Assembly: GCA_040757205.1 (NCBI GenBank) | Contig: JBFLXL010000001.1 | Coordinates: 62,001 to 126,000, forward strand | Reading direction: 5' to 3' | Length of the DNA stretch: 64,000 nt | From: Bacillota bacterium | Lineage (GTDB): Bacteria; Bacillota; Desulfotomaculia; Desulfotomaculales; Desulforudaceae | Shown: positions 1 to 64,000 of the stretch, piece by piece | How the letters are laid out: each line of letters starts with the position of its first letter | How positions within the stretch are numbered: position 1 is the first letter of the stretch | The notes under the pieces: model-generated | The model's input: only the letters and a program-made list of their open reading frames with translations | Told to the model about the DNA's origin: nothing | Database searches by the model: none | Program-made: the position numbers and the translations under genes

Positions 1-243
1 CGCTTTTCCTTCCTGCTGTCCACCCCGATCATTTTTGGCGCCGGCGTGACGCAAATGATCAAGATGGACCCCGACCTTCTGAACCTGTCTTTCGCCCTCG
101 GGGTGTTTACCTCCGCAGTGGTCGGATTTCTGGCGATCTGGTTTTTGATCGCCTGGGTCTCGCGGCACAACTTCAACATTTTTGTCATCTACCGGGTGCT
201 GCTCGGTTCGACCGTGATCGCCGTCGCCCTGGTGCGCGGTTGA
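1..243 (+). CDS. uppP: Undecaprenyl-diphosphate phosphatase, C-terminal part
   Basis: The reading frame is already open at base 1 and stops at 241-243, giving about 80 residues that begin RFSFLLSTPIIFGAG. This matches the last conserved block and final membrane helices of UppP (BacA), the membrane enzyme that dephosphorylates undecaprenyl pyrophosphate so the lipid carrier of cell-wall synthesis can be reused. Two hydrophobic helices follow, with an Arg-rich turn (WVSRHNFNIFVIYR) and a short tail ending VRG. The N-terminal two thirds and the phosphate-binding residues lie outside the window. The internal ATG/GTG codons near base 46 are not the true start, because homology continues upstream to the edge. 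Confidence 0.85.
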   Translation, partial: RFSFLLSTPIIFGAGVTQMIKMDPDLLNLSFALGVFTSAVVGFLAIWFLIAWVSRHNFNIFVIYRVLLGSTVIAVALVRG

Positions 244-250
244 AAACAAA

Positions 251-273
251 GGCGGCCCGTCATCCGGGCCGCC
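251..273 (-). terminator. Rho-independent terminator after the DUF151 gene
   Basis: A perfect 9-bp stem (GGCGGCCCG, 5-base loop, CGGGCCGCC) is followed, when read on the minus strand, by the T-rich tract TTTGTTTT. It lies beyond the 3' end of the minus-strand DUF151 gene and directly after the uppP stop, so it may also limit read-through from uppP. Confidence 0.75.
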
Positions 274-288
274 GGCAGAAGCTGACTG

Positions 289-399
289 GTGCAGTGATTT
301 CTTGGCCGCATCCTGCGACTGTTCCTCCGTCCCCTCGCGGGCGGGCAGCCGGTTGTGGTTTTGTCAGTGCAGTGATTTCTTGGCCGCATCCTGCGACTG
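289..399. repeat. Repeat-spacer-repeat A at the DUF151 3' end
   Basis: Bases 289-321 and 367-399 are identical over 33 bp (starting GTGCAGTGATTTCTTGGCC), separated by a unique 45-bp spacer. The right copy encodes the last residues of the DUF151 protein; the left copy is noncoding. The sequence flanking the pair does not repeat the spacer, so this is not a whole-unit tandem duplication. Confidence 0.9.
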
Positions 400-840
400 C
401 TCCAGGATCTTTTTAAGCTCCTCCTGGCGTTCCTCGCTGAACACTTCTTCCACCGCCAGGGTGTAGTCCGCCACCTTCTCACTGATGAATATGGGGGCCA
501 CGCTTCTCAAAGCCAGCGCCACAGCGTCGCTGGGGCGCGCGTCCACGACCGAATGGAAATCCTTTTTCAAAATGTGGAGCTGGGCGTAGTAGGTGCCCTC
601 GCGGACATCATTGATCACCACTTTGGTCACGGTTCCACCGAACTCGTCGCACAGAGTCTTTAGCAGGTCGTGGGTGAGCGGGCGGGGAGCCGAGCCACCC
701 TCCAGGGCTACCGCGATCGCGTGGGCCTCGAAGTGGCCGATCCAGATCGGCAACACCTTCAGTTCGTCGTCATCAACCAGCAGGAGCACCGGGTTCATGG
801 AGAGGTCGAAGGCGATTTCCTTTACTTTGACCGGGATCAC
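364..840 (-). CDS. Bifunctional nuclease domain (DUF151/BFN) protein
   Basis: About 158 residues beginning VIPVKVKEIAFDL and carrying the DUF151 signature (NPVLLLVDDDELKVLPIWIG, then an EG...RPLTHDL segment and VDARPSDAVALALR). The family is widespread in bacteria; some members have nuclease activity in vitro but the cellular role is unclear. An upstream ATG would add 58 residues that do not resemble the family. The GTG at 840 is preferred because GGGAGGTGAG lies just before it. A good promoter is present at 949-977, giving a leader of about 100 bases. The tail is acidic and helical (VFSEERQEELKKILEQSQ). The 3' end is inside a duplicated 33-bp segment. Confidence 0.85.
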   Translation of the reverse strand: MIPVKVKEIAFDLSMNPVLLLVDDDELKVLPIWIGHFEAHAIAVALEGGSAPRPLTHDLLKTLCDEFGGTVTKVVINDVREGTYYAQLHILKKDFHSVVDARPSDAVALALRSVAPIFISEKVADYTLAVEEVFSEERQEELKKILEQSQDAAKKSLH

Positions 841-948
841 AACCTCACCTCCCTTGGACTTTGGAAGACCCGGAACGGCCTTTGTGCCGGTACCGTGTGC
901 GGTCAGCGGTTCCACTTTTGTGGTTTTTGATATTCCAAGCTCGCTAGT

Positions 949-977
949 ATTATACCAGTGGAGCCTATTCCAGACAA
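949..977 (-). promoter_or_regulatory. Sigma-A type promoter for the DUF151 gene
   Basis: On the minus strand, TTGTCT (977-972), a 17-bp spacer and TATAAT (954-949), with a TGG extended -10. It points at the DUF151 gene starting at 840. Confidence 0.7.
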
Positions 978-1031
978 CTGGAAAGGATTTTCCCGGTGTT
1001 CGCCGAAGTCTCAAAGGCGAGGTGTTGAGGC

Positions 1032-3206
1032 GTGGGACTTTACCGTCAGCTTAAACGGGAGGTCCGGTACGAAGTACTGGGTTTGATCCTGGCCGCGGTG
1101 GGCGTGTTAACCCTCTTGAGCCTGTACAGTTCCTCGGTGGGCGTGTTCGGCAGCCTGGTAGGGCGCGGGTGCCGGACCCTGGCCGGGGAGGGGGCTTTCG
1201 TGTTTCCTTTGCTCGCCGGATACTGGGGGTTGAAGCTGCTCCGGGACCGCAACCCGGCCAAATACCCCGGCAAGCTCTACGGCAGCCTGGTGGGCTTTTT
1301 GGTGTTGGTGACGGCGTTGCACCTGGTATCGGTCGGACCCGAGGGCAGCTTCCGGACCGTGGTCGGCGCGGGCGTCAACGGGGATGGGGGCGGGGTGTTG
1401 GGCGCCGTACTGGGCTGGCTGGCGTACAACTGGTTCGGCTACGCGGGCAGTGCGATCATCCTGGTGGCCGCCGGCCTGGCGGCGCTCACCATGTTCACGG
1501 AACTGCCGGTGTCGGCGCTGGGGAAAAGCGTGGGGCGGCGTTTGGCGGGCGGTGCCCGCGGCGGGTGGGGCCGGGTTCAGAACTTCGTTTATACCGATGA
1601 GCGGCCGGTCCCCGGTCCGCAACCGTTGATTCTGGACCACACGGCACCCAAAACGGAACCGGAAGCGCCGGTCGTGCCAAACGAAACACCCGAACGGTTA
1701 AAGGAGCAACGCACCGGTTCCCCCCGGGTGGAACCGGTGGAACGACAGGTTTCCCTGAATGAAATCACCACCTACCGTCTTCCGCCGGTGGACATCCTCT
1801 CGCGCCCCCGGGTGAAGGGCGCGGTGAAGAAGGCCGAAGACATCACCGCGAACGTGCGCGTTTTGGAGGAAACACTGGAGAGTTTCGGGGTCAAGGCCAA
1901 AGTGGTGCAAGTCTCGCGCGGGCCCGCGATCACCCGGTACGAAGTTCAGCCGGCCGCGGGCGTCAAGGTGAGCCGGATCGTCAGCCTTTCTGACGACATC
2001 GCCCTGGCGCTGACCGCCCCGGCGGTCAGGATCGAGGCGCCCATCCCCGGCAAGGCGGCGGTGGGGATTGAGGTGCCGAACAAGGAGATTACCCTGGTCC
2101 CGCTCCGGGACCTTCTGGAGACCAAGGAGTTCAAGCAATCCGTCTCCCGCCTGACCCTGGCTCTCGGCAAGGATATCGCCGGCAGCCCGGTGGTCGCCGA
2201 CCTGGCGATGATGCCGCACCTCCTGATTGCGGGCGCCACCGGTGCGGGGAAGAGTGTCTGCCTTAACACGCTTATTTGCAGTCTCCTGTTCAAGAGCAGC
2301 CCCGAAGAAGTGAAGCTTCTGCTGGTCGACCCCAAGATGGTGGAACTGACCAACTACAATGGTATCCCGCACCTTCTGTCCCCGGTGGTGACCAATCCCA
2401 AGAAGGCGGCGATCTCCTTGAAGTGGTTGGTCCGGGAGATGGAGCGCCGTTACGAGCTGTTCGCGGCGGCGGGAGTGCGCGACATCGGGCGGTACAACAG
2501 TGTATTGCGGGCGGGCGCTCCGGGAGAGGAACGCGTCCACCTGCCGCTGATCGTCGTGGTGATCGACGAGCTGGCGGACTTAATGATGGTAGCGCCCAGC
2601 GACGTTGAGGATTCCATTGTCCGTCTGGCCCAGATGGCGCGGGCCGCCGGAATCCACCTGGTGATCGCCACCCAGCGCCCTTCGGTGGACGTGATCACCG
2701 GGTTGATCAAGGCGAACATCCTTTCCCGGATCTCTTTCGCCGTTTCATCCCAGATTGACTCACGCACCATCCTGGACATCGGGGGTGCCGAGAAGCTGTT
2801 GGGGCGCGGGGACATGCTCTTCCTGGCCGCCGGCAGCTCCAAGCCGATCCGGCTCCAGGGCGCCTTTCTCTCGGATAAGGATGTGGAAGCATTGGTTGAT
2901 TTCCTGAGGAAGCAGGCAATACCGGAGTTTGACGAGGAATTGTTCGACGGGGCGGAAGAGGAGGAGGAATCCGGTTCCGAGGACGAGTTGTTCCCCCGGG
3001 CGGTGGAGATCATTGTGCGGACCGGGCACGCGTCCATTTCCCTGCTGCAGCGCCGCATGCATATCGGTTACGCGCGGGCGGCCCGGCTGATTGACGCCAT
3101 GGAGAAGAAGGGGATCGTGGGAGGGTTTGAAGGAAGCAAACCGCGGGCAGTGCTGATGAGTCCCGAACAGTACCAGCAGTATTTCCGTTCCAAAATGCCA
3201 AATTGA
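1032..3206 (+). CDS. ftsK: DNA translocase FtsK/SpoIIIE
   Basis: 724 residues, the usual size of Firmicute SpoIIIE/SftA-type translocases. It pumps double-stranded DNA through a septum in cell division or sporulation. About four hydrophobic helices occupy residues 10-165, then a Pro/Glu-rich linker, the alpha and beta motor domains with Walker A GATGAGKS (residues 401-408) and Walker [15 protein letters not shown], and a C-terminal winged-helix gamma domain ([31 protein letters not shown]) that reads polarity sequences in DNA. The GTG start at 1032 has only a weak purine-rich upstream site (TTGAGG). Whether it serves division (FtsK) or forespore chromosome transfer (SpoIIIE) cannot be told from sequence. 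The promoter of the next gene is inside its last codons. Confidence 0.93.
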
Positions 3207-3231
3207 CCGAAAATAGCGAATATGTTATAGT
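3203..3231 (+). promoter_or_regulatory. Sigma-A type promoter for the rodZ-like/rimO operon
   Basis: TTGACC (3203-3208), 17-bp spacer, TATAGT (3226-3231). The -35 box contains the ftsK stop codon. It gives a leader of roughly 100 bases before the TTG start at 3335. CCCGACCT at 3313-3320 could fold onto the ribosome site GGAGGTGGG, so translation may be modulated. Confidence 0.75.
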
Positions 3232-3334
3232 CAGCTGAGTCGATTTGTGAGGCGGCGCAAACAATAGGGCTGTGCGGTGTGATCGTTGCAGTGGCGGTAT
3301 CCCCAAAAGGCTCCCGACCTGGAGGTGGGTTGCT

Positions 3335-4069
3335 TTGTCCTTGGGACAGGTACTGAAGGAGGCAAGGGAGGCCCGCGGCCATTCCCTTGACCACGCCGAA
3401 GAGGAAACTAAAATCCGCAAGAAGTACCTGGCCGCCCTGGAGGAGGAGCAGTACCATGTGCTGCCGGGAAGGGTCTACACCAAGGCTTTCCTGCGCACCT
3501 ACGCCCGCTTTCTGGGGTTGGACGCGGACTCGGTGCTGGCCGAATTTCGGGCGCGAAATCCCCTGGAAACCAGGGAGGCGGCGGCCGAGGACCGGGCCGC
3601 TGTCCCAGCGGAAGGAAGGAAGAAGTCGGTGTTTAGAAGGTTTTTGCTGTCGGCCGGGGTGATCGTTCTGCTGGTGGTCTTCAATTCGCTCTACGGAGCG
3701 ATACGCGGCGGTTGGTCGGTTTCCGAAGCGCCGCCTTCCGGTCCGGGTGTCGGCGTGCAAAACCCGCCCGCGGTCGAGCCGGAGCCGGTTCCCGAGGAAA
3801 AACCGGAACCGCCGGCGGTTATCGAGGGGCTGGACCTCGTGCTTCAGGTGGTGGACGGTTCATGCTGGATGCGGGTCAGCGTCGACGGCCAGCAGGCCTT
3901 CGAGGGGATGGTGCCCGCCGGACAGACAATGAGTTTCAAGGCCGAGGAGATCATCGGCCTCCGGCTCGGCAACGCCGGAGCCGTGCTGGTTCAATTGAAC
4001 GGTGAGGATCTGGGGCGCTTGGGTCAGCGGGGCGAGGTTGTAAGTCGTGAATTTCCCGTGGAAAGTTGA
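3335..4069 (+). CDS. RodZ-like membrane protein, HTH plus DUF4115
   Basis: 244 residues with a cytoplasmic helix-turn-helix domain (LGQVLKEAREARGHSLDHAEEETKIRKKYLAALE...), one membrane helix near residues 97-115 (FLLSAGVIVLLVVFNSLYG), a Pro/Glu-rich linker and an extracellular DUF4115 domain (LDLVLQVVDGSCWMRVSVDGQ...). This is the architecture of RodZ, which links the MreB cytoskeleton to wall synthesis. In Clostridia this gene often sits between ftsK/spoIIIE and rimO, as here. The open frame extends upstream to 3272, but TTG at 3335 is chosen because GGAGGTGGG ends just before it and HTH homology starts there. Its last 23 bases overlap rimO. Confidence 0.82.
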   Translation: MSLGQVLKEAREARGHSLDHAEEETKIRKKYLAALEEEQYHVLPGRVYTKAFLRTYARFLGLDADSVLAEFRARNPLETREAAAEDRAAVPAEGRKKSVFRRFLLSAGVIVLLVVFNSLYGAIRGGWSVSEAPPSGPGVGVQNPPAVEPEPVPEEKPEPPAVIEGLDLVLQVVDGSCWMRVSVDGQQAFEGMVPAGQTMSFKAEEIIGLRLGNAGAVLVQLNGEDLGRLGQRGEVVSREFPVES

Positions 4070-5402
4070 GGCTCCCCGTATTGCCCTGGTGAGCCTCGGT
4101 TGCGACAAGAACCGGGTGGACGGCGAAGTGATGCTGGGATTGCTGGAGCGGGCCGGCTGCCGGATCGCGGCCGAGCCGGAGGCCGACGTTATCCTGGTGA
4201 ATACGTGCGCCTTCATCCAAGAGGCCAAGCAGGAGTCCATCGACGCCATTCTCGAGGCGGCCCGGTACCGGGAGGAGGGCCGCTGCCGGGTGCTCCTCGC
4301 CACCGGATGTCTGGCCCAGCGGTATCCCGGTGAGCTCTTGCGCGACCTTCCCGAACTGGACGGGGTGGTGGGCACCGGCGAGATCGGCCGGGTGGTGGAT
4401 ATTGTGCGGCGGGCGGCGGCCGGAGAGAGGGTCCGGGAAGTCGGCCCGCCCGGTTTTTTGGGCCGTGACGTGCTGCCGCGCGTGCCCGGCGGGTCACCCT
4501 TTACCGCCTATCTCAAAATCAGCGAGGGTTGCGACAACCGTTGCCTGTACTGCGTCATTCCCCAATTGCGCGGTGCTCACCGCAGCCGGCGACCATCCGT
4601 TCTGGTCCGGGAAGCGCGGTCCCTGGCGGCCGGAGGCGCCCGGGAAATCGTGCTCGTGGCCCAGGACACGACCCGGTACGGTTCGGACTTGCCGGAAGAG
4701 ACGAGTCTCGCCAGCCTGGTGTCCCAACTGGCGGTCCTGGACGGGGTGGCCTGGGTCCGGCTGCTCTACTGCTACCCAAGCGGGATCACCTTCGACCTGG
4801 TGGAGTTGATGGCCCGGGAGCCGCGCCTTTGCCGGTATCTGGACATCCCGCTGCAGCACGCCGGCGACCACGTGCTGCGGCGGATGGGCCGGAACATGAT
4901 GGGTTACGACTTGCGCAAGCTGATCCTTTTTTTGCGCAGCGCCGTCCCCGGCCTGACCATCCGCTCGACGTTCATGGTCGGTTTCCCGGGGGAAACGGAA
5001 GACGACTTCGAGGAGTTGCTCGATTTTCTTCAGGCGATGAAACTCGACCACGCCGGGTTCTTTGCCTATTCCCGGGAAGAAGGAACTCCCGCGGCTCTGC
5101 TCCCGGACCAGATACCGCCGGAGGTGAAACGGGAACGCTTGGAGCGAGCCGCGGCGGTGCAGCGGGCAGTGTCCCACGCCGTGAACCGGGCCCGGGTGGG
5201 TTCCGAGGTCACCGTACTGGTGGAGGGCAAAAAGGGCGGACAGCACTACGGGCGATCCGAGGGGGACGCCCCGGACATTGACGGCCGGGTTTTCCTGAAC
5301 GCGGCGGTCGACCTGGAACCCGGCACTTTCGTGCGCGCCCGCGTCACCGGCGCCGGGCCCTATGACCTGCGGGCCCGGGTTATTTCCACCCTCCCCTTGT
5401 AA
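4047..5402 (+). CDS. rimO: Ribosomal protein S12 methylthiotransferase RimO
   Basis: 451 residues, full length. RimO is a radical-SAM enzyme with two [4Fe-4S] clusters that adds a methylthio group to the beta-carbon of an aspartate of ribosomal protein S12. The N-terminal UPF0004 domain carries cluster cysteines C19, C54 and C88; the radical-SAM motif EGCDNRCLYC gives C162, C166 and C169; a C-terminal TRAM domain ends the protein. Motifs such as SLGCDKNRVDGEVM and SGITFDLVELM fit RimO rather than MiaB. The GTG start at 4047 overlaps the rodZ-like gene by 23 bases, suggesting translational coupling. Confidence 0.92.
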   Translation: MNFPWKVEAPRIALVSLGCDKNRVDGEVMLGLLERAGCRIAAEPEADVILVNTCAFIQEAKQESIDAILEAARYREEGRCRVLLATGCLAQRYPGELLRDLPELDGVVGTGEIGRVVDIVRRAAAGERVREVGPPGFLGRDVLPRVPGGSPFTAYLKISEGCDNRCLYCVIPQLRGAHRSRRPSVLVREARSLAAGGAREIVLVAQDTTRYGSDLPEETSLASLVSQLAVLDGVAWVRLLYCYPSGITFDLVELMAREPRLCRYLDIPLQHAGDHVLRRMGRNMMGYDLRKLILFLRSAVPGLTIRSTFMVGFPGETEDDFEELLDFLQAMKLDHAGFFAYSREEGTPAALLPDQIPPEVKRERLERAAAVQRAVSHAVNRARVGSEVTVLVEGKKGGQHYGRSEGDAPDIDGRVFLNAAVDLEPGTFVRARVTGAGPYDLRARVISTLPL

Positions 5403-5462
5403 GCCCCCGCTCCGGCAGGGTTTTCATGAAGCAACAAACCCTTTCAACAATCAGTGCTGGGT

Positions 5463-5491
5463 TTGATGACGATAGAACGTTGTGTTATAAT
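5463..5491 (+). promoter_or_regulatory. Extended -10 promoter upstream of the 5525 gene
   Basis: TTGATG (5463-5468), 17-bp spacer, TATAAT (5486-5491) preceded by TGT. It lies 34 bases before the ATG at 5525 and argues against starts further upstream. Confidence 0.75.
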
Positions 5492-5524
5492 GCATCGGGT
5501 AATAGGCGGGGAAGGAGCGGTTGG

Positions 5525-6097
5525 ATGCGGTGGGAGTGGCACGGTTTCAAGCTGAAAATCATTGCTCTGGCCCTGGCGGCCGGACTGGTGGTTCTTCTGG
5601 GCGGACACTGGGCGTACAAGAGCTACGGGTACAACCAGCCGTTGGTTCAGGCACTTGGGGAAGACAGTGCCGTGGAGTCCTTTGAAATCGAGGACAAGCC
5701 CCCGGTGCTGCGGGTCACGGTGCAGGTCAACCGGACCGGGAACCTGATGGAGACCTACCAGCGGTTGGACCGCCGCGTCAAGCAGTCGGTTTCCAACCGT
5801 CCGTACGAGCTAGTTATCAAAGACAACCGGAACGCCCGGCTCGCTCAGGCTTACTACCGCAGCCAGTTTGCCGTCCACGAGGCCGTTATGCGGGGGAATT
5901 TCCGGGAAATGCTGGCGGTGGTGGAGGAGAACGCGCGAGAGGCGGGGGCCGAAGCCCGGGTTTTCATCGACAGTGACAATGTGTACGTCCAAATGGACGC
6001 GGTGGATCACCACCTGGCGGTGGTGATCCACCGCGGCCGGGCGGCCGACGATGTCTCAGTGAGAACCGGGGGTGGGCTCTATGTACAGAGAGGCTAG
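5525..6097 (+). CDS. Single-pass membrane protein of unknown function
   Basis: 190 residues that I do not assign to a family. An N-terminal membrane helix (KIIALALAAGLVVLLGGHWAY, about residues 9-29) is followed by a soluble domain outside the membrane, with no cysteines and a mixed alpha/beta look (VLRVTVQVNRTGNLMETYQRLDRRVKQ...YELVIKDNRNARLAQAYYRSQFAVHEAVMRG). The ATG at 5525 is chosen because GGAAGGAG lies 8 bases upstream and a promoter sits between it and any earlier start. It overlaps the next gene (FtsH-type protease) by 17 bases, so the two are co-translated. By context it may be a partner or adaptor of that membrane protease; this is inference only. Confidence 0.75.
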   Translation: MRWEWHGFKLKIIALALAAGLVVLLGGHWAYKSYGYNQPLVQALGEDSAVESFEIEDKPPVLRVTVQVNRTGNLMETYQRLDRRVKQSVSNRPYELVIKDNRNARLAQAYYRSQFAVHEAVMRGNFREMLAVVEENAREAGAEARVFIDSDNVYVQMDAVDHHLAVVIHRGRAADDVSVRTGGGLYVQRG

Positions 6098-7556
6098 CAT
6101 TGGTTTTGGCATCGCGCTGCTCATTTTTCTGGTGGTGATCGGCTATAATATCGGCCCCCTCGTTTTCCTGGGTGCGCTCGGCGGGATGCTGTACTACATG
6201 ATGCGCTCCCGGGGGTTGGTGCGGACTTTTAACAAAGTGCCGTCCGAAAGCCAGGTGCAGGTGTCTTTTTGCGATGTGGGCGGGCAGGCGGCGGCCATCG
6301 GGGAGTTGCGGGAGGCTCTGGATTTCATCAAGGACCGGCAGGAAATCCGGCGCCTCGGTATTCGGCCCCTGAAAGGCATTCTGTTGACCGGGCCGCCCGG
6401 AACGGGCAAGACGCTTTTAGCCCGGGCGGCGGCCAACTACACCGACGCCGTGTTCATCGCGGCGAGCGGCAGTGAGTTTATCGAGATGTACGCCGGGGTC
6501 GGCGCGCAACGGGTGCGCAAGTTGTTCAAGACGGCCCGGGAGGCCGCCCAGAAACACAAAAAGAACTACGCCCTGGTCTTCATCGATGAGATCGACGTGT
6601 TGGGGGGTAAGCGGGGCCGAACTTCGAGCCACCTGGAGTATGACCAGACGCTGAACCAGTTGCTGGTGGAGATGGACGGCATCGACGTGGACGACGAAGT
6701 CCAACTGCTGGTGGTTGCGGCCACCAACCGGTCGGACATGCTGGATCCCGCCCTGTTGCGTCCCGGGCGGTTCGACCGCCAGGTGCGCGTGGATCTGCCC
6801 GACAAGGAAGGGCGCCTGGAGATCTTGCGCCTGCACACGCGCAACAAACCGCTGGCCGAAGACGTCAGCCTGCCCGAGTTGGCTCAAGACACCTTTGGGT
6901 TTTCCGGGGCCCACCTGGAGAGCCTGGCGAACGAGGCGGCCATCCTGGCGATGCGCGAGACGGCGAAAGAAATCACCCGGAGTCACTTCCAGGAGTCCAT
7001 CGACAAGGTGATAATGGGCGGAAAGCTGGATCGGCGGCCTTCGGTTGAAGAAATGAAGCGCGTGGCCGTGCATGAAACCGGTCACGCCATGATCAGCGAA
7101 CTGATGCGGGCCGGGTCGGTCTCCACCCTGACCATTACGCCGCGAGGCAGTGCTTTGGGGTATATGCGGCAAACCGCCGAGGACGACCGCTACCTGCACA
7201 CCAGAGAGTACCTGGAAAACCAGATCGCGGTGCTGCTGGCCGGCGCGGTCGCGGAGGAAATCATGCTGGGTTCGCGCAGCACGGGCGCGGCCAGCGACAT
7301 CGAACAGGCGGTGACGATCTCGGAGCATCTGATCCGTGGGGGGATGTCCGAACTCGGCTTTGTGAGCCTGGAGGCGCTCACCCTCGATACCAAGCAAAAA
7401 GCGACGAGTGAGATTTTGAAGAACCAGGAGAGCCGGGTCCGGGAGAACCTGACGCAACGGGAGGACGCCCTGCGGGTGATCGTGGAGCACTTGTTGGAGA
7501 ATGAAAAAGTGACCGGCGAGGATCTGAGGGGGCTTTTAAACGGTGCAGCCGCTTGA
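6081..7556 (+). CDS. Short FtsH-type membrane AAA+ zinc protease
   Basis: 491 residues, shorter than ordinary FtsH (about 600-650). Two hydrophobic helices lie at residues 5-42 with almost no loop between them, so the periplasmic domain of true FtsH is missing. The AAA module has Walker A GPPGTGKT (104-111), Walker B ALVFIDEID, and the second region of homology ending in ATNRSDMLDPALLRPGRFDRQ. The peptidase domain has HETGH (H331, E332, H335) and the third zinc ligand D406 (AASDIEQA). It should degrade membrane or soluble proteins with ATP. ATG 6081 is preferred to GTG 6072. It probably works beside, not instead of, a normal FtsH elsewhere. It overlaps the preceding membrane protein gene. Confidence 0.85.
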   Translation: MYREASIGFGIALLIFLVVIGYNIGPLVFLGALGGMLYYMMRSRGLVRTFNKVPSESQVQVSFCDVGGQAAAIGELREALDFIKDRQEIRRLGIRPLKGILLTGPPGTGKTLLARAAANYTDAVFIAASGSEFIEMYAGVGAQRVRKLFKTAREAAQKHKKNYALVFIDEIDVLGGKRGRTSSHLEYDQTLNQLLVEMDGIDVDDEVQLLVVAATNRSDMLDPALLRPGRFDRQVRVDLPDKEGRLEILRLHTRNKPLAEDVSLPELAQDTFGFSGAHLESLANEAAILAMRETAKEITRSHFQESIDKVIMGGKLDRRPSVEEMKRVAVHETGHAMISELMRAGSVSTLTITPRGSALGYMRQTAEDDRYLHTREYLENQIAVLLAGAVAEEIMLGSRSTGAASDIEQAVTISEHLIRGGMSELGFVSLEALTLDTKQKATSEILKNQESRVRENLTQREDALRVIVEHLLENEKVTGEDLRGLLNGAAA

Positions 7557-7584
7557 GAAGCGGTTGCTTATTTCGCCTAGCTAG

Positions 7585-7613
7585 TTGCCAAATTCACAAA
7601 CATCATTTATGCT
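7585..7613 (+). promoter_or_regulatory. Sigma-A type promoter for cinA
   Basis: TTGCCA (7585-7590), 17-bp spacer, TATGCT (7608-7613) in the AT-rich gap 7557-7653. The following leader of about 35 bases has no obvious Shine-Dalgarno sequence before the cinA ATG. Confidence 0.65.
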
Positions 7614-7653
7614 ATGCATAGGCTAATATTCTTCGTTTGGGTGTGTTTTTTCA

Positions 7654-8898
7654 ATGCAGGCGGAAATAATCTGCACCGGGAGTGAACTCCTGCTAGGCTA
7701 TGTTCAGAACACAAACGCCGACTACCTGGGACACGAACTGGCGACCCTGGGTATTGAGGTTGTTCTTCAGATCACGGTCGGTGATGATTGGAAACTAATG
7801 GAACAAACCGTCCGCGAGGCCCTGGAACGGGCGGACCTGGTAATTACCACCGGAGGCCTTGGGCCGACCACCGACGACATCACCAAGGACGTAATCGCCG
7901 CGGTACTCGGCGTGCCGATGGTCACCGACGACGAATCCCTGGTCCGGATGCGCGAATACTTTGCCCGGCGCGGCATCGAGATGCCGGACATCTTCATCCG
8001 CCAGGCGAGCTTCCCTCACGGATCGAAGATCATTCCCAACCACAAAGGCACGGCGCCGGGAGCCCTGATCGAGAGGGACGGCAAGGTGATCGTCATTTTC
8101 CCGGGTCCGCCGCGGGAACTGCGGGCGATGTTTGAGACTTCGGTGAAGCCGTACCTCCTGCAAGTCCCCGGCCGGGGCGAAGTGTTGCGGACCAGGGTGC
8201 TGAAGTTGACCAGCATCGCCGAGTATGTCGTCCAGGAAATCCTCAAGGAACTCGGTGAGCTGACAAACCCCGGCCTGGGATATCTTGCCATGCCGGGGGA
8301 GGTGCACCTGCGGGTGAATGCCCACGCCGTGGACCCGGCGGAGGCGGAGCGGATGGTCGGGGAACTGACGGAGAAGGTAACCGCCCTGGTAGGCGAGTAC
8401 ATTTTCGCCGTGGACGACGAGATCCCGGAAAAGACGGTGGGCGACCTTCTGTTCCGCAAGGGACTTACAATCTCCGTCGCCGAATCCTGTACGGCCGGGA
8501 TGGCCGCGGCCCGATTCACCGACGTGCCGGGCAGTTCCCGGTACTTTGTCGGCGGGGTGGTGGCCTACGACAACCACCTCAAGCAGGAAGTGCTGGGGGT
8601 TCCGGCCGAGATTCTGGAGCGTTACGGCGCGGTAAGCGAACAAACGGCGGTCGCGATGGCCGAGGGCATCAGGCGGTTGACGTGTTCCGACCTGGGGTTG
8701 GCCATCACCGGAATCGCCGGTCCGCATGGGGGCACTACGGCCAAGCCGGTGGGGCTGGTCTACGTCGCGCTGGCCAGTGCGCGCGAGACATTATGCCGGC
8801 GGTTGTTGCTGCCCGGGGTGCGTAAGGCGGTCCGTATCGGCACGGTCAATTCTTCCCTGCGAATTGTAAAGAATTTCTTGAACCAGCAAGCCGAGTGA
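7654..8898 (+). CDS. cinA: CinA family protein, nicotinamide-nucleotide amidase type
   Basis: 414 residues, the full two-domain form. The N-terminal MoCF/COG1058 domain (about 1-250; MQAEIICTGSELLLGYVQNTNADYL, TGGLGPTTDDIT, FPGPPREL) has ADP-ribose pyrophosphatase activity in studied members. The C-terminal CinA domain (about 255-410; VAESCTAGMAAARFTDVPGSS, GGVVAYDN, ITGIAGP) is the NMN deamidase that recycles pyridine nucleotides. The gene lies directly before recA, a conserved order in Gram-positives, where the pair is linked to competence and DNA repair. Here the two are separated by a 320-base gap with its own promoter, so co-transcription is not certain. Confidence 0.92.
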   Translation: MQAEIICTGSELLLGYVQNTNADYLGHELATLGIEVVLQITVGDDWKLMEQTVREALERADLVITTGGLGPTTDDITKDVIAAVLGVPMVTDDESLVRMREYFARRGIEMPDIFIRQASFPHGSKIIPNHKGTAPGALIERDGKVIVIFPGPPRELRAMFETSVKPYLLQVPGRGEVLRTRVLKLTSIAEYVVQEILKELGELTNPGLGYLAMPGEVHLRVNAHAVDPAEAERMVGELTEKVTALVGEYIFAVDDEIPEKTVGDLLFRKGLTISVAESCTAGMAAARFTDVPGSSRYFVGGVVAYDNHLKQEVLGVPAEILERYGAVSEQTAVAMAEGIRRLTCSDLGLAITGIAGPHGGTTAKPVGLVYVALASARETLCRRLLLPGVRKAVRIGTVNSSLRIVKNFLNQQAE

Positions 8899-8901
8899 AG
8901 C

Positions 8902-8936
8902 AGGAATCCAGAATCCAGCAGTCAGAATCCAGCATT
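8902..8936. repeat. Heptad repeat stretch (7-bp period), copy 1
   Basis: Immediately after cinA the sequence is built of AGAATCC/CAGAATC/AGCAGTC heptads. The same family recurs at 50480-50515 and 58745-58964. Noncoding. Confidence 0.7.
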
Positions 8937-8985
8937 TGGAAGACAGAATAGGTACAATAATCTGGAGCCCGGAACAGAAGCCGTT

Positions 8986-9106
8986 TACTTAGAGCACTCT
9001 TTCCGGCCGTGGGGCCGAGCGTTCTCGTGCTGTTTTGCGGTGTTGGATCCGCTTTCGGAAACAGCCCGCAGTCAAGTGCTCTTTCACTAAGGGCCTTGTT
9101 TTTTTT
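8986..9106 (+). ncRNA. Possible structured RNA or leader between cinA and recA
   Basis: CTTAG (8988-8992) plus AGCACT (8993-8998) can pair with CTAAG (9087-9091) and AGTGCT (9075-9080), closing a roughly 75-base interior. Inside, TTTCCG can pair with CGGAAA and GCGG with CCGC. A run of eight T follows at about 9099-9106, as in a factor-independent terminator. No reading frame with a ribosome site crosses the region. I do not recognise the family, and it could simply be the end of the cinA transcript. The fold was worked out by eye. Confidence 0.3.
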
Positions 9107-9154
9107 CACGAAGGTGAAAAGTCTACCGCGTTTTCCTGACATTCCAAGTATATC

Positions 9155-9183
9155 TTTCCAAATATTCGCCTTTCGCTTACAAT
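9155..9183 (+). promoter_or_regulatory. Putative recA promoter
   Basis: TTTCCA (9155-9160), 17-bp spacer, TACAAT (9178-9183), 36 bases before the recA ATG. No clear Gram-positive LexA box (GAAC-N4-GTTC) was seen around it. Confidence 0.55.
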
Positions 9184-9218
9184 GGGTTTTAGAGAAAAAA
9201 AGGGAGGGGTACAAAACA

Positions 9219-10256
9219 ATGATGGACCGGCAGAAGGCCCTGGAACTGGCCCTGGCCCAGATTGAGCGGCAGTTCGGCAAGGGTTCGGTGATGAAGCTGG
9301 GTGAGGCCGCCGGGAAACTGAGTGTGGAAGTGATCCCTACCGGTGCCCTGGCGCTGGATTTGGCCCTGGGGGTGGGCGGAATGCCCCGGGGGCGGGTGAT
9401 TGAAATCTTCGGTCCCGAGGCTTCGGGCAAAACCACCGTGGCCTTGCACGTGATCGCCGAAGCCCAGAGAATGGGGGGCACCGCCGCCTTCATTGACGCG
9501 GAGCACGCGCTGGACCCCACTTACGCCCGGAAAATGGGTGTGGACATCGACAACCTCTTGATTTCCCAACCGGATACCGGCGAACAGGCCCTGGAGATTA
9601 CGGAGGCCCTGGTCCGGAGCGGCGCGCTGGACGTGGTGGTGATCGACAGTGTGGCCGCCCTGGTGCCGCGGGCGGAGTTGGAAGGTGAAATGGGCGACAT
9701 CCACGTCGGTCTCCAGGCGCGGCTGATGTCCCAGGCCCTGCGCAAACTGACGGCCGTCATCGGCAAATCGCGCACGGTGGCCATTTTCATCAACCAGATC
9801 CGGGAGAAGGTGGGCGTAATGTTCGGCAGTCCGGAGACCACCCCGGGCGGCCGGGCCCTGAAATTCTACTCCTCGATCCGGCTGGAAGTGCGCCGGCTGG
9901 AGGCGCTGAAACAGGGTGCGGAGACCGTGGGGGCCCGGGTGCGTGTCAAGGTGGTCAAGAACAAGGTGGCGCCGCCCTTCAAACAGGCCGAGTTCGATCT
10001 TCTGTACGGAGAGGGTATTTCCCTGTTGGGCAGCCTCCTTGACGTGGCCACCGACCTGCGGGTGGTGGCGAAAAGCGGCGCCTGGTACTCGTACGGCCAG
10101 GAGCGCTTGGGCCAGGGCCGGGAGAACGCCCGCGAGTTCTTGAAGGAGCATCCCGAGTTGGTGGACAAGATTTCGCAGCAGGTGAAGGAAATGCTCGGCA
10201 GTCCGGGCACCAAACTGGGGATGGCCGCCACCGGGGATGAGAAGGAAATCGAATAA
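9219..10256 (+). CDS. recA: Recombinase RecA
   Basis: 345 residues, normal length. RecA forms filaments on single-stranded DNA, drives strand exchange and stimulates LexA self-cleavage. Walker A is GPEASGKT (65-72), with [13 protein letters not shown] (L2 region) and the homology blocks [10 protein letters not shown] and [20 protein letters not shown]. The open frame runs upstream to 9009, but that part is not RecA-like. The ATG pair at 9219/9222 follows AGGGAGGGG with good spacing, so 9219 is taken as start. The next gene starts inside its last 20 bases. Confidence 0.97.
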
Positions 10257-10950
10257 CAGGTACCGGCACCTGTTTGGCCTGGCTCTTCTCCTGGCCTTGA
10301 TTCTGGGTGCCGGGTGTGAGCCGTTGGCTCCGGAGAACCGGGCGCGGGAAGAGGACGGGCTGGTTGCCGTCCGGGTGGTGCGGGTGGTCGATGGCGACAC
10401 GCTGGTGGTGGCCTTGCCCGACGGCGCCGAGGAGCGCTTGCGGCTGATCGGGGTGGACACCCCGGAGATTTCAGAACCCCCTGAGCCATTTGGACTGGAA
10501 GCGGCCGCTTACGCCGCGGAACACTTGGACGGCCGGAGGGTGTTTCTGGAGACCGATGTGGCGCCGCGAGACCGTTACGGCAGGCTTCTGGGGTACTTAT
10601 GGCTTGATAGTCCGTCCGGGCTTTCCGGAGAGGACCATGTGCGGGAAAAGCTCTTCAACGCGCGCTTGCTGCTCGACGGGTATGCGCAGTTGATGACCGT
10701 GCCGCCCAATGTGAAGTACGCCGATCACTTCCGGGAGTTCCAACGGGAGGCCCGGGAGAACGGGCGGGGACTCTGGGGGACGGCGGTGGACGAAGAGGAT
10801 TCTTACATAGGAAACAGCAGCACCAGGCGTTTCCACCGTCCGGATTGCGCCAGCGCCGGGCGGATCGCACCCCAGAACCAAATCCGTTTCGAAACCAGGG
10901 CGGATGCGTTCAACTCGGACTATGAACCGTGCCGGATCTGCAAACCATAA
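10237..10950 (+). CDS. Secreted lipoprotein nuclease, SNase (thermonuclease) type
   Basis: 237 residues. The N-terminus has basic residues, a hydrophobic stretch and a lipobox-like ILGAGC ending near residue 27, so it is probably an anchored lipoprotein. The SNase fold follows: [24 protein letters not shown], and [12 protein letters not shown], which contain the calcium-binding Asp and the catalytic Arg/Glu positions of Staphylococcus nuclease. A C-terminal block [10 protein letters not shown]...YEPCRICKP resembles the Ada-like metal-binding module often attached to these nucleases. It should cut extracellular DNA or RNA. It overlaps recA by 20 bases in another frame; the overlap does not imply a shared function. 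Confidence 0.85.
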
Positions 10951-11101
10951 CCGGTGGAGCCTTGAAATGACGAATCCCATCGGCCGTTGAATTCACGACG
11001 GCCGGCCGGATTCTCAGGAAAATAAATCGCATTGCAGCCAGGATAACACCAGTATGATGATCAGGCGCTCTCCGCAAACTAAATGTTGAGGAGGGTTGCC
11101 A
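10951..11101. other. Gap between the nuclease and SASP genes
   Basis: About 150 bases without a gene. CGGCCGT (10981-10987) and ACGGCCG (10998-11004) can form a hairpin with a 10-base loop but no T-run, a weak terminator candidate for the nuclease gene. The remainder is AT-richer and must hold the promoter of the SASP gene, probably a sporulation-sigma type; I could not place its boxes with confidence. Confidence 0.35.
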
Positions 11102-11260
11102 ATGGCCAGACTACTCAGCGACGCTCTCAAGTACGAACTGGCCGCGGAGATGGGCGTGGCCCACAAGATTCAAGGCCGCGACTATGGAGAACTCACGTCC
11201 AGGGAGTGCGGCAACTTTGTGAAGTTGGCGCTCTTGAGGGCGGAGAAGGCGCGGCTGTAG
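11102..11260 (+). CDS. Alpha/beta-type small acid-soluble spore protein
   Basis: 52 residues (MARLLSDALKYELAAEMGVA, then a GRDYGELTSRECGNFVK block). The LK-E-A-E-G pattern and the G-LT-RE-G-VK block match alpha/beta SASPs, which coat and protect DNA in dormant spores and are degraded at germination. AGGAGGG stands 6-8 bases upstream of the ATG. It is at the short end of the family and ends RAEKARL. A strong hairpin follows the stop. Expression is expected in the forespore. This gene is the main direct evidence that the organism sporulates. Confidence 0.85.
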   Translation: MARLLSDALKYELAAEMGVAHKIQGRDYGELTSRECGNFVKLALLRAEKARL

Positions 11261-11274
11261 GACTCTCCCGAACC

Positions 11275-11304
11275 GGAAGGCACCCCGCTAAAGGGGTGCC
11301 TTCC
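11275..11304 (+). terminator. Terminator after the SASP gene
   Basis: A perfect 12-bp stem (GGAAGGCACCCC / GGGGTGCCTTCC) with a 6-base loop lies 15 bases after the SASP stop. The T-rich part (GGTTTCTCTTTGTTTT) begins some 15 bases later, so the tail is imperfect. It also separates the SASP gene from the convergent DUF554 gene. Confidence 0.7.
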
Positions 11305-11361
11305 AGGCCTTCCTAAATGGTTTCTCTTTGTTTTCCGGCAGTTGAACCAGCAGGAAATTGC

Positions 11362-12051
11362 TCAAGCCAGCCGTTCGAGGAGCACCACAATACCCGTGGC
11401 TACGAAAACCGCCGGGAGGAGGTTGGCGACGCGGATGTTGGTCACTCCCAGGATGTTCAATCCGATGCCCAGGATCACGAGTCCTCCGGAGGCGGTGAGT
11501 TCGGCCACCACCCAGGGGCTCATGAAGCCGGCGGCCCAGACGGCCCCCAGGGTGATGCCCCCCTGGTAGATCAGGACCGGCACGGCCGAAAAAATGACTC
11601 CGATACCCAGGGTCGAGGCCATGATCACGGAGGCGATCCCGTCCAGCATCGCTTTGGCGTACAGCGTGGTCGGCCGGCCGGTCAGGCCGTCTTCGATCGC
11701 GCCCATTATCGCCATGGCGCCCACGCAGAATAGGATGGTGGAGGTCACAAAGGCACGGCCGATTTCGCCGCCGTTTTGGCCCCCTACCAGCTTTTCCAGG
11801 CGCCGGCCCAGGCGGTTGATCCAACCGTCGATGTCCAGGATTCCGCCGACGAGCCCGCCGAGCACCAGGCTGGCGATGACGATGAGCGGGTTTTGGGTTT
11901 CCAAAGCCATGTTCAGACCGATGAGGATGACTGCGAGTCCCAGACCCTGAACCACCGTGTCCTTGATCCGGTCGGGAATCCCCCGTTTCAGGGCCACGCC
12001 AAGCAGGGCGCCGGTACAGATGGCGGCGGCATTGACAATTGTTCCAATCAA
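11362..12051 (-). CDS. DUF554 family membrane protein
   Basis: 229 residues with six or seven hydrophobic helices and the DUF554 signature: MIGTIVNAAAICTGALLGVALKRGIP, GLNMALETQNPLIVIASLVLGGLVGGILDIDG, FCVGAMAIMGAIEDGL and LLPAVFVATGIV. The family is common in Firmicutes and proposed to transport something, but no substrate is established. The TTG start at 12051 has GGAG about 12 bases upstream. It converges on the SASP gene. Confidence 0.85.
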   Translation of the reverse strand: MIGTIVNAAAICTGALLGVALKRGIPDRIKDTVVQGLGLAVILIGLNMALETQNPLIVIASLVLGGLVGGILDIDGWINRLGRRLEKLVGGQNGGEIGRAFVTSTILFCVGAMAIMGAIEDGLTGRPTTLYAKAMLDGIASVIMASTLGIGVIFSAVPVLIYQGGITLGAVWAAGFMSPWVVAELTASGGLVILGIGLNILGVTNIRVANLLPAVFVATGIVVLLERLA

Positions 12052-12105
12052 ATGATTCGTTGCTCCATTCCGAAAAAGGAGCCGAGCCCCTTCTGCAATA
12101 TATAG

Positions 12106-12111
12106 ATTATA
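12106..12111 (-). promoter_or_regulatory. Possible -10 box for the DUF554 gene
   Basis: TATAAT on the minus strand, 55 bases before the TTG start. No convincing -35 box at the right distance; the neighbouring terminator occupies that place. Confidence 0.35.
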
Positions 12112-12129
12112 GCCTGCTAGACATCGCTG

Positions 12130-12154
12130 AAAAAGGGGGACTGCCCCCCTTTTT
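12130..12154 (-). terminator. Terminator after the GH57 gene
   Basis: AAAAAGGGGG, 5-base loop, CCCCCTTTTT: a perfect 10-bp stem with an A-rich and a T-rich side. It lies just past the end of the minus-strand GH57 gene, between it and DUF554. Confidence 0.85.
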
Positions 12155-12178
12155 GTTCGTTCGGTCCATTATAGCCGA

Positions 12179-14614
12179 TCAGGCGCCCCGGCGCATCCGG
12201 AGTTTGTCGCCAAGGGCGGAGAAGTGCTCGTTCCAAACCCGGGCCCGGTCGTCTCCGGCCGCGGCCCGCCTCTCAAACTCGCCGTAGACGCGCTGCAAAA
12301 GTTCGTAGTAGATGTTCTGCACTTTCCAGAGGTCGACCGTGAAAGGCAGGGAGCGGGCCAGGCCCACGGCGGCGTTCAGGCCGGTGAGGGTGTCGAGGTC
12401 GTGGGGCTCCGCTTGAAGCCGCCCGGCCATCCGCTCCACCGTTTGCTCCAGCACGTAGTCAAGCCCGGCGGAGTCGAGCGGGACGGCGCAGTCCGCGGCC
12501 TGGTCCAGGAGGACGGCAATCCGCTTCAGGCTGAACTCTTCGTCGGCGAAGGCGCGGCGCAGGTCGGTGTTCAGCACGAACTCGGCCGCGGTGCGCAAGG
12601 CCTTGGGTTGCGGGATGCCCAGCGCCCCCAGGAACCGCATCAGCGAGGCGTGGTGCTCGTAAATATGGCGGTAGTTCGCTTCCAGGTCCGCCAGCGTGGG
12701 CGCCAAGATCTGTTCGAGGATCTTTCTTTGCTCGTCCGGGAACAAAAGCTTCAGCGAGTAGGGTATCCCCTCAAAGTACCGGTCAAGCCGGCGGATCACT
12801 TCGGGAATGGATCCTCCCTCGAACGCCGTCGTAACTGCCTGCACCATCGTCCGGTAGGCGTCCTCGTCCCGGTAGGCCCGGACGCCGGCGTTCAGGTTGT
12901 GGTCGCCGAAATGCAGCACTCCATAGCTCAAGGCGGTGCTTTCCCGGGTAACCTCGGAGGTCACCCGGGCCTGCCCCACGGTCAGCCTGATTCTCCCGGA
13001 CGAGAGGCTATTGTGGTCCAGGCGTTCCACACGGTAGCAGTAAATGCGGGAGTGCGGCGCATAGTCTTCGAACAGCGAGCTGATGGCGTAGTGCGCCCCC
13101 ACTTGCGGCAGGTTCACCATTGCCGGCCGGACGTGTTGCTCGTACAGGTGGGCCCCGTTACGGTATTCGGACACGTTGCTCTGGGCCCGGCCGATGATCT
13201 CCAGGAAGGGGGATTCGAAGTCTTCGTCAAAGAGTTCCCGGGCAAGCTGAATCACGCGGCCGGCATACCGCAACGACTGTACCGTCTGGAGTTCCGCGAG
13301 GTCGTCAAAAAACCAGCCGCAGCTTGTGCCCATCAGCAAGATGTGCCGTTGCATCTCCAGGAGCTTCAGCGCGGTTACCGACTCTGTCTCGTCAAACAAG
13401 CGCACACCATGTTCCGCCAGGAACCGCCCGATGTTCTCCGGTGAACGGTCCAGAATCACCCCGATGTATCCGTTCCGCGCGTGCCAGGGATGCTTGAAGA
13501 AGGTTTGCGCTTCTTCTTCGTAACGGGGGGCCAATGTGTCCGCAAGCCAGTCCAGCGCCTCCCGCAGGGGTCGGCGCCAGGCCTGGTTCCAGGCGGGCCT
13601 CGCCCCGCTGTGGCAGCCGCAGTCGTCCCGCCAGCGCTCGATGCCGTGAGCACAGCTCCAGGAGGTGTTCTCGGCGATTTCCACCTCGTAGGCCGGGGGG
13701 TGCAGGGCCAGGTATTCGGAGTAGTTGGTGAGCCGGGCCGTGCCGGTGGCCTCAATCCGCCGCAGCGCGAAAGCCAAAGCCATATCTCCGTGCCGGTGGT
13801 GGTGGCCGTAGCTTTCACCGTCGGTGGCGATGTGCACCAGTTGGGGGCGGTCGCGGGAGCGGTCGAAACCGTGCTGCAGCCGGTCGGCGAATTGCTCCCC
13901 GTTGGAAAGCAGCCCCTCAAAGGCTACGCTGCGGGCGATGACGGCATCGTAGAAAAACAGGTCTATGGAGCGGCCCGTGTCCAGGTTCAGCCGGTAGGGC
14001 CTTGAAGGGTCAACAGTGTCCGGTCCGACCGTTTCCCAGTGCCCGGCGCCGATCGGCCTAACCTGCCGGGCCTGGTGCGGGGCCAAAATGGTGAACTTGA
14101 TCCCGTGCTCCGCCAGCACGTCAAGGGTCTCCAGGTCCACGGCGGTCTCAGGCAGCCACATCCCGGCCGGCTTCCGGCCGAAACGGTGCTCGAAATCACG
14201 GATTCCCCAGACCACCTGGGTCTCTTTGTCCCGGCGGCCGGCCAGGGGCAGAATGGGGTGGCTGTAAGGCTGGGCGAGCGCCGAGCCGTGGCCGGAAAAG
14301 AACCGCCGGCTGTCCCGGTCGGCCTCGAGCACCGCCCGGTAAACGTCGGGCGCCCCGGTTTCCAGCCAGGCCAGCAGGGTGGGCCCGAAGTTGAAGCTGA
14401 TCCGGGAGTAGTTGTTTACGATCTCCCTGATCCGGCCGTCCTGGTCCAAAATGCGGGAGGCGGCATTGGGGGCGTAGCACTCGTGCGTGATCCGTTCGTT
14501 CCAGTCGTGGTAGGGCTGGGCCGATTCCTGGATGTCGATGGCCTCCAGCCACGGGTTTTCCCGCGGCGGCTGGTAGAAGTGTCCGTGGATGCAAATGTAC
14601 CGTTTCGCCTTCAT
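12179..14614 (-). CDS. Glycoside hydrolase family 57 protein with DUF3536
   Basis: 811 residues. The N-terminal GH57 domain starts ICIHGHFYQPPRENPWLE and carries the family blocks HGHFYQP, GMWLPETAVD and the IATDGESYGHHHRHGD segment; GH57 enzymes are alpha-glucan hydrolases, branching enzymes or transferases with a catalytic Glu and Asp. The C-terminal half matches DUF3536, usually attached to this GH57 subgroup. The substrate is unknown but an alpha-glucan is likely, given trehalose synthase beside it and malQ at 36 kb. No signal peptide, so it is cytoplasmic. ATG 14614 is chosen; a GTG two codons upstream is the alternative, and the ribosome site is weak. Confidence 0.85.
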   Translation of the reverse strand: MKAKRYICIHGHFYQPPRENPWLEAIDIQESAQPYHDWNERITHECYAPNAASRILDQDGRIREIVNNYSRISFNFGPTLLAWLETGAPDVYRAVLEADRDSRRFFSGHGSALAQPYSHPILPLAGRRDKETQVVWGIRDFEHRFGRKPAGMWLPETAVDLETLDVLAEHGIKFTILAPHQARQVRPIGAGHWETVGPDTVDPSRPYRLNLDTGRSIDLFFYDAVIARSVAFEGLLSNGEQFADRLQHGFDRSRDRPQLVHIATDGESYGHHHRHGDMALAFALRRIEATGTARLTNYSEYLALHPPAYEVEIAENTSWSCAHGIERWRDDCGCHSGARPAWNQAWRRPLREALDWLADTLAPRYEEEAQTFFKHPWHARNGYIGVILDRSPENIGRFLAEHGVRLFDETESVTALKLLEMQRHILLMGTSCGWFFDDLAELQTVQSLRYAGRVIQLARELFDEDFESPFLEIIGRAQSNVSEYRNGAHLYEQHVRPAMVNLPQVGAHYAISSLFEDYAPHSRIYCYRVERLDHNSLSSGRIRLTVGQARVTSEVTRESTALSYGVLHFGDHNLNAGVRAYRDEDAYRTMVQAVTTAFEGGSIPEVIRRLDRYFEGIPYSLKLLFPDEQRKILEQILAPTLADLEANYRHIYEHHASLMRFLGALGIPQPKALRTAAEFVLNTDLRRAFADEEFSLKRIAVLLDQAADCAVPLDSAGLDYVLEQTVERMAGRLQAEPHDLDTLTGLNAAVGLARSLPFTVDLWKVQNIYYELLQRVYGEFERRAAAGDDRARVWNEHFSALGDKLRMRRGA

Positions 14615-14740
14615 CGTCACACACCCAAACTGGATGAACCAAAAATTCGGAATCGGGGAGGCCGGTATAGGCCCTATTATGCCCGTTCAAGAGGCAAAAA
14701 TCGTGGTGCGTCCCGTCGTCCGTGCCCGCGAAGCCGATGA

Positions 14741-16438
<1,698 letters not shown>

Positions 16439-16475
16439 TCACTTTCCAAAAGAAATAGTTAATGACAGAAATCGG

Positions 16476-16493
16476 CCAGACACATCGGTCTGG
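16476..16493. promoter_or_regulatory. Palindrome in the treS/DUF5677 divergent gap
   Basis: CCAGAC, 6 bases, GTCTGG. A symmetric site of operator size between two divergent genes; no regulator is recognised. Confidence 0.3.
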
Positions 16494-16627
16494 ACTCTAT
16501 TGTGTTCGTTGCGCAAGGCACGGATTCCTGCCGGCTCCCGAAGGCGAGGGTGGAGGTAATTGTTTGATTCGGCTTGGCCGCAGTGGGTAAGAATAACAAG
16601 AGCAACGGGGGAGGCATCGAAATCGAC

Positions 16628-17356
16628 ATGGAAATCACGGACCGGATGACAACATTGTACGACGACTTGGACCAAGCGGCGGAGAACATCGGGCAGATCC
16701 CCATCGAGGAGGCCTCGGACTACGACCGGGTGCTGCAACTCTTTTTCAACCGGTCGCGCCGCACCTTCCGCGCCGTCAAGCTCCTGGCCGAACACGGGTA
16801 TGGAGAACAATCACTGATTCTGGTGCGGACGCTGTACGAGGATACCGTGAATCTCCTGTACATCAGTACCAATCCGGACCGTTTGGCCAAGCTCTTCCTG
16901 GAGTACGCGCACTTCAGGAACTTCAAGTACCTTCAGTATCTGCAGGAGCACTACCCGGACTCACTCAAGCTCGAGGGTTCCGATACGCTGCACACCTTGA
17001 TCCATGAATATGAGCGGGTCAAACAGAACTACCCGCGGGGCGACAGTTGGAGCGGTCATTCCATCGGCCAACTCGCGCGGACCCTGAATCTGGACGGGCT
17101 GCACGAGACCCTGTACAAAATCACCAGCGACCTCGCCCACGGCAATGTCGCCGGGGTGTACCACTTCCTGGTCACCAAAGACAACCGGACCATCGGAGTG
17201 CAAAGCGGGACCAGCCTTGACTACGCCACCCAGTCGGTGATTCTGGCCGTCGAGTGTTTCCGGCTGATCCTGAATGAAGTCAACCGCCATTTCAAGCTGC
17301 CGTTCGACGAGACCCTGGAGCACACGCGCCGGGGACTGGCCGCCTTGTCGCACTAG
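16628..17356 (+). CDS. DUF5677 family protein of unknown function
   Basis: 242 residues, all-helical and without membrane segments. Blocks such as RRTFRAVKLLAEHGYGEQSLILVRTLYEDTVNLLYI and ITSDLAHGNVAGVYHFL are typical of DUF5677, a poorly characterised HEPN-like family. The conserved R-T-x-E / H-G spacing could in principle fit a ribonuclease-type site, but that is inference. ATG 16628 follows GGGGGAGG (spacing 13); TTG 16574 would add 18 residues and has GGAGG 17 bases upstream, so the start is uncertain. Its TAG stop is shared, as a CTAG palindrome, with the convergent gene. Confidence 0.65.
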   Translation: MEITDRMTTLYDDLDQAAENIGQIPIEEASDYDRVLQLFFNRSRRTFRAVKLLAEHGYGEQSLILVRTLYEDTVNLLYISTNPDRLAKLFLEYAHFRNFKYLQYLQEHYPDSLKLEGSDTLHTLIHEYERVKQNYPRGDSWSGHSIGQLARTLNLDGLHETLYKITSDLAHGNVAGVYHFLVTKDNRTIGVQSGTSLDYATQSVILAVECFRLILNEVNRHFKLPFDETLEHTRRGLAALSH

Positions 17357-17655
17357 ACCGGGGCCGGGGTTCCCCCCGTCAGGCCCCACCAGATCAGGGC
17401 CAGCCCGGTGCCGAGCATCAGAAAGCTGACCGTCAGGTTCAGGCAACCGAGCCGTTCCGGCCGGCTGAACACCCGGTCGCGCCCCCGGTGCCCTCGCCTG
17501 GATTCAATAATCCGGGCCGGGAAGCGCATCTGAAGTATCCCGAGGATCAGAAAAGCCAAGCCCAGCAGCACCGGCGCCAGCAGGACCACCTCCTTCCCAG
17601 CCAACATAGTTTGCGGCGGCCGCGAGAATCCAGAAGCCGGAATTCCTCTTGCCAT
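17353..17655 (-). CDS. Small two-helix membrane protein, unknown
   Basis: 100 residues with two hydrophobic helices (VVLLAPVLLGLAFLILGILQM and LTVSFLMLGTGLALIWWGLTG) joined by a basic loop (RIIESRRGHRGRDRVFSRPERLG). I do not recognise the family. ATG 17655 has CGGAGGATA immediately upstream, a very good ribosome site, which supports a real gene. It converges on the DUF5677 gene and the two stop codons overlap on one CTAG. Confidence 0.6.
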   Translation of the reverse strand: MARGIPASGFSRPPQTMLAGKEVVLLAPVLLGLAFLILGILQMRFPARIIESRRGHRGRDRVFSRPERLGCLNLTVSFLMLGTGLALIWWGLTGGTPAPV

Positions 17656-17914
17656 TATCCTCCGGCACTAACCTCTTCTTTTTCGGTTTGGTGTGGATGT
17701 TTGCACGATAGGTTTAATGTTTCCACCCCCAAGCGGATAACTCCTTATACGTCGGCACAACCGGCACAACCGGCACGCGGACCTGGGTTCCGACAAGGAA
17801 GGCGAACACAGCATGTACGCCAAACACAGCACCTCCCACATCCGCCGGGAGACCCGGGGTGTTTACCTGGCGGCCGGCTGCGTAGAAATGTAGCAGTACA
17901 ACAAGGCGGGTGGT
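17656..17914. other. Gap before the LD-carboxypeptidase gene, with a possible 26-residue ORF
   Basis: About 260 bases. Three ACCGGCACA-like units stand in tandem near 17755-17780. A short frame at 17813-17893 (starting MYAKHSTSHIRRE) has AAGGAAGG about 10 bases before its ATG, and the same frame stays protein-like for some 20 codons upstream. It could be a very small gene or the eroded end of a larger one. Nothing else is recognised. Confidence 0.3.
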
Positions 17915-18859
17915 GTGCGGGTGAGAGTATTGGCTCCCGGACTCAAGCCGCATGACCTGATCGGCATCGTCGCCCCGGCCGGACCGTTGCTTGACAACGG
18001 CGTGCTGGACAAAGGGCTTCAAACGTTGCACACTCTGGGCTTCCGGACCACGGTGGGTCGGCATGCCCTTGCCGCCTCCGGCTACCTGGCCGGTTCGGAC
18101 GCCCAGCGGGCCGCCGATTTAATGGAGATGTTTTCCCGGCCCGAGGTGCGGGCGATAGTCTGCCTCCGCGGCGGTTACGGCACCATGCGGCTTCTGGACG
18201 ATATCGACTACGATTTGATCCGGAAAAACCCCAAAATCCTGGTGGGGTTCAGTGACATTACCGGGTTGCACCTGGCCATCCGTAAGCGCTGCGGATTGGT
18301 CACCTTTCACGGACCGATGGTGTCGACCGACTTCGGGAAGCAGTTGTCCACCTTTACGCGGGAGCAGTTTCTAAGAGTTTTGACGGCCGGCGCCGGTCCC
18401 AGACCGATCACAAACCCTCCGGACGGGCCGCGGCCGGTGACCGTCACTCCCGGCCAAGCCAGGGGGGAGTTGGTCGGCGGCAATTTGACCCTGGTGACTG
18501 CGCTTTTGGGGACTCCGTTTGAAATCGAAACCCGCGGCCGGATTCTCTTTCTCGAAGAGGTGGGAGAAAACCCGTACCGGTTGGACCGGATGCTTAGCCA
18601 ACTCCGTCTGGCCGGCAAGTTGACGGCGGCAGCCGGGGTGATCTTCGGCGAATGTGAGGACTGCGGGAGCGGCCCGGGCGGGCAGGGTTCCAGTGTGGCG
18701 CACGTCCTCAAGGACCGGCTGGGGGACCTTGGCCTCCCCTGCTTTTACGGACTGGCGATCGGTCACGGAACCCACCGGGCGACGCTGCCCCTGGGAGTGA
18801 CGGCCACGATGGACGCCGACCGTCACACTCTGCACCTGAATGAGCCGGCGGTGCGCTAG
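17915..18859 (+). CDS. ldcA: LD-carboxypeptidase (peptidase S66)
   Basis: 314 residues, normal for the family, which removes the terminal D-Ala from cytoplasmic tetrapeptide muropeptides during wall recycling; some members act as microcin immunity proteins. Visible blocks: GIVAPAGPLLDNG, the nucleophile region CLRGGYGTMRLLD...LVGFSDITGLHLA (catalytic Ser in GFSD), LFLEEVGENPYRLDRML (Glu) and GLAIGHGTH (His). No signal peptide, which fits cytoplasmic recycling. GTG 17915 is used; a second in-frame GTG at 17921 is possible. Confidence 0.9.
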   Translation: MRVRVLAPGLKPHDLIGIVAPAGPLLDNGVLDKGLQTLHTLGFRTTVGRHALAASGYLAGSDAQRAADLMEMFSRPEVRAIVCLRGGYGTMRLLDDIDYDLIRKNPKILVGFSDITGLHLAIRKRCGLVTFHGPMVSTDFGKQLSTFTREQFLRVLTAGAGPRPITNPPDGPRPVTVTPGQARGELVGGNLTLVTALLGTPFEIETRGRILFLEEVGENPYRLDRMLSQLRLAGKLTAAAGVIFGECEDCGSGPGGQGSSVAHVLKDRLGDLGLPCFYGLAIGHGTHRATLPLGVTATMDADRHTLHLNEPAVR

Positions 18860-18956
18860 GTCCGGCGGCGCGTTAGGGCCGGCCGGCCCCGCTCACTTAG
18901 CCATTGCGCACCGATCATCGCGCCCTGCACCGACATCCAGGTAGCCATTGCGCACC
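18845..18956. repeat. Two short direct-repeat pairs after ldcA
   Basis: CCGGCGGTGCGCTAGG (18845-18860, containing the ldcA stop) is repeated with two changes at 18862-18877. TAGCCATTGCGCACC is repeated exactly at 18898-18912 and 18942-18956. Noncoding. Confidence 0.7.
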
Positions 18957-19028
18957 CGCGCGGTCACTTTTAGGTACTCCTTATTTGAAAAGCCGGCCCG
19001 GTATCCGGCCGCCGGAAGTGAAAACCCC

Positions 19029-19193
19029 TTATTGAACCCGGGAAATATACCAGATTCCGGCAAGGATGAGGGCGATCGAGAGGAGCATATGCAACCGGCC
19101 GGCCTTGACTTGACCAGCTTTGTCCTTCTTGTGGCCCATCCAAAACTGGTGGACGGCGGCGGCCAGAATCAGTCCTGCAACCAGAACTTCCAT
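19029..19193 (-). CDS. Small two-helix membrane protein, 54 residues
   Basis: The frame starts MEVLVAGLILAAAVHQFWMG, continues with a Lys-rich loop (HKKDKAGQVKAGR), then LHMLLSIALILAGIWYI, and ends SRVQ: two membrane helices in a hairpin with a cytoplasmic basic loop. ACAGGAGTGA lies 6 bases before the ATG, and a TTGCCC-N18-TATAAT promoter lies upstream, so it is very probably expressed. I do not know the family; such short hairpin proteins often act as regulators or subunits of membrane complexes. It stands alone between ldcA and the MCP-like gene. Confidence 0.7.
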   Translation of the reverse strand: MEVLVAGLILAAAVHQFWMGHKKDKAGQVKAGRLHMLLSIALILAGIWYISRVQ

Positions 19194-19234
19194 ACTGCTT
19201 CACTCCTGTTTCCCGAAAGGGCCTTCTGACAGAC

Positions 19235-19264
19235 ATTATATTCCGGACATCGGCCGGCGGGCAA
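19235..19264 (-). promoter_or_regulatory. Promoter for the 54-residue membrane protein
   Basis: Minus strand: TTGCCC (19264-19259), 18-bp spacer, TATAAT (19240-19235). Confidence 0.6.
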
Positions 19265-19304
19265 GTACTCACTCTCCCGCAGTTTATTGGCCAAGCGGCA
19301 GCCC

Positions 19305-19332
19305 TTTTCAAATCGCCGGGCAATGATATAAT
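19305..19332 (+). promoter_or_regulatory. Promoter for the MCP-like gene
   Basis: TTTTCA (19305-19310), 16-bp spacer, TATAAT (19327-19332) with a TGA extended -10. Confidence 0.6.
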
Positions 19333-19412
19333 CAAAGGAAATGGTCAAGCAGCTCGTTTTCTAGTCTCCACACCATCCGAATGCCAATACTGCCGGAAGG
19401 GAAGTGCCGGGT

Positions 19413-21050
19413 GTGAACATCAGACAGAAAATCCTGACCGGGTACCTCATCGTCTTTGTGGCCTGCGTATTTACCGGCGGTTTCGCACTGTACAACATGC
19501 ACAAGATGAGCGCCACCTACACCGACCTGATTGAAAACCGTGTGCAACTCGTGCACGAGACCCAAAACCTCCTGCTGGCGTTCGAGTACAAGGCGCTGAT
19601 GATGCGCACCTATTTCCTGACCGGGCTCCCGGAATGGAAAGACGAGTTTCTGAACCAGAGCGCCAGGACGATACAGGCCCTGGATGAGCTGGAGGGCCGA
19701 ATCACCACGGATGCGGAGCGGGCCGTGTTCATGCCCTTGTCGCAGTCCGTGCGGGGCTTTGATGAACAGTACGTCAATCCCCAACTGGCGGTTCGTGAGG
19801 ACCCAACCCTGACGGAAGCGGAGAAAATGGCACAAATCAAGGAAATGACCGTGCAGCAGCGGGGCACCGTCCGCCGGGTGATCTCCCAGGGCCAGGATTT
19901 CATCAGCCTCCAACAGAAGCTCTTGAACGCCACCGTGGCCGAAAGCGCCGCGTGGGTGTCCCTGACCACGGCCTTCACGGCGATAATGCTGAGTGTCTCT
20001 CTGTTCCTGGGTATAGGAGCGGCGGTGTACATCTCCCGGACCATTGCCGAACCGTTGCGGCGGCTGGAGGAAGCAACCGAGTTGGTTGGCACCGGTGACC
20101 TCAGGGCCGGCGACACCGGGGTCCTGTCCCACGACGAGGTCGGTCGGCTGGCCAGGTCCTTCGCCAGGATGACCGGGCATTTCCGCCGTCTCGTTGAGCG
20201 GGTGCGCCGGGCGACCGACAGCGTGATCAAACACTCCGTTGAACTGAGGGCCGGCGCCGGGGAAGCCGCTGCTTCGGCGGCCGCAACCATCGAAGCCGTT
20301 GAACAGTTGTCGGTGCGGATCACCGGCATCGTCCGGAGCGCCTCGGCGGTTGAGGAAAAGATCAGGAAGGTGTCGACACGGGCGGTCGAGGTGGAAGAGG
20401 CGGCCCGAAAAATGCGCAAGCAAATGGACATCACGAGTATGGTGGCCGAGCGGGCCAATTCGGCGGTGACGCAGATGATCGGGCGGCTCGACGACATCGG
20501 GAAGGTGGTGCGGTTCAGTACGGATTTGGCCGTCCAGGCCGGGAGCTTGGCCCGGGAGGTGGCCAGAGAATCCGCCTACATGTACAAACCGGACGGAACG
20601 AGCGCCGGGCCGGCTGGCGCGGAGGCCGGGGAGTCTTGCGCGCCTTGCCCGCCGGAACCCTTCCTGGCCCTGGCTTCCGAAACCGAAAAGCGTTCCCAGC
20701 AGACTCTGGCGTCGGCGGCCGCGATATCGGGGTTGGTTGACGAACTGCGGGCCGCGGCCCAGGATGTGGCCGGGGCGCTGGCGGAAGAGCGGGGATTTAT
20801 CGTCCAGAACCACGGTCTGGCGCGGGAGGTAGCCGAGAGCTTGCCCGAAGTGGTTTCGGCGGTGCAGGTGATGTCGGAGCACTTCCGGGAAGTGAGTATT
20901 TTCATCATGAACGTGATGCAGCATATGGACGCCATCAGCGAGGGCGTGGAGAAACAGAGCGACCTGATCGCCGATATCGGGGAAGTGGCGTCCACCTTGG
21001 ATTCCGCGGCTCACGAACTTCAGGAAGCCATCTCCGCGCTGAAGATATAG
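19413..21050 (+). CDS. MCP-like membrane sensor with atypical signalling domain
   Basis: About 545 residues in the layout of a methyl-accepting chemotaxis protein: N-terminal helix (ILTGYLIVFVACVFTGGFALY), an extracellular four-helix bundle (residues about 32-185), a second membrane helix (WVSLTTAFTAIMLSVSLFLGIGAAVYI), a HAMP domain (ISRTIAEPLRRLEEATELVGTGDL...DEVGRLARSF) and long coiled cytoplasmic helices. The conserved hairpin tip that binds CheA/CheW (I-A-Q-T-N-L-L-A-L-N-A-A-I-E-A-A-R-A-G-E) is absent; its place holds a Pro/Cys-containing stretch (GESCAPCPPEP). It may therefore not signal to CheA. No che genes are near. GTG 19413 has GGAAGGGA upstream; GTG 19404 is the alternative. Confidence 0.75.
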   Translation: MNIRQKILTGYLIVFVACVFTGGFALYNMHKMSATYTDLIENRVQLVHETQNLLLAFEYKALMMRTYFLTGLPEWKDEFLNQSARTIQALDELEGRITTDAERAVFMPLSQSVRGFDEQYVNPQLAVREDPTLTEAEKMAQIKEMTVQQRGTVRRVISQGQDFISLQQKLLNATVAESAAWVSLTTAFTAIMLSVSLFLGIGAAVYISRTIAEPLRRLEEATELVGTGDLRAGDTGVLSHDEVGRLARSFARMTGHFRRLVERVRRATDSVIKHSVELRAGAGEAAASAAATIEAVEQLSVRITGIVRSASAVEEKIRKVSTRAVEVEEAARKMRKQMDITSMVAERANSAVTQMIGRLDDIGKVVRFSTDLAVQAGSLAREVARESAYMYKPDGTSAGPAGAEAGESCAPCPPEPFLALASETEKRSQQTLASAAAISGLVDELRAAAQDVAGALAEERGFIVQNHGLAREVAESLPEVVSAVQVMSEHFREVSIFIMNVMQHMDAISEGVEKQSDLIADIGEVASTLDSAAHELQEAISALKI

Positions 21051-21106
21051 GCGAAAAGCGGGCGGGCGCTTTGGCTGGTTTTGATAACCGGTTGGGGCGG
21101 GGGCCG

Positions 21107-22774
21107 TCAGCGTCTCCGCTCCCGCCAAATGTCCAGCAACAAGCATAGGCTTACGAAGGCGGAGATGGCGAAGCCGGTCAACCCCAGGCCGGAATGGCCG
21201 TGGATCAGCGGCGGGATGCCCGCGCTGATGAGGACGGAGGAGCCCAGAATCATGGAGCCCAGCACCACGCCCATGGTCAGACGGTTGGCGGATTTGGCCA
21301 GCGATTTCTCCAGCCGGTCCGTACCCTCGAATTTGACGAAGACCTCGCCCTTCTCCATGTGGTCCATGATCCGGTTCAGGCGCTGGGGGAAGTTCTCAAA
21401 GAGCCGCACGGTGTTGGACCATTCAATTTTCAGCTTGCGTGCCGCCTCCGAGGGGCTGCCCCGCTCGATAGTCAATTCGCGAAGGTAGGGCTTCAAGAGC
21501 GCCACGGTGTCCAGGTTCGGGTAGATCTGCTGCCCCAAGCCCTCCATCGTCAGGAACGCCTTCGACATGAAGGCGTACTGGGCCGGAATGGGAATGCGGT
21601 GCTGCTGGAAAATGGCCAGGAAGTCCAGAAGCAGGCGGCCGGCGTTCCGGTGGCGCAGGTTGGCGGCGAAAAAGGTGTCCAGCAGTTCCCTGATGTCCCG
21701 CTGCAGAAGCGGTGTGTTGGCGGCGCCGTAGACGCCGAACGCGTGCAGGGCGATGGCGGCCAGGTGCTCCTCATCGCGTTGGATGATGGCCTGCAGCAAA
21801 TCCACGATGTTTTGCCGCATTGAAAAGGTCAACCGGCCCACCATCCCCCAGTCCAGCAGACACAACTGCCCCGACGGGGTAATCAGCACGTTTCCGGCGT
21901 GCGGATCGGCGTGGAAAAAGCCGTCCAGCAGGATCTGGCGCACCTGGGTGTTAAACCCGGCTTCCGCCAGTCTCCGGCGCTGCACCAGGTCACCGGTGAA
22001 GTCACCCACCTTCACGCCTTCGATCAACTCCGTGGTCAGCACCTTGCGGGTGGTATAGGCATCGTAGACTTTAGGTGCGGTGACCAGTCCGTTTTTCTCC
22101 ATGGTGGCGCGGAATATCTTGATGTTGGCGGCCTCTTTCAAGAAGTTCAACTCGTTGTTGATGGTGCGGCGCAACTCCTCCACCAGGGACGGCAGGTTGT
22201 AGGGCCGCATGTCGGGGTAGCGGTTGTGCAGCATGTTCGCCAGGTACGACAGGATGCGCAGGTCCGCTTGCACGGTGCTGTAGGCCTTTGGGCGGCGTAC
22301 CTTGACGGCGACTTTCTCCCCGGTTTCACGCAGCACGGCGCGGTGAACCTGGGACAGCGAGGCCGCGGCGAACGGCTTCTCGTCGAACTCCGAGAAAACC
22401 ACCTGCAGGGACCCAAGGTCGGCGACGAGCCGATTGGTCACGTCACCCGGGGGCTCGGGCGGGACCGAGTCCTGCAGTTTCTCCAACTCCACGATCAGTT
22501 CACCCGGAACCAGGTCGGGACGCATACTCGCCACCTGGCCGAACTTGATGAACGTGGCCCCCAGTTCCTGCAGCACGAGGCGGATGCGCTCGTAAACGGT
22601 CAGGCCGCGCTTGATCCCGGTGATTCTTCCGGTGAGCCCGAGGTCGGGCAGATTGTAACGGTCCACGAAGTCGCGGAACCCATACTTAACGAGAATGAAG
22701 ATAATCCGGTTGAGCCTGGTCAGTCCAACCAGCGGTTGACGGGACAGGTTAATGGACTCCCGGTCGCGCAGCAT
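21107..22774 (-). CDS. ABC1/UbiB-family atypical kinase
   Basis: 555 residues. UbiB/ADCK proteins are membrane-linked atypical kinases or ATPases; in quinone-making bacteria they support ubiquinone synthesis, while in anaerobic Firmicutes the role is open. Visible are the N-terminal extension with the family KxGQ-like motif (GATFIKFGQVASMRPDLVP), the ATP-Lys VAVKVRRP, the catalytic loop FFHADPHAGNVLI, the metal-binding LLDWGMVG and two C-terminal membrane helices. ATG 22774 is chosen because GGGGAGAGG lies 9 bases upstream; an in-frame upstream ATG would add 19 residues. Confidence 0.88.
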   Translation of the reverse strand: MLRDRESINLSRQPLVGLTRLNRIIFILVKYGFRDFVDRYNLPDLGLTGRITGIKRGLTVYERIRLVLQELGATFIKFGQVASMRPDLVPGELIVELEKLQDSVPPEPPGDVTNRLVADLGSLQVVFSEFDEKPFAAASLSQVHRAVLRETGEKVAVKVRRPKAYSTVQADLRILSYLANMLHNRYPDMRPYNLPSLVEELRRTINNELNFLKEAANIKIFRATMEKNGLVTAPKVYDAYTTRKVLTTELIEGVKVGDFTGDLVQRRRLAEAGFNTQVRQILLDGFFHADPHAGNVLITPSGQLCLLDWGMVGRLTFSMRQNIVDLLQAIIQRDEEHLAAIALHAFGVYGAANTPLLQRDIRELLDTFFAANLRHRNAGRLLLDFLAIFQQHRIPIPAQYAFMSKAFLTMEGLGQQIYPNLDTVALLKPYLRELTIERGSPSEAARKLKIEWSNTVRLFENFPQRLNRIMDHMEKGEVFVKFEGTDRLEKSLAKSANRLTMGVVLGSMILGSSVLISAGIPPLIHGHSGLGLTGFAISAFVSLCLLLDIWRERRR

Positions 22775-22891
22775 TGCAGGACCTCTCCCCTTCACCTTCC
22801 CCACGCGGCGAAAAACTGCGGGAAAGTACAACGTGATGACAAGTTTCTCTTAAAACAGCCTATCAGCTTTTGGCGGTGAAATAAAGCGGCA

Positions 22892-22920
22892 CCGGGCCGG
22901 TCACGGCTTTTCCGGCCCGG
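22892..22920. other. GC-rich hairpin in the ubiB/ykvI divergent gap
   Basis: A perfect 9-bp inverted repeat (CCGGGCCGG / CCGGCCCGG) with an 11-base loop, in the 290-base gap 22775-23065. There is no T-run on either side, so it is not a standard terminator. No clear promoter boxes were found for either flanking gene. Confidence 0.5.
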
Positions 22921-23065
22921 GGACGGGCAGTCCCGCGGGGTGGACAAGAGATCTATGGCGGGCAAAAACAGCCCTGCCGAATCGCAATGGAAATGCAGTA
23001 TGACTTGGGAATCGCTTCGGTGAAGTCGTCGAATATCCTTTGCGCGGGGACCTAATACTGACGTT

Positions 23066-24130
23066 ATGAAAAAAAGAGTGGGGGCCTTTCAGATCGCCAG
23101 CGCCTACATCGGGGTCACGATCGGGGCGGGGTTCGCCTCCGGCCAGGAAGTGCTCCAGTTCTTCACGTTCTTCGGCCCAAACGCCATTTTGGCGATCATC
23201 CTGGCCAGTATGCTTTTCGTGTTCTTCGGGGCGGTGATCTTGGATCTGGGCAGAAGGCTCAACGCCAAGTCGCACCTGGAGGTGCTGCGTCACAGCGGTG
23301 GGAAACACTTGAGCATCCTGGCCGACGCCGTGACCACCTTCTTTCTATTCGGCTCCTTTGCGGCGATGACGGCCGGTACCGCCGCGGTGTTCGCCCAGCA
23401 GTTCGGTTTCCCGACGGTCTGGGGAAGCGTGGCGATGGTGGCGGTCAGCGCCGCCACCGTTGTCCTCGGCCTGAGGGCCCTGGTGTCGGCCCTGAGCTTT
23501 GTGGTTCCGCTCCTCCTGGTTGTGGTCGTCGGGGTGGTGGCGTTGACCCTCGCCGCCAACCCGGTCACCGCCGCCGGGCTGCTGGCGGCGAACCAGCCCT
23601 GGAACGCCCCGGTTCCGAACTGGGCGCTTTCTGCGGTGACCTACGTTTCCTACAACATCGTCATCGCCGTGGCCGTGCTGGCGCCTTTGGGGGCCCTCGC
23701 CGCAAGAGGGCGCGCCCTTAACCAGGGTGCACTGGCGGGCGGGATCGGGCTCGGTGTCGGGATGCTGGCCATCAACCTGGCCATCGTGGCGGTGCCCCAG
23801 GCCGGCGCCCTTCCCATCCCCATGGCCTTCGTCGCGGCGATCATCTCTCCGTTCTTCGGCTTCATTTACTCCTTCGCGCTCCTGGCGGCCATCTACACCA
23901 CCGCCGTGGGCGCGCTGTACGGGTTTGCCGCCCGTTTGGCACCGGCGGAAAGTACCCGTTTCCGCATCACGGCCATCCTGGCCGGGTCGGCGGCTCTTTT
24001 TGCGTCCCAACTGGGATTTCAATCCCTGGTGCGCTACCTCTATTCCGCCGTGGGCATCGTCGGCATCGTCCTCCTGGTCGGCCTAACCTACACGTTCGTC
24101 AGGGAGCGCTACCGCGAATTGCTCCCTTAG
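23066..24130 (+). CDS. YkvI-like multi-spanning membrane transporter
   Basis: 354 residues with about ten membrane helices. The opening GAFQIASAYIGVTIGAGFASGQEVLQFF is the hallmark of the YkvI family, distant relatives of the APC/LeuT transporters with a broken first helix around GAGFASG. The substrate is unknown. A short basic tail (FVRERYRELLP) ends the protein. The ATG at 23066 lacks a strong ribosome site (CGGGGA about 20 bases upstream). It is divergent from the UbiB-type gene. Confidence 0.8.
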   Translation: MKKRVGAFQIASAYIGVTIGAGFASGQEVLQFFTFFGPNAILAIILASMLFVFFGAVILDLGRRLNAKSHLEVLRHSGGKHLSILADAVTTFFLFGSFAAMTAGTAAVFAQQFGFPTVWGSVAMVAVSAATVVLGLRALVSALSFVVPLLLVVVVGVVALTLAANPVTAAGLLAANQPWNAPVPNWALSAVTYVSYNIVIAVAVLAPLGALAARGRALNQGALAGGIGLGVGMLAINLAIVAVPQAGALPIPMAFVAAIISPFFGFIYSFALLAAIYTTAVGALYGFAARLAPAESTRFRITAILAGSAALFASQLGFQSLVRYLYSAVGIVGIVLLVGLTYTFVRERYRELLP

Positions 24131-24171
24131 GCAAACCCAACACGAACGGGCCAATGTTTCCCCCTATAAAA

Positions 24172-24200
24172 CAAAAAAGGCGTCCGCTTTCGGAAGCCTT
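24172..24200 (-). terminator. Terminator of the tRNA-Leu transcript
   Basis: On the minus strand AAGGCTTCCG, loop AAAG, CGGACGCCTT: a 10-bp stem with one mismatch, followed by TTTTTTGTTTT. It lies 9 bases after the encoded CCA. Confidence 0.85.
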
Positions 24201-24208
24201 AATTTCTC

Positions 24209-24294
24209 TGGTGCGGCAGAGAGGAGTTGAACCTCCACGGGGTAACCCCCACTAGATCCTGAGTCTAGCGCGTCTGCCATTCCGCCACTGCCGC
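24209..24294 (-). tRNA. tRNA-Leu (CAG anticodon)
   Basis: The minus strand begins GCGGCAGTGGCGGAATGGCA and folds as a class II tRNA with a long variable arm. Acceptor GCGGCAG pairs with CTGCCGC; the anticodon stem CTAGA/TCTAG encloses CTCAGGA, so the anticodon is CAG (codon CUG). The T-arm contains GGTTCAACTCC. Discriminator A and CCA are encoded. Confidence 0.95.
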
Positions 24295-24319
24295 CCGGAT
24301 GTGTCTTTCGACAAACCCT

Positions 24320-24349
24320 ATGATAGCACAGGACGACAGCCATTGTCAA
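24320..24349 (-). promoter_or_regulatory. tRNA-Leu promoter
   Basis: Minus strand: TTGACA (24349-24344), 18-bp spacer, TATCAT (24325-24320), with TGC before the -10. The bases just ahead of the tRNA (TTTGTCGAAAGACACA) nearly match the tRNA-Tyr leader at 35.4 kb. Confidence 0.75.
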
Positions 24350-24409
24350 TGCGCCTGGCAGGCGCACCAGAGCTGACGCATGCCCCTGTTCTTGAGGCCG
24401 GCGGGTGCA

Positions 24410-25189
24410 CTAGGCTCTCAATCGTGCGATGATCATTTCCGCCACCCGCTTTCCGGAAAGGACCATGCCTCCGAAAACGGCGCCCATCCGGTAGCCGCCG
24501 TGGACGGCGTTGGCGGCCATTCCGGCCACGTACAGGCCGGGGAATACCTCGCCGGTGTTCTCCATGATCTGCGCCTCGCCCAGGTCGGCCCACATCGGTT
24601 TTTCGCCCAAGATCCGGCCGGTCGTGGTGTCGAGCTGAACTCCGGCTTTCTGCGCCAGGACTCCGACCACCGACATGTCGTGGCCGGTGGCGTCCACCAC
24701 GAACCGTGACCGGGTGGCGAGGGGGTCCACGTGCAGCCTGCTGATCCCGACCGCGCTCCAGTTCAGCACGAGGCCGGACACCCGGTTGTCTATCAGCACC
24801 ACGTCCTCCACGGTCATAAGATTCATGATGTTCGCTCCGGCCCGGCACGCCCCCAGGGTGAGCGCGGCGACGCATTCCACCGACGAGGCCGTGTAGTAGT
24901 TGTCCCGGTACTTCCTGATCGCAATCCCGAACTCTTCGAACACGGGACGGGCGGATTCCTGAAACACGATCTCGTTCATCATCGCGGCGCCGCCCCACAT
25001 CCCGCCGCCGACGCTCAGCTTGCGCTCGTAAACCGTGGTCTTGAGCCCGGCCCGGGCCAAATAGCAGGCGGCGGCCAGCCCCGACGGACCTCCGCCGGCG
25101 ATTTCCACGTCCACTTCCAGGCAGGAAAGCAGCCTTTCTGTATAGCTTTCGATAATCGCCCGGGAAATGACCGTCTCGTCAAGCTTCAT
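24410..25189 (-). CDS. thi4: Thi4-type thiazole synthase, probably sulfide-using
   Basis: 259 residues. Thi4 makes the thiazole part of thiamine from NAD and glycine. There is an FAD/NAD fold (VEIAGGGPSGLAAACYLARAG, near residues 28-48), VGGGMWGGAAMMNEIVFQESA, VDATGHDMSVVGVLAQKAG and GEVFPGLYVAGMAANAVHG. At the site where yeast Thi4 has its suicide sulfur-donor Cys205, this protein has His153 (SRLHVDPL), as in the catalytic archaeal enzymes that use free sulfide with iron. That suits a sulfidic anaerobe. AGGGGGTTG is upstream of the ATG. No TPP riboswitch (CTGAGA and related boxes) is visible in its leader. Confidence 0.88.
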   Translation of the reverse strand: MKLDETVISRAIIESYTERLLSCLEVDVEIAGGGPSGLAAACYLARAGLKTTVYERKLSVGGGMWGGAAMMNEIVFQESARPVFEEFGIAIRKYRDNYYTASSVECVAALTLGACRAGANIMNLMTVEDVVLIDNRVSGLVLNWSAVGISRLHVDPLATRSRFVVDATGHDMSVVGVLAQKAGVQLDTTTGRILGEKPMWADLGEAQIMENTGEVFPGLYVAGMAANAVHGGYRMGAVFGGMVLSGKRVAEMIIARLRA

Positions 25190-25244
25190 AAATACAACCC
25201 CCTAAAAACATTAGTTAGATGCTCATATATATGGTTTTATTCTC

Positions 25245-25272
25245 TCTATAAAATACGCGGTCATCACTGCAA
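25245..25272 (-). promoter_or_regulatory. Putative thi4 promoter
   Basis: Minus strand: TTGCAG (25272-25267), 16-bp spacer, TATAGA (25250-25245), in an AT-rich stretch 55 bases before the ATG. Confidence 0.55.
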
Positions 25273-25376
25273 ATCCTGCCGCGTACTCCGATGTTGCCCG
25301 TCAAACGCGGCCCGGTTTTTTGGACCGCCGTCAAAGACCAGGGCAGGCTTGCGGTGTGAAATCATAATCGGGAGAA

Positions 25377-25546
25377 TGCAATTTCCGTGGAATCATGATA
25401 CCCTGGGAGTGGAACCAGCGCGTGGTGGCCGAGACGCAGCCACAAGCAGGCATGCTCCCGGCCAAGGCGAATCGCAGCCGCAGCACTTCCGAGAGAAGTA
25501 TGGTTTTGATACGGAAGAGATTCTCAAACGGAGGAGTAACCGTTGA
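25377..25546 (+). CDS. Possible 56-residue ORF coupled to the KhtT-like gene
   Basis: An ATG at 25377 opens a frame (MQFPWNHDTLGVEP...) whose last part, HFREKYGFDTEEILKRRSNR, looks like real protein: charged and helical. Its TGA overlaps the TTG start of the next gene (TTGA). The ribosome site (CGGGAGA) is too close to the ATG, and the middle is Gly/Arg-rich. It may be a small leader peptide, or the eroded 3' end of an older gene. I see no family. Confidence 0.3.
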
Positions 25547-26034
25547 AAATCCAAAGCGTGGATTTGCCGGGCATCGGAAAAAAGTACACGTTCTGTTCAG
25601 CCGAGGGGCAGGTATTTGTGATCATCATCCACCTCACGGGGCGCCGGGAAATTTATTTCATGAATGATCCCGACGACGATGAGCCGGTAATGACCTTGGA
25701 TTTGAACGACGAGGAAGCCCGCAAAGTGGGCGCGATTTTGCTGGGCGCCGACTACCAGCCGGTCAGCGAAGACCGGATGGAACTGCTCATGAAGACCTTG
25801 CTGGTGGAATGGATCAAGGTGAAGCCCGGCTGCGCGGTCGCCAACAAGAATATCAAGGAAGCCCGGGTCAGGACCCTCACGGGGGCGACCATCATCGCCA
25901 TCCAGCGCCAGGACCGGATGATCGGCAGCCCCGACATCCAGGAGATGTTGCTTCCCGGAGACGTCATTATGGCGGTTGGCAAGAGGGAACAGATCAAGGC
26001 GCTGGAGTCTTTGTGCAAAGGACAGGTGGGATAG
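25543..26034 (+). CDS. KhtT-like regulatory subunit (RCK_C/TrkA-C) of a K+/H+ antiporter
   Basis: 163 residues. A C-terminal TrkA-C fold (about 75-160; LVEWIKVKPGCAVANKNIKEARVRTLTGATIIAIQRQDR...PGDVIMAVGKREQIKAL) follows an N-terminal domain of about 75 residues like that of Bacillus KhtT. In the studied system KhtT binds a nucleotide and gates the KhtU antiporter. The TTG start follows GGAGGAG with 6-base spacing. It lies 3 bases before the antiporter gene. Confidence 0.85.
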   Translation: MKIQSVDLPGIGKKYTFCSAEGQVFVIIIHLTGRREIYFMNDPDDDEPVMTLDLNDEEARKVGAILLGADYQPVSEDRMELLMKTLLVEWIKVKPGCAVANKNIKEARVRTLTGATIIAIQRQDRMIGSPDIQEMLLPGDVIMAVGKREQIKALESLCKGQVG

Positions 26035-26037
26035 CTT

Positions 26038-27228
26038 ATGCCCGAAAGTTGGCCCTTTTTGCTGGCCGGGGGCATAACGCTGATCCTTTTTTTTGCTCTT
26101 GGTTTCGCTTCCCGCAAGCTGAAGTTGCCCTCGGTCCTGGGGTTCATTCTTCTGGGTATCGCGCTCGCCGGATGGCTGGGGGAAAACGGCGCAACGCTGC
26201 ACTACCTCGCCGAAATTGGCATCGTGCTGCTGTTCTTCATCCTCGGCCTGCAGTTCCCGCTGCAGCGGATGAAGGACGTTTCCATCCGGGTATGGCCGGC
26301 CGGGTTGCTGGACGTCGTCCTGAACCTGGGGGTCGGCCTGTTGATCGCCCTCCTTTTTGGCTTAAACCTGGTCACCGCCCTCCTGATCGGGGCGGTGGCC
26401 TACGCCACCAGCTCATCCATCACCCTCAAAATGCTGGAGGAAAAGAAGCGGCTGGCGAGTCCCGAGGCCGAATTCATCCTGGCGCTGCTGATCTTTGAAG
26501 ACCTGGTGGCGCCGGTCCTGGTGTCCTTTCTCGCCGGTGTGTACTCGGGGGCGGAGATTTCCTTCCTGAACATGGGAGTCTTGCTGGTGAAAATCCTGGT
26601 CACTACCGGGGGGGCGATTCTGATCGCCCTGTATGGTTTCCGCAGACTCAGCGCCTTCGTGGAACGCTACCTGGAAGCGGACTTCATGCCCCTGTTCACG
26701 ATCGGCATCGCCTTCGCCTACGCGGGACTGGCCGTGTGGCTCGGCCTGTCCGAAGTGCTGGGCGCCTTCCTGGCCGGGGTGATGCTGTCGGAAACGGGGC
26801 GGTCCAAGGAGCTGGAGCACCTGGTTGTGCCGGTGCGCCACGTCACCTTGCCGTTCTTCTTTTTCTGGTTCGGCACCACCATCTCCCTCGCCGAGAGCAT
26901 TCCCATGGCCGAACTGTTGGCCGTGCTGGCCGTCTGGTCCCTGGTCGCCAAGGTGCTGGTGGGCTTTTACGGCGGCAGGATTTACGGCCTGAGCCCGCGG
27001 GCGTCTGTCCGCGCCGGCCTGTCCCTGGGGCAGAGGGGAGAATTTTCCGCCATTATCGCCGCCCTGGCGCCGCCGCAGTTGCGGGCCTTCAGCGGCGTCT
27101 ACATCCTGTTCACCGCCTTTGCCGGGATCTATATGTTCAGCAAGGCCCCGAAGTGGGCCCGGTGGGTCAACGACCGGTTCTTTGCCGGTAAACCGGGGCC
27201 GGAGATCAAGGCGGGCAAGACGCCTTAG
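26038..27228 (+). CDS. CPA2-family cation/proton antiporter, KhtU-like
   Basis: 396 residues with about twelve membrane helices: opening SWPFLLAGGITLILFFALGFASRKLKLPSVLGFILLGI, then VAYATSSSITLKMLEE and ILALLIFEDLVAPVLV, the site where CPA2 antiporters carry their ion-binding acidic residue. It lacks an own RCK domain, so it depends on the preceding KhtT-like subunit. It should export K+ (or Na+) in exchange for protons. The gene directly follows the regulator with a 3-base gap. Confidence 0.87.
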   Translation: MPESWPFLLAGGITLILFFALGFASRKLKLPSVLGFILLGIALAGWLGENGATLHYLAEIGIVLLFFILGLQFPLQRMKDVSIRVWPAGLLDVVLNLGVGLLIALLFGLNLVTALLIGAVAYATSSSITLKMLEEKKRLASPEAEFILALLIFEDLVAPVLVSFLAGVYSGAEISFLNMGVLLVKILVTTGGAILIALYGFRRLSAFVERYLEADFMPLFTIGIAFAYAGLAVWLGLSEVLGAFLAGVMLSETGRSKELEHLVVPVRHVTLPFFFFWFGTTISLAESIPMAELLAVLAVWSLVAKVLVGFYGGRIYGLSPRASVRAGLSLGQRGEFSAIIAALAPPQLRAFSGVYILFTAFAGIYMFSKAPKWARWVNDRFFAGKPGPEIKAGKTP

Positions 27229-27349
27229 GGAAGAATTCAAGGAGAAAAAGGTGTCGACCCTTTTCTCACTTTCCCCAATCAGGCTTTCCAAGTTAACGGC
27301 CGCCGGTGGAACAATGCCCGGCTTCCATCATGCTTGCGGCGGTGAGCAG

Positions 27350-27378
27350 TTGGCTTCATCCGCCGCGTATGATACAAT
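27350..27378 (+). promoter_or_regulatory. Promoter of the mannose/glycan operon
   Basis: TTGGCT (27350-27355), 17-bp spacer, TACAAT (27373-27378), with a TGA extended -10. It lies about 70 bases before the GT4 start. Confidence 0.7.
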
Positions 27379-27446
27379 CGTAACATATCGGGATCAAGTG
27401 CGGTCACCGGCCATTAGGCTTCCGGTGGGTTTTGGGGAGGCCGATC

Positions 27447-28472
27447 ATGCGTGTCGCCATGCTGGCGCCGATTGCCTGGAGAACGCCGCCGCGCCATTAC
27501 GGGCCCTGGGAGAGAGTGGTTTCGCTTTTGACCGAGGGGCTGGCGGCCCGAGGCGTGGACGTAACGCTTTTCGCCACCGCTGACTCTCTCACGCGCGGCC
27601 GGCTGCGGGCGGTCTGCAAGGCGGGCTACGCCGAGGACCCTTCCGTTAACGCCAAGGTCTGGGAGTGCCTGCACATCGCCGCCGTCTTTGAGGCGGCCGC
27701 CGAGTTCGACCTGATTCACAACCACTTCGACTTCCTGCCCCTGAGCTACAGCGGACTGGTGAAAACCCCGGTGGTCGCCACCATCCACGGCTTCTCGTCG
27801 CCGGCCATCCTGCCCGTATACAAAAAGTACAACGGCCGGGTTCACTACGTTTCCATCAGCCGGGCGGACCGTTCCCCGGAGTTGGATTACATCGCCACCG
27901 TGCACCACGGGATTGACCTCGGCGAGTTCACCTTCCGTGACCGGCCCGGGGAATACCTGCTCTTCTTCGGGCGGATCCACCCGGACAAGGGTACGCACGC
28001 CGCCGTCCAAATCGCGCGGCGGACGGGACGGCGCCTGGTGCTCGCCGGGATCATCCAGGACCGGGAGTACTACGAAAGAGAAGTGGAGCCGCACCTGGAC
28101 GGCGACCGGGTGGAATACGTCGGCAGCGTCGGGCCGCTCGCGCGGGACCGGCTGCTGGGCGGGGCGTATGCCCTGCTGCACCCCATCGGTTTTGACGAAC
28201 CGTTCGGGCTTTCCGTGGTGGAAGCCCTGGCCTGCGGCACCCCGGTGGTGGCCTTTGACCGCGGCAGCATGCCCGAGTTGATCAACGAGGGGGAAACCGG
28301 GTTTTTGGTCTCCGGCGTAGAGGAGGCGGCCGCCGCGGTGGAGAAGGTGCGTTCAATCGACCGGGCTTGCTGCCGCCGCGAAGTCGAGCGGCGCTTTTCC
28401 GTGGGCCGCATGGTGGACGATTACCTGCGGGTATACAGACAGGTGGTGCGGGGCGGGCTGCGGGCCGTGTGA
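27447..28472 (+). CDS. GT4 family glycosyltransferase
   Basis: 341 residues, GT-B fold. The opening MRVAMLAPIAWRTPPRHYGPWE is typical of a GT4 subgroup, and the C-terminal nucleotide-sugar site is clear: LLFFGRIHPDKGTHAAVQIARRTGRRLVLAG and FDEPFGLSVVEALACGTPVVAFDRGSMPELI (the E-x7-E motif of retaining GT4 enzymes). The sugar donor is not proven, but GDP-mannose is likely from the next gene. ATG 27447 is used, preceded by GGGGAGG. No membrane segment, so it acts in the cytoplasm. Confidence 0.85.
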   Translation: MRVAMLAPIAWRTPPRHYGPWERVVSLLTEGLAARGVDVTLFATADSLTRGRLRAVCKAGYAEDPSVNAKVWECLHIAAVFEAAAEFDLIHNHFDFLPLSYSGLVKTPVVATIHGFSSPAILPVYKKYNGRVHYVSISRADRSPELDYIATVHHGIDLGEFTFRDRPGEYLLFFGRIHPDKGTHAAVQIARRTGRRLVLAGIIQDREYYEREVEPHLDGDRVEYVGSVGPLARDRLLGGAYALLHPIGFDEPFGLSVVEALACGTPVVAFDRGSMPELINEGETGFLVSGVEEAAAAVEKVRSIDRACCRREVERRFSVGRMVDDYLRVYRQVVRGGLRAV

Positions 28473-28596
28473 AGCGAGGCAAGCCCCAGGCCGTGTGAAG
28501 CGCGCCGTGCCGGAGAAAAAAAGGACTTCTACTGATTGGCATGCTCCGGATCGTGTTCCGTGTGAAGCGGGGCGGGCCGGGAAAGAAAGACTTTTA
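28465..28596. repeat. Three-copy direct repeat between the GT4 and manC-manB genes
   Basis: CCGTGTGAAGCG occurs at 28465-28476 (over the GT4 stop codon), 28491-28502 and 28558-28569. The last two copies extend imperfectly to about 40 bp, including purine-rich tails ending GGACTTCT and AGACTTTT. The last copy leads into the ribosome site of the next gene. Confidence 0.75.
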
Positions 28597-28610
28597 AGGA
28601 GAGACAAGAG

Positions 28611-31049
28611 ATGACGGCTTTGGAGCAAAGGCAGTTTCCCGTGGCGGTGATCATGGCCGGGGGGGTGGGCGCCCGGTTCTGGCCGTTGAGCAGGGAAGAC
28701 CGACCCAAGCAATTCCTGCAGCTTTTCGGGGAGCGTTCACTCCTGCAGCAGACCTACGACCGCCTGGCGGCCTTCGTGGCGCCGGAGCACACCCTGGTGC
28801 TCACCAACGAGCGGTTTGCACCCCTGGTACGCACCCACCTGCCCGAGATTCCGGAAGCGAACGTCATCGGCGAACCGGCGCGGCGGGACACGGCCGGCGC
28901 GGTGGCGCTGGCCGCCCTTTTGTGCCGTCGGCGCTTCGGCGACCCGGTAATGGCGGTGCTGCCCGCCGACCACGTCATCCACCCGGTGGACGAGTTCCGG
29001 CGGGTGCTGGCCTCGGCCATGGCCGCCGCCCGGAAGGAAAAGGCCCTGTACACGTTCGGCATCCCGCCGGCCCACCCGGCGACCGGTTACGGCTACCTGG
29101 AGCGCGGGGAAAAGGTCCTCGACGACGGCGGCGTGGCGCACTACCGGCTGCTGCGGTTCAAGGAGAAGCCGGACGCCGAAACGGCCCGGGCCTACCTGGA
29201 AAGCGGCCGGTTCCTTTGGAACAGCGGTATCTTCGTCTGGACGGCCGGCACCATCCTGGAGGCGCTGCGACAACACCTGCCCGGGCACCTGGGGGTGCTC
29301 GAGCCCTTGGCCGCGCTCGACGGCGCCGAAGACTGGACCGACGGGCTGCGGCGCCTGTTCCCCCTGCTGCCCGCGGTCTCCATCGACTATGGGGTGATGG
29401 AAAAAGCGGAAAACGTGCGGGCCGTGGCGGCGGCGTTTTCCTGGAGTGACGTGGGCGGGTGGACCGCGCTGGAGCCTTTCTTGGATAAAGACACGTCCGG
29501 CAACGCCTGCCGGGGCCGGGTACGGTCGCGGGACGCGGGGTCGAACATCGTCTTCTGCGAAGATCCCTCCGAGACCGTCAGCCTGATCGGCGTGCGGGAC
29601 CTGATTGTGGTCCGGGCCGGGAAAGAAACCCTGGTCATGCCCCGGGAGCGGGCCGAGGAGTTGAAGGAGTTGGCGGAACCAAGAAAACGCACGGCGTGCT
29701 TTAAGGCGTACGACCTCCGGGGCCGGGTCCCGGACGACTTGAACGAGGACATCGCCTACGCCGTCGGGCAGGCTTTCACGGCCCTGTTCCGGCCGGAGCG
29801 GGTGGTGGTGGGACACGACGTGCGCCTCTCCAGCCCGCCTTTAAGCCGGGCGCTCATCATGGGCCTGACCGACAGTGGGGTGGACGTGCTGGATATCGGC
29901 CTTTGCGGCACCGAGCAGGTCTACTTCGCCACCTTCGACCTGGGGGTCGACGGCGGCATAATGGTCACCGCCAGCCACAACCCGGTGGACTATAACGGCA
30001 TGAAACTGGTCCGGAAGGAGGCCCGGCCGGTGAGCGGCGATTCCGGGCTGCGGGAGATGGAGGCGCTGCTCGCCGCCGGCGGCCAGGCAGCCGGTCTTCC
30101 AGCGCCCGCCCGCCCGGGGACGGTGACCCGGGTGGGGAGCATGGACCGCTACGTCGCCCACCTCTTGCGGTACGTGGACCGCTTTGCCCTGAAGCCCTTC
30201 AAGGTGGTGTGCAACGCCGGCAACGGCGGGGCCGGGCTGGTGATCGACGCCCTTGAGCCGCACCTGCCCTTCCGGTTTAAGAAGTGCTTCTTTGCACCCG
30301 ACGGCACCTTCCCCAACGGCGTGCCGAACCCGCTTTTGCCGGAGAACCGCCTGGTCACGGCCGAAGCAGTATTGCAAGAGGGGGCGGACATCGGCATCGC
30401 CTGGGACGGCGACTTTGACCGCTGCTTCCTCTTTGACGAAAAGGGGGTCTTCGTCGAGGGTTACTACATCGTCGGGCTCCTGGCCGCACACCAGTTGGCG
30501 CTGCACCCCGGAGCGAAGATTATTCACGACCCGCGGCTGACCTGGAATACCATAGAAATAGTCCGCCAGGCGGGCGGCGTGCCCGTGCTGAACAAGACCG
30601 GGCACGCGTTCATCAAGGAGCGCATGCGCGCCGAAGACGCCGTGTACGGGGGCGAGATGTCGGCTCACCACTACTTCCGCGATTTCGCCTACTGCGACAG
30701 CGGGATGATCCCCTGGCTCTTGGTGCTGGAGATCATGAGCCGGACCGGAAAGCCGCTTTCGGAGTTGGTGGGTGAGCGGAGGCGGCTTTTCCCGATCAGC
30801 GGGGAAATCAACCGGTCGGTCGCCGACCCGGCCGCGGTGATCGCCCGGGTAAGAGCCAAATACGAGCCTGGAGCGCTGCAAGTGGACGAAACCGACGGTA
30901 TCAGCCTGGAGTTTTTTAAGTGGCGCTTCAACCTGCGCATGTCGAACACCGAGCCCGTGGTCCGGCTGAACGTGGAGACACGCGCCGATGAGGCGCTCTT
31001 GCGGCAAAAGACCGCGGAGATCCTGGCGGAAATGGACGGCCAAGGTTAG
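28611..31049 (+). CDS. Fused mannose-1-phosphate guanylyltransferase / phosphomannomutase
   Basis: 812 residues in two complete enzymes. Residues 1 to about 355 are ManC-like: [25 protein letters not shown] (nucleotide-binding loop), [24 protein letters not shown] and [13 protein letters not shown]. From about 362 on it is ManB-like: [22 protein letters not shown], the phosphoserine loop TASHNP (S455), DGDFDRC for metal and [10 protein letters not shown] for the sugar. It should convert mannose-6-phosphate to mannose-1-phosphate and then to GDP-mannose. The usual fusion for this pathway is with phosphomannose isomerase, so this partner is less common. AAGGAGAGA precedes the ATG. Confidence 0.9.
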
Positions 31050-31082
31050 GAAGCAATCATCTTCGAAAAGGCGGTAAAAAAA

Positions 31083-32552
31083 ATGGTGCAGCGAGGCGCA
31101 CTTTGCGTGGTGGCCACCCGGAGGGCCGAAATCAGGCAAGCCGATGCTTCGCGGGTGATCACCAAGCTTTTTATTCCGGGTAACGAGGAGCGGGTGCGCC
31201 GGATCATCGGCCGCGTGTTGACCCTCTCCGAGGAGGATGTCTCTGTTTTACTGGGCCAGGTGATCGACGAGTTCGCCCACCGCCACCGGCGTTTTCAGGC
31301 GGTTTTGGAGGATAACTACCGGGCCGTTTCCCATTTGGTCCCGGAGGGCGGGCCGCTTTCGGAAGCGCGGCGGCAGCTGCTGGGGGCGTACTTCACCAGC
31401 GAGTACTCGATCCAGTCCGCGGGGGTCTTAAACCCGTCCATCGTCTGGCACCCCGACCAGAGCGGCCTGCGGCAAGGCGAGGCCCGCTACCTCCTGACCT
31501 ACCGCTGCGTGGGCGAGGGGCACATCTCCTCGCTGGAATTCAGGAGTTGCGTGATCACCAGCGACTACCAGATCAAGACCCGCCCGATCAGCCCGTTCCT
31601 GGAGACCCCGGAATGGCTGCCGTGCGAAACCTTCAGCAAAAGCCTCTTGCGGGCGCGGCTCGTCCAGAGGGGGGCCTTCAGCAAGGAGGTGGAGAAGTTC
31701 GTTGATGAGCTGCCTGAGGAGTTCAGCCTGGGGGAAGTCGGGGCCTTGAAGGAGCGGTTTGAAACGGAGCGCACCCTGCCGAAACGCCTCCGTTTCGAAC
31801 TGGACGACGTCCTGCAGTGGCTGCAGCAGTCCTGCTACCGGGTGCGTTTTCCGCACGGCACCCGCATTTCGGGCCGGGTCCTCTTCCCGCTGGTGGAGAA
31901 CGAATGCCGGGGGATTGAGGACGCGCGCCTGGTACGCTTTGTCGACGACGACGGCGAAGTGACCTACTACGCCACCTACACCGGCTACAACGGGTTCGCC
32001 ATCACCGCGAAGCTTTTGGAGACCAAGGATTTCCTGAGCTTCAAGTCGGTCACGCTGACGGGCAAGGCCGCGCAAAACAAGGGGATGGCGCTTTTCCCGC
32101 GCCGCGTCCACGGCAAGTACGCGATGCTCTGCCGGCGCGACAATGAAAGCAACTACGTCGCTTTCTCGGACTCGCTGTACGCTTGGGACACAGACGAACT
32201 CATCCGCGGTCCGGTCAGTCCCTGGGAGTTCGTCCAGATCGGCAACGGGGGTTCGCCGATCGAAACACCGGCCGGGTGGTTGGTGCTGACCCACGGGGTG
32301 GGGCCGATGCGCAAGTACTGCCTGGGGGTGGACCTTCTGGATTTAGACGACCCCTCCAGGCTCATCGGGCGCGCGTCCGAGCCGATCTTGAGCCCGAACG
32401 AATACGAACGGGAGGGTTACGTGCCGAACGTGGTTTACACCTGCGGGGCGGTGGTGCACCGCGACGAACTGGTCATTGCCTACGCCATGTCCGACTGGGC
32501 GTCCGGGATCGCCACGGTCCCGCTGGACATGTTGCTGCAGAGCCTGTCGTAG
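31083..32552 (+). CDS. GH130 family beta-mannoside phosphorylase or mannosidase
   Basis: 489 residues. The five-bladed propeller blocks of GH130 are visible: GVLNPSIVWHPDQSG, ECRGIEDARLVRFVDDDG (the G-x-E-D-A-R motif), KGMALFPRRVHGKYAMLCRRDN, GNGGSPIETPAGWLVLTHGVG and EREGYVPNVVYTCGAVVHRDELVIAYAMSDWA. GH130 enzymes split beta-mannosides, often with phosphate to give mannose-1-phosphate; beta-1,2-mannoside phosphorylases are known from thermophilic Clostridia. A helical N-terminal extension of about 100 residues is present. Whether it is a phosphorylase or a hydrolase cannot be settled by eye. It follows the ManC-ManB gene by 33 bases. Confidence 0.82.
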   Translation: MVQRGALCVVATRRAEIRQADASRVITKLFIPGNEERVRRIIGRVLTLSEEDVSVLLGQVIDEFAHRHRRFQAVLEDNYRAVSHLVPEGGPLSEARRQLLGAYFTSEYSIQSAGVLNPSIVWHPDQSGLRQGEARYLLTYRCVGEGHISSLEFRSCVITSDYQIKTRPISPFLETPEWLPCETFSKSLLRARLVQRGAFSKEVEKFVDELPEEFSLGEVGALKERFETERTLPKRLRFELDDVLQWLQQSCYRVRFPHGTRISGRVLFPLVENECRGIEDARLVRFVDDDGEVTYYATYTGYNGFAITAKLLETKDFLSFKSVTLTGKAAQNKGMALFPRRVHGKYAMLCRRDNESNYVAFSDSLYAWDTDELIRGPVSPWEFVQIGNGGSPIETPAGWLVLTHGVGPMRKYCLGVDLLDLDDPSRLIGRASEPILSPNEYEREGYVPNVVYTCGAVVHRDELVIAYAMSDWASGIATVPLDMLLQSLS

Positions 32553-32598
32553 GCCCCGCCTGGGCGGGAACAGGTAAAGAGGAGGAGGTTTTGGGTCG

Positions 32599-34923
32599 GT
32601 GAACAGAGTGAAAAGGGACAGGCTCAAGTCGGTGGCCATGGTCGGAACCTACGTTCCCCGGAAGTGCGGTCTCGCCACCTTCACGCACGATTTGGCCGAC
32701 GCGCTGGAGGCGGAGTTGGTGACCTGCCCGGTGACCGTCGTGGCCATGGACGACACGGACAAGGGGTACGCCTATCCCAAGAGGGTCAAGTTCCAGATCC
32801 GCCAGTCGAGCCTGCCGGACTACCTGCGGGCCGCCGAATACCTGAACGTGAACCAGGCGGACCTCGCGGTGGTGCAGCATGAGTACGGGATCTTCGGCGG
32901 CCGGAGCGGCGGCCACGTATTGCACCTGGTCCGGAACTTAAGGATGCCGGTCGTGACCGTTTTGCACACCCTCCTGACCGAACCGTCGGAACAGCAGGGG
33001 TCGATCCTGTTGGAGCTGGCCGAGCATTCGGAACAGTTGGTGGTGATGACCGACAAGGGCCGCGAGATACTGCGGGACGTCTACGACGTCCCCGACGCCA
33101 AGATCACCCGCATCCCGCACGGTATCCCGGACTTCGCCTTCGTTGACCCGAGCTTTTACAAGGACACTTTCGGCGTGGAAAACCGCACGGTGCTTTTATC
33201 GTTCGGGCTGCTCCACCCCGGCAAGGGCTTCGAGCTGGTGATCCAGGCCCTGCCGGAAGTGCTCAAACGCCATCCGAACCTCATCTACATCATCCTGGGG
33301 GCGACCCACCCGCACGTGATCAAGCATACCGGTGACGCCTACCGGCACAGCCTGCACCAGCTGGTCGGCCGCCTGGGGCTTGAGTCCCACGTGCGCTTCG
33401 ACAACAAATACACCGGCACCGATGAGCTTTGCCGCTATATCGGGGCCGCCGACCTCTTTATCTCGCCCTACCTGTCGCCGGACCAGATCACCTCGGGCAC
33501 CCTCTCCTACGCCGTGGGGGCCGGCAAAGCGGTGATTTCCACGCCGTACTGGCACGCCGAGGAGTTGCTCGCCGAGGGGCGGGGCCGGTTGGTGCCTTTC
33601 GGGGACGTAGACGCCATGGCCCGTACGATCATCGACGTCCTGGACAACGAGCCGGAGCGGAACGCCATGCGCAAGCGCGCCTACCAGTTCGGCCGGCAGA
33701 TGGTCTGGAAGGAAGTGGCGCGGGGCTACGTGGACCTCTTCGCCCGCGTGCTGGAAAGGCCCATGAGCAGACCGAGGGCTTTCCACGCCGACTACCCGAC
33801 GCGGATGGTGGAACAGCTCCCCAGGTTGAACCTGCAGCACCTGCTGCTGATCACCGACGACACCGGGATCCTGCAGCACTGCGTTTATACCACTCCCAAC
33901 CGGGAACACGGCTACTGCACCGATGACCAGGCCCGGGCCCTGATCGCCACCACCATGTGCCATTCTCTGTTTGAAAACAAGATGGTCATCCCGCTCATCC
34001 AGAAATACCTGGCGTTTTTGTTTCACGCCTTCAACCGGGAAAACGGCCGCTTTCGGAACTTCATGTCCTACGACCGGCACTGGCTGGAGACGGCGGGGAG
34101 CGAGGACGCCCACGGCCGCGCCCTGTGGAGCCTGGGCGTGGTGGTCCGGGACGCGCCCAACGACGCGGTCCATTTCCTGGCCGCCCGGCTGTTCAACGAG
34201 GGTCTGGGAGCGATTGAACCGTTCACTTCACCCCGAGCGTGGGCTTACGCGCTGGTGGGTCTGCATTCCTATATGGAAGCCTACGCCGGGGACGCGGAGG
34301 CGCGCCGGCTGCGCGATCTCCTGACGGACAGGCTGTACCGTGCGTTCAGAGAGAATGCGGACGCGGGCTGGCTCTGGTGCGAGGACGTCGTCACCTACGA
34401 CAACGCCAAACTGCCGCACGCCCTCCTGGTGGCCGGCCGCCGCATACCCGACTCCGGTATTTTCTGGACGGGGCTTCAAACCTTGGAGTGGCTCCTTGAA
34501 CAGCAGACGGCGGAAAACGGCCACCTCTGCCTGATCGGCAACGCCGGCTGGCTGACCCGTGAAGGCCGGCGGTCCAACTTCGACCAGCAGCCGTTGGACG
34601 CCATGGCGCTGGTGGAGGCCTGCATCGAGGCTTTTCGCGGCACCGGCGACTTCCGGTGGATCGTCGAGGCGCGCCGTTGCCTGAACTGGTTCCTGGGCTT
34701 CAACGACCTGAACCTGCCGCTCTACGACTTCACCACCGGCGGTTGCTACGACGGCCTGACCCCCCAGGGGGTGAACGCGAACCAGGGCGCCGAATCCACC
34801 CTGGCTTGGCTTATTTCGCTTTTGACCATGTTCGAGGCGGTCGGGCAGCAGGTGCCCAAAGAGGGGAACGGGGCCAACGGCGGCCGGCTGGTGGATGGCA
34901 GGACTGACGCATGGCCTTTATAA
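32599..34923 (+). CDS. GT4 glycosyltransferase fused to an (alpha/alpha)6-barrel domain
   Basis: 774 residues. The first 400 form a GT4 GT-B fold: MVGTYVPRKCGLATFTHDLADAL, VVQHEYGIFGG, LLSFGLLHPGKGFELVIQALPEV and SPYLSPDQITSGTLSYAVGAGKAVISTPYWHAEELL. From about 410 on is a helical barrel with glycosidase/epimerase-like blocks (NREHGYCTDDQARALI, FRNFMSYDRHWLE, SEDAHGRALWSLG, TSPRAWAYALVGLHSYMEAY, SNFDQQPLDAMALVEACIEA). It may build and trim or sense the same glycan. The GTG start follows GGAGGAGG. It is the last gene of the probable operon starting at 27447. Confidence 0.8.
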   Translation: MNRVKRDRLKSVAMVGTYVPRKCGLATFTHDLADALEAELVTCPVTVVAMDDTDKGYAYPKRVKFQIRQSSLPDYLRAAEYLNVNQADLAVVQHEYGIFGGRSGGHVLHLVRNLRMPVVTVLHTLLTEPSEQQGSILLELAEHSEQLVVMTDKGREILRDVYDVPDAKITRIPHGIPDFAFVDPSFYKDTFGVENRTVLLSFGLLHPGKGFELVIQALPEVLKRHPNLIYIILGATHPHVIKHTGDAYRHSLHQLVGRLGLESHVRFDNKYTGTDELCRYIGAADLFISPYLSPDQITSGTLSYAVGAGKAVISTPYWHAEELLAEGRGRLVPFGDVDAMARTIIDVLDNEPERNAMRKRAYQFGRQMVWKEVARGYVDLFARVLERPMSRPRAFHADYPTRMVEQLPRLNLQHLLLITDDTGILQHCVYTTPNREHGYCTDDQARALIATTMCHSLFENKMVIPLIQKYLAFLFHAFNRENGRFRNFMSYDRHWLETAGSEDAHGRALWSLGVVVRDAPNDAVHFLAARLFNEGLGAIEPFTSPRAWAYALVGLHSYMEAYAGDAEARRLRDLLTDRLYRAFRENADAGWLWCEDVVTYDNAKLPHALLVAGRRIPDSGIFWTGLQTLEWLLEQQTAENGHLCLIGNAGWLTREGRRSNFDQQPLDAMALVEACIEAFRGTGDFRWIVEARRCLNWFLGFNDLNLPLYDFTTGGCYDGLTPQGVNANQGAESTLAWLISLLTMFEAVGQQVPKEGNGANGGRLVDGRTDAWPL

Positions 34924-34933
34924 CTAGAGCCAT

Positions 34934-35200
34934 ATCAAGTTTTCGTTATTTACCAAGGCGAGAAAAAGGCTCCTTGAATTCAGGACGCTGGAGGATTTCT
35001 TGCGGGAGTGCCGTCCAGGTGTATGAGATCTGGAGCGGGCGGCGGAACGGAATCTCAGGCGGCTCTCGGCAGAGGATTTCCACCGTGTCATTTCCCGCAT
35101 CAAAGCCATGGCTGATAATCCCATGCCTTCCGGGTGCCGTAAGATCACTGACTCAAAGAATGATTGGCAGAATCGCGGAAACCCTTGCGGGTACTGGATT
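34934..35200 (+). pseudogene. Decayed RelE-type toxin-antitoxin pair
   Basis: Two pieces of a toxin-antitoxin pair remain. A frame ending at 35024-35026 (KARKRLLEFRTLEDFLREC) looks like an antitoxin tail. It overlaps GTG 35019, which starts VYEIWSGR, the opening of a RelE/StbE-family ribonuclease toxin. After eight codons the frame shifts, and the next frame gives AERNLRRLSAEDFHRVISRI and NPMPSGCRKITDSKNDW, typical of RelE. The similarity then breaks off a second time just before the tRNA-Lys gene, so the active-site end is lost. Not functional. Confidence 0.7.
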
Positions 35201-35205
35201 GCAGT

Positions 35206-35282
35206 TGGTGGGCCATCAGGGACTCGAACCCCGAACCTGACGATTAAGAGTCGCCTGCTCTAGCCAATTGAGCTAATGGCCC
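35206..35282 (-). tRNA. tRNA-Lys (CTT anticodon)
   Basis: The minus strand begins GGGCCATTAGCTCAATTGG. Acceptor GGGCCAT/ATGGCCC; the anticodon stem encloses CTCTTAA, so the anticodon is CTT (codon AAG). T-arm GGTTCGAGTCC. CCA is encoded. It is 8 bases downstream of tRNA-Tyr on the same transcript. Confidence 0.95.
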
Positions 35283-35290
35283 ACAATATA

Positions 35291-35375
35291 TGGTGGAGGG
35301 AGGAGGATTCGAACCTCCGAAGGCGTCGCCAGCGGATTTACAGTCCGCCCCCTTTGGCCACTCGGGTATCCCTCC
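35291..35375 (-). tRNA. tRNA-Tyr (GTA anticodon)
   Basis: The minus strand begins GGAGGGATACCCGAGTGGCC, a class II tRNA with a long variable arm. The anticodon loop in GGACTGTAAATCC gives GTA. T-arm GGTTCGAATCC. CCA is encoded. First gene of a Tyr-Lys tRNA pair. Confidence 0.95.
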
Positions 35376-35398
35376 ATGTGTGTCTGTCGACAAATCAT

Positions 35399-35427
35399 AT
35401 TTTAGCACGCCGATCACGGAGTGTCAA
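35399..35427 (-). promoter_or_regulatory. Promoter of the tRNA-Tyr/tRNA-Lys pair
   Basis: Minus strand: TTGACA (35427-35422), 17-bp spacer, TAAAAT (35404-35399), with TGC before the -10. It is followed by the leader TTTGTCGACAGACACA, shared with tRNA-Leu. Confidence 0.8.
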
Positions 35428-35801
35428 TAAACGCGAAAGCGCCGAAAACACAGGGAATCCTGGTCCGAAAGACCTGTGGTACTATGGGGAAGGCGGCTTT
35501 CGGAAAACACAAACGCCGACCGGTATCCACGCACAACGCTTCTGAACCATCGCGTCAAATCCCGCCGGGAACCGCTGAGGGCCGCCGGCTCCGGCTTTTC
35601 CGGATAATGAACAGTTGATGCTCAAAGACTAAGAGCGCCGGGGAACCTTCGGCACCAACCATTCCTGACCGTCCGACCAACCCAGGAAGAACACCCGAAG
35701 GTTCTCCGGATTGTGACCACCCCCGGTTCACTCCGCTTATGGGCCCGGTGCGGGCATGCGGGCCGGTCCACGGTGCGCCGGGGATATAGGAGTTGCGGCA
35801 A
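35428..35801. other. Gap upstream of malQ
   Basis: About 370 bases without a convincing gene. A short A-rich similarity (CCGAAAACAC near 35442 and CGGAAAACAC near 35501) is the only repeat seen. TACTAT with TGG before it near 35478-35486 is a possible extended -10 for malQ, without a clear -35. Confidence 0.35.
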
Positions 35802-37880
35802 TTGACGGCAGACGGAGAACACCGTTTCCACGAACCCCGCCTGCTGCGCCGCCTGGCGGGGCTCTACGGCGTCCAGACCGGCTACCACGGTATGACCGGC
35901 CGCTACGAGGCGGCGGGGCCGGAAGCGCTGCTGGCGGTGTTGGCGGCGCTGGGGGCGCCGGTGACCGGGTTTGCCGACCTGCACGACGCTGTGCGGGGCC
36001 GCCGGCAGGCCGTGTGGCGCCGCTTGTGCGAGCCGGTGGTGGCCGGTTGGGCCGGGGAGCAAATCTCCATGCACTTGCGCCTGCCCACCCGGGGGGCGGA
36101 GGGCCCTTTCCACTGCCGCCTGGAACTGGAGGGCGGGGAAACCCGGCACTGGTCGGGCGACCTCGGCCGCCTGCGGGTGCTGCGCAGCGTGACCGTGGAA
36201 GGCATGAGCTACGTAATCAGGAAGCTGATCTTACCTGCGGGGCTGCCCTGGGGCTACCACCGGCTGACGCTGGTTCTTCCGGCCGGAGTCTGGGAGGCCC
36301 TGGTTATCGTCGCTCCGCGCGAGGCCTATCTGCCGCCGGATGAAGAGGCCGGCCGGGCCTGGGGGGTTTTTCTCCCGCTGTACGCGCTCCATTCGGCGCG
36401 GACCTGGGGCGCCGGCGACCTGGGCGTCCTGGAGGCGCTGTTGAGTTGGGTGCGGGCGGCCGGGGGCGGGCTGGTCGGCACTTTGCCGCTTTTGCCCGCC
36501 TTTTTGGACGAGCCCTTCGACCCGAGCCCCTATGCCCCGGTGAGCCGCCTCTTTTGGAACGAGTTCTACCTGGATATCGGGCGGGTGCCGGAGTTGGAGC
36601 GCTGCCCCGAAGCTCAGGAACTGGCCGCGTCGCCCGTGTTCCGGGAAGAGATCGAAGACCTGCGGGCCGCGCCGCTGGTGGACTACCGCCGTGGGATGGC
36701 GGTGCGGCGCCGGGTGTTGGCGCTGCTGGCGCGCTCTTGTTTTGACGGCGAGTCCGGCCGGCACGAGGCCCTGTGGCGCTGGGCGCGGGCGCGCCCCGCG
36801 GCGCGGGACTACGCCCGGTTCCGGGCCGTGGCCGAGCGGCGGCGCGCCGGCTGGCCGGCGTGGCCCGAGCGGATGCGGGGGGGCGCCCTGCAGGAGGGGG
36901 ACTGCGACCCGGAGGCGGAGCGCTACCACCTGTATGTGCAGTGGCTGGTCCACGAACAGGTCGAGAGCCTTGCGGCCCGGACCGGAAAGGCGGGCTCGGG
37001 GTTGTACCTGGACCTGCCGCTGGGGGTGCACGGCGGCGGGTACGACACCTGGCGCGAACGGGAAGCGTTCGCCCTGGACGCGAGCGGCGGGGCGCCGCCG
37101 GACGCGTTTTTCACCGCGGGTCAGGACTGGGGTTTTCCGCCCCTGCATCCGGAGCGGATCCGGGAGCAGGGCTACCGTTACTATATCGCGAGCCTGCGCC
37201 ACCATCTGCGGCCGGCGGGTGTGTTGCGGATCGACCACGTGATGGGGATGCACCGGCTCTTCTGGGTGCCCCGGGGGATGGGGGCCGAAAACGGGGTGTA
37301 CGTGCGCTACCGGGCCCGGGAGTTCTACGCGGTGCTGTCTCTGGAATCGCACCGGCACCGGGCGCTCATCGTCGGCGAAGACCTGGGGGTGGTGCCCGGC
37401 TACGTGCGCCAAGCGATGGCGCGGCACCGGGTGCAGCGGATGTACGTGTTGCCTTTCGAGCACACCCCGGAGTCCCGCCGCCGGTTCAACCCCGTGCCGG
37501 CGGACTCGCTGGCCGTGCTGAACACGCACGACATGCCGCCTTTCGCCGGTGACTGGTGCCGGAAGGAGAGCGCGGAGCAGGTGGCCTTTAGCCTTTCGTT
37601 GCACCACCAGGGTTGTCCGATGGTGGCCCCGGAAGAGCCGGGGGCGGTGGTGCGCGCCTGCCTGGCCACCCTGGCGGCGAGCCGCGCCCGGATTCTTCTG
37701 GTCAACCTGGAGGACCTTTGGCTGGAGCCAGAGTGCCAGAACGTGCCCGGCACGGGCGCGGAGCGCGGCAACTGGCGGCGCAAGGCGCGCTACTCTTTCG
37801 AGGAGTTCAGCCGGGACCCCGGGGTCCTGGAACTACTCAAGGAGATCAATGCGTTGCGGAACAGGGGTTGGCCGCGCTGA
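35802..37880 (+). CDS. malQ: 4-alpha-glucanotransferase (amylomaltase, GH77)
   Basis: 692 residues. MalQ moves alpha-1,4-glucan segments between maltodextrins. GH77 residues are in place: nucleophile D478 (VLRIDHVMGMHRLFWVP), acid/base E526 (VGEDLGVVP) and D577 (NTHDMPPFAGDW); the family opening SARTWGAGDLG is also present. An extra N-terminal region of about 190 residues, as in E. coli-type MalQ, probably holds a beta-sandwich. TTG 35802 is chosen because ATAGGAG ends 9 bases before it; an in-frame TTG at 35793 is too close. Very GC-rich codon usage. It lies between tRNA genes that all face the other way. Confidence 0.92.
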   Translation: MTADGEHRFHEPRLLRRLAGLYGVQTGYHGMTGRYEAAGPEALLAVLAALGAPVTGFADLHDAVRGRRQAVWRRLCEPVVAGWAGEQISMHLRLPTRGAEGPFHCRLELEGGETRHWSGDLGRLRVLRSVTVEGMSYVIRKLILPAGLPWGYHRLTLVLPAGVWEALVIVAPREAYLPPDEEAGRAWGVFLPLYALHSARTWGAGDLGVLEALLSWVRAAGGGLVGTLPLLPAFLDEPFDPSPYAPVSRLFWNEFYLDIGRVPELERCPEAQELAASPVFREEIEDLRAAPLVDYRRGMAVRRRVLALLARSCFDGESGRHEALWRWARARPAARDYARFRAVAERRRAGWPAWPERMRGGALQEGDCDPEAERYHLYVQWLVHEQVESLAARTGKAGSGLYLDLPLGVHGGGYDTWREREAFALDASGGAPPDAFFTAGQDWGFPPLHPERIREQGYRYYIASLRHHLRPAGVLRIDHVMGMHRLFWVPRGMGAENGVYVRYRAREFYAVLSLESHRHRALIVGEDLGVVPGYVRQAMARHRVQRMYVLPFEHTPESRRRFNPVPADSLAVLNTHDMPPFAGDWCRKESAEQVAFSLSLHHQGCPMVAPEEPGAVVRACLATLAASRARILLVNLEDLWLEPECQNVPGTGAERGNWRRKARYSFEEFSRDPGVLELLKEINALRNRGWPR

Positions 37881-38105
37881 CCGGGGTCCGAGGTCAGGGC
37901 TCGTCTGTTGGCTAAAATCTCCGGATTGGGCCCATCCTCCTCAAACGGGCCGGGGAGAAAAGGAACCAGCGGTCCAGGTGCCGAATCATGTGGCCGGTAT
38001 TCAAAGCCGAATGCGACAGCAAAAATGGGAGTGGTTGTTTAACGCCGCACGCAAGCTATCCGGAACGCCTGGATAAGCTCTACTAAGGAAAGCAAATGGT
38101 ATTAG
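37881..38105. other. Gap between malQ and tRNA-Pro
   Basis: About 225 bases, no gene seen. An imperfect hairpin (AGCTATCC ... GGATAAGCT near 38054-38080) could end the malQ transcript but has no T-run. Confidence 0.35.
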
Positions 38106-38183
38106 TGGTCGGGATGGGGAGATTTGAACTCCCGGCCTCCTGCTCCCAAGGCAGGCGCGCTGACCAAGCTGCGCCACATCCCG
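38106..38183 (-). tRNA. tRNA-Pro (TGG anticodon)
   Basis: The minus strand begins CGGGATGTGGCGCAGCTTGG. Acceptor CGGGATG/CATCCCG; anticodon stem CCTGC/GCAGG with loop CTTGGGA, so TGG (reads CCA). T-arm GAGTTCAAATCTC. CCA is encoded. Confidence 0.95.
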
Positions 38184-38216
38184 CGACCGTCTAAACCTTA
38201 CTGAACAGTATGCTTG

Positions 38217-38246
38217 ATTATAGCACGCGGGAATAGCGGCCGGCAA
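38217..38246 (-). promoter_or_regulatory. tRNA-Pro promoter
   Basis: Minus strand: TTGCCG (38246-38241), 18-bp spacer, TATAAT (38222-38217), again with TGC directly before the -10 as at the other two tRNA promoters. Confidence 0.7.
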
Positions 38247-38371
38247 GAATTTACGCCCGTGCGCAGGATTGCCCGCCCCGCCTCAATGACAGCCCAGTTG
38301 CCGAAATATCTTGGCAAAAAGTTTTTGCGGCGGTTCATACTGGATGTCCCTGACTTGGTTTGCCGCCGGTG

Positions 38372-38380
38372 TGGTATACT
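38372..38380 (+). promoter_or_regulatory. Extended -10 promoter for the phasin-like gene
   Basis: TGG-TATACT (38372-38380), 40 bases before the GTG start. The -35 side (TGACTT, 18 bp away) is weak. Confidence 0.5.
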
Positions 38381-38420
38381 TTGAAGTACAGAATAACCTG
38401 GTAAAAGGGGGTGCGCGTTA

Positions 38421-38780
38421 GTGCTGACCACGACCATGCGCAAGATGATGCTGATGGGTATCGGGGCTCTGTCGCTGACCAAGGAGCGGACGGAACAGCT
38501 GGTCAAGGAGTTGACCGAGAAGGGGGATGTCAACCAGGCGGAAGCCAAGTCTTTCGTGAGTGAACTCGTGCGCCGGGGGGAACGGGAACGCCTGACCATG
38601 AAGAAGGTGGTCCGGGGCGAGATGATGAAGCTGCGCGAGGACATGGGCGTCCTGAATAAGCGCGATTTCGCCAGGATGGAAGCGCGCCTGAAGCGCATCG
38701 AGGAACACTTGAACCTGCCGGCGGCCGTCACGGAAGAGCCGGAGCAACAAGCCCCGCCGGAAAGCAACCGGCCTACCTAA
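38421..38780 (+). CDS. Phasin-like coiled protein
   Basis: 119 residues, all helical: MRKMMLMGIGALSLTKERTEQLVKELTEKGDVNQAEAKSFVSELVRRGERER... with a long amphipathic coil (MEARLKRIEEHLNLP) and a disordered Pro/Glu tail. This pattern occurs in short phasin / PhaF-like proteins common in Firmicutes without polyhydroxyalkanoate genes, where the function is unknown. The GTG start follows AAGGGGGTG; an in-frame ATG at 38436 is possible. It stands alone with its own promoter. Confidence 0.7.
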   Translation: MLTTTMRKMMLMGIGALSLTKERTEQLVKELTEKGDVNQAEAKSFVSELVRRGERERLTMKKVVRGEMMKLREDMGVLNKRDFARMEARLKRIEEHLNLPAAVTEEPEQQAPPESNRPT

Positions 38781-38796
38781 AGAACCGGCATATTGG

Positions 38797-38847
38797 GGAC
38801 CATCCTCCGAGTATAGTATTGTATCAACCCCACAGGAGGATGGTTCC
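38797..38847 (+). promoter_or_regulatory. Inverted repeat that can hide a ribosome site
   Basis: GGACCATCCTCC (38797-38808) is complementary to GGAGGATGGTTCC (38835-38847) apart from one bulged T. The right arm is the Shine-Dalgarno sequence and ends at the ATG of the next gene. If transcribed together they would form a 12-bp hairpin with a 26-base loop that closes the ribosome site. Confidence 0.6.
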
Positions 38848-39978
38848 ATGTTTGTGCGGGGCTTTGGGATCCTGATCGCCTTTTGCGTGGCGCTACTATT
38901 GCCGCCCGTGGGCACGGCCCAAGAGGCCGAGCCCCAGGAAAAGCCGCGGTACACGCGCCAGATGCTGGTGATCGTGATCGACGGTCTGCAGGCCGACGCG
39001 CTGCAGAAGGCGCAGGCGCCCAACATCAACGGGGTGGCCGCCTCGGGTGTCCGCATCAACGATGGCATCCCGGTCTGGCCGGGGGGGCTGGAGGCCGCCG
39101 CCGCTTCGATCCTTACCGGGACCGCCTCGGAGGCCAACCAGTTTCTCCAGCCGGGTGACAAGCCGAAACAACCGACGCTATTTGAACTCATCCGGGCGAG
39201 CAATCTCGCCGGGGGGTTTTTCGACGCCTCCGGGCGGCTCGACGGTCTGGCCGCCAACGCGAACTACCACCTGAACATCAAGGGCGACGACCAACTGGTC
39301 GCGGCTGCCGTCAAGGAGATGGAGGCCAAAAAACCGTACTTGAGCGTGGTGGTGCTCGCCGACGCTAGACAGGCCCTGGAGACGTCGGGGCGGAGCAGCC
39401 ACGAATACCACCGCGCGGTTACAAACGCCGATAACGTGGTGGGACGCTTGCTCCACCTCCTGCACCAGCAGGGAACATACGAGCAGACTCTGATCGTGAT
39501 CACCGGCACCGACGGGGAGCCGCCCCTGATTGTGAAGGGTGTACAGTTCAAAGGTGGTGTGGTCCTGCCGCCGGCGGGCCTGCTGGACATCGCGCCCACT
39601 CTGGCCTATATCCTGAACCTCAAAATCCCGGCTCCGGACGGATTGGTGCTCTGGAACGCTTTTGAGCCCGGCTCGCTCCAAAACGGGTTCTACTTGCTGG
39701 ATCAGCGGATCAGGGAGCTGAGCAGGGTACAGGCCGAGTCGCAGCGGGCCATTCACCGGCTGTGGGACGAAGGCGAAAAGGTACGCGCAGAGCGGCAGGA
39801 GCTGGAGGCCAAAGAGGCGGGCATCACCCAGGCGATCCGGGAACGCGACCGGGAAATCGCGCGCCTGGAGACGTCGGTCAGTCTCCACCGGTACCTGATC
39901 GGCCTACTGGTGGTGCTCTTCGGCGTCGGTTACCTGGTTGAATACCGCATTCTAAAGAAACGGTTCCTCATGTTCTAA
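38848..39978 (+). CDS. Secreted membrane-anchored alkaline-phosphatase-superfamily-like protein
   Basis: 376 residues. A signal peptide (FVRGFGILIAFCVALLLPPVGTAQ) leads to an extracellular domain like the phosphodiesterase/sulfatase superfamily (MLVIVIDGLQADALQKAQAPNINGVAASGVRINDG...AASILTGTASEANQF...LLDIAPTLAYILNL). A coiled coil (residues about 285-345, Arg/Glu-rich) and a C-terminal membrane helix (YLIGLLVVLFGVGYLVEY) follow. One Asp of the metal site is present, but the usual SDHG-type ligands are replaced by ITGTDGEPPL, so it may lack catalytic activity. Very strong ribosome site CAGGAGGATGG, inside a hairpin. Confidence 0.72.
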   Translation: MFVRGFGILIAFCVALLLPPVGTAQEAEPQEKPRYTRQMLVIVIDGLQADALQKAQAPNINGVAASGVRINDGIPVWPGGLEAAAASILTGTASEANQFLQPGDKPKQPTLFELIRASNLAGGFFDASGRLDGLAANANYHLNIKGDDQLVAAAVKEMEAKKPYLSVVVLADARQALETSGRSSHEYHRAVTNADNVVGRLLHLLHQQGTYEQTLIVITGTDGEPPLIVKGVQFKGGVVLPPAGLLDIAPTLAYILNLKIPAPDGLVLWNAFEPGSLQNGFYLLDQRIRELSRVQAESQRAIHRLWDEGEKVRAERQELEAKEAGITQAIRERDREIARLETSVSLHRYLIGLLVVLFGVGYLVEYRILKKRFLMF

Positions 39979-40083
39979 CGGGTTGGCCGGACACGATTGG
40001 AATGACAGATCGACTGGACGGCAGGCACCCTCCAACGAGGGTGAAGTTCTGACGGGTTGGCCGGAAACGATAGGAATGACAGA
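39972..40083. repeat. Repeat-spacer-repeat B after the phosphatase-like gene
   Basis: 39972-40009 and 40046-40083 match at 35 of 38 positions (core ACGGGTTGGCCGGA, then GGAATGACAGA). The 36-bp spacer contains a small perfect hairpin (CACCCTC-CAAC-GAGGGTG). The left copy includes the stop codon of the upstream gene. Confidence 0.9.
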
Positions 40084-40111
40084 GGGGGCCCCTGGTGCAC
40101 GGGGGCCCCTC
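40082..40111 (+). terminator. Strong hairpin, possible terminator
   Basis: GAGGGGGCCCC, 8-base loop, GGGGGCCCCTC: 11-bp stem with one mismatch, touching the right copy of repeat B. No T-run follows, so its role as terminator is uncertain. Confidence 0.5.
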
Positions 40112-40226
40112 TCCACTGAGCCTGCCCCGTTCCCCAACGGACCCGCCGCAGCGTTAGCGCGAGCGGCACTGACGCATGCCTCTGAGGGGCCGTGCCACAG
40201 CCAGAGTTCCAGCGCGAGCAGGGTAC
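40112..40226. other. Rest of the gap before the CODH/ACS promoter
   Basis: No gene or repeat is recognised between the hairpin at 40082-40111 and the promoter at 40227. Confidence 0.4.
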
Positions 40227-40255
40227 TTGCCATCAGGGCACGAAATAGTTACAAT
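40227..40255 (+). promoter_or_regulatory. Promoter of the CODH/ACS operon
   Basis: TTGCCA (40227-40232), 17-bp spacer, TACAAT (40250-40255), about 70 bases before cooS. The leader is short and no riboswitch is recognised. Confidence 0.7.
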
Positions 40256-40325
40256 CTTTGCGTCGATATCGCACGCCCGTGAATAACCCTGGTTACAAAC
40301 ACCGGGCTGGGGAGTTGAACCATTG

Positions 40326-42212
40326 ATGGACGAACCGTTGGCCTCCGGCAAGATAAGCACCGCCCTGGACCGGGCCCGCGAAATCAAACCCTGTCCGCTC
40401 GGGGCTGGCGGGACCTGCTGTCGGGTCTGCGCCATGGGGCCCTGCCGGGTAACGGAAACAGGAAAGGGGGCCCGGGTGGGGGTGTGCGGGGCGACACCGG
40501 ACACCATCGCCGCCCGCAACCTCTGCCGGATGATCGCCGCAGGCACGGCGGCCCACTCCGACCACGCGCGGGAGGTGGTCGAGACGTTCTGCGCGGCGGC
40601 CCGGGGGACGGCTCCCGGTTTTGAGCTCCGGGACCGGGAGAAGCTCGCGCGCCTGGCGGCCCAACTCGGCTGCGACCAGGCGGGAGACCCGTACGCGCTG
40701 GCGCGGGAGGTGGGCCGACTGCTTCTCGGGGAATTCGGCCGGCAGGACGGGGAGTTGGCGCCGGCCGCACTCGCGCCGACCCGGCGGTTGGAGCGGTGGC
40801 GCCGCCTCGGGGTGGTGCCGCGCGGCATCGACCGGGAGGTGGTGGAGACCCTGCACCGGACCCACATGGGGGTGGACCAGGAGGCGGGACACCTGCTGCG
40901 CCAGGGGACCCGCACCGCCCTGGCGGACGGCTGGGGCGGCTCGATGATCGCGTGCGCCGTCCAGGACGTCCCGCTCGGGACTCCCCGGCCGGTGCGCTCC
41001 CGGGTGGACCTGGGGGTGTTAAAGCCGGACTTTGTGAATGTCGTGGTCCACGGCCACGAGCCGCTTTTGCCGGAAGTGCTGGTGCGATTGGCCGGGGACG
41101 GGGAGATCACCGCCCGCGCCCGCGCGGTGGGGGCGGCCGGGGTCAACATCGCCGGGATGTGCTGCACGGCCAATGAACTCCTGATGCGCCACGGCGCGCC
41201 GGTCGCCGGCCATTTTCTGCAGCGGGAGCTGGCGATCCTCACCGGGGCCGTGGAACTGATGCTGGTGGACGTGCAGTGCGTGATGCAGGGACTGACGGCG
41301 GTGGCCGCCTGCCACCACACCCGGCTGGTGACCACTTCGGCGAAGGCCCGGATCAAGGGCGTGCGCCACGCGGCGTTTACGCCCCAGACCGCGCTTGATG
41401 CCGCCCGGGAACTGCTTTATGCGGCGATCGACAACTTCCCGCACCGCCGGCGGGTGGACATCCCGCCGCAGGCCGTAGAACTGGTGGCCGGCTTCGGGCC
41501 GGAGAGCGTCCGCTACGCCCTGGGGGGCCGTTTCCGCGGTTCCTACCGGGTGTTGAACGAGAACATCATCAGCGGGCGGGTGCGGGGGGTGGCGGCGGTG
41601 GTGGGCTGCACCAACCCGCGGGCCGCGTCCGGGGCGAGCCACGGGGTGCTGGTGCGGGAACTCCTGGCCAACGACGTGCTGGTGCTGGTCACCGGGTGCG
41701 CGGCGCTGGCTTGCGCCCGGGAGGGGTTGCTGGTGCCGGAGGCGGCCGCCGGCGCCGGCCCGGGCTTGCGCGAGGTCTGCGAGGCATTGGGGATTCCGCC
41801 GGTGCTGCACTGCGGCTCGTGCGTGGACAACAGCCGGATTCTTCTCATGGCGGCCGAGATGGTCCGCGAGGGCGGCCTTGGGGACGACCTTTCCGACCTG
41901 CCGGTGGCCGGCTGCGCTCCCGAGTGGATGAGAGAGAAGGCGCTGGCCATCGGGCAGCACTTCGTCGGCAGCGGGATTTCCGTCGGCCTGGGCGTGTACT
42001 TCCCGGGGGCGGACAGCAAGGAGTCCGCCGCCGAGGTATTTGGGGGGCTGGCGGAAGACTACGGCGCGGCCTGGTTTTTCGAGCCCGACCCCGAGTTGCT
42101 GGCCCGAAGGATCCTGGCCCACATCGACGGGAAACGGCGCGCCCTGGGCATTGAGGACCGGCGGGAGCGGGTGCTCTACGACATGGAGATGAGGAGGCGT
42201 CTCGATGTCTAG
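40326..42212 (+). CDS. cooS: Carbon monoxide dehydrogenase catalytic subunit
   Basis: 628 residues, full length. It interconverts CO2 and CO and passes CO to the acetyl-CoA synthase. The N-terminal cysteines for the B and D clusters are present (KPCPLGAGGTCCRVCAMGPCRV). C-cluster ligands are conserved: His242 (VVHGHEP), the MCCTANE cysteines (279/280), DVQCVMQG, VGCTNPR, VTGCAALACA, HCGSCVDNSR and AGCAPEWM. The ATG at 40326 is used (a TTG directly before it is possible), with GGGGAG upstream. It overlaps acsB by 8 bases. The place ahead of acsB marks it as the acetogenic-type AcsA rather than a stand-alone CO oxidiser. Confidence 0.96.
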   Translation: MDEPLASGKISTALDRAREIKPCPLGAGGTCCRVCAMGPCRVTETGKGARVGVCGATPDTIAARNLCRMIAAGTAAHSDHAREVVETFCAAARGTAPGFELRDREKLARLAAQLGCDQAGDPYALAREVGRLLLGEFGRQDGELAPAALAPTRRLERWRRLGVVPRGIDREVVETLHRTHMGVDQEAGHLLRQGTRTALADGWGGSMIACAVQDVPLGTPRPVRSRVDLGVLKPDFVNVVVHGHEPLLPEVLVRLAGDGEITARARAVGAAGVNIAGMCCTANELLMRHGAPVAGHFLQRELAILTGAVELMLVDVQCVMQGLTAVAACHHTRLVTTSAKARIKGVRHAAFTPQTALDAARELLYAAIDNFPHRRRVDIPPQAVELVAGFGPESVRYALGGRFRGSYRVLNENIISGRVRGVAAVVGCTNPRAASGASHGVLVRELLANDVLVLVTGCAALACAREGLLVPEAAAGAGPGLREVCEALGIPPVLHCGSCVDNSRILLMAAEMVREGGLGDDLSDLPVAGCAPEWMREKALAIGQHFVGSGISVGLGVYFPGADSKESAAEVFGGLAEDYGAAWFFEPDPELLARRILAHIDGKRRALGIEDRRERVLYDMEMRRRLDV

Positions 42213-44412
42213 GATTATTGCCGCGGCGGCCATCCGGGGTGCGGCGGGGCTGGTGGCCCGGGCCGGGGCGGACCTGACCGGGGCGCTCGCCGCCTACGGT
42301 CCCGACCAGCGGGTGGGCTTTCCGAATACCGGGTACTACTTGCCGGTTATCTACGGCATCACCGGGCGGCGGGTGGAACGGCTGGGCGACCTGGAACCGG
42401 TGCTGGAGACGGCCCGGGGGCTGGTGCCCGCCGAGCCGGCGGAGCGGGTGTGGCTGCCCTACCTGGGCGGCGCCCTGGACGCGGGGATGGCCGCGCTCTT
42501 TGCCGCCGAGACCATCGAGGCGCTGCGCTACCTGACCGCGCCGGGTGGCTGCAGCGGTGAGACGGCGCCCGCGCCGGGCGGCCTTTGGCTTGGGGCGGCG
42601 GACGACGCCGTGTTGCGGCGCCGCGGCCTGGAGTTCGTCGACGGCTCGGCGCCCGGGTTCGCCGTTTGCGTGGGGGCGGCGCCGTCGGACGAGGCGGCGG
42701 TGCGCCTGGCCCGCGAGTGCCAGGAGAAGAACCTCTATGTGTTCATGTGCGCGTCGTCCGGGGGGCGGAGCATGGCCGAACAACTGGCGGCTCGGGGGGT
42801 GCGGATGGGTTGGGAGACCCGCCTGGTGCCCTTTGGCGCCGATGTGACCGCGACCGTGTTCGCCCTCGGGTTTGCGGTGCGGGTGGCGCTTTCGTTCGGC
42901 GGGGTGGCGCCGGGGGACTACGCGCGGCTCCTGTCCTACACGACCAACCGGGTGTTCGCCTTCGTGCTCGCCCTGGGCGCGGTCGACGACGAAAAAATCG
43001 CCCACGCGGCCGGGGCGCTGAACTTCGGGTTTCCGGTGGCGGCCGACACGGACATTCCCGAAATCCTGCCGAGCGGCGTCTGTACGTATGAGCACGTGGT
43101 GGCGAACGTGCCGCCTGAGAGCCTGGTCGGGCGGGCCTGCGAGGTGCGGGGCTTAAAGATCGCCGTGAACCGGGTGCCGGTGCCCGTGGCCTTCGGCCCG
43201 GCGTTCGAGGGGGAGACCGTCCGGCGCAGGGACATGCACGTCGAGTTCGGGGGGCAGAAAGCGCCGGGTTTTGAACTGGTGCGGACCGCCGGACCGGACG
43301 CGGTCGAGGACGGGAGCATCACCCTGTCGGGGCCGGACGTGGACGCGGTCGCGGAGGGCGGTGCCCGGCCGCTGGGAATCGTGGTGGACGTCTACGGGCG
43401 CAAAATGGAACCGGACTTCGAGCCGGTGCTGGAGCGGCGCCTGCACCACTACCTGAACTACGCGCAGGGGGTCTGGCACATCGGCCAGCGGGACGCGAAC
43501 TGGGTCCGGATCAGCAAAGAAGCGTACGGGCGGGGTTTTCGGTTGCGGCACCTGGGGGACATCCTGTATGCTAAACTGAAATCCGAGTTTGCCAGCATCG
43601 TGGACCGGGTGCAGGTGCGGCTATCGACGGAGGCGGGCGAGGTGGAGGCCTGGCGCGGGGAGGCCCGGGAATACTACGCCCGGCGCGACGCCCGCCTGGC
43701 CGTGCTGAGTGACGAGAACGTCGACACTTTCTACTCGTGCACTCTCTGCCAGTCGTTCGCGCCGACGCACGTCTGCGTGGTGCTGCCGGAGCGGGTGGGA
43801 CTCTGCGGTTCGGTCAGCTGGCTCGACGCCCGGGCGGCGCACGAGATCGACCCGCACGGCTGCAACCGGCCCGTACCCAAGAAGGACGTTCTGGACGCGG
43901 CGGGCGGGGAGTGGGCGTCCTGCAACGAGTTCATCCGGACCAGCTCCCGGGGGACCATCGAGCGGGTCAAGTTCTACACGATCATGGACTCCCCGCTGAC
44001 TTCGTGCGGCTGCTTCGAGGCGATCGTGTGCATCGTGCCCGAGGGCAACGGGTTTTTGATCGTGAACCGGGAATACGCTGGGATGACTCCGGCGGGCATG
44101 CCCTTCTCCACCCTGGCGGGGAGCATCGGGGGCGGGGTGCAGACCCCGGGCTTCATGGGCGTGGGCAAGGCTTACCTCGGCTCCCGGAAATTCTTGAAGG
44201 CCGACGGGGGGCTCGCCCGGATTGTCTGGATGCCCGCCGCCTTCAGGGAACAGATGCGCCCGGTGCTCGAAAAACGGGCTGAGGAAGAGGGCCTGGGCGC
44301 GGACTTCGTGGACCGGATCGCCGACGAGACCGTCGGCACGGAGGTGGAGGCGATCCTGGCCTTCCTGGAAGAAAGGGAGCACCCGGCCTTAAGCCTTCCC
44401 CCCCTCTTTTAG
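42205..44412 (+). CDS. acsB: Acetyl-CoA synthase subunit of CODH/ACS
   Basis: 735 residues. It joins CO, the methyl group from the corrinoid protein and CoA into acetyl-CoA at the nickel A-cluster. The ligands are all here: C512, C515, C524 and C534 (SCTLCQSFAPTHVC...GLCG) for the [4Fe-4S] part, and C601-G602-C603 (TSCGCFE) for the two nickel sites. Their spacing is the same as in the Moorella enzyme. The N-terminal domain that docks CooS is present, unlike in archaeal Cdh. The ATG lies inside the end of cooS. Confidence 0.97.
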   Translation: MSRIIAAAAIRGAAGLVARAGADLTGALAAYGPDQRVGFPNTGYYLPVIYGITGRRVERLGDLEPVLETARGLVPAEPAERVWLPYLGGALDAGMAALFAAETIEALRYLTAPGGCSGETAPAPGGLWLGAADDAVLRRRGLEFVDGSAPGFAVCVGAAPSDEAAVRLARECQEKNLYVFMCASSGGRSMAEQLAARGVRMGWETRLVPFGADVTATVFALGFAVRVALSFGGVAPGDYARLLSYTTNRVFAFVLALGAVDDEKIAHAAGALNFGFPVAADTDIPEILPSGVCTYEHVVANVPPESLVGRACEVRGLKIAVNRVPVPVAFGPAFEGETVRRRDMHVEFGGQKAPGFELVRTAGPDAVEDGSITLSGPDVDAVAEGGARPLGIVVDVYGRKMEPDFEPVLERRLHHYLNYAQGVWHIGQRDANWVRISKEAYGRGFRLRHLGDILYAKLKSEFASIVDRVQVRLSTEAGEVEAWRGEAREYYARRDARLAVLSDENVDTFYSCTLCQSFAPTHVCVVLPERVGLCGSVSWLDARAAHEIDPHGCNRPVPKKDVLDAAGGEWASCNEFIRTSSRGTIERVKFYTIMDSPLTSCGCFEAIVCIVPEGNGFLIVNREYAGMTPAGMPFSTLAGSIGGGVQTPGFMGVGKAYLGSRKFLKADGGLARIVWMPAAFREQMRPVLEKRAEEEGLGADFVDRIADETVGTEVEAILAFLEEREHPALSLPPLF

Positions 44413-44426
44413 GAGCGTACGGGGGC

Positions 44427-44450
44427 AAAAAAGGGGTCAGGTCACTTTTT
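44427..44450. repeat. Short A/T-ended element in the acsB-acsC gap
   Basis: AAAAAAGGGGTCAGGTCA followed by CTTTTT: A-run and T-run around a GTCA core, resembling REP-like elements that are scattered in many bacterial genomes. It is the only copy seen in the window. It lies in the 87-base gap between acsB and acsC. Confidence 0.4.
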
Positions 44451-44499
44451 CGGGCCGGCACCGGCGGCAATACTTCGCGACAAGGGGTATCCTAAGAAC

Positions 44500-45831
44500 A
44501 TGGCGTTGACCGGACTGGCGATCTACAAGCTCTTGCCGAAGACCAACTGCAAGGAGTGCGGGCAGGCCACCTGCCTGGCGTTCGCGATGCAGATCGCCTC
44601 GGGCAAGGCCGGACTGGACGCCTGCCCGCACGTGAGCGCCGAGGCGCGGGAGACGCTGAGCGCCGCCTCGGAACCGCCGGTGGCTCTGGTGCGGATCGGC
44701 TCCGGTGAAAGCGCCCTGGAGATCGGCAACGAAACGGTGCTGTTCCGGCACGACAAGCGGTTCGTGCACCCCACCGGGATCGGGATCATCGTCCCGGACA
44801 CCCTGGAAGACGGCGACCTGGCGGAGCGGGTCGGCCGGGTGAACCGGCTCTTTTTCGACCGGCTGGGGCAGATTCACGGGGTCGACCTCCTGGCGGTGCG
44901 CTGCGAATCCGGCGACCCGGAGCGTTACGCGCGTGCGGTGAGCGCGGCGGCCGCGCTCACGCCGCTCAATTTGGTGCTTTTCGGCGCGGGGCCGGAAACG
45001 GCGGCGCGCTCACTCGAGGCGGCGCACGCGCGCAAGCCGCTCCTGTACGCCGCCGACGCGGAGAACCTGGAGCCGATGGTGGCGCTGGCCCGCCGCTACG
45101 ACCTGCCCCTGGCCGTGCGGGGCCGGGACCTGGACGAGCTGGCCGAACTCTCCGGGCGGGCGGTTCAGGCGGGCCACAAGCAGTTGGTGCTGGACTCCGG
45201 CGCCCGGGAGGTGGGCCGGGTGCTCGCCGACCAGACGCAGATCCGGCGTTTGGCGGTGAACAAGCGTTTCCGCCCCTTCGGCTTTCCGACCATCTGCCTG
45301 GCCGCCGGTGCGGACGCCGTGCCGGACGCCGCCGTGTACATCGGGAAGTACGCGGCGCTGGTGCTTCTCGACACCGCCGACCCGGCCGACCTCCTGCCGC
45401 TGATCACCTGGCGGCTGAACGTGTACACCGACCCCCAGAAACCGATCGCCATCGAGGCCAAAGTGTACGAGGTCGGGAACCCCGGGCCCGAGGCCCCGGT
45501 GTTTTTGACCACCAATTTCTCGCTGACCTATTTTTGCGTGCGCGGCGACGTGGAGGCGGCCCGGGTGCCGGCCTACATCCTGCCGGTCGACACCGACGGC
45601 ACCTCGGTGCTCACCGCCTGGGCGGCCGGCAAGATGGCCCCCGAGAAGATCGGGACTTTTCTGGAGTCCTCGGGGATCGCCGGGCGCGTACGGCACCGGC
45701 GGCTGATCATCCCCGGGGGGATCGCGGTTTTAAGCGGCAAGCTGCGGGAAGCGACCGGTTGGGAAGTGCTGGTCGGACCGCGGGAGTCCGGGGCGATTCC
45801 GGCCTTTTTAAAGGAGTACTGGTCCCAATAG
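44500..45831 (+). CDS. acsC: Corrinoid iron-sulfur protein, large subunit
   Basis: 443 residues. With AcsD it carries the methyl group on cobalamin from AcsE to AcsB. The N-terminal [4Fe-4S] domain has C17, C20, C25 and C42 (NCKECGQATCLAFAMQIASG), followed by a TIM barrel and a C-terminal B12-binding domain (PVDTDGTSVLTAWAAGKM...IPGGIAVLSGKLREATGWEVLVGPRES). Length is normal. The ribosome site is weak (AAGGGGT about 13 bases before the ATG), which may lower its translation relative to its neighbours. Confidence 0.96.
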   Translation: MALTGLAIYKLLPKTNCKECGQATCLAFAMQIASGKAGLDACPHVSAEARETLSAASEPPVALVRIGSGESALEIGNETVLFRHDKRFVHPTGIGIIVPDTLEDGDLAERVGRVNRLFFDRLGQIHGVDLLAVRCESGDPERYARAVSAAAALTPLNLVLFGAGPETAARSLEAAHARKPLLYAADAENLEPMVALARRYDLPLAVRGRDLDELAELSGRAVQAGHKQLVLDSGAREVGRVLADQTQIRRLAVNKRFRPFGFPTICLAAGADAVPDAAVYIGKYAALVLLDTADPADLLPLITWRLNVYTDPQKPIAIEAKVYEVGNPGPEAPVFLTTNFSLTYFCVRGDVEAARVPAYILPVDTDGTSVLTAWAAGKMAPEKIGTFLESSGIAGRVRHRRLIIPGGIAVLSGKLREATGWEVLVGPRESGAIPAFLKEYWSQ

Positions 45832-45832
45832 G

Positions 45833-45932
45833 GGTGACCCCGCCGGGGGGGGTGCAAGTGGTCAAGGCAAGCACTGCCCATCATGGAGCTGGATGGTTGC
45901 TCAGAATGGTGACCCCGCCGAGGGGGTGCAAG
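45833..45932. repeat. Repeat-spacer-repeat C between acsC and acsV
   Basis: GGTGACCCCGCCG followed by a G-run and TGCAAG occurs at 45833-45858 and 45908-45932, differing by one base and one indel, around a 49-bp spacer. The right copy supplies GAGGGGGTG, the ribosome site of acsV. Confidence 0.85.
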
Positions 45933-45936
45933 ACGG

Positions 45937-47898
45937 GTGCGGTTTCTGCCGGACGAAGTGGAAGTTGAAATAAGGGAAGGCGAGTCGGTCCTGGAACTGG
46001 CGGCGCGGGCCGGCATCACCCTGCGCGGCGCCTGCGGGGGCGACGGCACTTGCGGCCGCTGCCTGGCGGTGTTGCGGGAGGGCGCCGTCCGCGACGCCGA
46101 CGGAGTGACGCTCGCCGAGGCCGAGGCTGTGTTCCGGGCCTGCCGGTTCCACCCGGTGGACGGCCCGGTGGTGATCGAGGTGCCGGACGCCTCGCGGCTG
46201 CACGAGCACCTGGTGCTGACCGGCGGCGGGGACGAGGACGCCGGACCGCTTTGGGCCAAGGAAAGTGCCGTACCTATTGGCAGGCAAGCGGACGGGCCGC
46301 CGGACGACCCTCTTTTGCGCCGGGTGATCGCGGACGTTGTGCCGCCGGAGCCCGGGGACGGGGGCAGCCGGGGGGCGGGGACGGACGACTGGGGGCGGCT
46401 GGCTTCGGCGTTGGCGCGGGAGACCGGCGGGGAGGAGGTCCGGGCGGACCTTTTCGTGCTCCGGGAACTGCCGGCCGTGCTGCGGGCGCGGGACTGGACG
46501 GTGACGGCGGATTTGGGAACGGCCGGGGGGCCGGGCCGCGAGGTGGTGGCGGTGGAGGCGGGCCGGGCGGCGGGGCCGGCGTACGGGTTGGCGGTGGACC
46601 TGGGGACCACCACGGTGGCGGCAGAACTGGTCGACTTGGAGAGCGGCCGGGTGCTGGGCACGCTCGGCACCTACAACCGTCAGGCCGCCTATGGGGATGA
46701 CGTGATCTCCCGGATTGTTTTTGCCGGGGAGCACCCCGGAGGACGGCGTCAGCTCCAGGAGGCGGTCATAAACACGGTGAACGGCCTCGTCGACGAGTTG
46801 CGGCGCGGGTGCGGGATCGGCCGGGACGCGGTCCGGGCCGCCGTTTGCGCGGGCAACCCCGCGATGGCCCACCTCTTTCTGGGGGTGGACCCGGCCCACA
46901 TCCGGCTGGAGCCGTACACCCCGGCGGCGAATTTCTGGCCGCCGTGCCGCGCGGCAGACGTGGGGCTTGACCTTCACCCCCGGGCGCCCGTGTATGTATT
47001 GCCCGGCGTGGCCAGCTACCTCGGCGGGGACATTACGGGCGGGCTGACGGCCTCCGGGTTCGGCACGGACGGGCGGGCGGCGCTTTTCGTGGACATCGGG
47101 ACCAACGGGGAAATGGTTTTAGGAGACGGGGACTGGCTGGTCGGCTGCTCCTGCTCGGCCGGACCGGCCTTCGAGGGCGGCGGGATCGCCTGCGGGATGC
47201 GGGCCGTCGCCGGGGCGGTCGAACGGGTGGGGGTCACGCCCGGCGGATTTGAAGTGGTGTGCCGGACCATCGGGGACGGTCCGCCGGCCGGGGTGTGCGG
47301 TTCGGGGCTGATCGCGGCCCTGGCGGGCTTGCGGCGGGCCGGGGTGATCAACCGGGCCGGGCAGTTTGAACCGGGTTTGGAAACACCCCGTTTCCGGCGG
47401 GGCGGCGGCGAAGCCGGCGGGGGCGTTTCCGGCGGGGCGGGGCTTGAGTTCGTACTGGCCTGGGCGCGCGAGACGGCGCACGGCCGGGACCTCGTGCTGA
47501 CCGGGGCGGACGTTCAAAACCTGTTGCGCGCCAAGGCGGCGGTGTTCGCCGGGCTGCGCACGCTCCTGGCCGCCGTGAACCTCGACCAGCGGGAGATCAG
47601 CCGGGTATACATCGCCGGCGGGTTCGGGCGGTTTTTAAATCTGCCTGAGGCCGTAGCCGTCGGGATGCTGCCCGACATCGCCCCCGAGCGGTACACCTTT
47701 GTCGGGAACAGTTCCCTGCGGGGGGCGCGGGCCGCCCTGCTGTCGGGCCGCCGTCTGGCCGGAATCGGGGAGACGGCGCGCCGGGTCACCTACCTGGAAC
47801 TGGGTGAGGGCACTGGCTTTATGGAAGAATATATGGCGGCGCTCTTCTTGCCGCATACCGATATGGGACTTTTTCCATCAGTACGGGAGCGTGAGTGA
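45937..47898 (+). CDS. acsV: Reductive activator of the corrinoid protein (RACo)
   Basis: 653 residues. RACo uses ATP and low-potential electrons to bring oxidised Co(II) corrinoid back to Co(I). The N-terminal ferredoxin-like domain binds a [2Fe-2S] cluster (C33, C39, C42 in GACGGDGTCGRC, with CRFHP later). A linker/middle domain leads to the ASKHA ATPase part: YGLAVDLGTTTVAAELVDL, FVDIGTNGEMVLG and YIAGGFGRFLNL. The DUF4445 blocks cover the C-terminal half. The GTG start at 45937 follows the GGGGGTG of repeat C. It lies between acsC and cooC, its usual place in acetogen clusters. Confidence 0.93.
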   Translation: MRFLPDEVEVEIREGESVLELAARAGITLRGACGGDGTCGRCLAVLREGAVRDADGVTLAEAEAVFRACRFHPVDGPVVIEVPDASRLHEHLVLTGGGDEDAGPLWAKESAVPIGRQADGPPDDPLLRRVIADVVPPEPGDGGSRGAGTDDWGRLASALARETGGEEVRADLFVLRELPAVLRARDWTVTADLGTAGGPGREVVAVEAGRAAGPAYGLAVDLGTTTVAAELVDLESGRVLGTLGTYNRQAAYGDDVISRIVFAGEHPGGRRQLQEAVINTVNGLVDELRRGCGIGRDAVRAAVCAGNPAMAHLFLGVDPAHIRLEPYTPAANFWPPCRAADVGLDLHPRAPVYVLPGVASYLGGDITGGLTASGFGTDGRAALFVDIGTNGEMVLGDGDWLVGCSCSAGPAFEGGGIACGMRAVAGAVERVGVTPGGFEVVCRTIGDGPPAGVCGSGLIAALAGLRRAGVINRAGQFEPGLETPRFRRGGGEAGGGVSGGAGLEFVLAWARETAHGRDLVLTGADVQNLLRAKAAVFAGLRTLLAAVNLDQREISRVYIAGGFGRFLNLPEAVAVGMLPDIAPERYTFVGNSSLRGARAALLSGRRLAGIGETARRVTYLELGEGTGFMEEYMAALFLPHTDMGLFPSVRERE

Positions 47899-47901
47899 AG
47901 C

Positions 47902-48693
47902 ATGCAGATTGCGGTGGCCGGCAAGGGCGGCGTGGGCAAGACCACCTTCACGGCGTTGGTGGTCAGAGAGCTGGTGAGTACGGGGAACGTCCCGGTGCTG
48001 GCGGTGGACGCGGACGCGAACGCGAACCTGGCCGAAGCGCTCGGCGTCGCGGTCGAGGGCACGGTGGCCGACGTGCTGGCGGAACTGAGCGGCGACCGGA
48101 GTTCCCGGCCCGGGGGGATGACTAAGGCGGAGTACATGGACTTTCGCCTGCACCAGGTGATGGCTGAGTCCCCGGCGGTGGACCTCATGGTGATGGGCGG
48201 GCCGGAAGGGCCGGGGTGTTACTGCTACGCCAACAACCTCCTGCGGGGCTTAATGGAGCGCAAGGCGCGCGACTACCCCTTCCTGTTGCTGGACAACGAG
48301 GCCGGCCTGGAGCACTTGAGCCGCCGCACCACGCGGGAGGTCGACCTCCTGTTCGTGGTCAGCGACGCCACGGTGCGCGGCCTCCGGTCGGCCCAGAGGA
48401 TTCACCGGCTGGCCGGGAGCCTCGAACTCGGGATCAAGAGAATTTTCCTGGTCGTGAACCGGGTGGGCGGCGGCGGGGCGCGCGCGGCATTGGAAGGGCC
48501 GGTCGCGGCGACCGGGCTGGAGGTGGCCGGCTGGGTGCCCCAGGATCCGGCGGTGGAGGCGTGGGACCTGGAAGGGCGGCCGTTTATGACGCTGCCGGAC
48601 GACGCCCCGGCGGTCGCGGCCGTGCGGGAGATCGTGCGCCGCTTGGTGCTGGGGCGGCCGGACGATGCGAACCGGGGATCGGCACGGGCGTAA
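47902..48693 (+). CDS. cooC: Nickel-insertion ATPase CooC/AcsF
   Basis: 263 residues, MinD-like P-loop ATPase that matures CODH/ACS by nickel loading. Deviant Walker A GKGGVGKTT (residues 7-15), switch VDADANANLAEALG, and the CYCYANN motif, whose CxC pair binds the metal between two subunits. LLLDNEAGLEHLSRRTT is the Walker B region. The ATG lies 3 bases after acsV. One such gene must serve both CooS and AcsB unless another copy exists elsewhere. Confidence 0.95.
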   Translation: MQIAVAGKGGVGKTTFTALVVRELVSTGNVPVLAVDADANANLAEALGVAVEGTVADVLAELSGDRSSRPGGMTKAEYMDFRLHQVMAESPAVDLMVMGGPEGPGCYCYANNLLRGLMERKARDYPFLLLDNEAGLEHLSRRTTREVDLLFVVSDATVRGLRSAQRIHRLAGSLELGIKRIFLVVNRVGGGGARAALEGPVAATGLEVAGWVPQDPAVEAWDLEGRPFMTLPDDAPAVAAVREIVRRLVLGRPDDANRGSARA

Positions 48694-48734
48694 TCGGGGC
48701 TCTTCCGGCTCCGAAGAGAAGGAGAAGCAAGCAG

Positions 48735-50479
<1,745 letters not shown>

Positions 50480-50515
50480 AATCCAGAATTCTGACTCCTG
50501 AATTCTGACTCCTGA
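50480..50515. repeat. Heptad repeat stretch, copy 2, upstream of hdrA
   Basis: GAATCCAGAATTC is followed by two units of TGACTCCTGAATTC type. 7-bp period, same family as at 8902 and 58745, mainly in opposite orientation to the large array. The hdrA ribosome site (AGGGGTGAG) comes 20 bases later. Confidence 0.75.
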
Positions 50516-50550
50516 ATCGGGCATTCTTTCCCTCCAGGGGTGAGTGACGT

Positions 50551-53547
50551 TTGGCAGTCCACAAGGTGGGAGCGGTAGTGGTAATCGGGGGCGGCATTGC
50601 GGGAATTCAGGCCGCCCTTGATCTCGCCGACGGGGGTTTTGCGGTCTATCTGGTGGACGAGGCGCCGGCCCTGGGCGGCAAGATGCCGCAGTTGTCCAGA
50701 ACCTTCCCAACTAACGAGTGTGCGCTGTGTTCGTTTTCACCGCAACTGGCCAGAATCGCCCGGCATCCGAAAGTCGCGGTGCTCGCGGGCACCCGGGTGG
50801 AAAAGGTGAGCGGCGCGCCGGGGCGGTTCAACGTTTCTCTGCGCCGTTTCCCCCGGGGCGTGGTGGTGGAGGCGTGCCGGGATTGCGGCGAATGTGCCGC
50901 CGTGTGCCCGGTGGAAGTGCCGGACGCTTTCAACACGGGATTCAGCACCCGCAAGGCGGTCTACCAACCCTACGCCCAGGCCTATCCCCGGGCCTATGCC
51001 ATCGATCCTGCGCACTGCATCGAATGCGCCTTGTGCGCCCAAACCTGCCCAACCGGGGCGATCTTGCTCGGGGCCCCCGAGGAGCCGCTCGAGGTGGAGG
51101 CCGGAGCCGTGATTCTGTGCCCCGGCTACGAGGCGTTCGATCCGTCACCGTTAAGGAACTGGGGCTTTCGCGTGTTGCCGGACGTGGTCACCAACCTGGA
51201 ACTGGAACGTCTCCTTAGTGCCGCCGGTCCCTTCGGGGGACGTTTGATCCGTCCGTCCGACGGCACGCCGCCGCGGAGCATCGCCTGGATCCAGTGCGTC
51301 GGTTCGCGGAACCGCACCCTGGGCCGGGAGTACTGTTCCACGGTGTGTTGCATGGCGGCGCTGAAAGGGGCGGTCACGGCGCGGGAGCAGGCGGACGGCC
51401 CCCTGGAGACAGTGGTTTTCTATCAAGAAATGCGCACTCCGGGCAAGGGGTTTGACCGTTACCGGCAGCGGGCCGAGCGGGAAGGGGTGGAGTTGCGGTG
51501 CGCCGGGGTGGACACGGTTCAGCAACGCGAAAGCGGCGGCCTCGAGGTGCGGTGGGCCGGACCTGACGGCTTCGGGCGCCGGGCGTTCGACATGGTGGTC
51601 CTGTCCGCCGGCTTCACGCCCGCCCCCGGAGCGGCGGCTCTTGCCCGGCGTCTCGGGGTGGCTCTGGACCGGCATGGTTTTTGCCGGCCGGCGGCGCCGG
51701 GGACTACAGAGAGTTCCCGGCCCGGCATCTTTGTGGCCGGGGCGTTTGCCGGCCCCAAGGACATCGCGGCGGCCGTGATTGAGGCCGGGGCGGCGGCGGC
51801 CGAAGCAAGCGCGTTGTTGGCGGGGGCGCGGGGCGCGGCGGTCCGGGACGATGAGCCGGTTCCTGAGCGCGACGTGCGTGAAGAACGCCCCAGGGTCGGG
51901 GTGGTAGTGTGCCGTTGCGGCACCAACATCGCCGGGTCGATCGATGTCCCGGCGGTGGCGGAGGCGTCCGGGCGGCTGGAAGGCGTGGCCCTGACCCTGG
52001 AGATGATCCACGCCTGCGCGCCGGACAGCCTGGACCGGCTGGCGGCAACGGTACGCGAACACGGCCTGAACCGGCTGGTGGTTGCGGCCTGCAGCCCGCG
52101 CAGCCACAAACCGTTGTTCCAAAACGTGCTCCGCGATGCCGGGGTGAACGGGGCGCTGTGCGAGATGGCCAATATCCGCGAACAATGCGCCTGGGTGCAT
52201 CCGGACCCGCCTGCGGCAACCGCCAAGGCCTGCCGGTTGGTGACCATGGCGGTAGCCAAATCGCGCCTGCTGGAACCGGTGCCCCCGGTTACGGTGCCGG
52301 TCATGCCTGCGGCCCTCGTGGTGGGTGCGGGTCCGTCCGGTTTGTCGGCCGCGCTGGGACTGGCGGACCAGGGATTTGAGGTCCACCTGGTGGATAAGCA
52401 AAAAACCCCCGGCGGCGCTTTTCGCGCGGTGGACGGGGGAGGGCGTCCCGGAACCAGCTTGGTTTCTCCCTTGGCCGAGCGGGTTGTCCGGCACCCGCTG
52501 GTGCGGTTTTATCCCGAGAATGAGCCGGTGGCGGCCGACGGGCACATCGGCTGTTTTTCCACCCGCCTGCGCGGCGGCCAGGTGGTCCGCCACGGCGTGG
52601 CAGTGCTGGCCACCGGGGCGTGGGAATCGCGGCCGGACTCATACTTGTGCGGAGAACACCCGGCGGTGGTCACCCTGTCGGAGGCGGAGCGGGAAGGGCC
52701 CAAAGCCTGGAACGGGGATGCGGACACGACGGTGTTCATCCAGTGCGTCGGTTCCCGTGACGCGCGCCGCCCCTGGTGCAGCCGGTCCTGCTGCCGCCGG
52801 AGCCTGGCCCTGGCTCTGGAAATGAAGGCGGCGCACCCCAAGCGTGAGATCTACATCTTGTTCCGGGACCTCACCGTCACCGGGACCGACGAGGATCTGT
52901 ACTCCGAGGCCCGGGCCCGGGGGATCGTGTTCATCCGCTACCGCCCGGGCCAAGAGCCGCGGGTCGGTCCCGTCGGCGAAAGGGTGGCGGTGGAGGCGGC
53001 CGACCCGGTACTGGACTGTAACTTCCGGATCGACGCGGACCGGGTGGTCCTGGCGGCTGCCGCCGAGGCCTCCCCGGACAGCCGGGCGCTGGCGCACCTG
53101 TTCAAAGTGCCGGCCGACCGGGACGGTTTTTTCCTGCAGGCGCACACCACCCTGAGGCCGGTGGACTTCTCCGCGGCCGGGGTGTTTATGTGCGGCGGCG
53201 CGGCGGGCCCGAAGGGCTTGGTGGAAAGCCTCCTCGAGGGCCGGGCCGTGGCGGCGCGGTGCGCCACGGTTTTGGGCCGGGGGTTGGTGACGGCCCCCGG
53301 CGTCCACGCCCGGGTGGCGCCCGAGAAATGCACGGCCTGCCTTGGCTGTGTCCGCGTATGCCCCTTCAACGTGCCGGTGGTCTCCGGGAACGTCTCCCGG
53401 ATTGAGCCGGTGCAGTGCCAGGGTTGCGGAATCTGCGTGGCCGAGTGTCCGAACGCCGCCATTCACCTAATCGGTTACCGTAAGGAGCAACTGCTGACGC
53501 AAGTGCGTGCCGGCTTGGCCGGCGGTGCGGGGGAGGTGGGCGCGTGA
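50551..53547 (+). CDS. hdrA: Doubled HdrA-like flavoprotein (two HdrA units in one chain)
   Basis: 998 residues. The first half is an HdrA core without the usual N-terminal domain: FAD site VVVIGGGIAGIQAALDLAD, then two [4Fe-4S] motifs (CRDCGECAAVCP from C109, CIECALCAQTCP from C156). The second half starts near residue 449 with the HdrA N-terminal domain (GVVVCRCGTNIAG), has its own FAD site (VVGAGPSGLSAALGLAD, near 590) and ends with two more clusters (CTACLGCVRVCP, CQGCGICVAECP). HdrA is the flavin centre of electron-bifurcating or -confurcating complexes. With MvhD, MetV and MetF following in overlapping frames, it is the likely electron module of methylene-THF reductase. TTG start, AGGGGTGAG upstream. 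Confidence 0.9.
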   Translation: MAVHKVGAVVVIGGGIAGIQAALDLADGGFAVYLVDEAPALGGKMPQLSRTFPTNECALCSFSPQLARIARHPKVAVLAGTRVEKVSGAPGRFNVSLRRFPRGVVVEACRDCGECAAVCPVEVPDAFNTGFSTRKAVYQPYAQAYPRAYAIDPAHCIECALCAQTCPTGAILLGAPEEPLEVEAGAVILCPGYEAFDPSPLRNWGFRVLPDVVTNLELERLLSAAGPFGGRLIRPSDGTPPRSIAWIQCVGSRNRTLGREYCSTVCCMAALKGAVTAREQADGPLETVVFYQEMRTPGKGFDRYRQRAEREGVELRCAGVDTVQQRESGGLEVRWAGPDGFGRRAFDMVVLSAGFTPAPGAAALARRLGVALDRHGFCRPAAPGTTESSRPGIFVAGAFAGPKDIAAAVIEAGAAAAEASALLAGARGAAVRDDEPVPERDVREERPRVGVVVCRCGTNIAGSIDVPAVAEASGRLEGVALTLEMIHACAPDSLDRLAATVREHGLNRLVVAACSPRSHKPLFQNVLRDAGVNGALCEMANIREQCAWVHPDPPAATAKACRLVTMAVAKSRLLEPVPPVTVPVMPAALVVGAGPSGLSAALGLADQGFEVHLVDKQKTPGGAFRAVDGGGRPGTSLVSPLAERVVRHPLVRFYPENEPVAADGHIGCFSTRLRGGQVVRHGVAVLATGAWESRPDSYLCGEHPAVVTLSEAEREGPKAWNGDADTTVFIQCVGSRDARRPWCSRSCCRRSLALALEMKAAHPKREIYILFRDLTVTGTDEDLYSEARARGIVFIRYRPGQEPRVGPVGERVAVEAADPVLDCNFRIDADRVVLAAAAEASPDSRALAHLFKVPADRDGFFLQAHTTLRPVDFSAAGVFMCGGAAGPKGLVESLLEGRAVAARCATVLGRGLVTAPGVHARVAPEKCTACLGCVRVCPFNVPVVSGNVSRIEPVQCQGCGICVAECPNAAIHLIGYRKEQLLTQVRAGLAGGAGEVGA

Positions 53548-53981
53548 ACCCTGATCGCAGGATAATCGCCTTCTGCTGTTATAATTGTGCGTATGCCGCC
53601 GCCGACCTGGCGGGGGCCATGCGGGTGCCCTACGATCCCGGGGTGGCCGTTGTAGGAGTGCCCTGTACCGGGGCGATCGAGGCCGCCGTGGTGCTCGGTG
53701 CCTTCGAGGAGGGCGCCGACGGGGTGTTTGTCGCGGGCTGCCTGGACGGCGAATGCCGCTACAAGGAAGGCAACCTGCGGGCTCGGGAGCGGGTGGCCGG
53801 GCTGCAGAAGCGGCTGGCCGAGGTGGGTCTGGAGCCCGGGCGGTTGGAAATGTACCAGTTGTCGGCCGCCATGGGCACCCGTTTCGGAGAAATCGTCGCC
53901 GAGTTTGTGGGGCGGATCAAGGCTCTGCCCCCGTCAAGGTTGGGCAGAGGCGCCGCCGTCAAGGGGGGTGTGCCCGGATGA
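53544..53981 (+). CDS. mvhD: MvhD-type [2Fe-2S] electron-transfer subunit
   Basis: 145 residues. MvhD links HdrA to an electron donor, a hydrogenase in methanogens. The cysteine pattern is intact: IAFCCYNCAYAAADLAGAMR, VGVPCTGAIE and VAGCLDGECRYKEGN. The GTG start overlaps the hdrA stop (GTGA), and its own stop overlaps metV. There is no hydrogenase or formate dehydrogenase gene near, so the donor is unknown. Confidence 0.9.
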   Translation: MNPDRRIIAFCCYNCAYAAADLAGAMRVPYDPGVAVVGVPCTGAIEAAVVLGAFEEGADGVFVAGCLDGECRYKEGNLRARERVAGLQKRLAEVGLEPGRLEMYQLSAAMGTRFGEIVAEFVGRIKALPPSRLGRGAAVKGGVPG

Positions 53982-54643
53982 TCGTCACGGAGGCAAAGTC
54001 CTTCGTCCTGGTGGCCGCTATGATCACGGGCTTCCGGCGGGTGCTGGTGGCGGCCTGTGCCGGGTGCACCGCCGTTTGCGGGGTGGGCGGGGAGCGCCAA
54101 GCGGGAGAGCTGGCGGACGCCCTGCGCCTGCACGCCCGCCTGCGGGGCGAAGTGCTGGATACCGAAGTGCGCGGGGTTACCCGGCAGTGTGAGCCTGAAT
54201 TCGTCGCCGAACTCGCCCCGGCGGTGGCCCGCGCCGAAGCGGTGCTCACCCTGGGGTGCGGTGTGGGCGCTCAGTTTCTGGCGGAGCACTACCCGGGCGT
54301 GCCGGTGCTGCCCGGGGTGAACACCCGGTTCGCCGGGGGCTTGGCGGCGCCCGGGGTGTGGGAGGAACGCTGCCGCCTGTGCGGGGACTGTGTGCTGTAC
54401 CTGACCGGGGGCGTCTGCCCGCGCACCCGCTGCGCCAAGGGCATCATGAACGGCCCCTGCGGGGGCGCCGCCGGCGGGCTTTGCGAGGTGGGCAACGCCA
54501 CCCCCTGCGCCTGGCTGTTGATCTGGGAACGGCTGGAGCGGCTGGGGCGCACCGGGACCCTGGACGAGATCGGCCCGCCGCCGGACTGGTCCGGCGCCCA
54601 GGCCGGCCCGCGGCGGTCCGGGAAAGGGGGCGGGGTGGAATGA
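53978..54643 (+). CDS. metV: Zinc/iron-sulfur partner of methylene-THF reductase
   Basis: 221 residues. MetV pairs with MetF in acetogens and carries iron-sulfur and zinc sites that pass electrons to the flavin of MetF. Visible cysteines: AACAGCTAVCGVG near the N-terminus and the dense block CRLCGDCVLYLTGGVCP...RCAKGIMNGPCGG, the hallmark of the MetF-associated C-terminal domain. The ATG overlaps mvhD by ATGA and the stop overlaps metF. A Pro/Gly-rich tail ends the protein. Confidence 0.9.
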   Translation: MIVTEAKSFVLVAAMITGFRRVLVAACAGCTAVCGVGGERQAGELADALRLHARLRGEVLDTEVRGVTRQCEPEFVAELAPAVARAEAVLTLGCGVGAQFLAEHYPGVPVLPGVNTRFAGGLAAPGVWEERCRLCGDCVLYLTGGVCPRTRCAKGIMNGPCGGAAGGLCEVGNATPCAWLLIWERLERLGRTGTLDEIGPPPDWSGAQAGPRRSGKGGGVE

Positions 54644-55569
54644 CCGGCGTGAGTGGGCTGGCCCGGGTGCTTGAAGCCGGGCGGTTCGCGGTGACCTGCG
54701 AGGTGGGTCCGCCCAAGGGCGCGGACGTGCGGGGGCTGGCGGCCAAGGCCGCCATGCTGAAGGGTTTCGTGGACGCGGCCAACGTCACCGACTGCCAGAC
54801 CGCGGTGGTCCGGCTTTCCAGCGTCGCCGCCGGTGTGCATCTGGCGGCTGCGGGCCTGGAACCGGTGGTCCAGATGACCGCTCGCGACCGCAACCGGATC
54901 GCCGTCCAGAGTGATCTCCTGGGTGCTTACAGCCTGGGCGTCAGGAACGTGCTGTGCCTGACCGGCGATCACCAGAAGTTCGGCAACCATCCCGGTGCCA
55001 AGGGGGTGTTTGACTTGGATTCGGTCCAGATGGTGGATGTTGTGCGCCGCCTGGGCGACCCGGGGTTGTTTCAGTGCGGTGAGCCGGTGGACGGCGAACC
55101 GCCGGTGTTTTTCGTGGGTGCGGTGGAAAACCCCTGTGCTGAGCCGGTGGAGTTGCGGGTGCGGCGCCTGGACAAGAAGGTCCGGGCGGGGGCGCGCTTT
55201 CTCCAGACCCAGTGCGTTTACGACCTGGACCGGTTCCGGCGCTTCATGGGCCTGGTGCGGACCCGTGGCCTGCACGAGCGTGCCCACATCCTGGCCGGGG
55301 TCGCCCCGTTGAAGTCGGCCCGGATGGCCCGGTTCATGCGCGACGCGGTGGCCGGTGTTTACGTTCCCGACGCGGTGGTTGCCAGAATGGAGACAGCGGC
55401 TGATCCAGCCGCCGAGGGGGTTGCCCTGTGCGTCGAGCAGATCGCCGCACTCCGGGAGATTGAAGGCGTCGCCGGGGTGCACATCATGGCCGTCGCTTGG
55501 GAGAAGATCGTGCCCGAAATAGTGTGCCGGTCGGGTCTATACCCCCGCCCCGCGGCGGACCAGCGGTAG
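54640..55569 (+). CDS. metF: Methylenetetrahydrofolate reductase
   Basis: 309 residues, TIM barrel with FMN/FAD. It reduces methylene-THF to methyl-THF, the step before AcsE. Blocks: VTCEVGPPKGADV, ANVTDCQTAVVRLSS, VQMTARDRNRIAVQSDLLGAYSLGVRNVLCLTGDH, FLQTQCVYDLDRFRRFM and GVHIMAVAWEKIVPEIV. The ATG lies in an ATGA overlap with metV, so hdrA-mvhD-metV-metF are translationally coupled. NADH-binding sequences are not obvious, which fits electron delivery through MetV. Confidence 0.94.
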   Translation: MTGVSGLARVLEAGRFAVTCEVGPPKGADVRGLAAKAAMLKGFVDAANVTDCQTAVVRLSSVAAGVHLAAAGLEPVVQMTARDRNRIAVQSDLLGAYSLGVRNVLCLTGDHQKFGNHPGAKGVFDLDSVQMVDVVRRLGDPGLFQCGEPVDGEPPVFFVGAVENPCAEPVELRVRRLDKKVRAGARFLQTQCVYDLDRFRRFMGLVRTRGLHERAHILAGVAPLKSARMARFMRDAVAGVYVPDAVVARMETAADPAAEGVALCVEQIAALREIEGVAGVHIMAVAWEKIVPEIVCRSGLYPRPAADQR

Positions 55570-55686
55570 CGTCCTGGCGTTTCTGCGCGGTGCCGCGGCG
55601 CGCCGGACGGGGCTGCCACCGGGGTTCGACAGTTGCTAGACAAACCGACGGCTTGGCAAGACCAAATTTCAAAATACGTGGTGCCT

Positions 55687-56784
55687 CTACGGGCGTTCCC
55701 GGGCGGGCCGGTTAGCGCCGTCTACGGGCCTGCGCCGGCGGGCCTCCTCGCGTACTTTGTCCCGGGCGGCCTTGCCCACCGTTTCCAGGAAATGCATGTA
55801 CAAGATGATGTCGAGCAGGCGGTTGGAGAAGCCCCATTCATTATCGTACCAGGCCAAGACCTTGGCGAAGGTGCCCTCGATCACGAACGTCGAGAGTCCG
55901 TCCACAATGGAGGAGTGCGGGTTGCCGGTGTAGTCGATGGACACCAGCGGCAATTCGTTGTACGCCATGATTCCCGCCATTTCCCCGCCGGAGGCCGCCC
56001 TCAGGGTGTCATTCAGTTCTTCCTTGGTGGTGGGCCGCTCCAGTTCGGCCACGAAGTCAATGATTGAAACGTCCGGGGTGGGTACGCGCAGGGCCAGCCC
56101 GGTCAGTTTTCCCGCCAGTTCGGGGATCGCGGCGCCGACGTTCTTGGCGGCGCCGGTGGTGGTCGGAATGATGGAGAGGTTGGCCGCCCGCGCCCGCCGC
56201 AGGTCGCGGTGGGCCAGATCAAGCAACTGCTGGTCATTCGTGTAGGAATGGGCGGTGGTCATAAACCCGCGTTTCACCTTATACCGGTCGTGGAGTACCT
56301 TGACCAACGGCGCCAGACCGTTGGTGGTGCAGGAACCGGCCGAGATGATCCGATGGCGGGCGGGATCGTAACGTTTCTCGTTCACGCCCATGATAATCAT
56401 TACGTCCTCGCCGTTGGCGGGCGCAGAAATCAGGACCCGCCGGGCACCGGCCTGCAGGTGTTTGGCGGCGCCGTCCGCTTTCGTGAAACGCCCGGTGGCT
56501 TCAACCACGATGTCCACTCCGTGTTTTCCCCAAGGAATCTTGGCTGGATCCGGTTCAGCGTACACGGCGATTTCCTGGTCGTCCACCCAAAAACCGCTTT
56601 CAGTGGTCCGGACATCGACGCCGAAGATGCCGTGGACGGAATCGTATTTCAAAAGGTGGGCCAAAGTCGCCGGGTTGGACAGATCATTCACGGCCGTCAC
56701 CTCAACGTCGGGGTGTCCGTGCACAATGCGTAGAAAGTTCCGCCCGATTCGTCCGAACCCGTTGATTCCCACGCGAACACTCAT
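55687..56784 (-). CDS. gap: Glyceraldehyde-3-phosphate dehydrogenase
   Basis: 365 residues. NAD(P)-dependent glycolytic/gluconeogenic enzyme. Rossmann opening VRVGINGFGRIGRNFLRI, active-site SAGSCTTNGLAPL with C152, FMTTAHSYTNDQQLLDLAH, TTTGAAKNVGAAIPEL and WYDNEWGFSNRLLDI. The tail is about 25 residues longer than usual and basic (ARDKVREEARRRRPVDGANRPARERP), perhaps a result of stop-codon shift. ATG 56784 follows AAGGAGGCAGG. Two TATAAT boxes on the minus strand (near 56827 and 56848) could serve as -10, but -35 boxes are poor. Confidence 0.94.
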   Translation of the reverse strand: MSVRVGINGFGRIGRNFLRIVHGHPDVEVTAVNDLSNPATLAHLLKYDSVHGIFGVDVRTTESGFWVDDQEIAVYAEPDPAKIPWGKHGVDIVVEATGRFTKADGAAKHLQAGARRVLISAPANGEDVMIIMGVNEKRYDPARHRIISAGSCTTNGLAPLVKVLHDRYKVKRGFMTTAHSYTNDQQLLDLAHRDLRRARAANLSIIPTTTGAAKNVGAAIPELAGKLTGLALRVPTPDVSIIDFVAELERPTTKEELNDTLRAASGGEMAGIMAYNELPLVSIDYTGNPHSSIVDGLSTFVIEGTFAKVLAWYDNEWGFSNRLLDIILYMHFLETVGKAARDKVREEARRRRPVDGANRPARERP

Positions 56785-56996
56785 CTTACGGGCCTGCCTC
56801 CTTGCGTTTGCGCTGATTTTCGGGCTATTATACCCATGCCGAAGGGCATTATACCGTTTTGGCGGCGGGCCGCCGAACGCCGTCATCCCGGGCCGCCGGC
56901 GGTTCGCGGGTGTACGTTGCCGGGTCCGGATCTTCCGGTGCCGGAAACGGGCGGCCCGGTTTTGAATGTGTGGGAAGCCGGTGCGGAGGGCAGAAT

Positions 56997-57764
56997 GTGA
57001 ACAAGACCAAGCATTACGGAAAATGGTTTTTGACCCGGGTGAAGAAAGCGGTCGGCGACTACCGGATGATTGAGTCCGGCGACCGGGTGGTGGCGGGGGT
57101 TTCCGGCGGCAAGGACAGTACCGCCCTGCTCTACATTCTGGCCTACCTGCGGGACTATTCCCATTTGCGTTTCGGCCTGGAAGCCGTAATGCTGGATCTC
57201 GGGTGGGGCGAAGTCGATTTTGAGCCGCACCGGGAATTCTGCCGGCACCTGGGGGTGCCCCTGCACATCCACGTCCGGCCGGTGGCGGCGATCATCGGGG
57301 AAAAAGCGGGGATGAACCCGTGCAAGCTCTGTGGTAAGCTGCGGGCGGGCGTATTGAACCAGGCGGCCTTGTCGGTGGGGGCGAACCGGGTGGCCCTGGG
57401 GCACCACCTGGACGACGTCATCGAAACCTATCTTTTGAACTTGGTTTTCACTGGACAGATGAAGACCTTCCGGCCGAGCACCTATCTGACCGATACCGGC
57501 CTGACTCTGATCCGGCCCCTGGTGTACCTGCCGGAGCGGGTCCTGTCCGGCCTGGCGGCCGGCAAGGGGTTTCCGGTGATCAAAAATCCCTGTCCCTACA
57601 ATGGGCGGACGAAACGGGACGAGATGAAAGCCGTGGTGACCGAACTGGCGTCCCGGTATCCTAAGTTCCGGGAGAGATTCTTGATCGGCTTGCAGAACGT
57701 GGACCTGGAAAACCTTTGGGAACAACGGCGTCCCAAGCCGGAGGCGGATAAGGGCGACAGGTAG
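56997..57764 (+). CDS. TtcA-like PP-loop tRNA thiolation enzyme
   Basis: 255 residues. It belongs to the TtcA/TtuA group that adds sulfur to tRNA bases using ATP and an iron-sulfur cluster. PP-loop VSGGKDSTALLY (S36-G37-G38-K39-D40-S41), LGHHLDDVIETYLLNL, cluster cysteines in NPCKLCGKLR and NPCPYNG. Its precise target (C32 of tRNA or another base) cannot be set by eye. GTG 56997 with GGAGGG upstream is used; the frame stays open further upstream without homology. It is divergent from gap. Confidence 0.85.
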   Translation: MNKTKHYGKWFLTRVKKAVGDYRMIESGDRVVAGVSGGKDSTALLYILAYLRDYSHLRFGLEAVMLDLGWGEVDFEPHREFCRHLGVPLHIHVRPVAAIIGEKAGMNPCKLCGKLRAGVLNQAALSVGANRVALGHHLDDVIETYLLNLVFTGQMKTFRPSTYLTDTGLTLIRPLVYLPERVLSGLAAGKGFPVIKNPCPYNGRTKRDEMKAVVTELASRYPKFRERFLIGLQNVDLENLWEQRRPKPEADKGDR

Positions 57765-57827
57765 AGCAGCTCGAACGCGCCGTCGGTGCGGGTGCGGGCG
57801 GAGACGGGTACGGGCGGCAGGTAGAGC
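57741..57827. repeat. Repeat-spacer-repeat H at the end of the TtcA-like gene
   Basis: 57741-57767 and 57801-57827 match at 23 of 27 positions (best part GGGCGRCAGGTAGAGC), with a 33-bp spacer. The left copy contains the stop codon of the gene. Confidence 0.75.
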
Positions 57828-58027
57828 CCGCCGCGCGCGGTGTGGCGTGGAGGCCGATCGGGGCTGCGTGCACGGAAGAACACGGCACTGTTCAAGGGCT
57901 TGACCTGCAGCAAAAGAACCAGGGTCCGGATCGCAAAGCCGGACGGCTCCTTCCAGTTCAAGAACTTGGCCCGCAGCAGGAGAACCCGCCGGCTCCGGAG
58001 AAGGAAGCCCCCGAAACGGCCATCCCC
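57828..58027. other. Gap with no recognisable gene
   Basis: About 200 GC-rich bases between repeats H and D. Frames are open on both strands only because of base composition; no ribosome site or family match is seen. Confidence 0.4.
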
Positions 58028-58140
58028 GTCCTAGCGGGAGGGTTCTTTAGAACACAAGTTGGAAAAGTTTGCGTCCTTTTCCCGCGTTCCAGTCACCCCA
58101 GTGTCCCAGCGGGAGGGTTTTTTGAGCACAAGTCGAAAAG
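58028..58140. repeat. Repeat-spacer-repeat D before the TPR-like gene
   Basis: 58028-58067 and 58103-58140 share AGCGGGAGGGTT and ACACAAGT, about 34 of 40 positions with two single-base indels, around a 35-bp spacer. The right copy contains the ribosome site and TTG start of the next gene. Confidence 0.85.
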
Positions 58141-58739
58141 AGGCGGCACAGGTGGATCAGAAGCACTACCGTACGGTCTTCATCGGACGCAATTCAAAGT
58201 GGGGTCCGGGCCAACCCGATCTCCGGCGGGACCCCGAGCCGAGCGTTGTTTCAGAGGAACGGCGGCGCCTGCTGGGGGAAATACAGGCGGCCGGGCGGGC
58301 ACGCAAGTTCTCCCTGATGGAATCGCTGCTACGGCGCCTCTTGGGGGTTGACGAGCACTATGCCGAGGCCTGGTACGGGCTCGGGATGCTCTTGCTTCAG
58401 GACGGGAGTCTCGAAGAGGCCTACGACAGCCTGAGTGAGTATGTGGTTTTGGCTCACGCCCGGGAACCGGCCGAAAAGGTGGAACTGGTGCTGTTTTTCC
58501 TGGAGCGCCTGGTTGGTGGGGGGGATGACCTGCCTTATGAAATCCAGGAGGAACTGGAGGAAGGCTTTCTGGACGCTTTTTCGGAACCGGGCTGGCCTGA
58601 CGTCCCCCGGGCCGCTTTAAGCGGGCGGAGCCCGCGAGAGGCGATCCGCAGCCGGGAGGGGAAAAGACAGGTGTTGGCGCTCATGCAGGACATGGGCTGG
58701 TTTCAGGACGCGGCGGTCCAGGCGGTGGATGAAGGCTAG
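58122..58739 (+). CDS. TPR-like protein of unknown function
   Basis: 205 residues. The middle (about 45-130) has TPR-type helix pairs (EIQAAGRARKFSLMESLLRRLLGVDEHYAEAWYGLGMLLLQDGSLEEAYDSLSEYV), suggesting a protein-binding scaffold. The C-terminal motif PRAALSGRSPREAIRSREGKR resembles the P-x-L-x-G-x-[ST]-P-R-E-A motif found in several unrelated small domains. No enzyme motif or membrane helix. TTG 58122 is chosen because GGGAGGG lies 5 bases upstream; that site belongs to the right copy of repeat D. Confidence 0.65.
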   Translation: MSTSRKEAAQVDQKHYRTVFIGRNSKWGPGQPDLRRDPEPSVVSEERRRLLGEIQAAGRARKFSLMESLLRRLLGVDEHYAEAWYGLGMLLLQDGSLEEAYDSLSEYVVLAHAREPAEKVELVLFFLERLVGGGDDLPYEIQEELEEGFLDAFSEPGWPDVPRAALSGRSPREAIRSREGKRQVLALMQDMGWFQDAAVQAVDEG

Positions 58740-58744
58740 GAGTT

Positions 58745-58964
58745 GGAATCCAGAATCCAGAATCCAGAATTCAGGAGTCAGGAGTCAGGAGTCAGGAGCC
58801 AGAATCCAGAATCCAGAATCGGGGAGTCAGAATCCGGAAGCCAGGAGCTGGAATTCGGAAGCGTAAGAAGTGGAGCCTGGGAAAAAGAGTGATTCGGCTG
58901 CCGGTGAGAACCCGGCCTCAACTTTTCTTGGATCTTCATTCTGGATTCTGACTCCTGAATTCTT
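58745..58964. repeat. Large heptad repeat array, copy 3
   Basis: 58745-58830 is a run of 7-bp units (AGAATCC x3, AGGAGTC x4, AGAATCC x3, and variants). An inverted piece (ATTCTGGATTCTGACTCCTG) lies at 58939-58958, so parts of the array can pair with it. It fills the gap before the methyltransferase gene. Confidence 0.85.
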
Positions 58965-58986
58965 TATCCTTCAAGGGGTGAGCGTC

Positions 58987-59925
58987 TTGCCGAACAAGGA
59001 CCGGTTGGTTTTGCCCGAGGAGCTCTTGCTGGCCGGGGCGGCCGTCAAATGCGGCCTTATCGAGGCGTTGCGCGCCGGCCCGCTTCCGTTCGCGGAGGTG
59101 GCGCAGGCCGTCCAAGGAGACGGCCGTGCGGTGGAACGTCTGATCGAGGCCCTGATACAGTTGGGGTATCTGGAAGTCGTCAACGGGGCCGCCGCGCTTA
59201 CTCCGGAAGCGCGGCGGATGTTCTTCGAACCGGAGAGTGAGCACTACACCGGTTTCGCTTTCATGCACGCCTACAGCCGGCTGGGGAACTGGCTGGCGCT
59301 GCCGGAAGTGATCAGGACGGGCCGGCCGCCCCGCAAGGAGCGCAGTCCCGAAAAGCTCCGCTATTTTATGGACGCTATGCGGGAGCACGCCCGCCCGGTC
59401 GCGGATGCCGTGGCCGGCCTCTGCCTGGAGGGCCTCTCCCCGCCGCTGCGCCTCCTGGACCTGGGCGGCGGGCCGTTGAACTACGCCGTCCCCTTCGCCC
59501 GGCGGGGCGTTGCCGTCACTGTGCAGGATATCCCGGAAGTGGTCGAACTGATGGCTTCCAAGGTGCCGCCCGGTCTGGACGTCAAACTGGTGGCGAGGGA
59601 CTTCCACGAGGGAGTGGCGCCGGGACCGTTTGAGGTGGTCTTTCTGGGCAATATCACGCACATTTACGGTCCGGAAGAAAACCGGGACCTGTTTTCCCGG
59701 GTGGCGGGAGTGCTCACTCCAGGGGGACGGATCGCCATCCTGGACTACGTCCGGGGGATCAGTGCCCGGTCCGCATACATGGGGATCAACATGCTGATCG
59801 CCTCCGCGTCCGGCGGAGTGTGGACCGCCCCAGAGTACACCGGTTGGTTGGAGCAGGCCGGGTTTGGCCCACCACGGATCAAAAGCCTTGAGGAACGGCA
59901 GGTTTTGGTGGCGCGTTTACGTTGA
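58987..59925 (+). CDS. SAM-dependent O-methyltransferase type protein
   Basis: 312 residues. An N-terminal winged-helix dimerisation domain (LLLAGAAVKCGLIEALRAGPLPFAEVAQAV...VERLIEALIQLGYLE) is followed by a Rossmann methyltransferase fold with the SAM loop LLDLGGGPLNYAVPFARRG and the acidic VQDIPEVVELM. The layout is that of the O-methyltransferase/AcmT group that modifies small hydroxylated molecules. The substrate is unknown. TTG 58987 follows AAGGGGTGAG; GTG 58978 is possible. Its leader shares the heptads plus GGGGTGAG with hdrA. The next gene follows by 47 bases. Confidence 0.8.
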   Translation: MPNKDRLVLPEELLLAGAAVKCGLIEALRAGPLPFAEVAQAVQGDGRAVERLIEALIQLGYLEVVNGAAALTPEARRMFFEPESEHYTGFAFMHAYSRLGNWLALPEVIRTGRPPRKERSPEKLRYFMDAMREHARPVADAVAGLCLEGLSPPLRLLDLGGGPLNYAVPFARRGVAVTVQDIPEVVELMASKVPPGLDVKLVARDFHEGVAPGPFEVVFLGNITHIYGPEENRDLFSRVAGVLTPGGRIAILDYVRGISARSAYMGINMLIASASGGVWTAPEYTGWLEQAGFGPPRIKSLEERQVLVARLR

Positions 59926-59972
59926 CCGGCGGCCGGGAGTGCCGGTCAGCCTGTGATGATGAGGTTTGCCGT

Positions 59973-60752
59973 ATGTTCGTGGCCGGAATAGACATTGGTT
60001 CTGTATCCGCCGAAGCCGTGGTGCTGCGCGGCGGGGAGATGGCGGGGCACAGTGTTTTGCCCGCCGGCGCCGACAGCCGCCTGGCGGCCGAAAAAGCCCT
60101 GGCCTTGGCGCTCGAACGGGCGGGGTGCGGGCCGCGGGAGGTGGTTTTCACCGTGGCGACCGGCTATGGCCGGGTGAACGTACCTTTCGCCGACCTGCAA
60201 GTGACCGAGATCACCTGCCACGCCAAGGGGGCCGCGCATCTTTATCCCGCCACCCGGACCGTGATCGATATCGGCGGTCAGGACAGCAAGGTGATCCGGC
60301 TCGAGGACGGGGGGGCCGTGATTGACTTCGCCATGAACGACAAGTGCGCGGCCGGCACCGGGCGCTTCCTGGAAGTCATGGCGCGGGCCCTGGAGGTCCG
60401 GGTTGAAGACCTGGCGGCGCTTGCCGGGGAGGCCGGCCGGGCGGCCGAGATCAGCAGCCTGTGCACCGTATTCGCGGAGTCCGAGGTGGTGGCCCTGATC
60501 GGGCGAGGGGCGCCGCGGGCGGAAATCGCCCGGGGCCTTCTTGAATCGGTGGCCGACCGGACGGCCGGACTGGCCGCCCGGGTGGGCGTGCGGCCGGAGG
60601 TGACCATGACCGGAGGGGTGGCCAAAAACGCGGGCGTGGTCGGCGCCTTGTCGGCCCGCCTCGGAGTGCCGATCCGGGTTCCGCCGGAGCCGCAGATCGT
60701 GGGCGCCCTGGGTGCGGCCCTGATCGCGTTTTCCAAGGCCCTTAGAAAATAG
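59973..60752 (+). CDS. 2-hydroxyacyl-CoA dehydratase-type activator (BadF/BcrA ASKHA ATPase)
   Basis: 259 residues. The family uses ATP and a [4Fe-4S] cluster between two subunits to push electrons to a low potential, as in HgdC or benzoyl-CoA reductase activators. ASKHA blocks: FVAGIDIGSVSAEAVVL, VIDIGGQDSKVIRL and MTGGVAKNAGVVGAL. The cluster cysteines are in NDKCAAGTGRFLEVMARALEV and SSLCTVFAESEVV. No dehydratase subunits are adjacent; the partner may be elsewhere, or may be the methyltransferase upstream. Its last codons form the left half of repeat E. Confidence 0.85.
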   Translation: MFVAGIDIGSVSAEAVVLRGGEMAGHSVLPAGADSRLAAEKALALALERAGCGPREVVFTVATGYGRVNVPFADLQVTEITCHAKGAAHLYPATRTVIDIGGQDSKVIRLEDGGAVIDFAMNDKCAAGTGRFLEVMARALEVRVEDLAALAGEAGRAAEISSLCTVFAESEVVALIGRGAPRAEIARGLLESVADRTAGLAARVGVRPEVTMTGGVAKNAGVVGALSARLGVPIRVPPEPQIVGALGAALIAFSKALRK

Positions 60753-60839
60753 CGACGAAGAACCTCTGGTCACCCAGGCCCGCTGGGCGAAAGCGGGGGC
60801 GCGCTTTTCCATGCCCTTAGAAAATAGTGACGAAGAACC
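60726..60839. repeat. Repeat-spacer-repeat E over two convergent gene ends
   Basis: 60726-60764 and 60801-60839 match at 34 of 39 positions; the core GCCCTTAGAAAATAG and GACGAAGAACC is identical. The 36-bp spacer carries a CCCGCT/AGCGGG hairpin. The left copy encodes the end of the activator protein, the right copy (other strand) the end of the DUF456 protein. Confidence 0.92.
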
Positions 60840-61296
60840 AGAGGAGCATGGCCCCGGCAATCAGGATTTTGGTGAGCGTACTGCCCACAAAGCCGATCAG
60901 GGTGCCGACTCCGACACGCAGGGCCTGCCGGGTTGAACCCCTGGCCAGCAGTTCGGCGGCGAATGCTCCGAGGAAGGGCCCGGCGATCACTCCGAACGGA
61001 CCCAGGACGACCAGGCCAAGTAAAGCCCCGGCGACGCCCCCCCAGACGGCGGCCCGCGAGCCGCCGAACCGGTGCACGCCCCAGACGGTGGCGGCGTAGT
61101 CCACGAAGAAGGTCAGCGCCACGGCCAAGCCCTGGCCCGCGAAGAACACCCAGGAGAGCCCCTCGAATCCGGTCATGAAGCCGTAGACCAGCATGCCCAC
61201 CCAGATCAGCACCGGACCGGGCAACACGGGGAACACGATGGCGGCCAGGCCGGCCAGGAAAAAAAGCAGGGCCACCAGAAGCGCCAGGGTCGTCAT
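60817..61296 (-). CDS. DUF456 family membrane protein
   Basis: 159 residues with four or five helices: LLVALLFFLAGLAAIVFPVLPGPVLIWVGMLVYG, FFVDYAATVWGVHRFGGSRAAVWGGVAGALLG and LVVLGPFGVIAGPFLGAFAAELLA. The G-P-x-L-G-A-x-x-A-E-L block is the DUF456 hallmark. Function unknown. ATG 61296 follows AAAGGAGGTCC with 7-base spacing; the GTG one codon earlier is less well placed. The gene ends in the right copy of repeat E. Confidence 0.85.
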   Translation of the reverse strand: MTTLALLVALLFFLAGLAAIVFPVLPGPVLIWVGMLVYGFMTGFEGLSWVFFAGQGLAVALTFFVDYAATVWGVHRFGGSRAAVWGGVAGALLGLVVLGPFGVIAGPFLGAFAAELLARGSTRQALRVGVGTLIGFVGSTLTKILIAGAMLLWFFVTIF

Positions 61297-61314
61297 CACC
61301 GGACCTCCTTTCGG

Positions 61315-61409
61315 GTATCGGCGTTATCATAACATGAGTGTATGAATACGGGTGTCAACCTGCGCACGTGCTTCAGCCAGTATCGGCGTTATTATAACAT
61401 GAGTGTATG
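61315..61409. repeat. Repeat-spacer-repeat F between DUF456 and ylxP
   Basis: 61315-61344 and 61380-61409 match at 29 of 30 positions (GTATCGGCGTTATYATAACA, then TGAGTGTATG), around a 35-bp spacer. Both sizes are those of a one-spacer CRISPR unit, but no cas gene or further copy is in the window. The whole pair lies in the gap of the divergent genes. Confidence 0.92.
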
Positions 61410-61455
61410 CGACTGGTTGGGCGGCGATAATACTCGGCACCGGAGGAATTAACAA

Positions 61456-61737
61456 ATGCGCGTGGGCATTCTCACCGTGGAGCTGTTTCTGGGGGAGGCC
61501 CTTTCCCTGAAAGACAAGCGGAGGCATCTCAAAAGCCTTTTGACCCGCTTGCGGAACAGATACAATGTGTCGGCGGCCGAGGTGGACCACCAGGACCACT
61601 GGCAGCGGGCCGCGCTCGCGGTGGCGGTGGTCGGCAACCGGACCGCGCACGTCGACGAGTCGCTTCAGGAAGTGCTGAACTTCATCGCCGCCCAGCCCAG
61701 CCTCGAAATCATCCATCACCGGACCGAACTGCTCTGA
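61456..61737 (+). CDS. ylxP: DUF503 (YlxP-like) protein
   Basis: 93 residues, complete. Opening MRVGILTVELFLGEALSLKDKRRHLKSLLTRLRNRYNVSAAEVDHQDHWQRA is the DUF503 signature. YlxP proteins are often near infB/rbfA and are thought to affect ribosome assembly, without a fixed biochemical role; here the gene is alone. GGAGGAATT precedes the ATG. Confidence 0.92.
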   Translation: MRVGILTVELFLGEALSLKDKRRHLKSLLTRLRNRYNVSAAEVDHQDHWQRAALAVAVVGNRTAHVDESLQEVLNFIAAQPSLEIIHHRTELL

Positions 61738-61827
61738 CGCCAAACAAGCCGCTGTTGAAGATCTTCATTGCGCAGCAGGATTTTCCCGAAGCACCGCAGA
61801 AAAACACAAGGTTATTCCTGTTTGGCG
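61738..61827. other. Gap flanked by a 9-bp inverted repeat
   Basis: CGCCAAACA (61738-61746, just after the ylxP stop) and TGTTTGGCG (61819-61827) are perfect inverted copies 72 bases apart. They could close a long stem or be arm-type sites; no gene lies between. Confidence 0.5.
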
Positions 61828-61848
61828 CAGAGGGGATGAAGGCCACCG

Positions 61849-62613
61849 GTGTCGTCCCAACTAATTGTTGAGTACTTGACCCTCCATTTCGGCGGCGTCA
61901 CGGCTCTTACCGGGGTTTGCCTGGAGGTGAACGCGGGCGAGATTGCGGCCGTGATCGGGCCGAACGGGGCTGGAAAGACCAGCCTTTTGAACTGCATCAG
62001 CGGCCTCTACCGTCCGCACGAGGGCCGGCTGTTGTTCGAAGAACAGGACATCACCGGCACTGCTCCCCACCGGCGCGCCGAACTCGGCATCGGCCGCACT
62101 TTTCAGAACATAGAGCTTTTCAAACATATGACGGTGCTCGAGAATCTGATGCTGGGCCGGCACATCCACATGAAATCGGGCCTTTTGAGCGGGGGACTGT
62201 TTTGGGGCCCGGCCCGGCGCGAAGAAGAACTGCACCGCAGACGGGTTGAGGAGATCATCGATTTCCTGGAGATCGAGAGCATCCGGCACAAGGCGGTGGG
62301 CACGCTGGCCTACGGGCTGCAGAAGCGTGTCGAGCTGGGCCGGGCCCTGGCTCTGGAACCACGGCTTTTGCTGCTGGATGAGCCCATGGCCGGAATGAAC
62401 CTGGAAGAAAAGGAAGACATGGCCCGCTTCATCCTGGACGTCGCCGAGGAGTGGGGCACCACCCTGATTCTGATCGAGCACGACATGGGCGTGGTCATGG
62501 ATATTTCGGACCGGGTGGCCGTACTGGACTTCGGGCGTAAAATCGCGGAGGGCACCCCGGAAGAAGTCCAACAAAATCCCCTGGTAATCAGGGCGTATCT
62601 TGGCAAGCAGTAG
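61849..62613 (+). CDS. livG: LivG-type ABC transporter ATP-binding protein
   Basis: 254 residues. ATPase of a branched-chain amino acid (or related carboxylate) importer. Walker A GPNGAGKTS, Q-loop FQNIELFKHMTVLENLMLG, the signature motif is the atypical LAYGLQKRVELGRAL, Walker B LLLLDEPMAGMN, switch His in LILIEHDMGVVMDISDRV. The LivG-type insert is present. GTG 61849 has GAAGGCCACCG upstream. It is followed by an acyl-CoA synthetase, an arrangement known in syntrophic and sulfate-reducing Clostridia, where permeases usually come next (beyond this window). Confidence 0.9.
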   Translation: MSSQLIVEYLTLHFGGVTALTGVCLEVNAGEIAAVIGPNGAGKTSLLNCISGLYRPHEGRLLFEEQDITGTAPHRRAELGIGRTFQNIELFKHMTVLENLMLGRHIHMKSGLLSGGLFWGPARREEELHRRRVEEIIDFLEIESIRHKAVGTLAYGLQKRVELGRALALEPRLLLLDEPMAGMNLEEKEDMARFILDVAEEWGTTLILIEHDMGVVMDISDRVAVLDFGRKIAEGTPEEVQQNPLVIRAYLGKQ

Positions 62614-62635
62614 TCCACAAAGGATGAAGTTCTCG

Positions 62636-64000
62636 ATGCTGGAAGACACCCTTCCCAAACTTCTGATACGCAACGCGGCCCGGTTCCGGCACAAGGCGGC
62701 CCTTAGGGAGAAGGAGTTCGGCGTCTGGCAGCCGGTCACCTGGGCGGAGTATCTGGGCCACGTGGAGCGGTTTGCGCTCGGCCTAGCCGCGCTGGGCTTT
62801 TCCAGGGGCGACAAGGTGGCGATCATCGGCGACAACCGTCCGGAATGGGTCTACGCCGAACTCGGTGCCCAGGCGCTGGGCGGGGTGGCGGTGGGGGTCT
62901 ATCAGGACAGCCTGCCCCGTGAGATCGCCTACGTAATCGACCACTGCGACGCCCGGATAATCGTGGTCGAGGACCAGGAACAAGTCGATAAGCTTTTAGA
63001 GATCAAAGAAGATATGCCCAAGGTCGAAAGAGTCATCCACTACGACCCCAAGGGTATGAAGAACTACCGCGATCCCCTGTTGCTTTCCTTCACGGCGGTG
63101 GAGGCCGAGGGCGAGAGATTCGGCCGGGAAAACCCGGGCTATTTCGACCGGGAGGTCCGGGCCGGCACCGGGGGCGACACGGCCATAATCGCCTATACTT
63201 CCGGCACCACCGGCCTGCCCAAGGGCAGCGTGCTGACCCACGCGAACCTGCTCCGGATGGCGCAGAGCCTTTTGTCGGTGGATCCGCTCACGTCGGACGA
63301 CGAGTTTCTCTCCTTCCTGCCCCTGGCCTGGGTGGGTGAACAGATGATGTCCATCTCCGCCGCGCTCTGGTCGGGAATGACGGTAAACTATCCCGAAGAA
63401 CCCGAAACGGTTCAGGCGAACCTGAAGGAGATCGGTCCGCACGTGATGTTCTCCCCGCCCCGCATCTGGGAGGACATGGTGTCCAAGGTACAGGTGAGGC
63501 TGGACGATGCCGACCGGTTCAAGCGGCTGGTCTCGCGGGCGTTCATGCTTGCGGGCTACCGGATGGCCGACTGCCGGTTCCACGGGGTGCGCCCCGGCAT
63601 CGGCCTCAAACTCGCCTACCTGCTGGGCGAGTTGTTGGTTTTCAGCGCCATCAAGGATCACCTGGGTTTGGTGAACCTGAAGCGGGCCTACACCGGCGGC
63701 GCCGCGCTGGGGCCGGATGTGTTCCGGTTCTTTCACGCCCTGGGGGTCAACCTGAAGCAAATCTACGGCCAGACCGAAATCGCCGGAATATCGGTGGCGC
63801 ACCGGGACGGGGAGGTCAAATTCAACACGGTCGGGCGGCCGATCCCGGAGACCGAGATCCGCATCAGTCCGGACGGCGAGATTGTTTCGCGCAGCCCGAG
63901 CGTATTCGCCGGTTACTATAAAAACGACGCGGCCACCGCCGAGACCCTCAGGGACGGCTGGCTCCATTCCGGGGATGCGGGCTACCTGGACGAAGACGGG
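62636..64000 (+). CDS. Long-chain acyl-CoA synthetase (AMP-forming), 5' part
   Basis: At least 455 residues; the frame is open at the window end. The enzyme activates a carboxylic acid with ATP and CoA. AMP-binding motifs: IIAYTSGTTGLPKGSVLTHANL (P-loop), FLPLAWVGEQMM, IYGQTEIAGIS and DGWLHSGDAGYLDEDG. The long insert FHGVRPGIGLKLAYLLGELLVF is typical of the FAA1/long-chain type. ATG 62636 is preferred, with AAAGGATG upstream; an ATG at 62624 is too close to that site. It lies 22 bases after livG and probably shares its transcript, suggesting import plus activation of an acid. Confidence 0.9.
   Translation, partial: MLEDTLPKLLIRNAARFRHKAALREKEFGVWQPVTWAEYLGHVERFALGLAALGFSRGDKVAIIGDNRPEWVYAELGAQALGGVAVGVYQDSLPREIAYVIDHCDARIIVVEDQEQVDKLLEIKEDMPKVERVIHYDPKGMKNYRDPLLLSFTAVEAEGERFGRENPGYFDREVRAGTGGDTAIIAYTSGTTGLPKGSVLTHANLLRMAQSLLSVDPLTSDDEFLSFLPLAWVGEQMMSISAALWSGMTVNYPEEPETVQANLKEIGPHVMFSPPRIWEDMVSKVQVRLDDADRFKRLVSRAFMLAGYRMADCRFHGVRPGIGLKLAYLLGELLVFSAIKDHLGLVNLKRAYTGGAALGPDVFRFFHALGVNLKQIYGQTEIAGISVAHRDGEVKFNTVGRPIPETEIRISPDGEIVSRSPSVFAGYYKNDAATAETLRDGWLHSGDAGYLDEDG

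Follow-up and report, generated by a model that had tools for sequence, protein, structure and literature searches.

The operon examined here raises the question of how electrons reach a methylene-tetrahydrofolate (methylene-THF) reductase (MTHFR) that is encoded together with HdrA and MvhD, but with neither HdrB and HdrC nor a hydrogenase. Which carriers Hdr-type MTHFRs use has been a question since 2014, and publications of 2026 still listed it as unanswered (PMC13040438, PMC13391211).

Gene order and occurrence of the operon

The genes lie in a 64,000-nucleotide stretch of DNA (the window) from a deep-subsurface sulfate reducer. The operon runs in the order acsE-hdrA-mvhD-metV-metF, with further acs genes upstream, all on the forward strand:

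42205..44412, +, acsB, CODH/ACS acetyl-CoA synthase subunit (NCBIfam NF040764 over cut-off; operon context)
44500..45831, +, acsC, corrinoid protein large subunit (Pfam CdhD 1.3e-100 plus FeS; operon context)
45937..47898, +, RACo-type corrinoid activator (Pfam RACo_C_ter 1.3e-91; operon context)
47902..48693, +, cooC-like maturation ATPase (Pfam CbiA; operon context)
48705..49688, +, acsD, corrinoid protein small subunit (NCBIfam PRK04452 over cut-off; operon context)
49685..50479, +, acsE, methyl-THF:corrinoid protein methyltransferase (NCBIfam PRK07535 over cut-off)
50551..53547, +, hdrA, fused (type II), 998 aa, TTG start (NCBIfam HdrA2, 5odc_A)
53544..53981, +, mvhD, [2Fe-2S] adapter (Pfam FlpD PF02662 1.5e-44; 5odc_D 4.6e-32)
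53978..54643, +, metV (MetV C-terminal domain PF12225 1.3e-32; Cys set invariant)
54640..55569, +, metF, methylene-THF reductase flavoprotein (MTHFR PF02219 2e-37)

Coordinates and Pfam matches bore out the outline given in the earlier note, namely a 998-residue HdrA followed by MvhD and MetVF, an exact 4-base overlap at each joint of hdrA, mvhD, metV and metF, and no linked HdrBC or hydrogenase. The MetV-MetF pair is that of the MetVF-type (type II) MTHFRs; no solved structure is similar to MetV by sequence. No hdrB or hdrC could be found between acsE and metF, either here or in relatives with the same block, and the operon contains neither a hydrogenase gene (MvhAG) nor a membrane subunit. 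The acsE product is predicted to be the supplier or the consumer of the MetF product.

The claim that HdrB and HdrC are missing holds for the operon but not for the genome, where the suggested search for separate hdrBC returned three HdrB-type loci: beside qmoAB on contig C3, within hdrCBA-mvhD-flx on C5, and as an HdrCB fusion on C11 that adjoins a second fused HdrA near fhs. Absence of HdrBC from the whole genome was therefore discarded, and an HdrBC arm could be supplied in trans by these genes. A set of mvhD-mvhG-mvhA, without hdrA, was located on C15.

The HdrBC-less block recurs in ten other genomes, of which one is assembled as a single 2.35 Mb contig, and chance or artefact was rejected on this ground. 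The copy in G045 ends at a contig edge inside hdrA, and locus L040 is cut at a contig edge, its upstream region lying beyond it. The HdrAs of these operons form one clade (clade A) within the class (SH-aLRT 98), and the operon is the only metV locus found in genomes G043, G044, G001, G002, and G070. The genes mvhD-metV-metF also occur without hdrA, beside a second acs cluster, which favours a direct link between MvhD and MetVF.

Domain build and flavin residues of the fused HdrA

The identity of HdrA is supported by NCBIfam HdrA2 (1.7e-244) and PDB 5odc_A (4e-156). An AlphaFold2 model of the protein (mean pLDDT 87.8, pTM 0.90) was compared with known HdrA, and both halves match the solved protein, with unit 1 aligning to residues 149-575 of 8rwn_A (Z 47.9, rmsd 1.9 over 422). 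The following features were assigned:

50560..51828, +, unit 1, residues about 4-426, thioredoxin-reductase-like FAD-1 domain that carries the ferredoxin insert (fold match 8rwn_A)
50728..50730, +, Cys60, equivalent to Cys197 of methanogen HdrA (alignment to 5odc_A; invariant in clade A), putative ligand contributed to the N-terminal cluster of the partner
50848..51084, +, inserted ferredoxin domain, residues about 100-178, two [4Fe-4S] ligand sets (8 Cys kept, 9/9 clade A), predicted ferredoxin port
51205..51207, +, Glu219, the E356 bifurcation signature of FAD-1, kept (5odc_A and clade alignment)
51364..51366, +, Lys272, the K409 bifurcation signature of FAD-1, kept (5odc_A and clade alignment)
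51883..52305, +, HdrA N-terminal [4Fe-4S] domain, residues 445-585, single copy, in unit 2 (5odc_A residues 2-150)
52306..53280, +, FAD-2 domain of unit 2, residues 586-910, without inserted ferredoxin (5odc_A match, fold match)
52807..52809, +, Ala753 in place of the FAD-2 bifurcation lysine (K409 position; clade alignment)
53293..53520, +, C-terminal ferredoxin domain, two [4Fe-4S] ligand sets (5odc_A match, ligand alignment), predicted MvhD contact

The earlier note had described two HdrA units joined head to tail, with two FAD sites and four iron-sulfur motifs. The FAD sites are real (motifs at residues 11 and 590, giving two thioredoxin-reductase/FAD domains in the chain), but seven [4Fe-4S] ligand sets were counted, and the halves make up one complementary pair that shares single copies of the N-terminal, inserted ferredoxin, and C-terminal ferredoxin domains. 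Unit 1 has the inserted domain and lacks the other two, whereas unit 2 (445-993) has those two and lacks the insert. The counterpart of Cys197 is Cys60 in unit 1, with none in unit 2 by alignment, and thus lies on the opposite half from the N-terminal domain. Simple head-to-tail duplication was rejected because the two halves do not hold the same domains and are assigned by the literature to separate lineages (PMC12054007). Judged by these alignments, the protein is a type II HdrA as published, an intramolecular heterodimer; Chadwick et al. described such complementary halves in fused HdrA (PMC9012536).

By alignment, FAD-1 is the only flavin that retains both bifurcation residues. Its E219/K272 pair, the ligands of the inserted ferredoxin domain, and the other cluster ligands are kept in all nine aligned clade A sequences. 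Unit 2 keeps the glutamate (E713 at the E356 position) and has alanine at 753; the K409-position lysine of FAD-2 has given way to A, E, Q, D or L in all nine, and the sequence of G002, as a tenth, lacks it too. In other aligned fused HdrAs this position is Lys or Arg in 48 of 51 (33 of 35 in the alignment that included the nine clade A sequences). Type II HdrAs usually, but not universally, have both residues in both flavin domains; the missing lysine does not exclude this protein from the type because a survey found both in 75% of sequences (PMC12054007).

Relaxed evolution of the entire second half was rejected, the identities within clade A being alike for the two flavin domains (TrxR1 0.57, TrxR2 0.54). 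Twenty sites conserved elsewhere are lost in clade A, and the idea that they trace an HdrC interface was dropped because they are scattered over several domains. A general tie between loss of the lysine and loss of HdrBC was also set aside: Sporomusa has HdrBC without the second lysine, so the two losses do not track each other everywhere, and the Desulfobacula locus L043 keeps the lysine without linked HdrBC. Because clade A is a single lineage, the lysine loss may represent one event. That this residue is missing in exactly clade A lends some support to the proposal of confurcation in another way; the different donor that the earlier note also suggested is a hypothesis.

Candidate electron routes

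The most likely reading, which we hold tentatively, is an MTHFR that bifurcates or confurcates electrons and has a single competent flavin, with MetVF seated on MvhD and a third partner encoded elsewhere. Such an HdrBC-less, type IV-like methylene-THF reductase would work with the adjoining CODH/ACS branch. HdrA would stand for a whole HdrA dimer in one chain, a view supported by its domain complementarity, with ferredoxin docking at the inserted domain of unit 1 and electrons passing from the C-terminal ferredoxin domain to MvhD, MetV, and then MetF; MetVF would take the place of the hydrogenase or formate dehydrogenase of methanogen complexes. FAD-2, having lost its lysine, would presumably no longer be a bifurcating site. 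The potential of methylene-THF is about -200 mV, and a couple between ferredoxin and methylene-THF, from outside the operon, would complete the cycle, perhaps reacting at the altered FAD-2. Because MetVF-type enzymes can take ferredoxin electrons without HdrA, the keeping of HdrA and MvhD implies coupling; because the operon encodes no third partner, bifurcation is read from the residue signature only. The Moorella enzyme, for which ferredoxin was reported not to be a carrier (PMC13040438), counts against this reading, though its HdrA differs.

A plain ferredoxin:methylene-THF reductase, in which HdrA and MvhD only relay electrons to MetVF without bifurcation, appears rather unlikely. It would waste roughly 0.2-0.3 V, as estimated from general knowledge of potentials, and would leave a conserved HdrA-MvhD without clear purpose; the intact FAD-1 pair and ligands also speak against it. 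On the other hand, the ferredoxin and MetVF ports are the only ones recognisable in the operon, the second flavin has lost its lysine, and reduced ferredoxin is an accepted donor for the MetVF of other acetogens (PMC8515935, PMC9430772).

It is unlikely, too, that the C11 HdrCB fusion joins the complex and restores a Moorella-type enzyme, although an unlinked HdrCB is carried by 13 of 13 genomes tested, including those with HdrBC-less operons, so that in every clade A genome tested the arm may come in trans. Homologous HdrCB stands directly before hdrA-mvhD-metVF in relatives; in the loci inspected, however, HdrCB adjoins an HdrA fusion of its own that falls in a different clade, and no HdrBC standing apart from an HdrA or Qmo partner was found in the source genome.

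Less probable still, HdrBC loss and second-lysine loss may together have produced a minimal MTHFR whose FAD-2, with no lysine beside its N5 any more, accepts hydride straight from a soluble donor, e.g. NAD(P)H; each chain would then hold one bifurcating and one plain flavin, without HdrBC or a separate NADH module. A quinone-linked complex, in which membrane-partner electrons enter via MvhD or HdrA and are confurcated with a reductant, has been proposed for Sporomusa and Moorella, where MvhD is 75% membrane-associated (Sporomusa, PMC9430772) and a menaquinol-dependent mechanism was put forward (Moorella, PMC13040438), but is improbable here, as the operon has no membrane subunit and keeps the inserted ferredoxin domain that Sporomusa HdrA lacks.

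With no HdrBC arm, no linked NAD(P)H modules, and no other metV locus found in some genomes, there are fewer candidate partners, and the operon offers a natural test case for electron transfer in a poorly understood family. The hdrA-mvhD-metV-metF system, at four genes, is small enough for expression, and the lineage-specific absence of a bifurcation lysine points to a definite position that can be tested.

Comparison with known systems

An HdrBC-less gene order was published in 2021 for Ca. Desulforudis audaxviator; its acs cluster and that of Ca. Acetocimmeria pyornia have the same acsE-hdrA-mvhD-(metV)-metF order without hdrB/hdrC, for which a new class of acs cluster was suggested (PMC8671834). 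That paper compares annotations only and takes hdrA for a gene, or an isoform, of a 4Fe-4S ferredoxin; its passages on these clusters mention neither a fusion nor flavin sites nor residues. A literature search combining D. audaxviator with methylene-tetrahydrofolate reductase returned no paper. What appears new from the alignments is that these HdrAs form a single clade and that the second-flavin lysine is lost in all ten intact members.

Doubling of HdrA is not special to this operon, fused forms being known from Moorella and Sporomusa (PMC9012536, PMC9430772) and a relative being present in 85 of the 113 genomes from the class. The HdrA3-HdrA4 fusions of ANME and other type II HdrAs likewise combine two HdrA classes in one chain and split the N-terminal domain and Cys197 between the halves; in the ANME fusions the halves stand in the opposite order. 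Unlike the protein here, the majority of type II HdrAs retain both lysines, and the archaeal clusters in those reports pair with FdhB/Molybdop rather than MetVF (PMC12054007, PMC9012536).

HdrBC and MvhAG are not encoded with HdrA and MvhD as in HdrABC-MvhAGD. MetV and MetF are encoded with MvhD and HdrA, as in the type IV MTHFRs of Moorella and Sporomusa, but HdrB and HdrC are not in the operon, which is therefore filed as an HdrBC-less relative of that type and not as a full member. Related genomes of the class (L106-L112, L115, L118, L120, L122) have fused HdrA, MvhD, MetV, and MetF in the same order, but with fused HdrCB upstream, in several cases Flx NADH-type genes, and Lys or Arg at the second lysine position. 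The comparison with the Moorella metVF genes made in the earlier note was apt: Moorella thermoacetica (HdrCBA-MvhD-MetVF) likewise has MetVF, MvhD, and a fused HdrA after acsE, but also has HdrC and HdrB, and its 162.8 kDa HdrA includes a GltD NAD(P)H domain and bears the E/K signature in each of its two flavin domains (PMC9430772). Sporomusa ovata also has MvhD, MetV, MetF, and a two-flavin HdrA, in which, as here, only one flavin domain carries the signature (E160/K216). Its HdrA, without the second lysine or a GltD domain, showed weak NADH:viologen activity, and pulldowns showed MvhD-MetF, MetV-HdrA, and HdrA-MetF contacts (PMC9430772). Sporomusa has kept HdrBC and lacks the inserted ferredoxin domain, whereas the operon described here is the reverse.

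Operon layout and architecture of HdrA

The genes hdrA, mvhD, metV and metF lie exactly where the earlier note had placed them, with mvhD, metV and metF each overlapping the preceding gene by four bases, and Pfam and NCBIfam assign their products to HdrA, MvhD (FlpD family), MetV and MetF. They are preceded, in order, by acsB, acsC, the gene for a RACo-type activator, cooC, acsD and acsE. As had also been claimed, no gene for HdrB, HdrC or a hydrogenase is found in the acsE–metF interval. Alignment of the fused HdrA to methanogen HdrA gave three blocks whose order is not collinear:

HdrA residues 9–371, matching methanogen HdrA 146–511
HdrA residues 445–592, matching methanogen HdrA 2–150
HdrA residues 791–986, matching methanogen HdrA 449–647

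From this block alignment, the N-terminal half (unit 1) is a FAD domain with an inserted ferredoxin domain. The protein had been described as two HdrA units joined head to tail; it does contain two FAD domains but not two complete units: unit 1 lacks the N-terminal domain and the C-terminal ferredoxin domain, both of which unit 2 has, and unit 2 lacks the inserted one. The equivalent of Cys197 is Cys60 in unit 1 and is absent from unit 2. Instead of the four iron-sulfur motifs first counted, the protein has ligand sets for seven [4Fe-4S] clusters: two each in the inserted and C-terminal domains, and a single set in the N-terminal domain and in either FAD domain. In an AlphaFold2 model (mean pLDDT 87.8, pTM 0.90), residues 4–426 and 445–993 match solved HdrA with Z scores of 47.9 and 36.6, respectively. 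Chadwick et al. described the same complementarity in fused HdrAs, the Moorella protein among them, and read it as an intramolecular heterodimer (PMC9012536). The halves of their ANME fusions stand in the opposite order. A 2025 survey names such fusions type II HdrA (PMC12054007).

The second flavin and the distribution of the operon

Residues Glu356 and Lys409 of methanogen HdrA are a marker separating bifurcating from non-bifurcating flavins (PMC9430772). Both are retained at FAD-1 of unit 1 (Glu219, Lys272); at FAD-2 of unit 2, Ala753 occupies the Lys409 position.

Fused HdrA was found in 85 of 113 genomes of the class Desulfotomaculia. Group A has the context acsE–hdrA–mvhD–metVF with HdrBC absent; group B has an HdrCB fusion immediately upstream of hdrA–mvhD–metVF, preceded in several cases by Flx (NADH-type) genes; the remaining contexts contain Flx or HdrC–HdrB and no metVF directly 3'. 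Group A forms a single clade apart from the other groups (clade A; SH-aLRT 98, by a quick tree method with some long branches), and its named members are Ca. Desulfopertinax cowenii, several Desulforudis MAGs and other Firmicutes/Peptococcaceae MAGs. The window's genus also includes G046, one contig of 2,349,476 bases, which we take to be Ca. D. audaxviator.

In nine clade A sequences the Lys409 position of FAD-2 holds Ala (four), Glu (two), Gln, Asp or Leu, and never Lys or Arg (0 of 9); a tenth, from G002, has Leu. Outside clade A, Lys or Arg is found in 33 of 35 aligned fused HdrAs and Lys in 15 of 16 added later, two Desulfobacterota sequences (L040, Ala; L043, Lys) being kept separate from these counts. 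Such diverse substitutions suggest that constraint on this position was lost, not that the residue took on a new fixed role; as clade A is one lineage, the loss may have been a single event.

A Desulfobacula MAG (L043) from outside the class has the set with no HdrBC linked to it; its HdrA (7477–10515) retains the second lysine and has lost Cys ligands of the inserted ferredoxin domain. Other Desulfobacterales encode hdrA as two separate genes, plus an HdrCB-like gene. In one of these, at locus L057 (6734–8845), a 703-residue protein with GltD-like NAD(P)H, ferredoxin and MvhD-like (FlpD) domains is encoded immediately upstream of an HdrCB-like gene and a split hdrA–mvhD–metVF set. Relatives (L185, 517–13768; L186, 2–14145) carry a large cluster, acsE–hdrA–hdrC–hdrB–mvhD–flx genes–(hdrCB)–fused hdrA–mvhD–metV–metF, in which a full NADH-linked Hdr module sits between acsE and metVF.

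Other Hdr, acs and metV loci

A search of the genome for separate hdrBC, which the earlier note had called for, upheld their absence from the operon but not from the genome:

Contig C3, HdrB-type gene adjoining qmoAB
Contig C5, HdrB-type gene within an hdrCBA–mvhD–flx set
Contig C11, HdrCB fusion adjoining a second fused HdrA, near fhs

The C11-type HdrCB was found in 13 of 13 genomes searched. On C11 (L031, 7298–15116), fhs, an mrp-like ATPase gene, the second fused HdrA and the HdrCB fusion stand together with mvhD absent, a neighbourhood that recurs in several of the 13. A second acs cluster on C10 (L033, 5928–12822) has mvhD–metV–metF and fhs, no hdrA, and formate-dehydrogenase-like genes on its flanks; counterparts occur in G046, G048, G049 and G073. 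Five genomes (G043, G044, G070, G001 and G002) have one metV each, the HdrBC-less operon being the only metV locus found. In-frame TGA codons in the mvhD genes on C15 and C5 and in the hydrogenase large subunit gene on C15 (L016, L017, L026) suggest selenocysteine.

Putative coupling and relation to known complexes

Ferredoxin would react at the inserted ferredoxin domain, and MetVF would dock through MvhD, given that the mvhD–metV–metF unit occurs without hdrA and given pulldowns in Sporomusa (PMC9430772). Because MetVF is able to use ferredoxin in the absence of Hdr subunits (PMC9430772), conservation of an HdrA with intact FAD-1 points to coupling with a third redox couple. The operon holds no gene for this partner; candidates would be a soluble hydride donor at FAD-2, unlinked HdrCB, an unlinked MvhAG hydrogenase or a quinone-linked partner.

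The open-access literature searched yielded no description of clade A or of the missing second lysine, which does not prove novelty. The family (type IV MTHFR) and the HdrA architecture are already known, and the HdrBC-less gene order itself has been on record since 2021, from Ca. D. audaxviator and Ca. A. pyornia (PMC8671834). In descriptions of the type IV complex, HdrBC is encoded alongside, a defining feature that the window operon lacks; the operon is therefore filed as an HdrBC-less variant.
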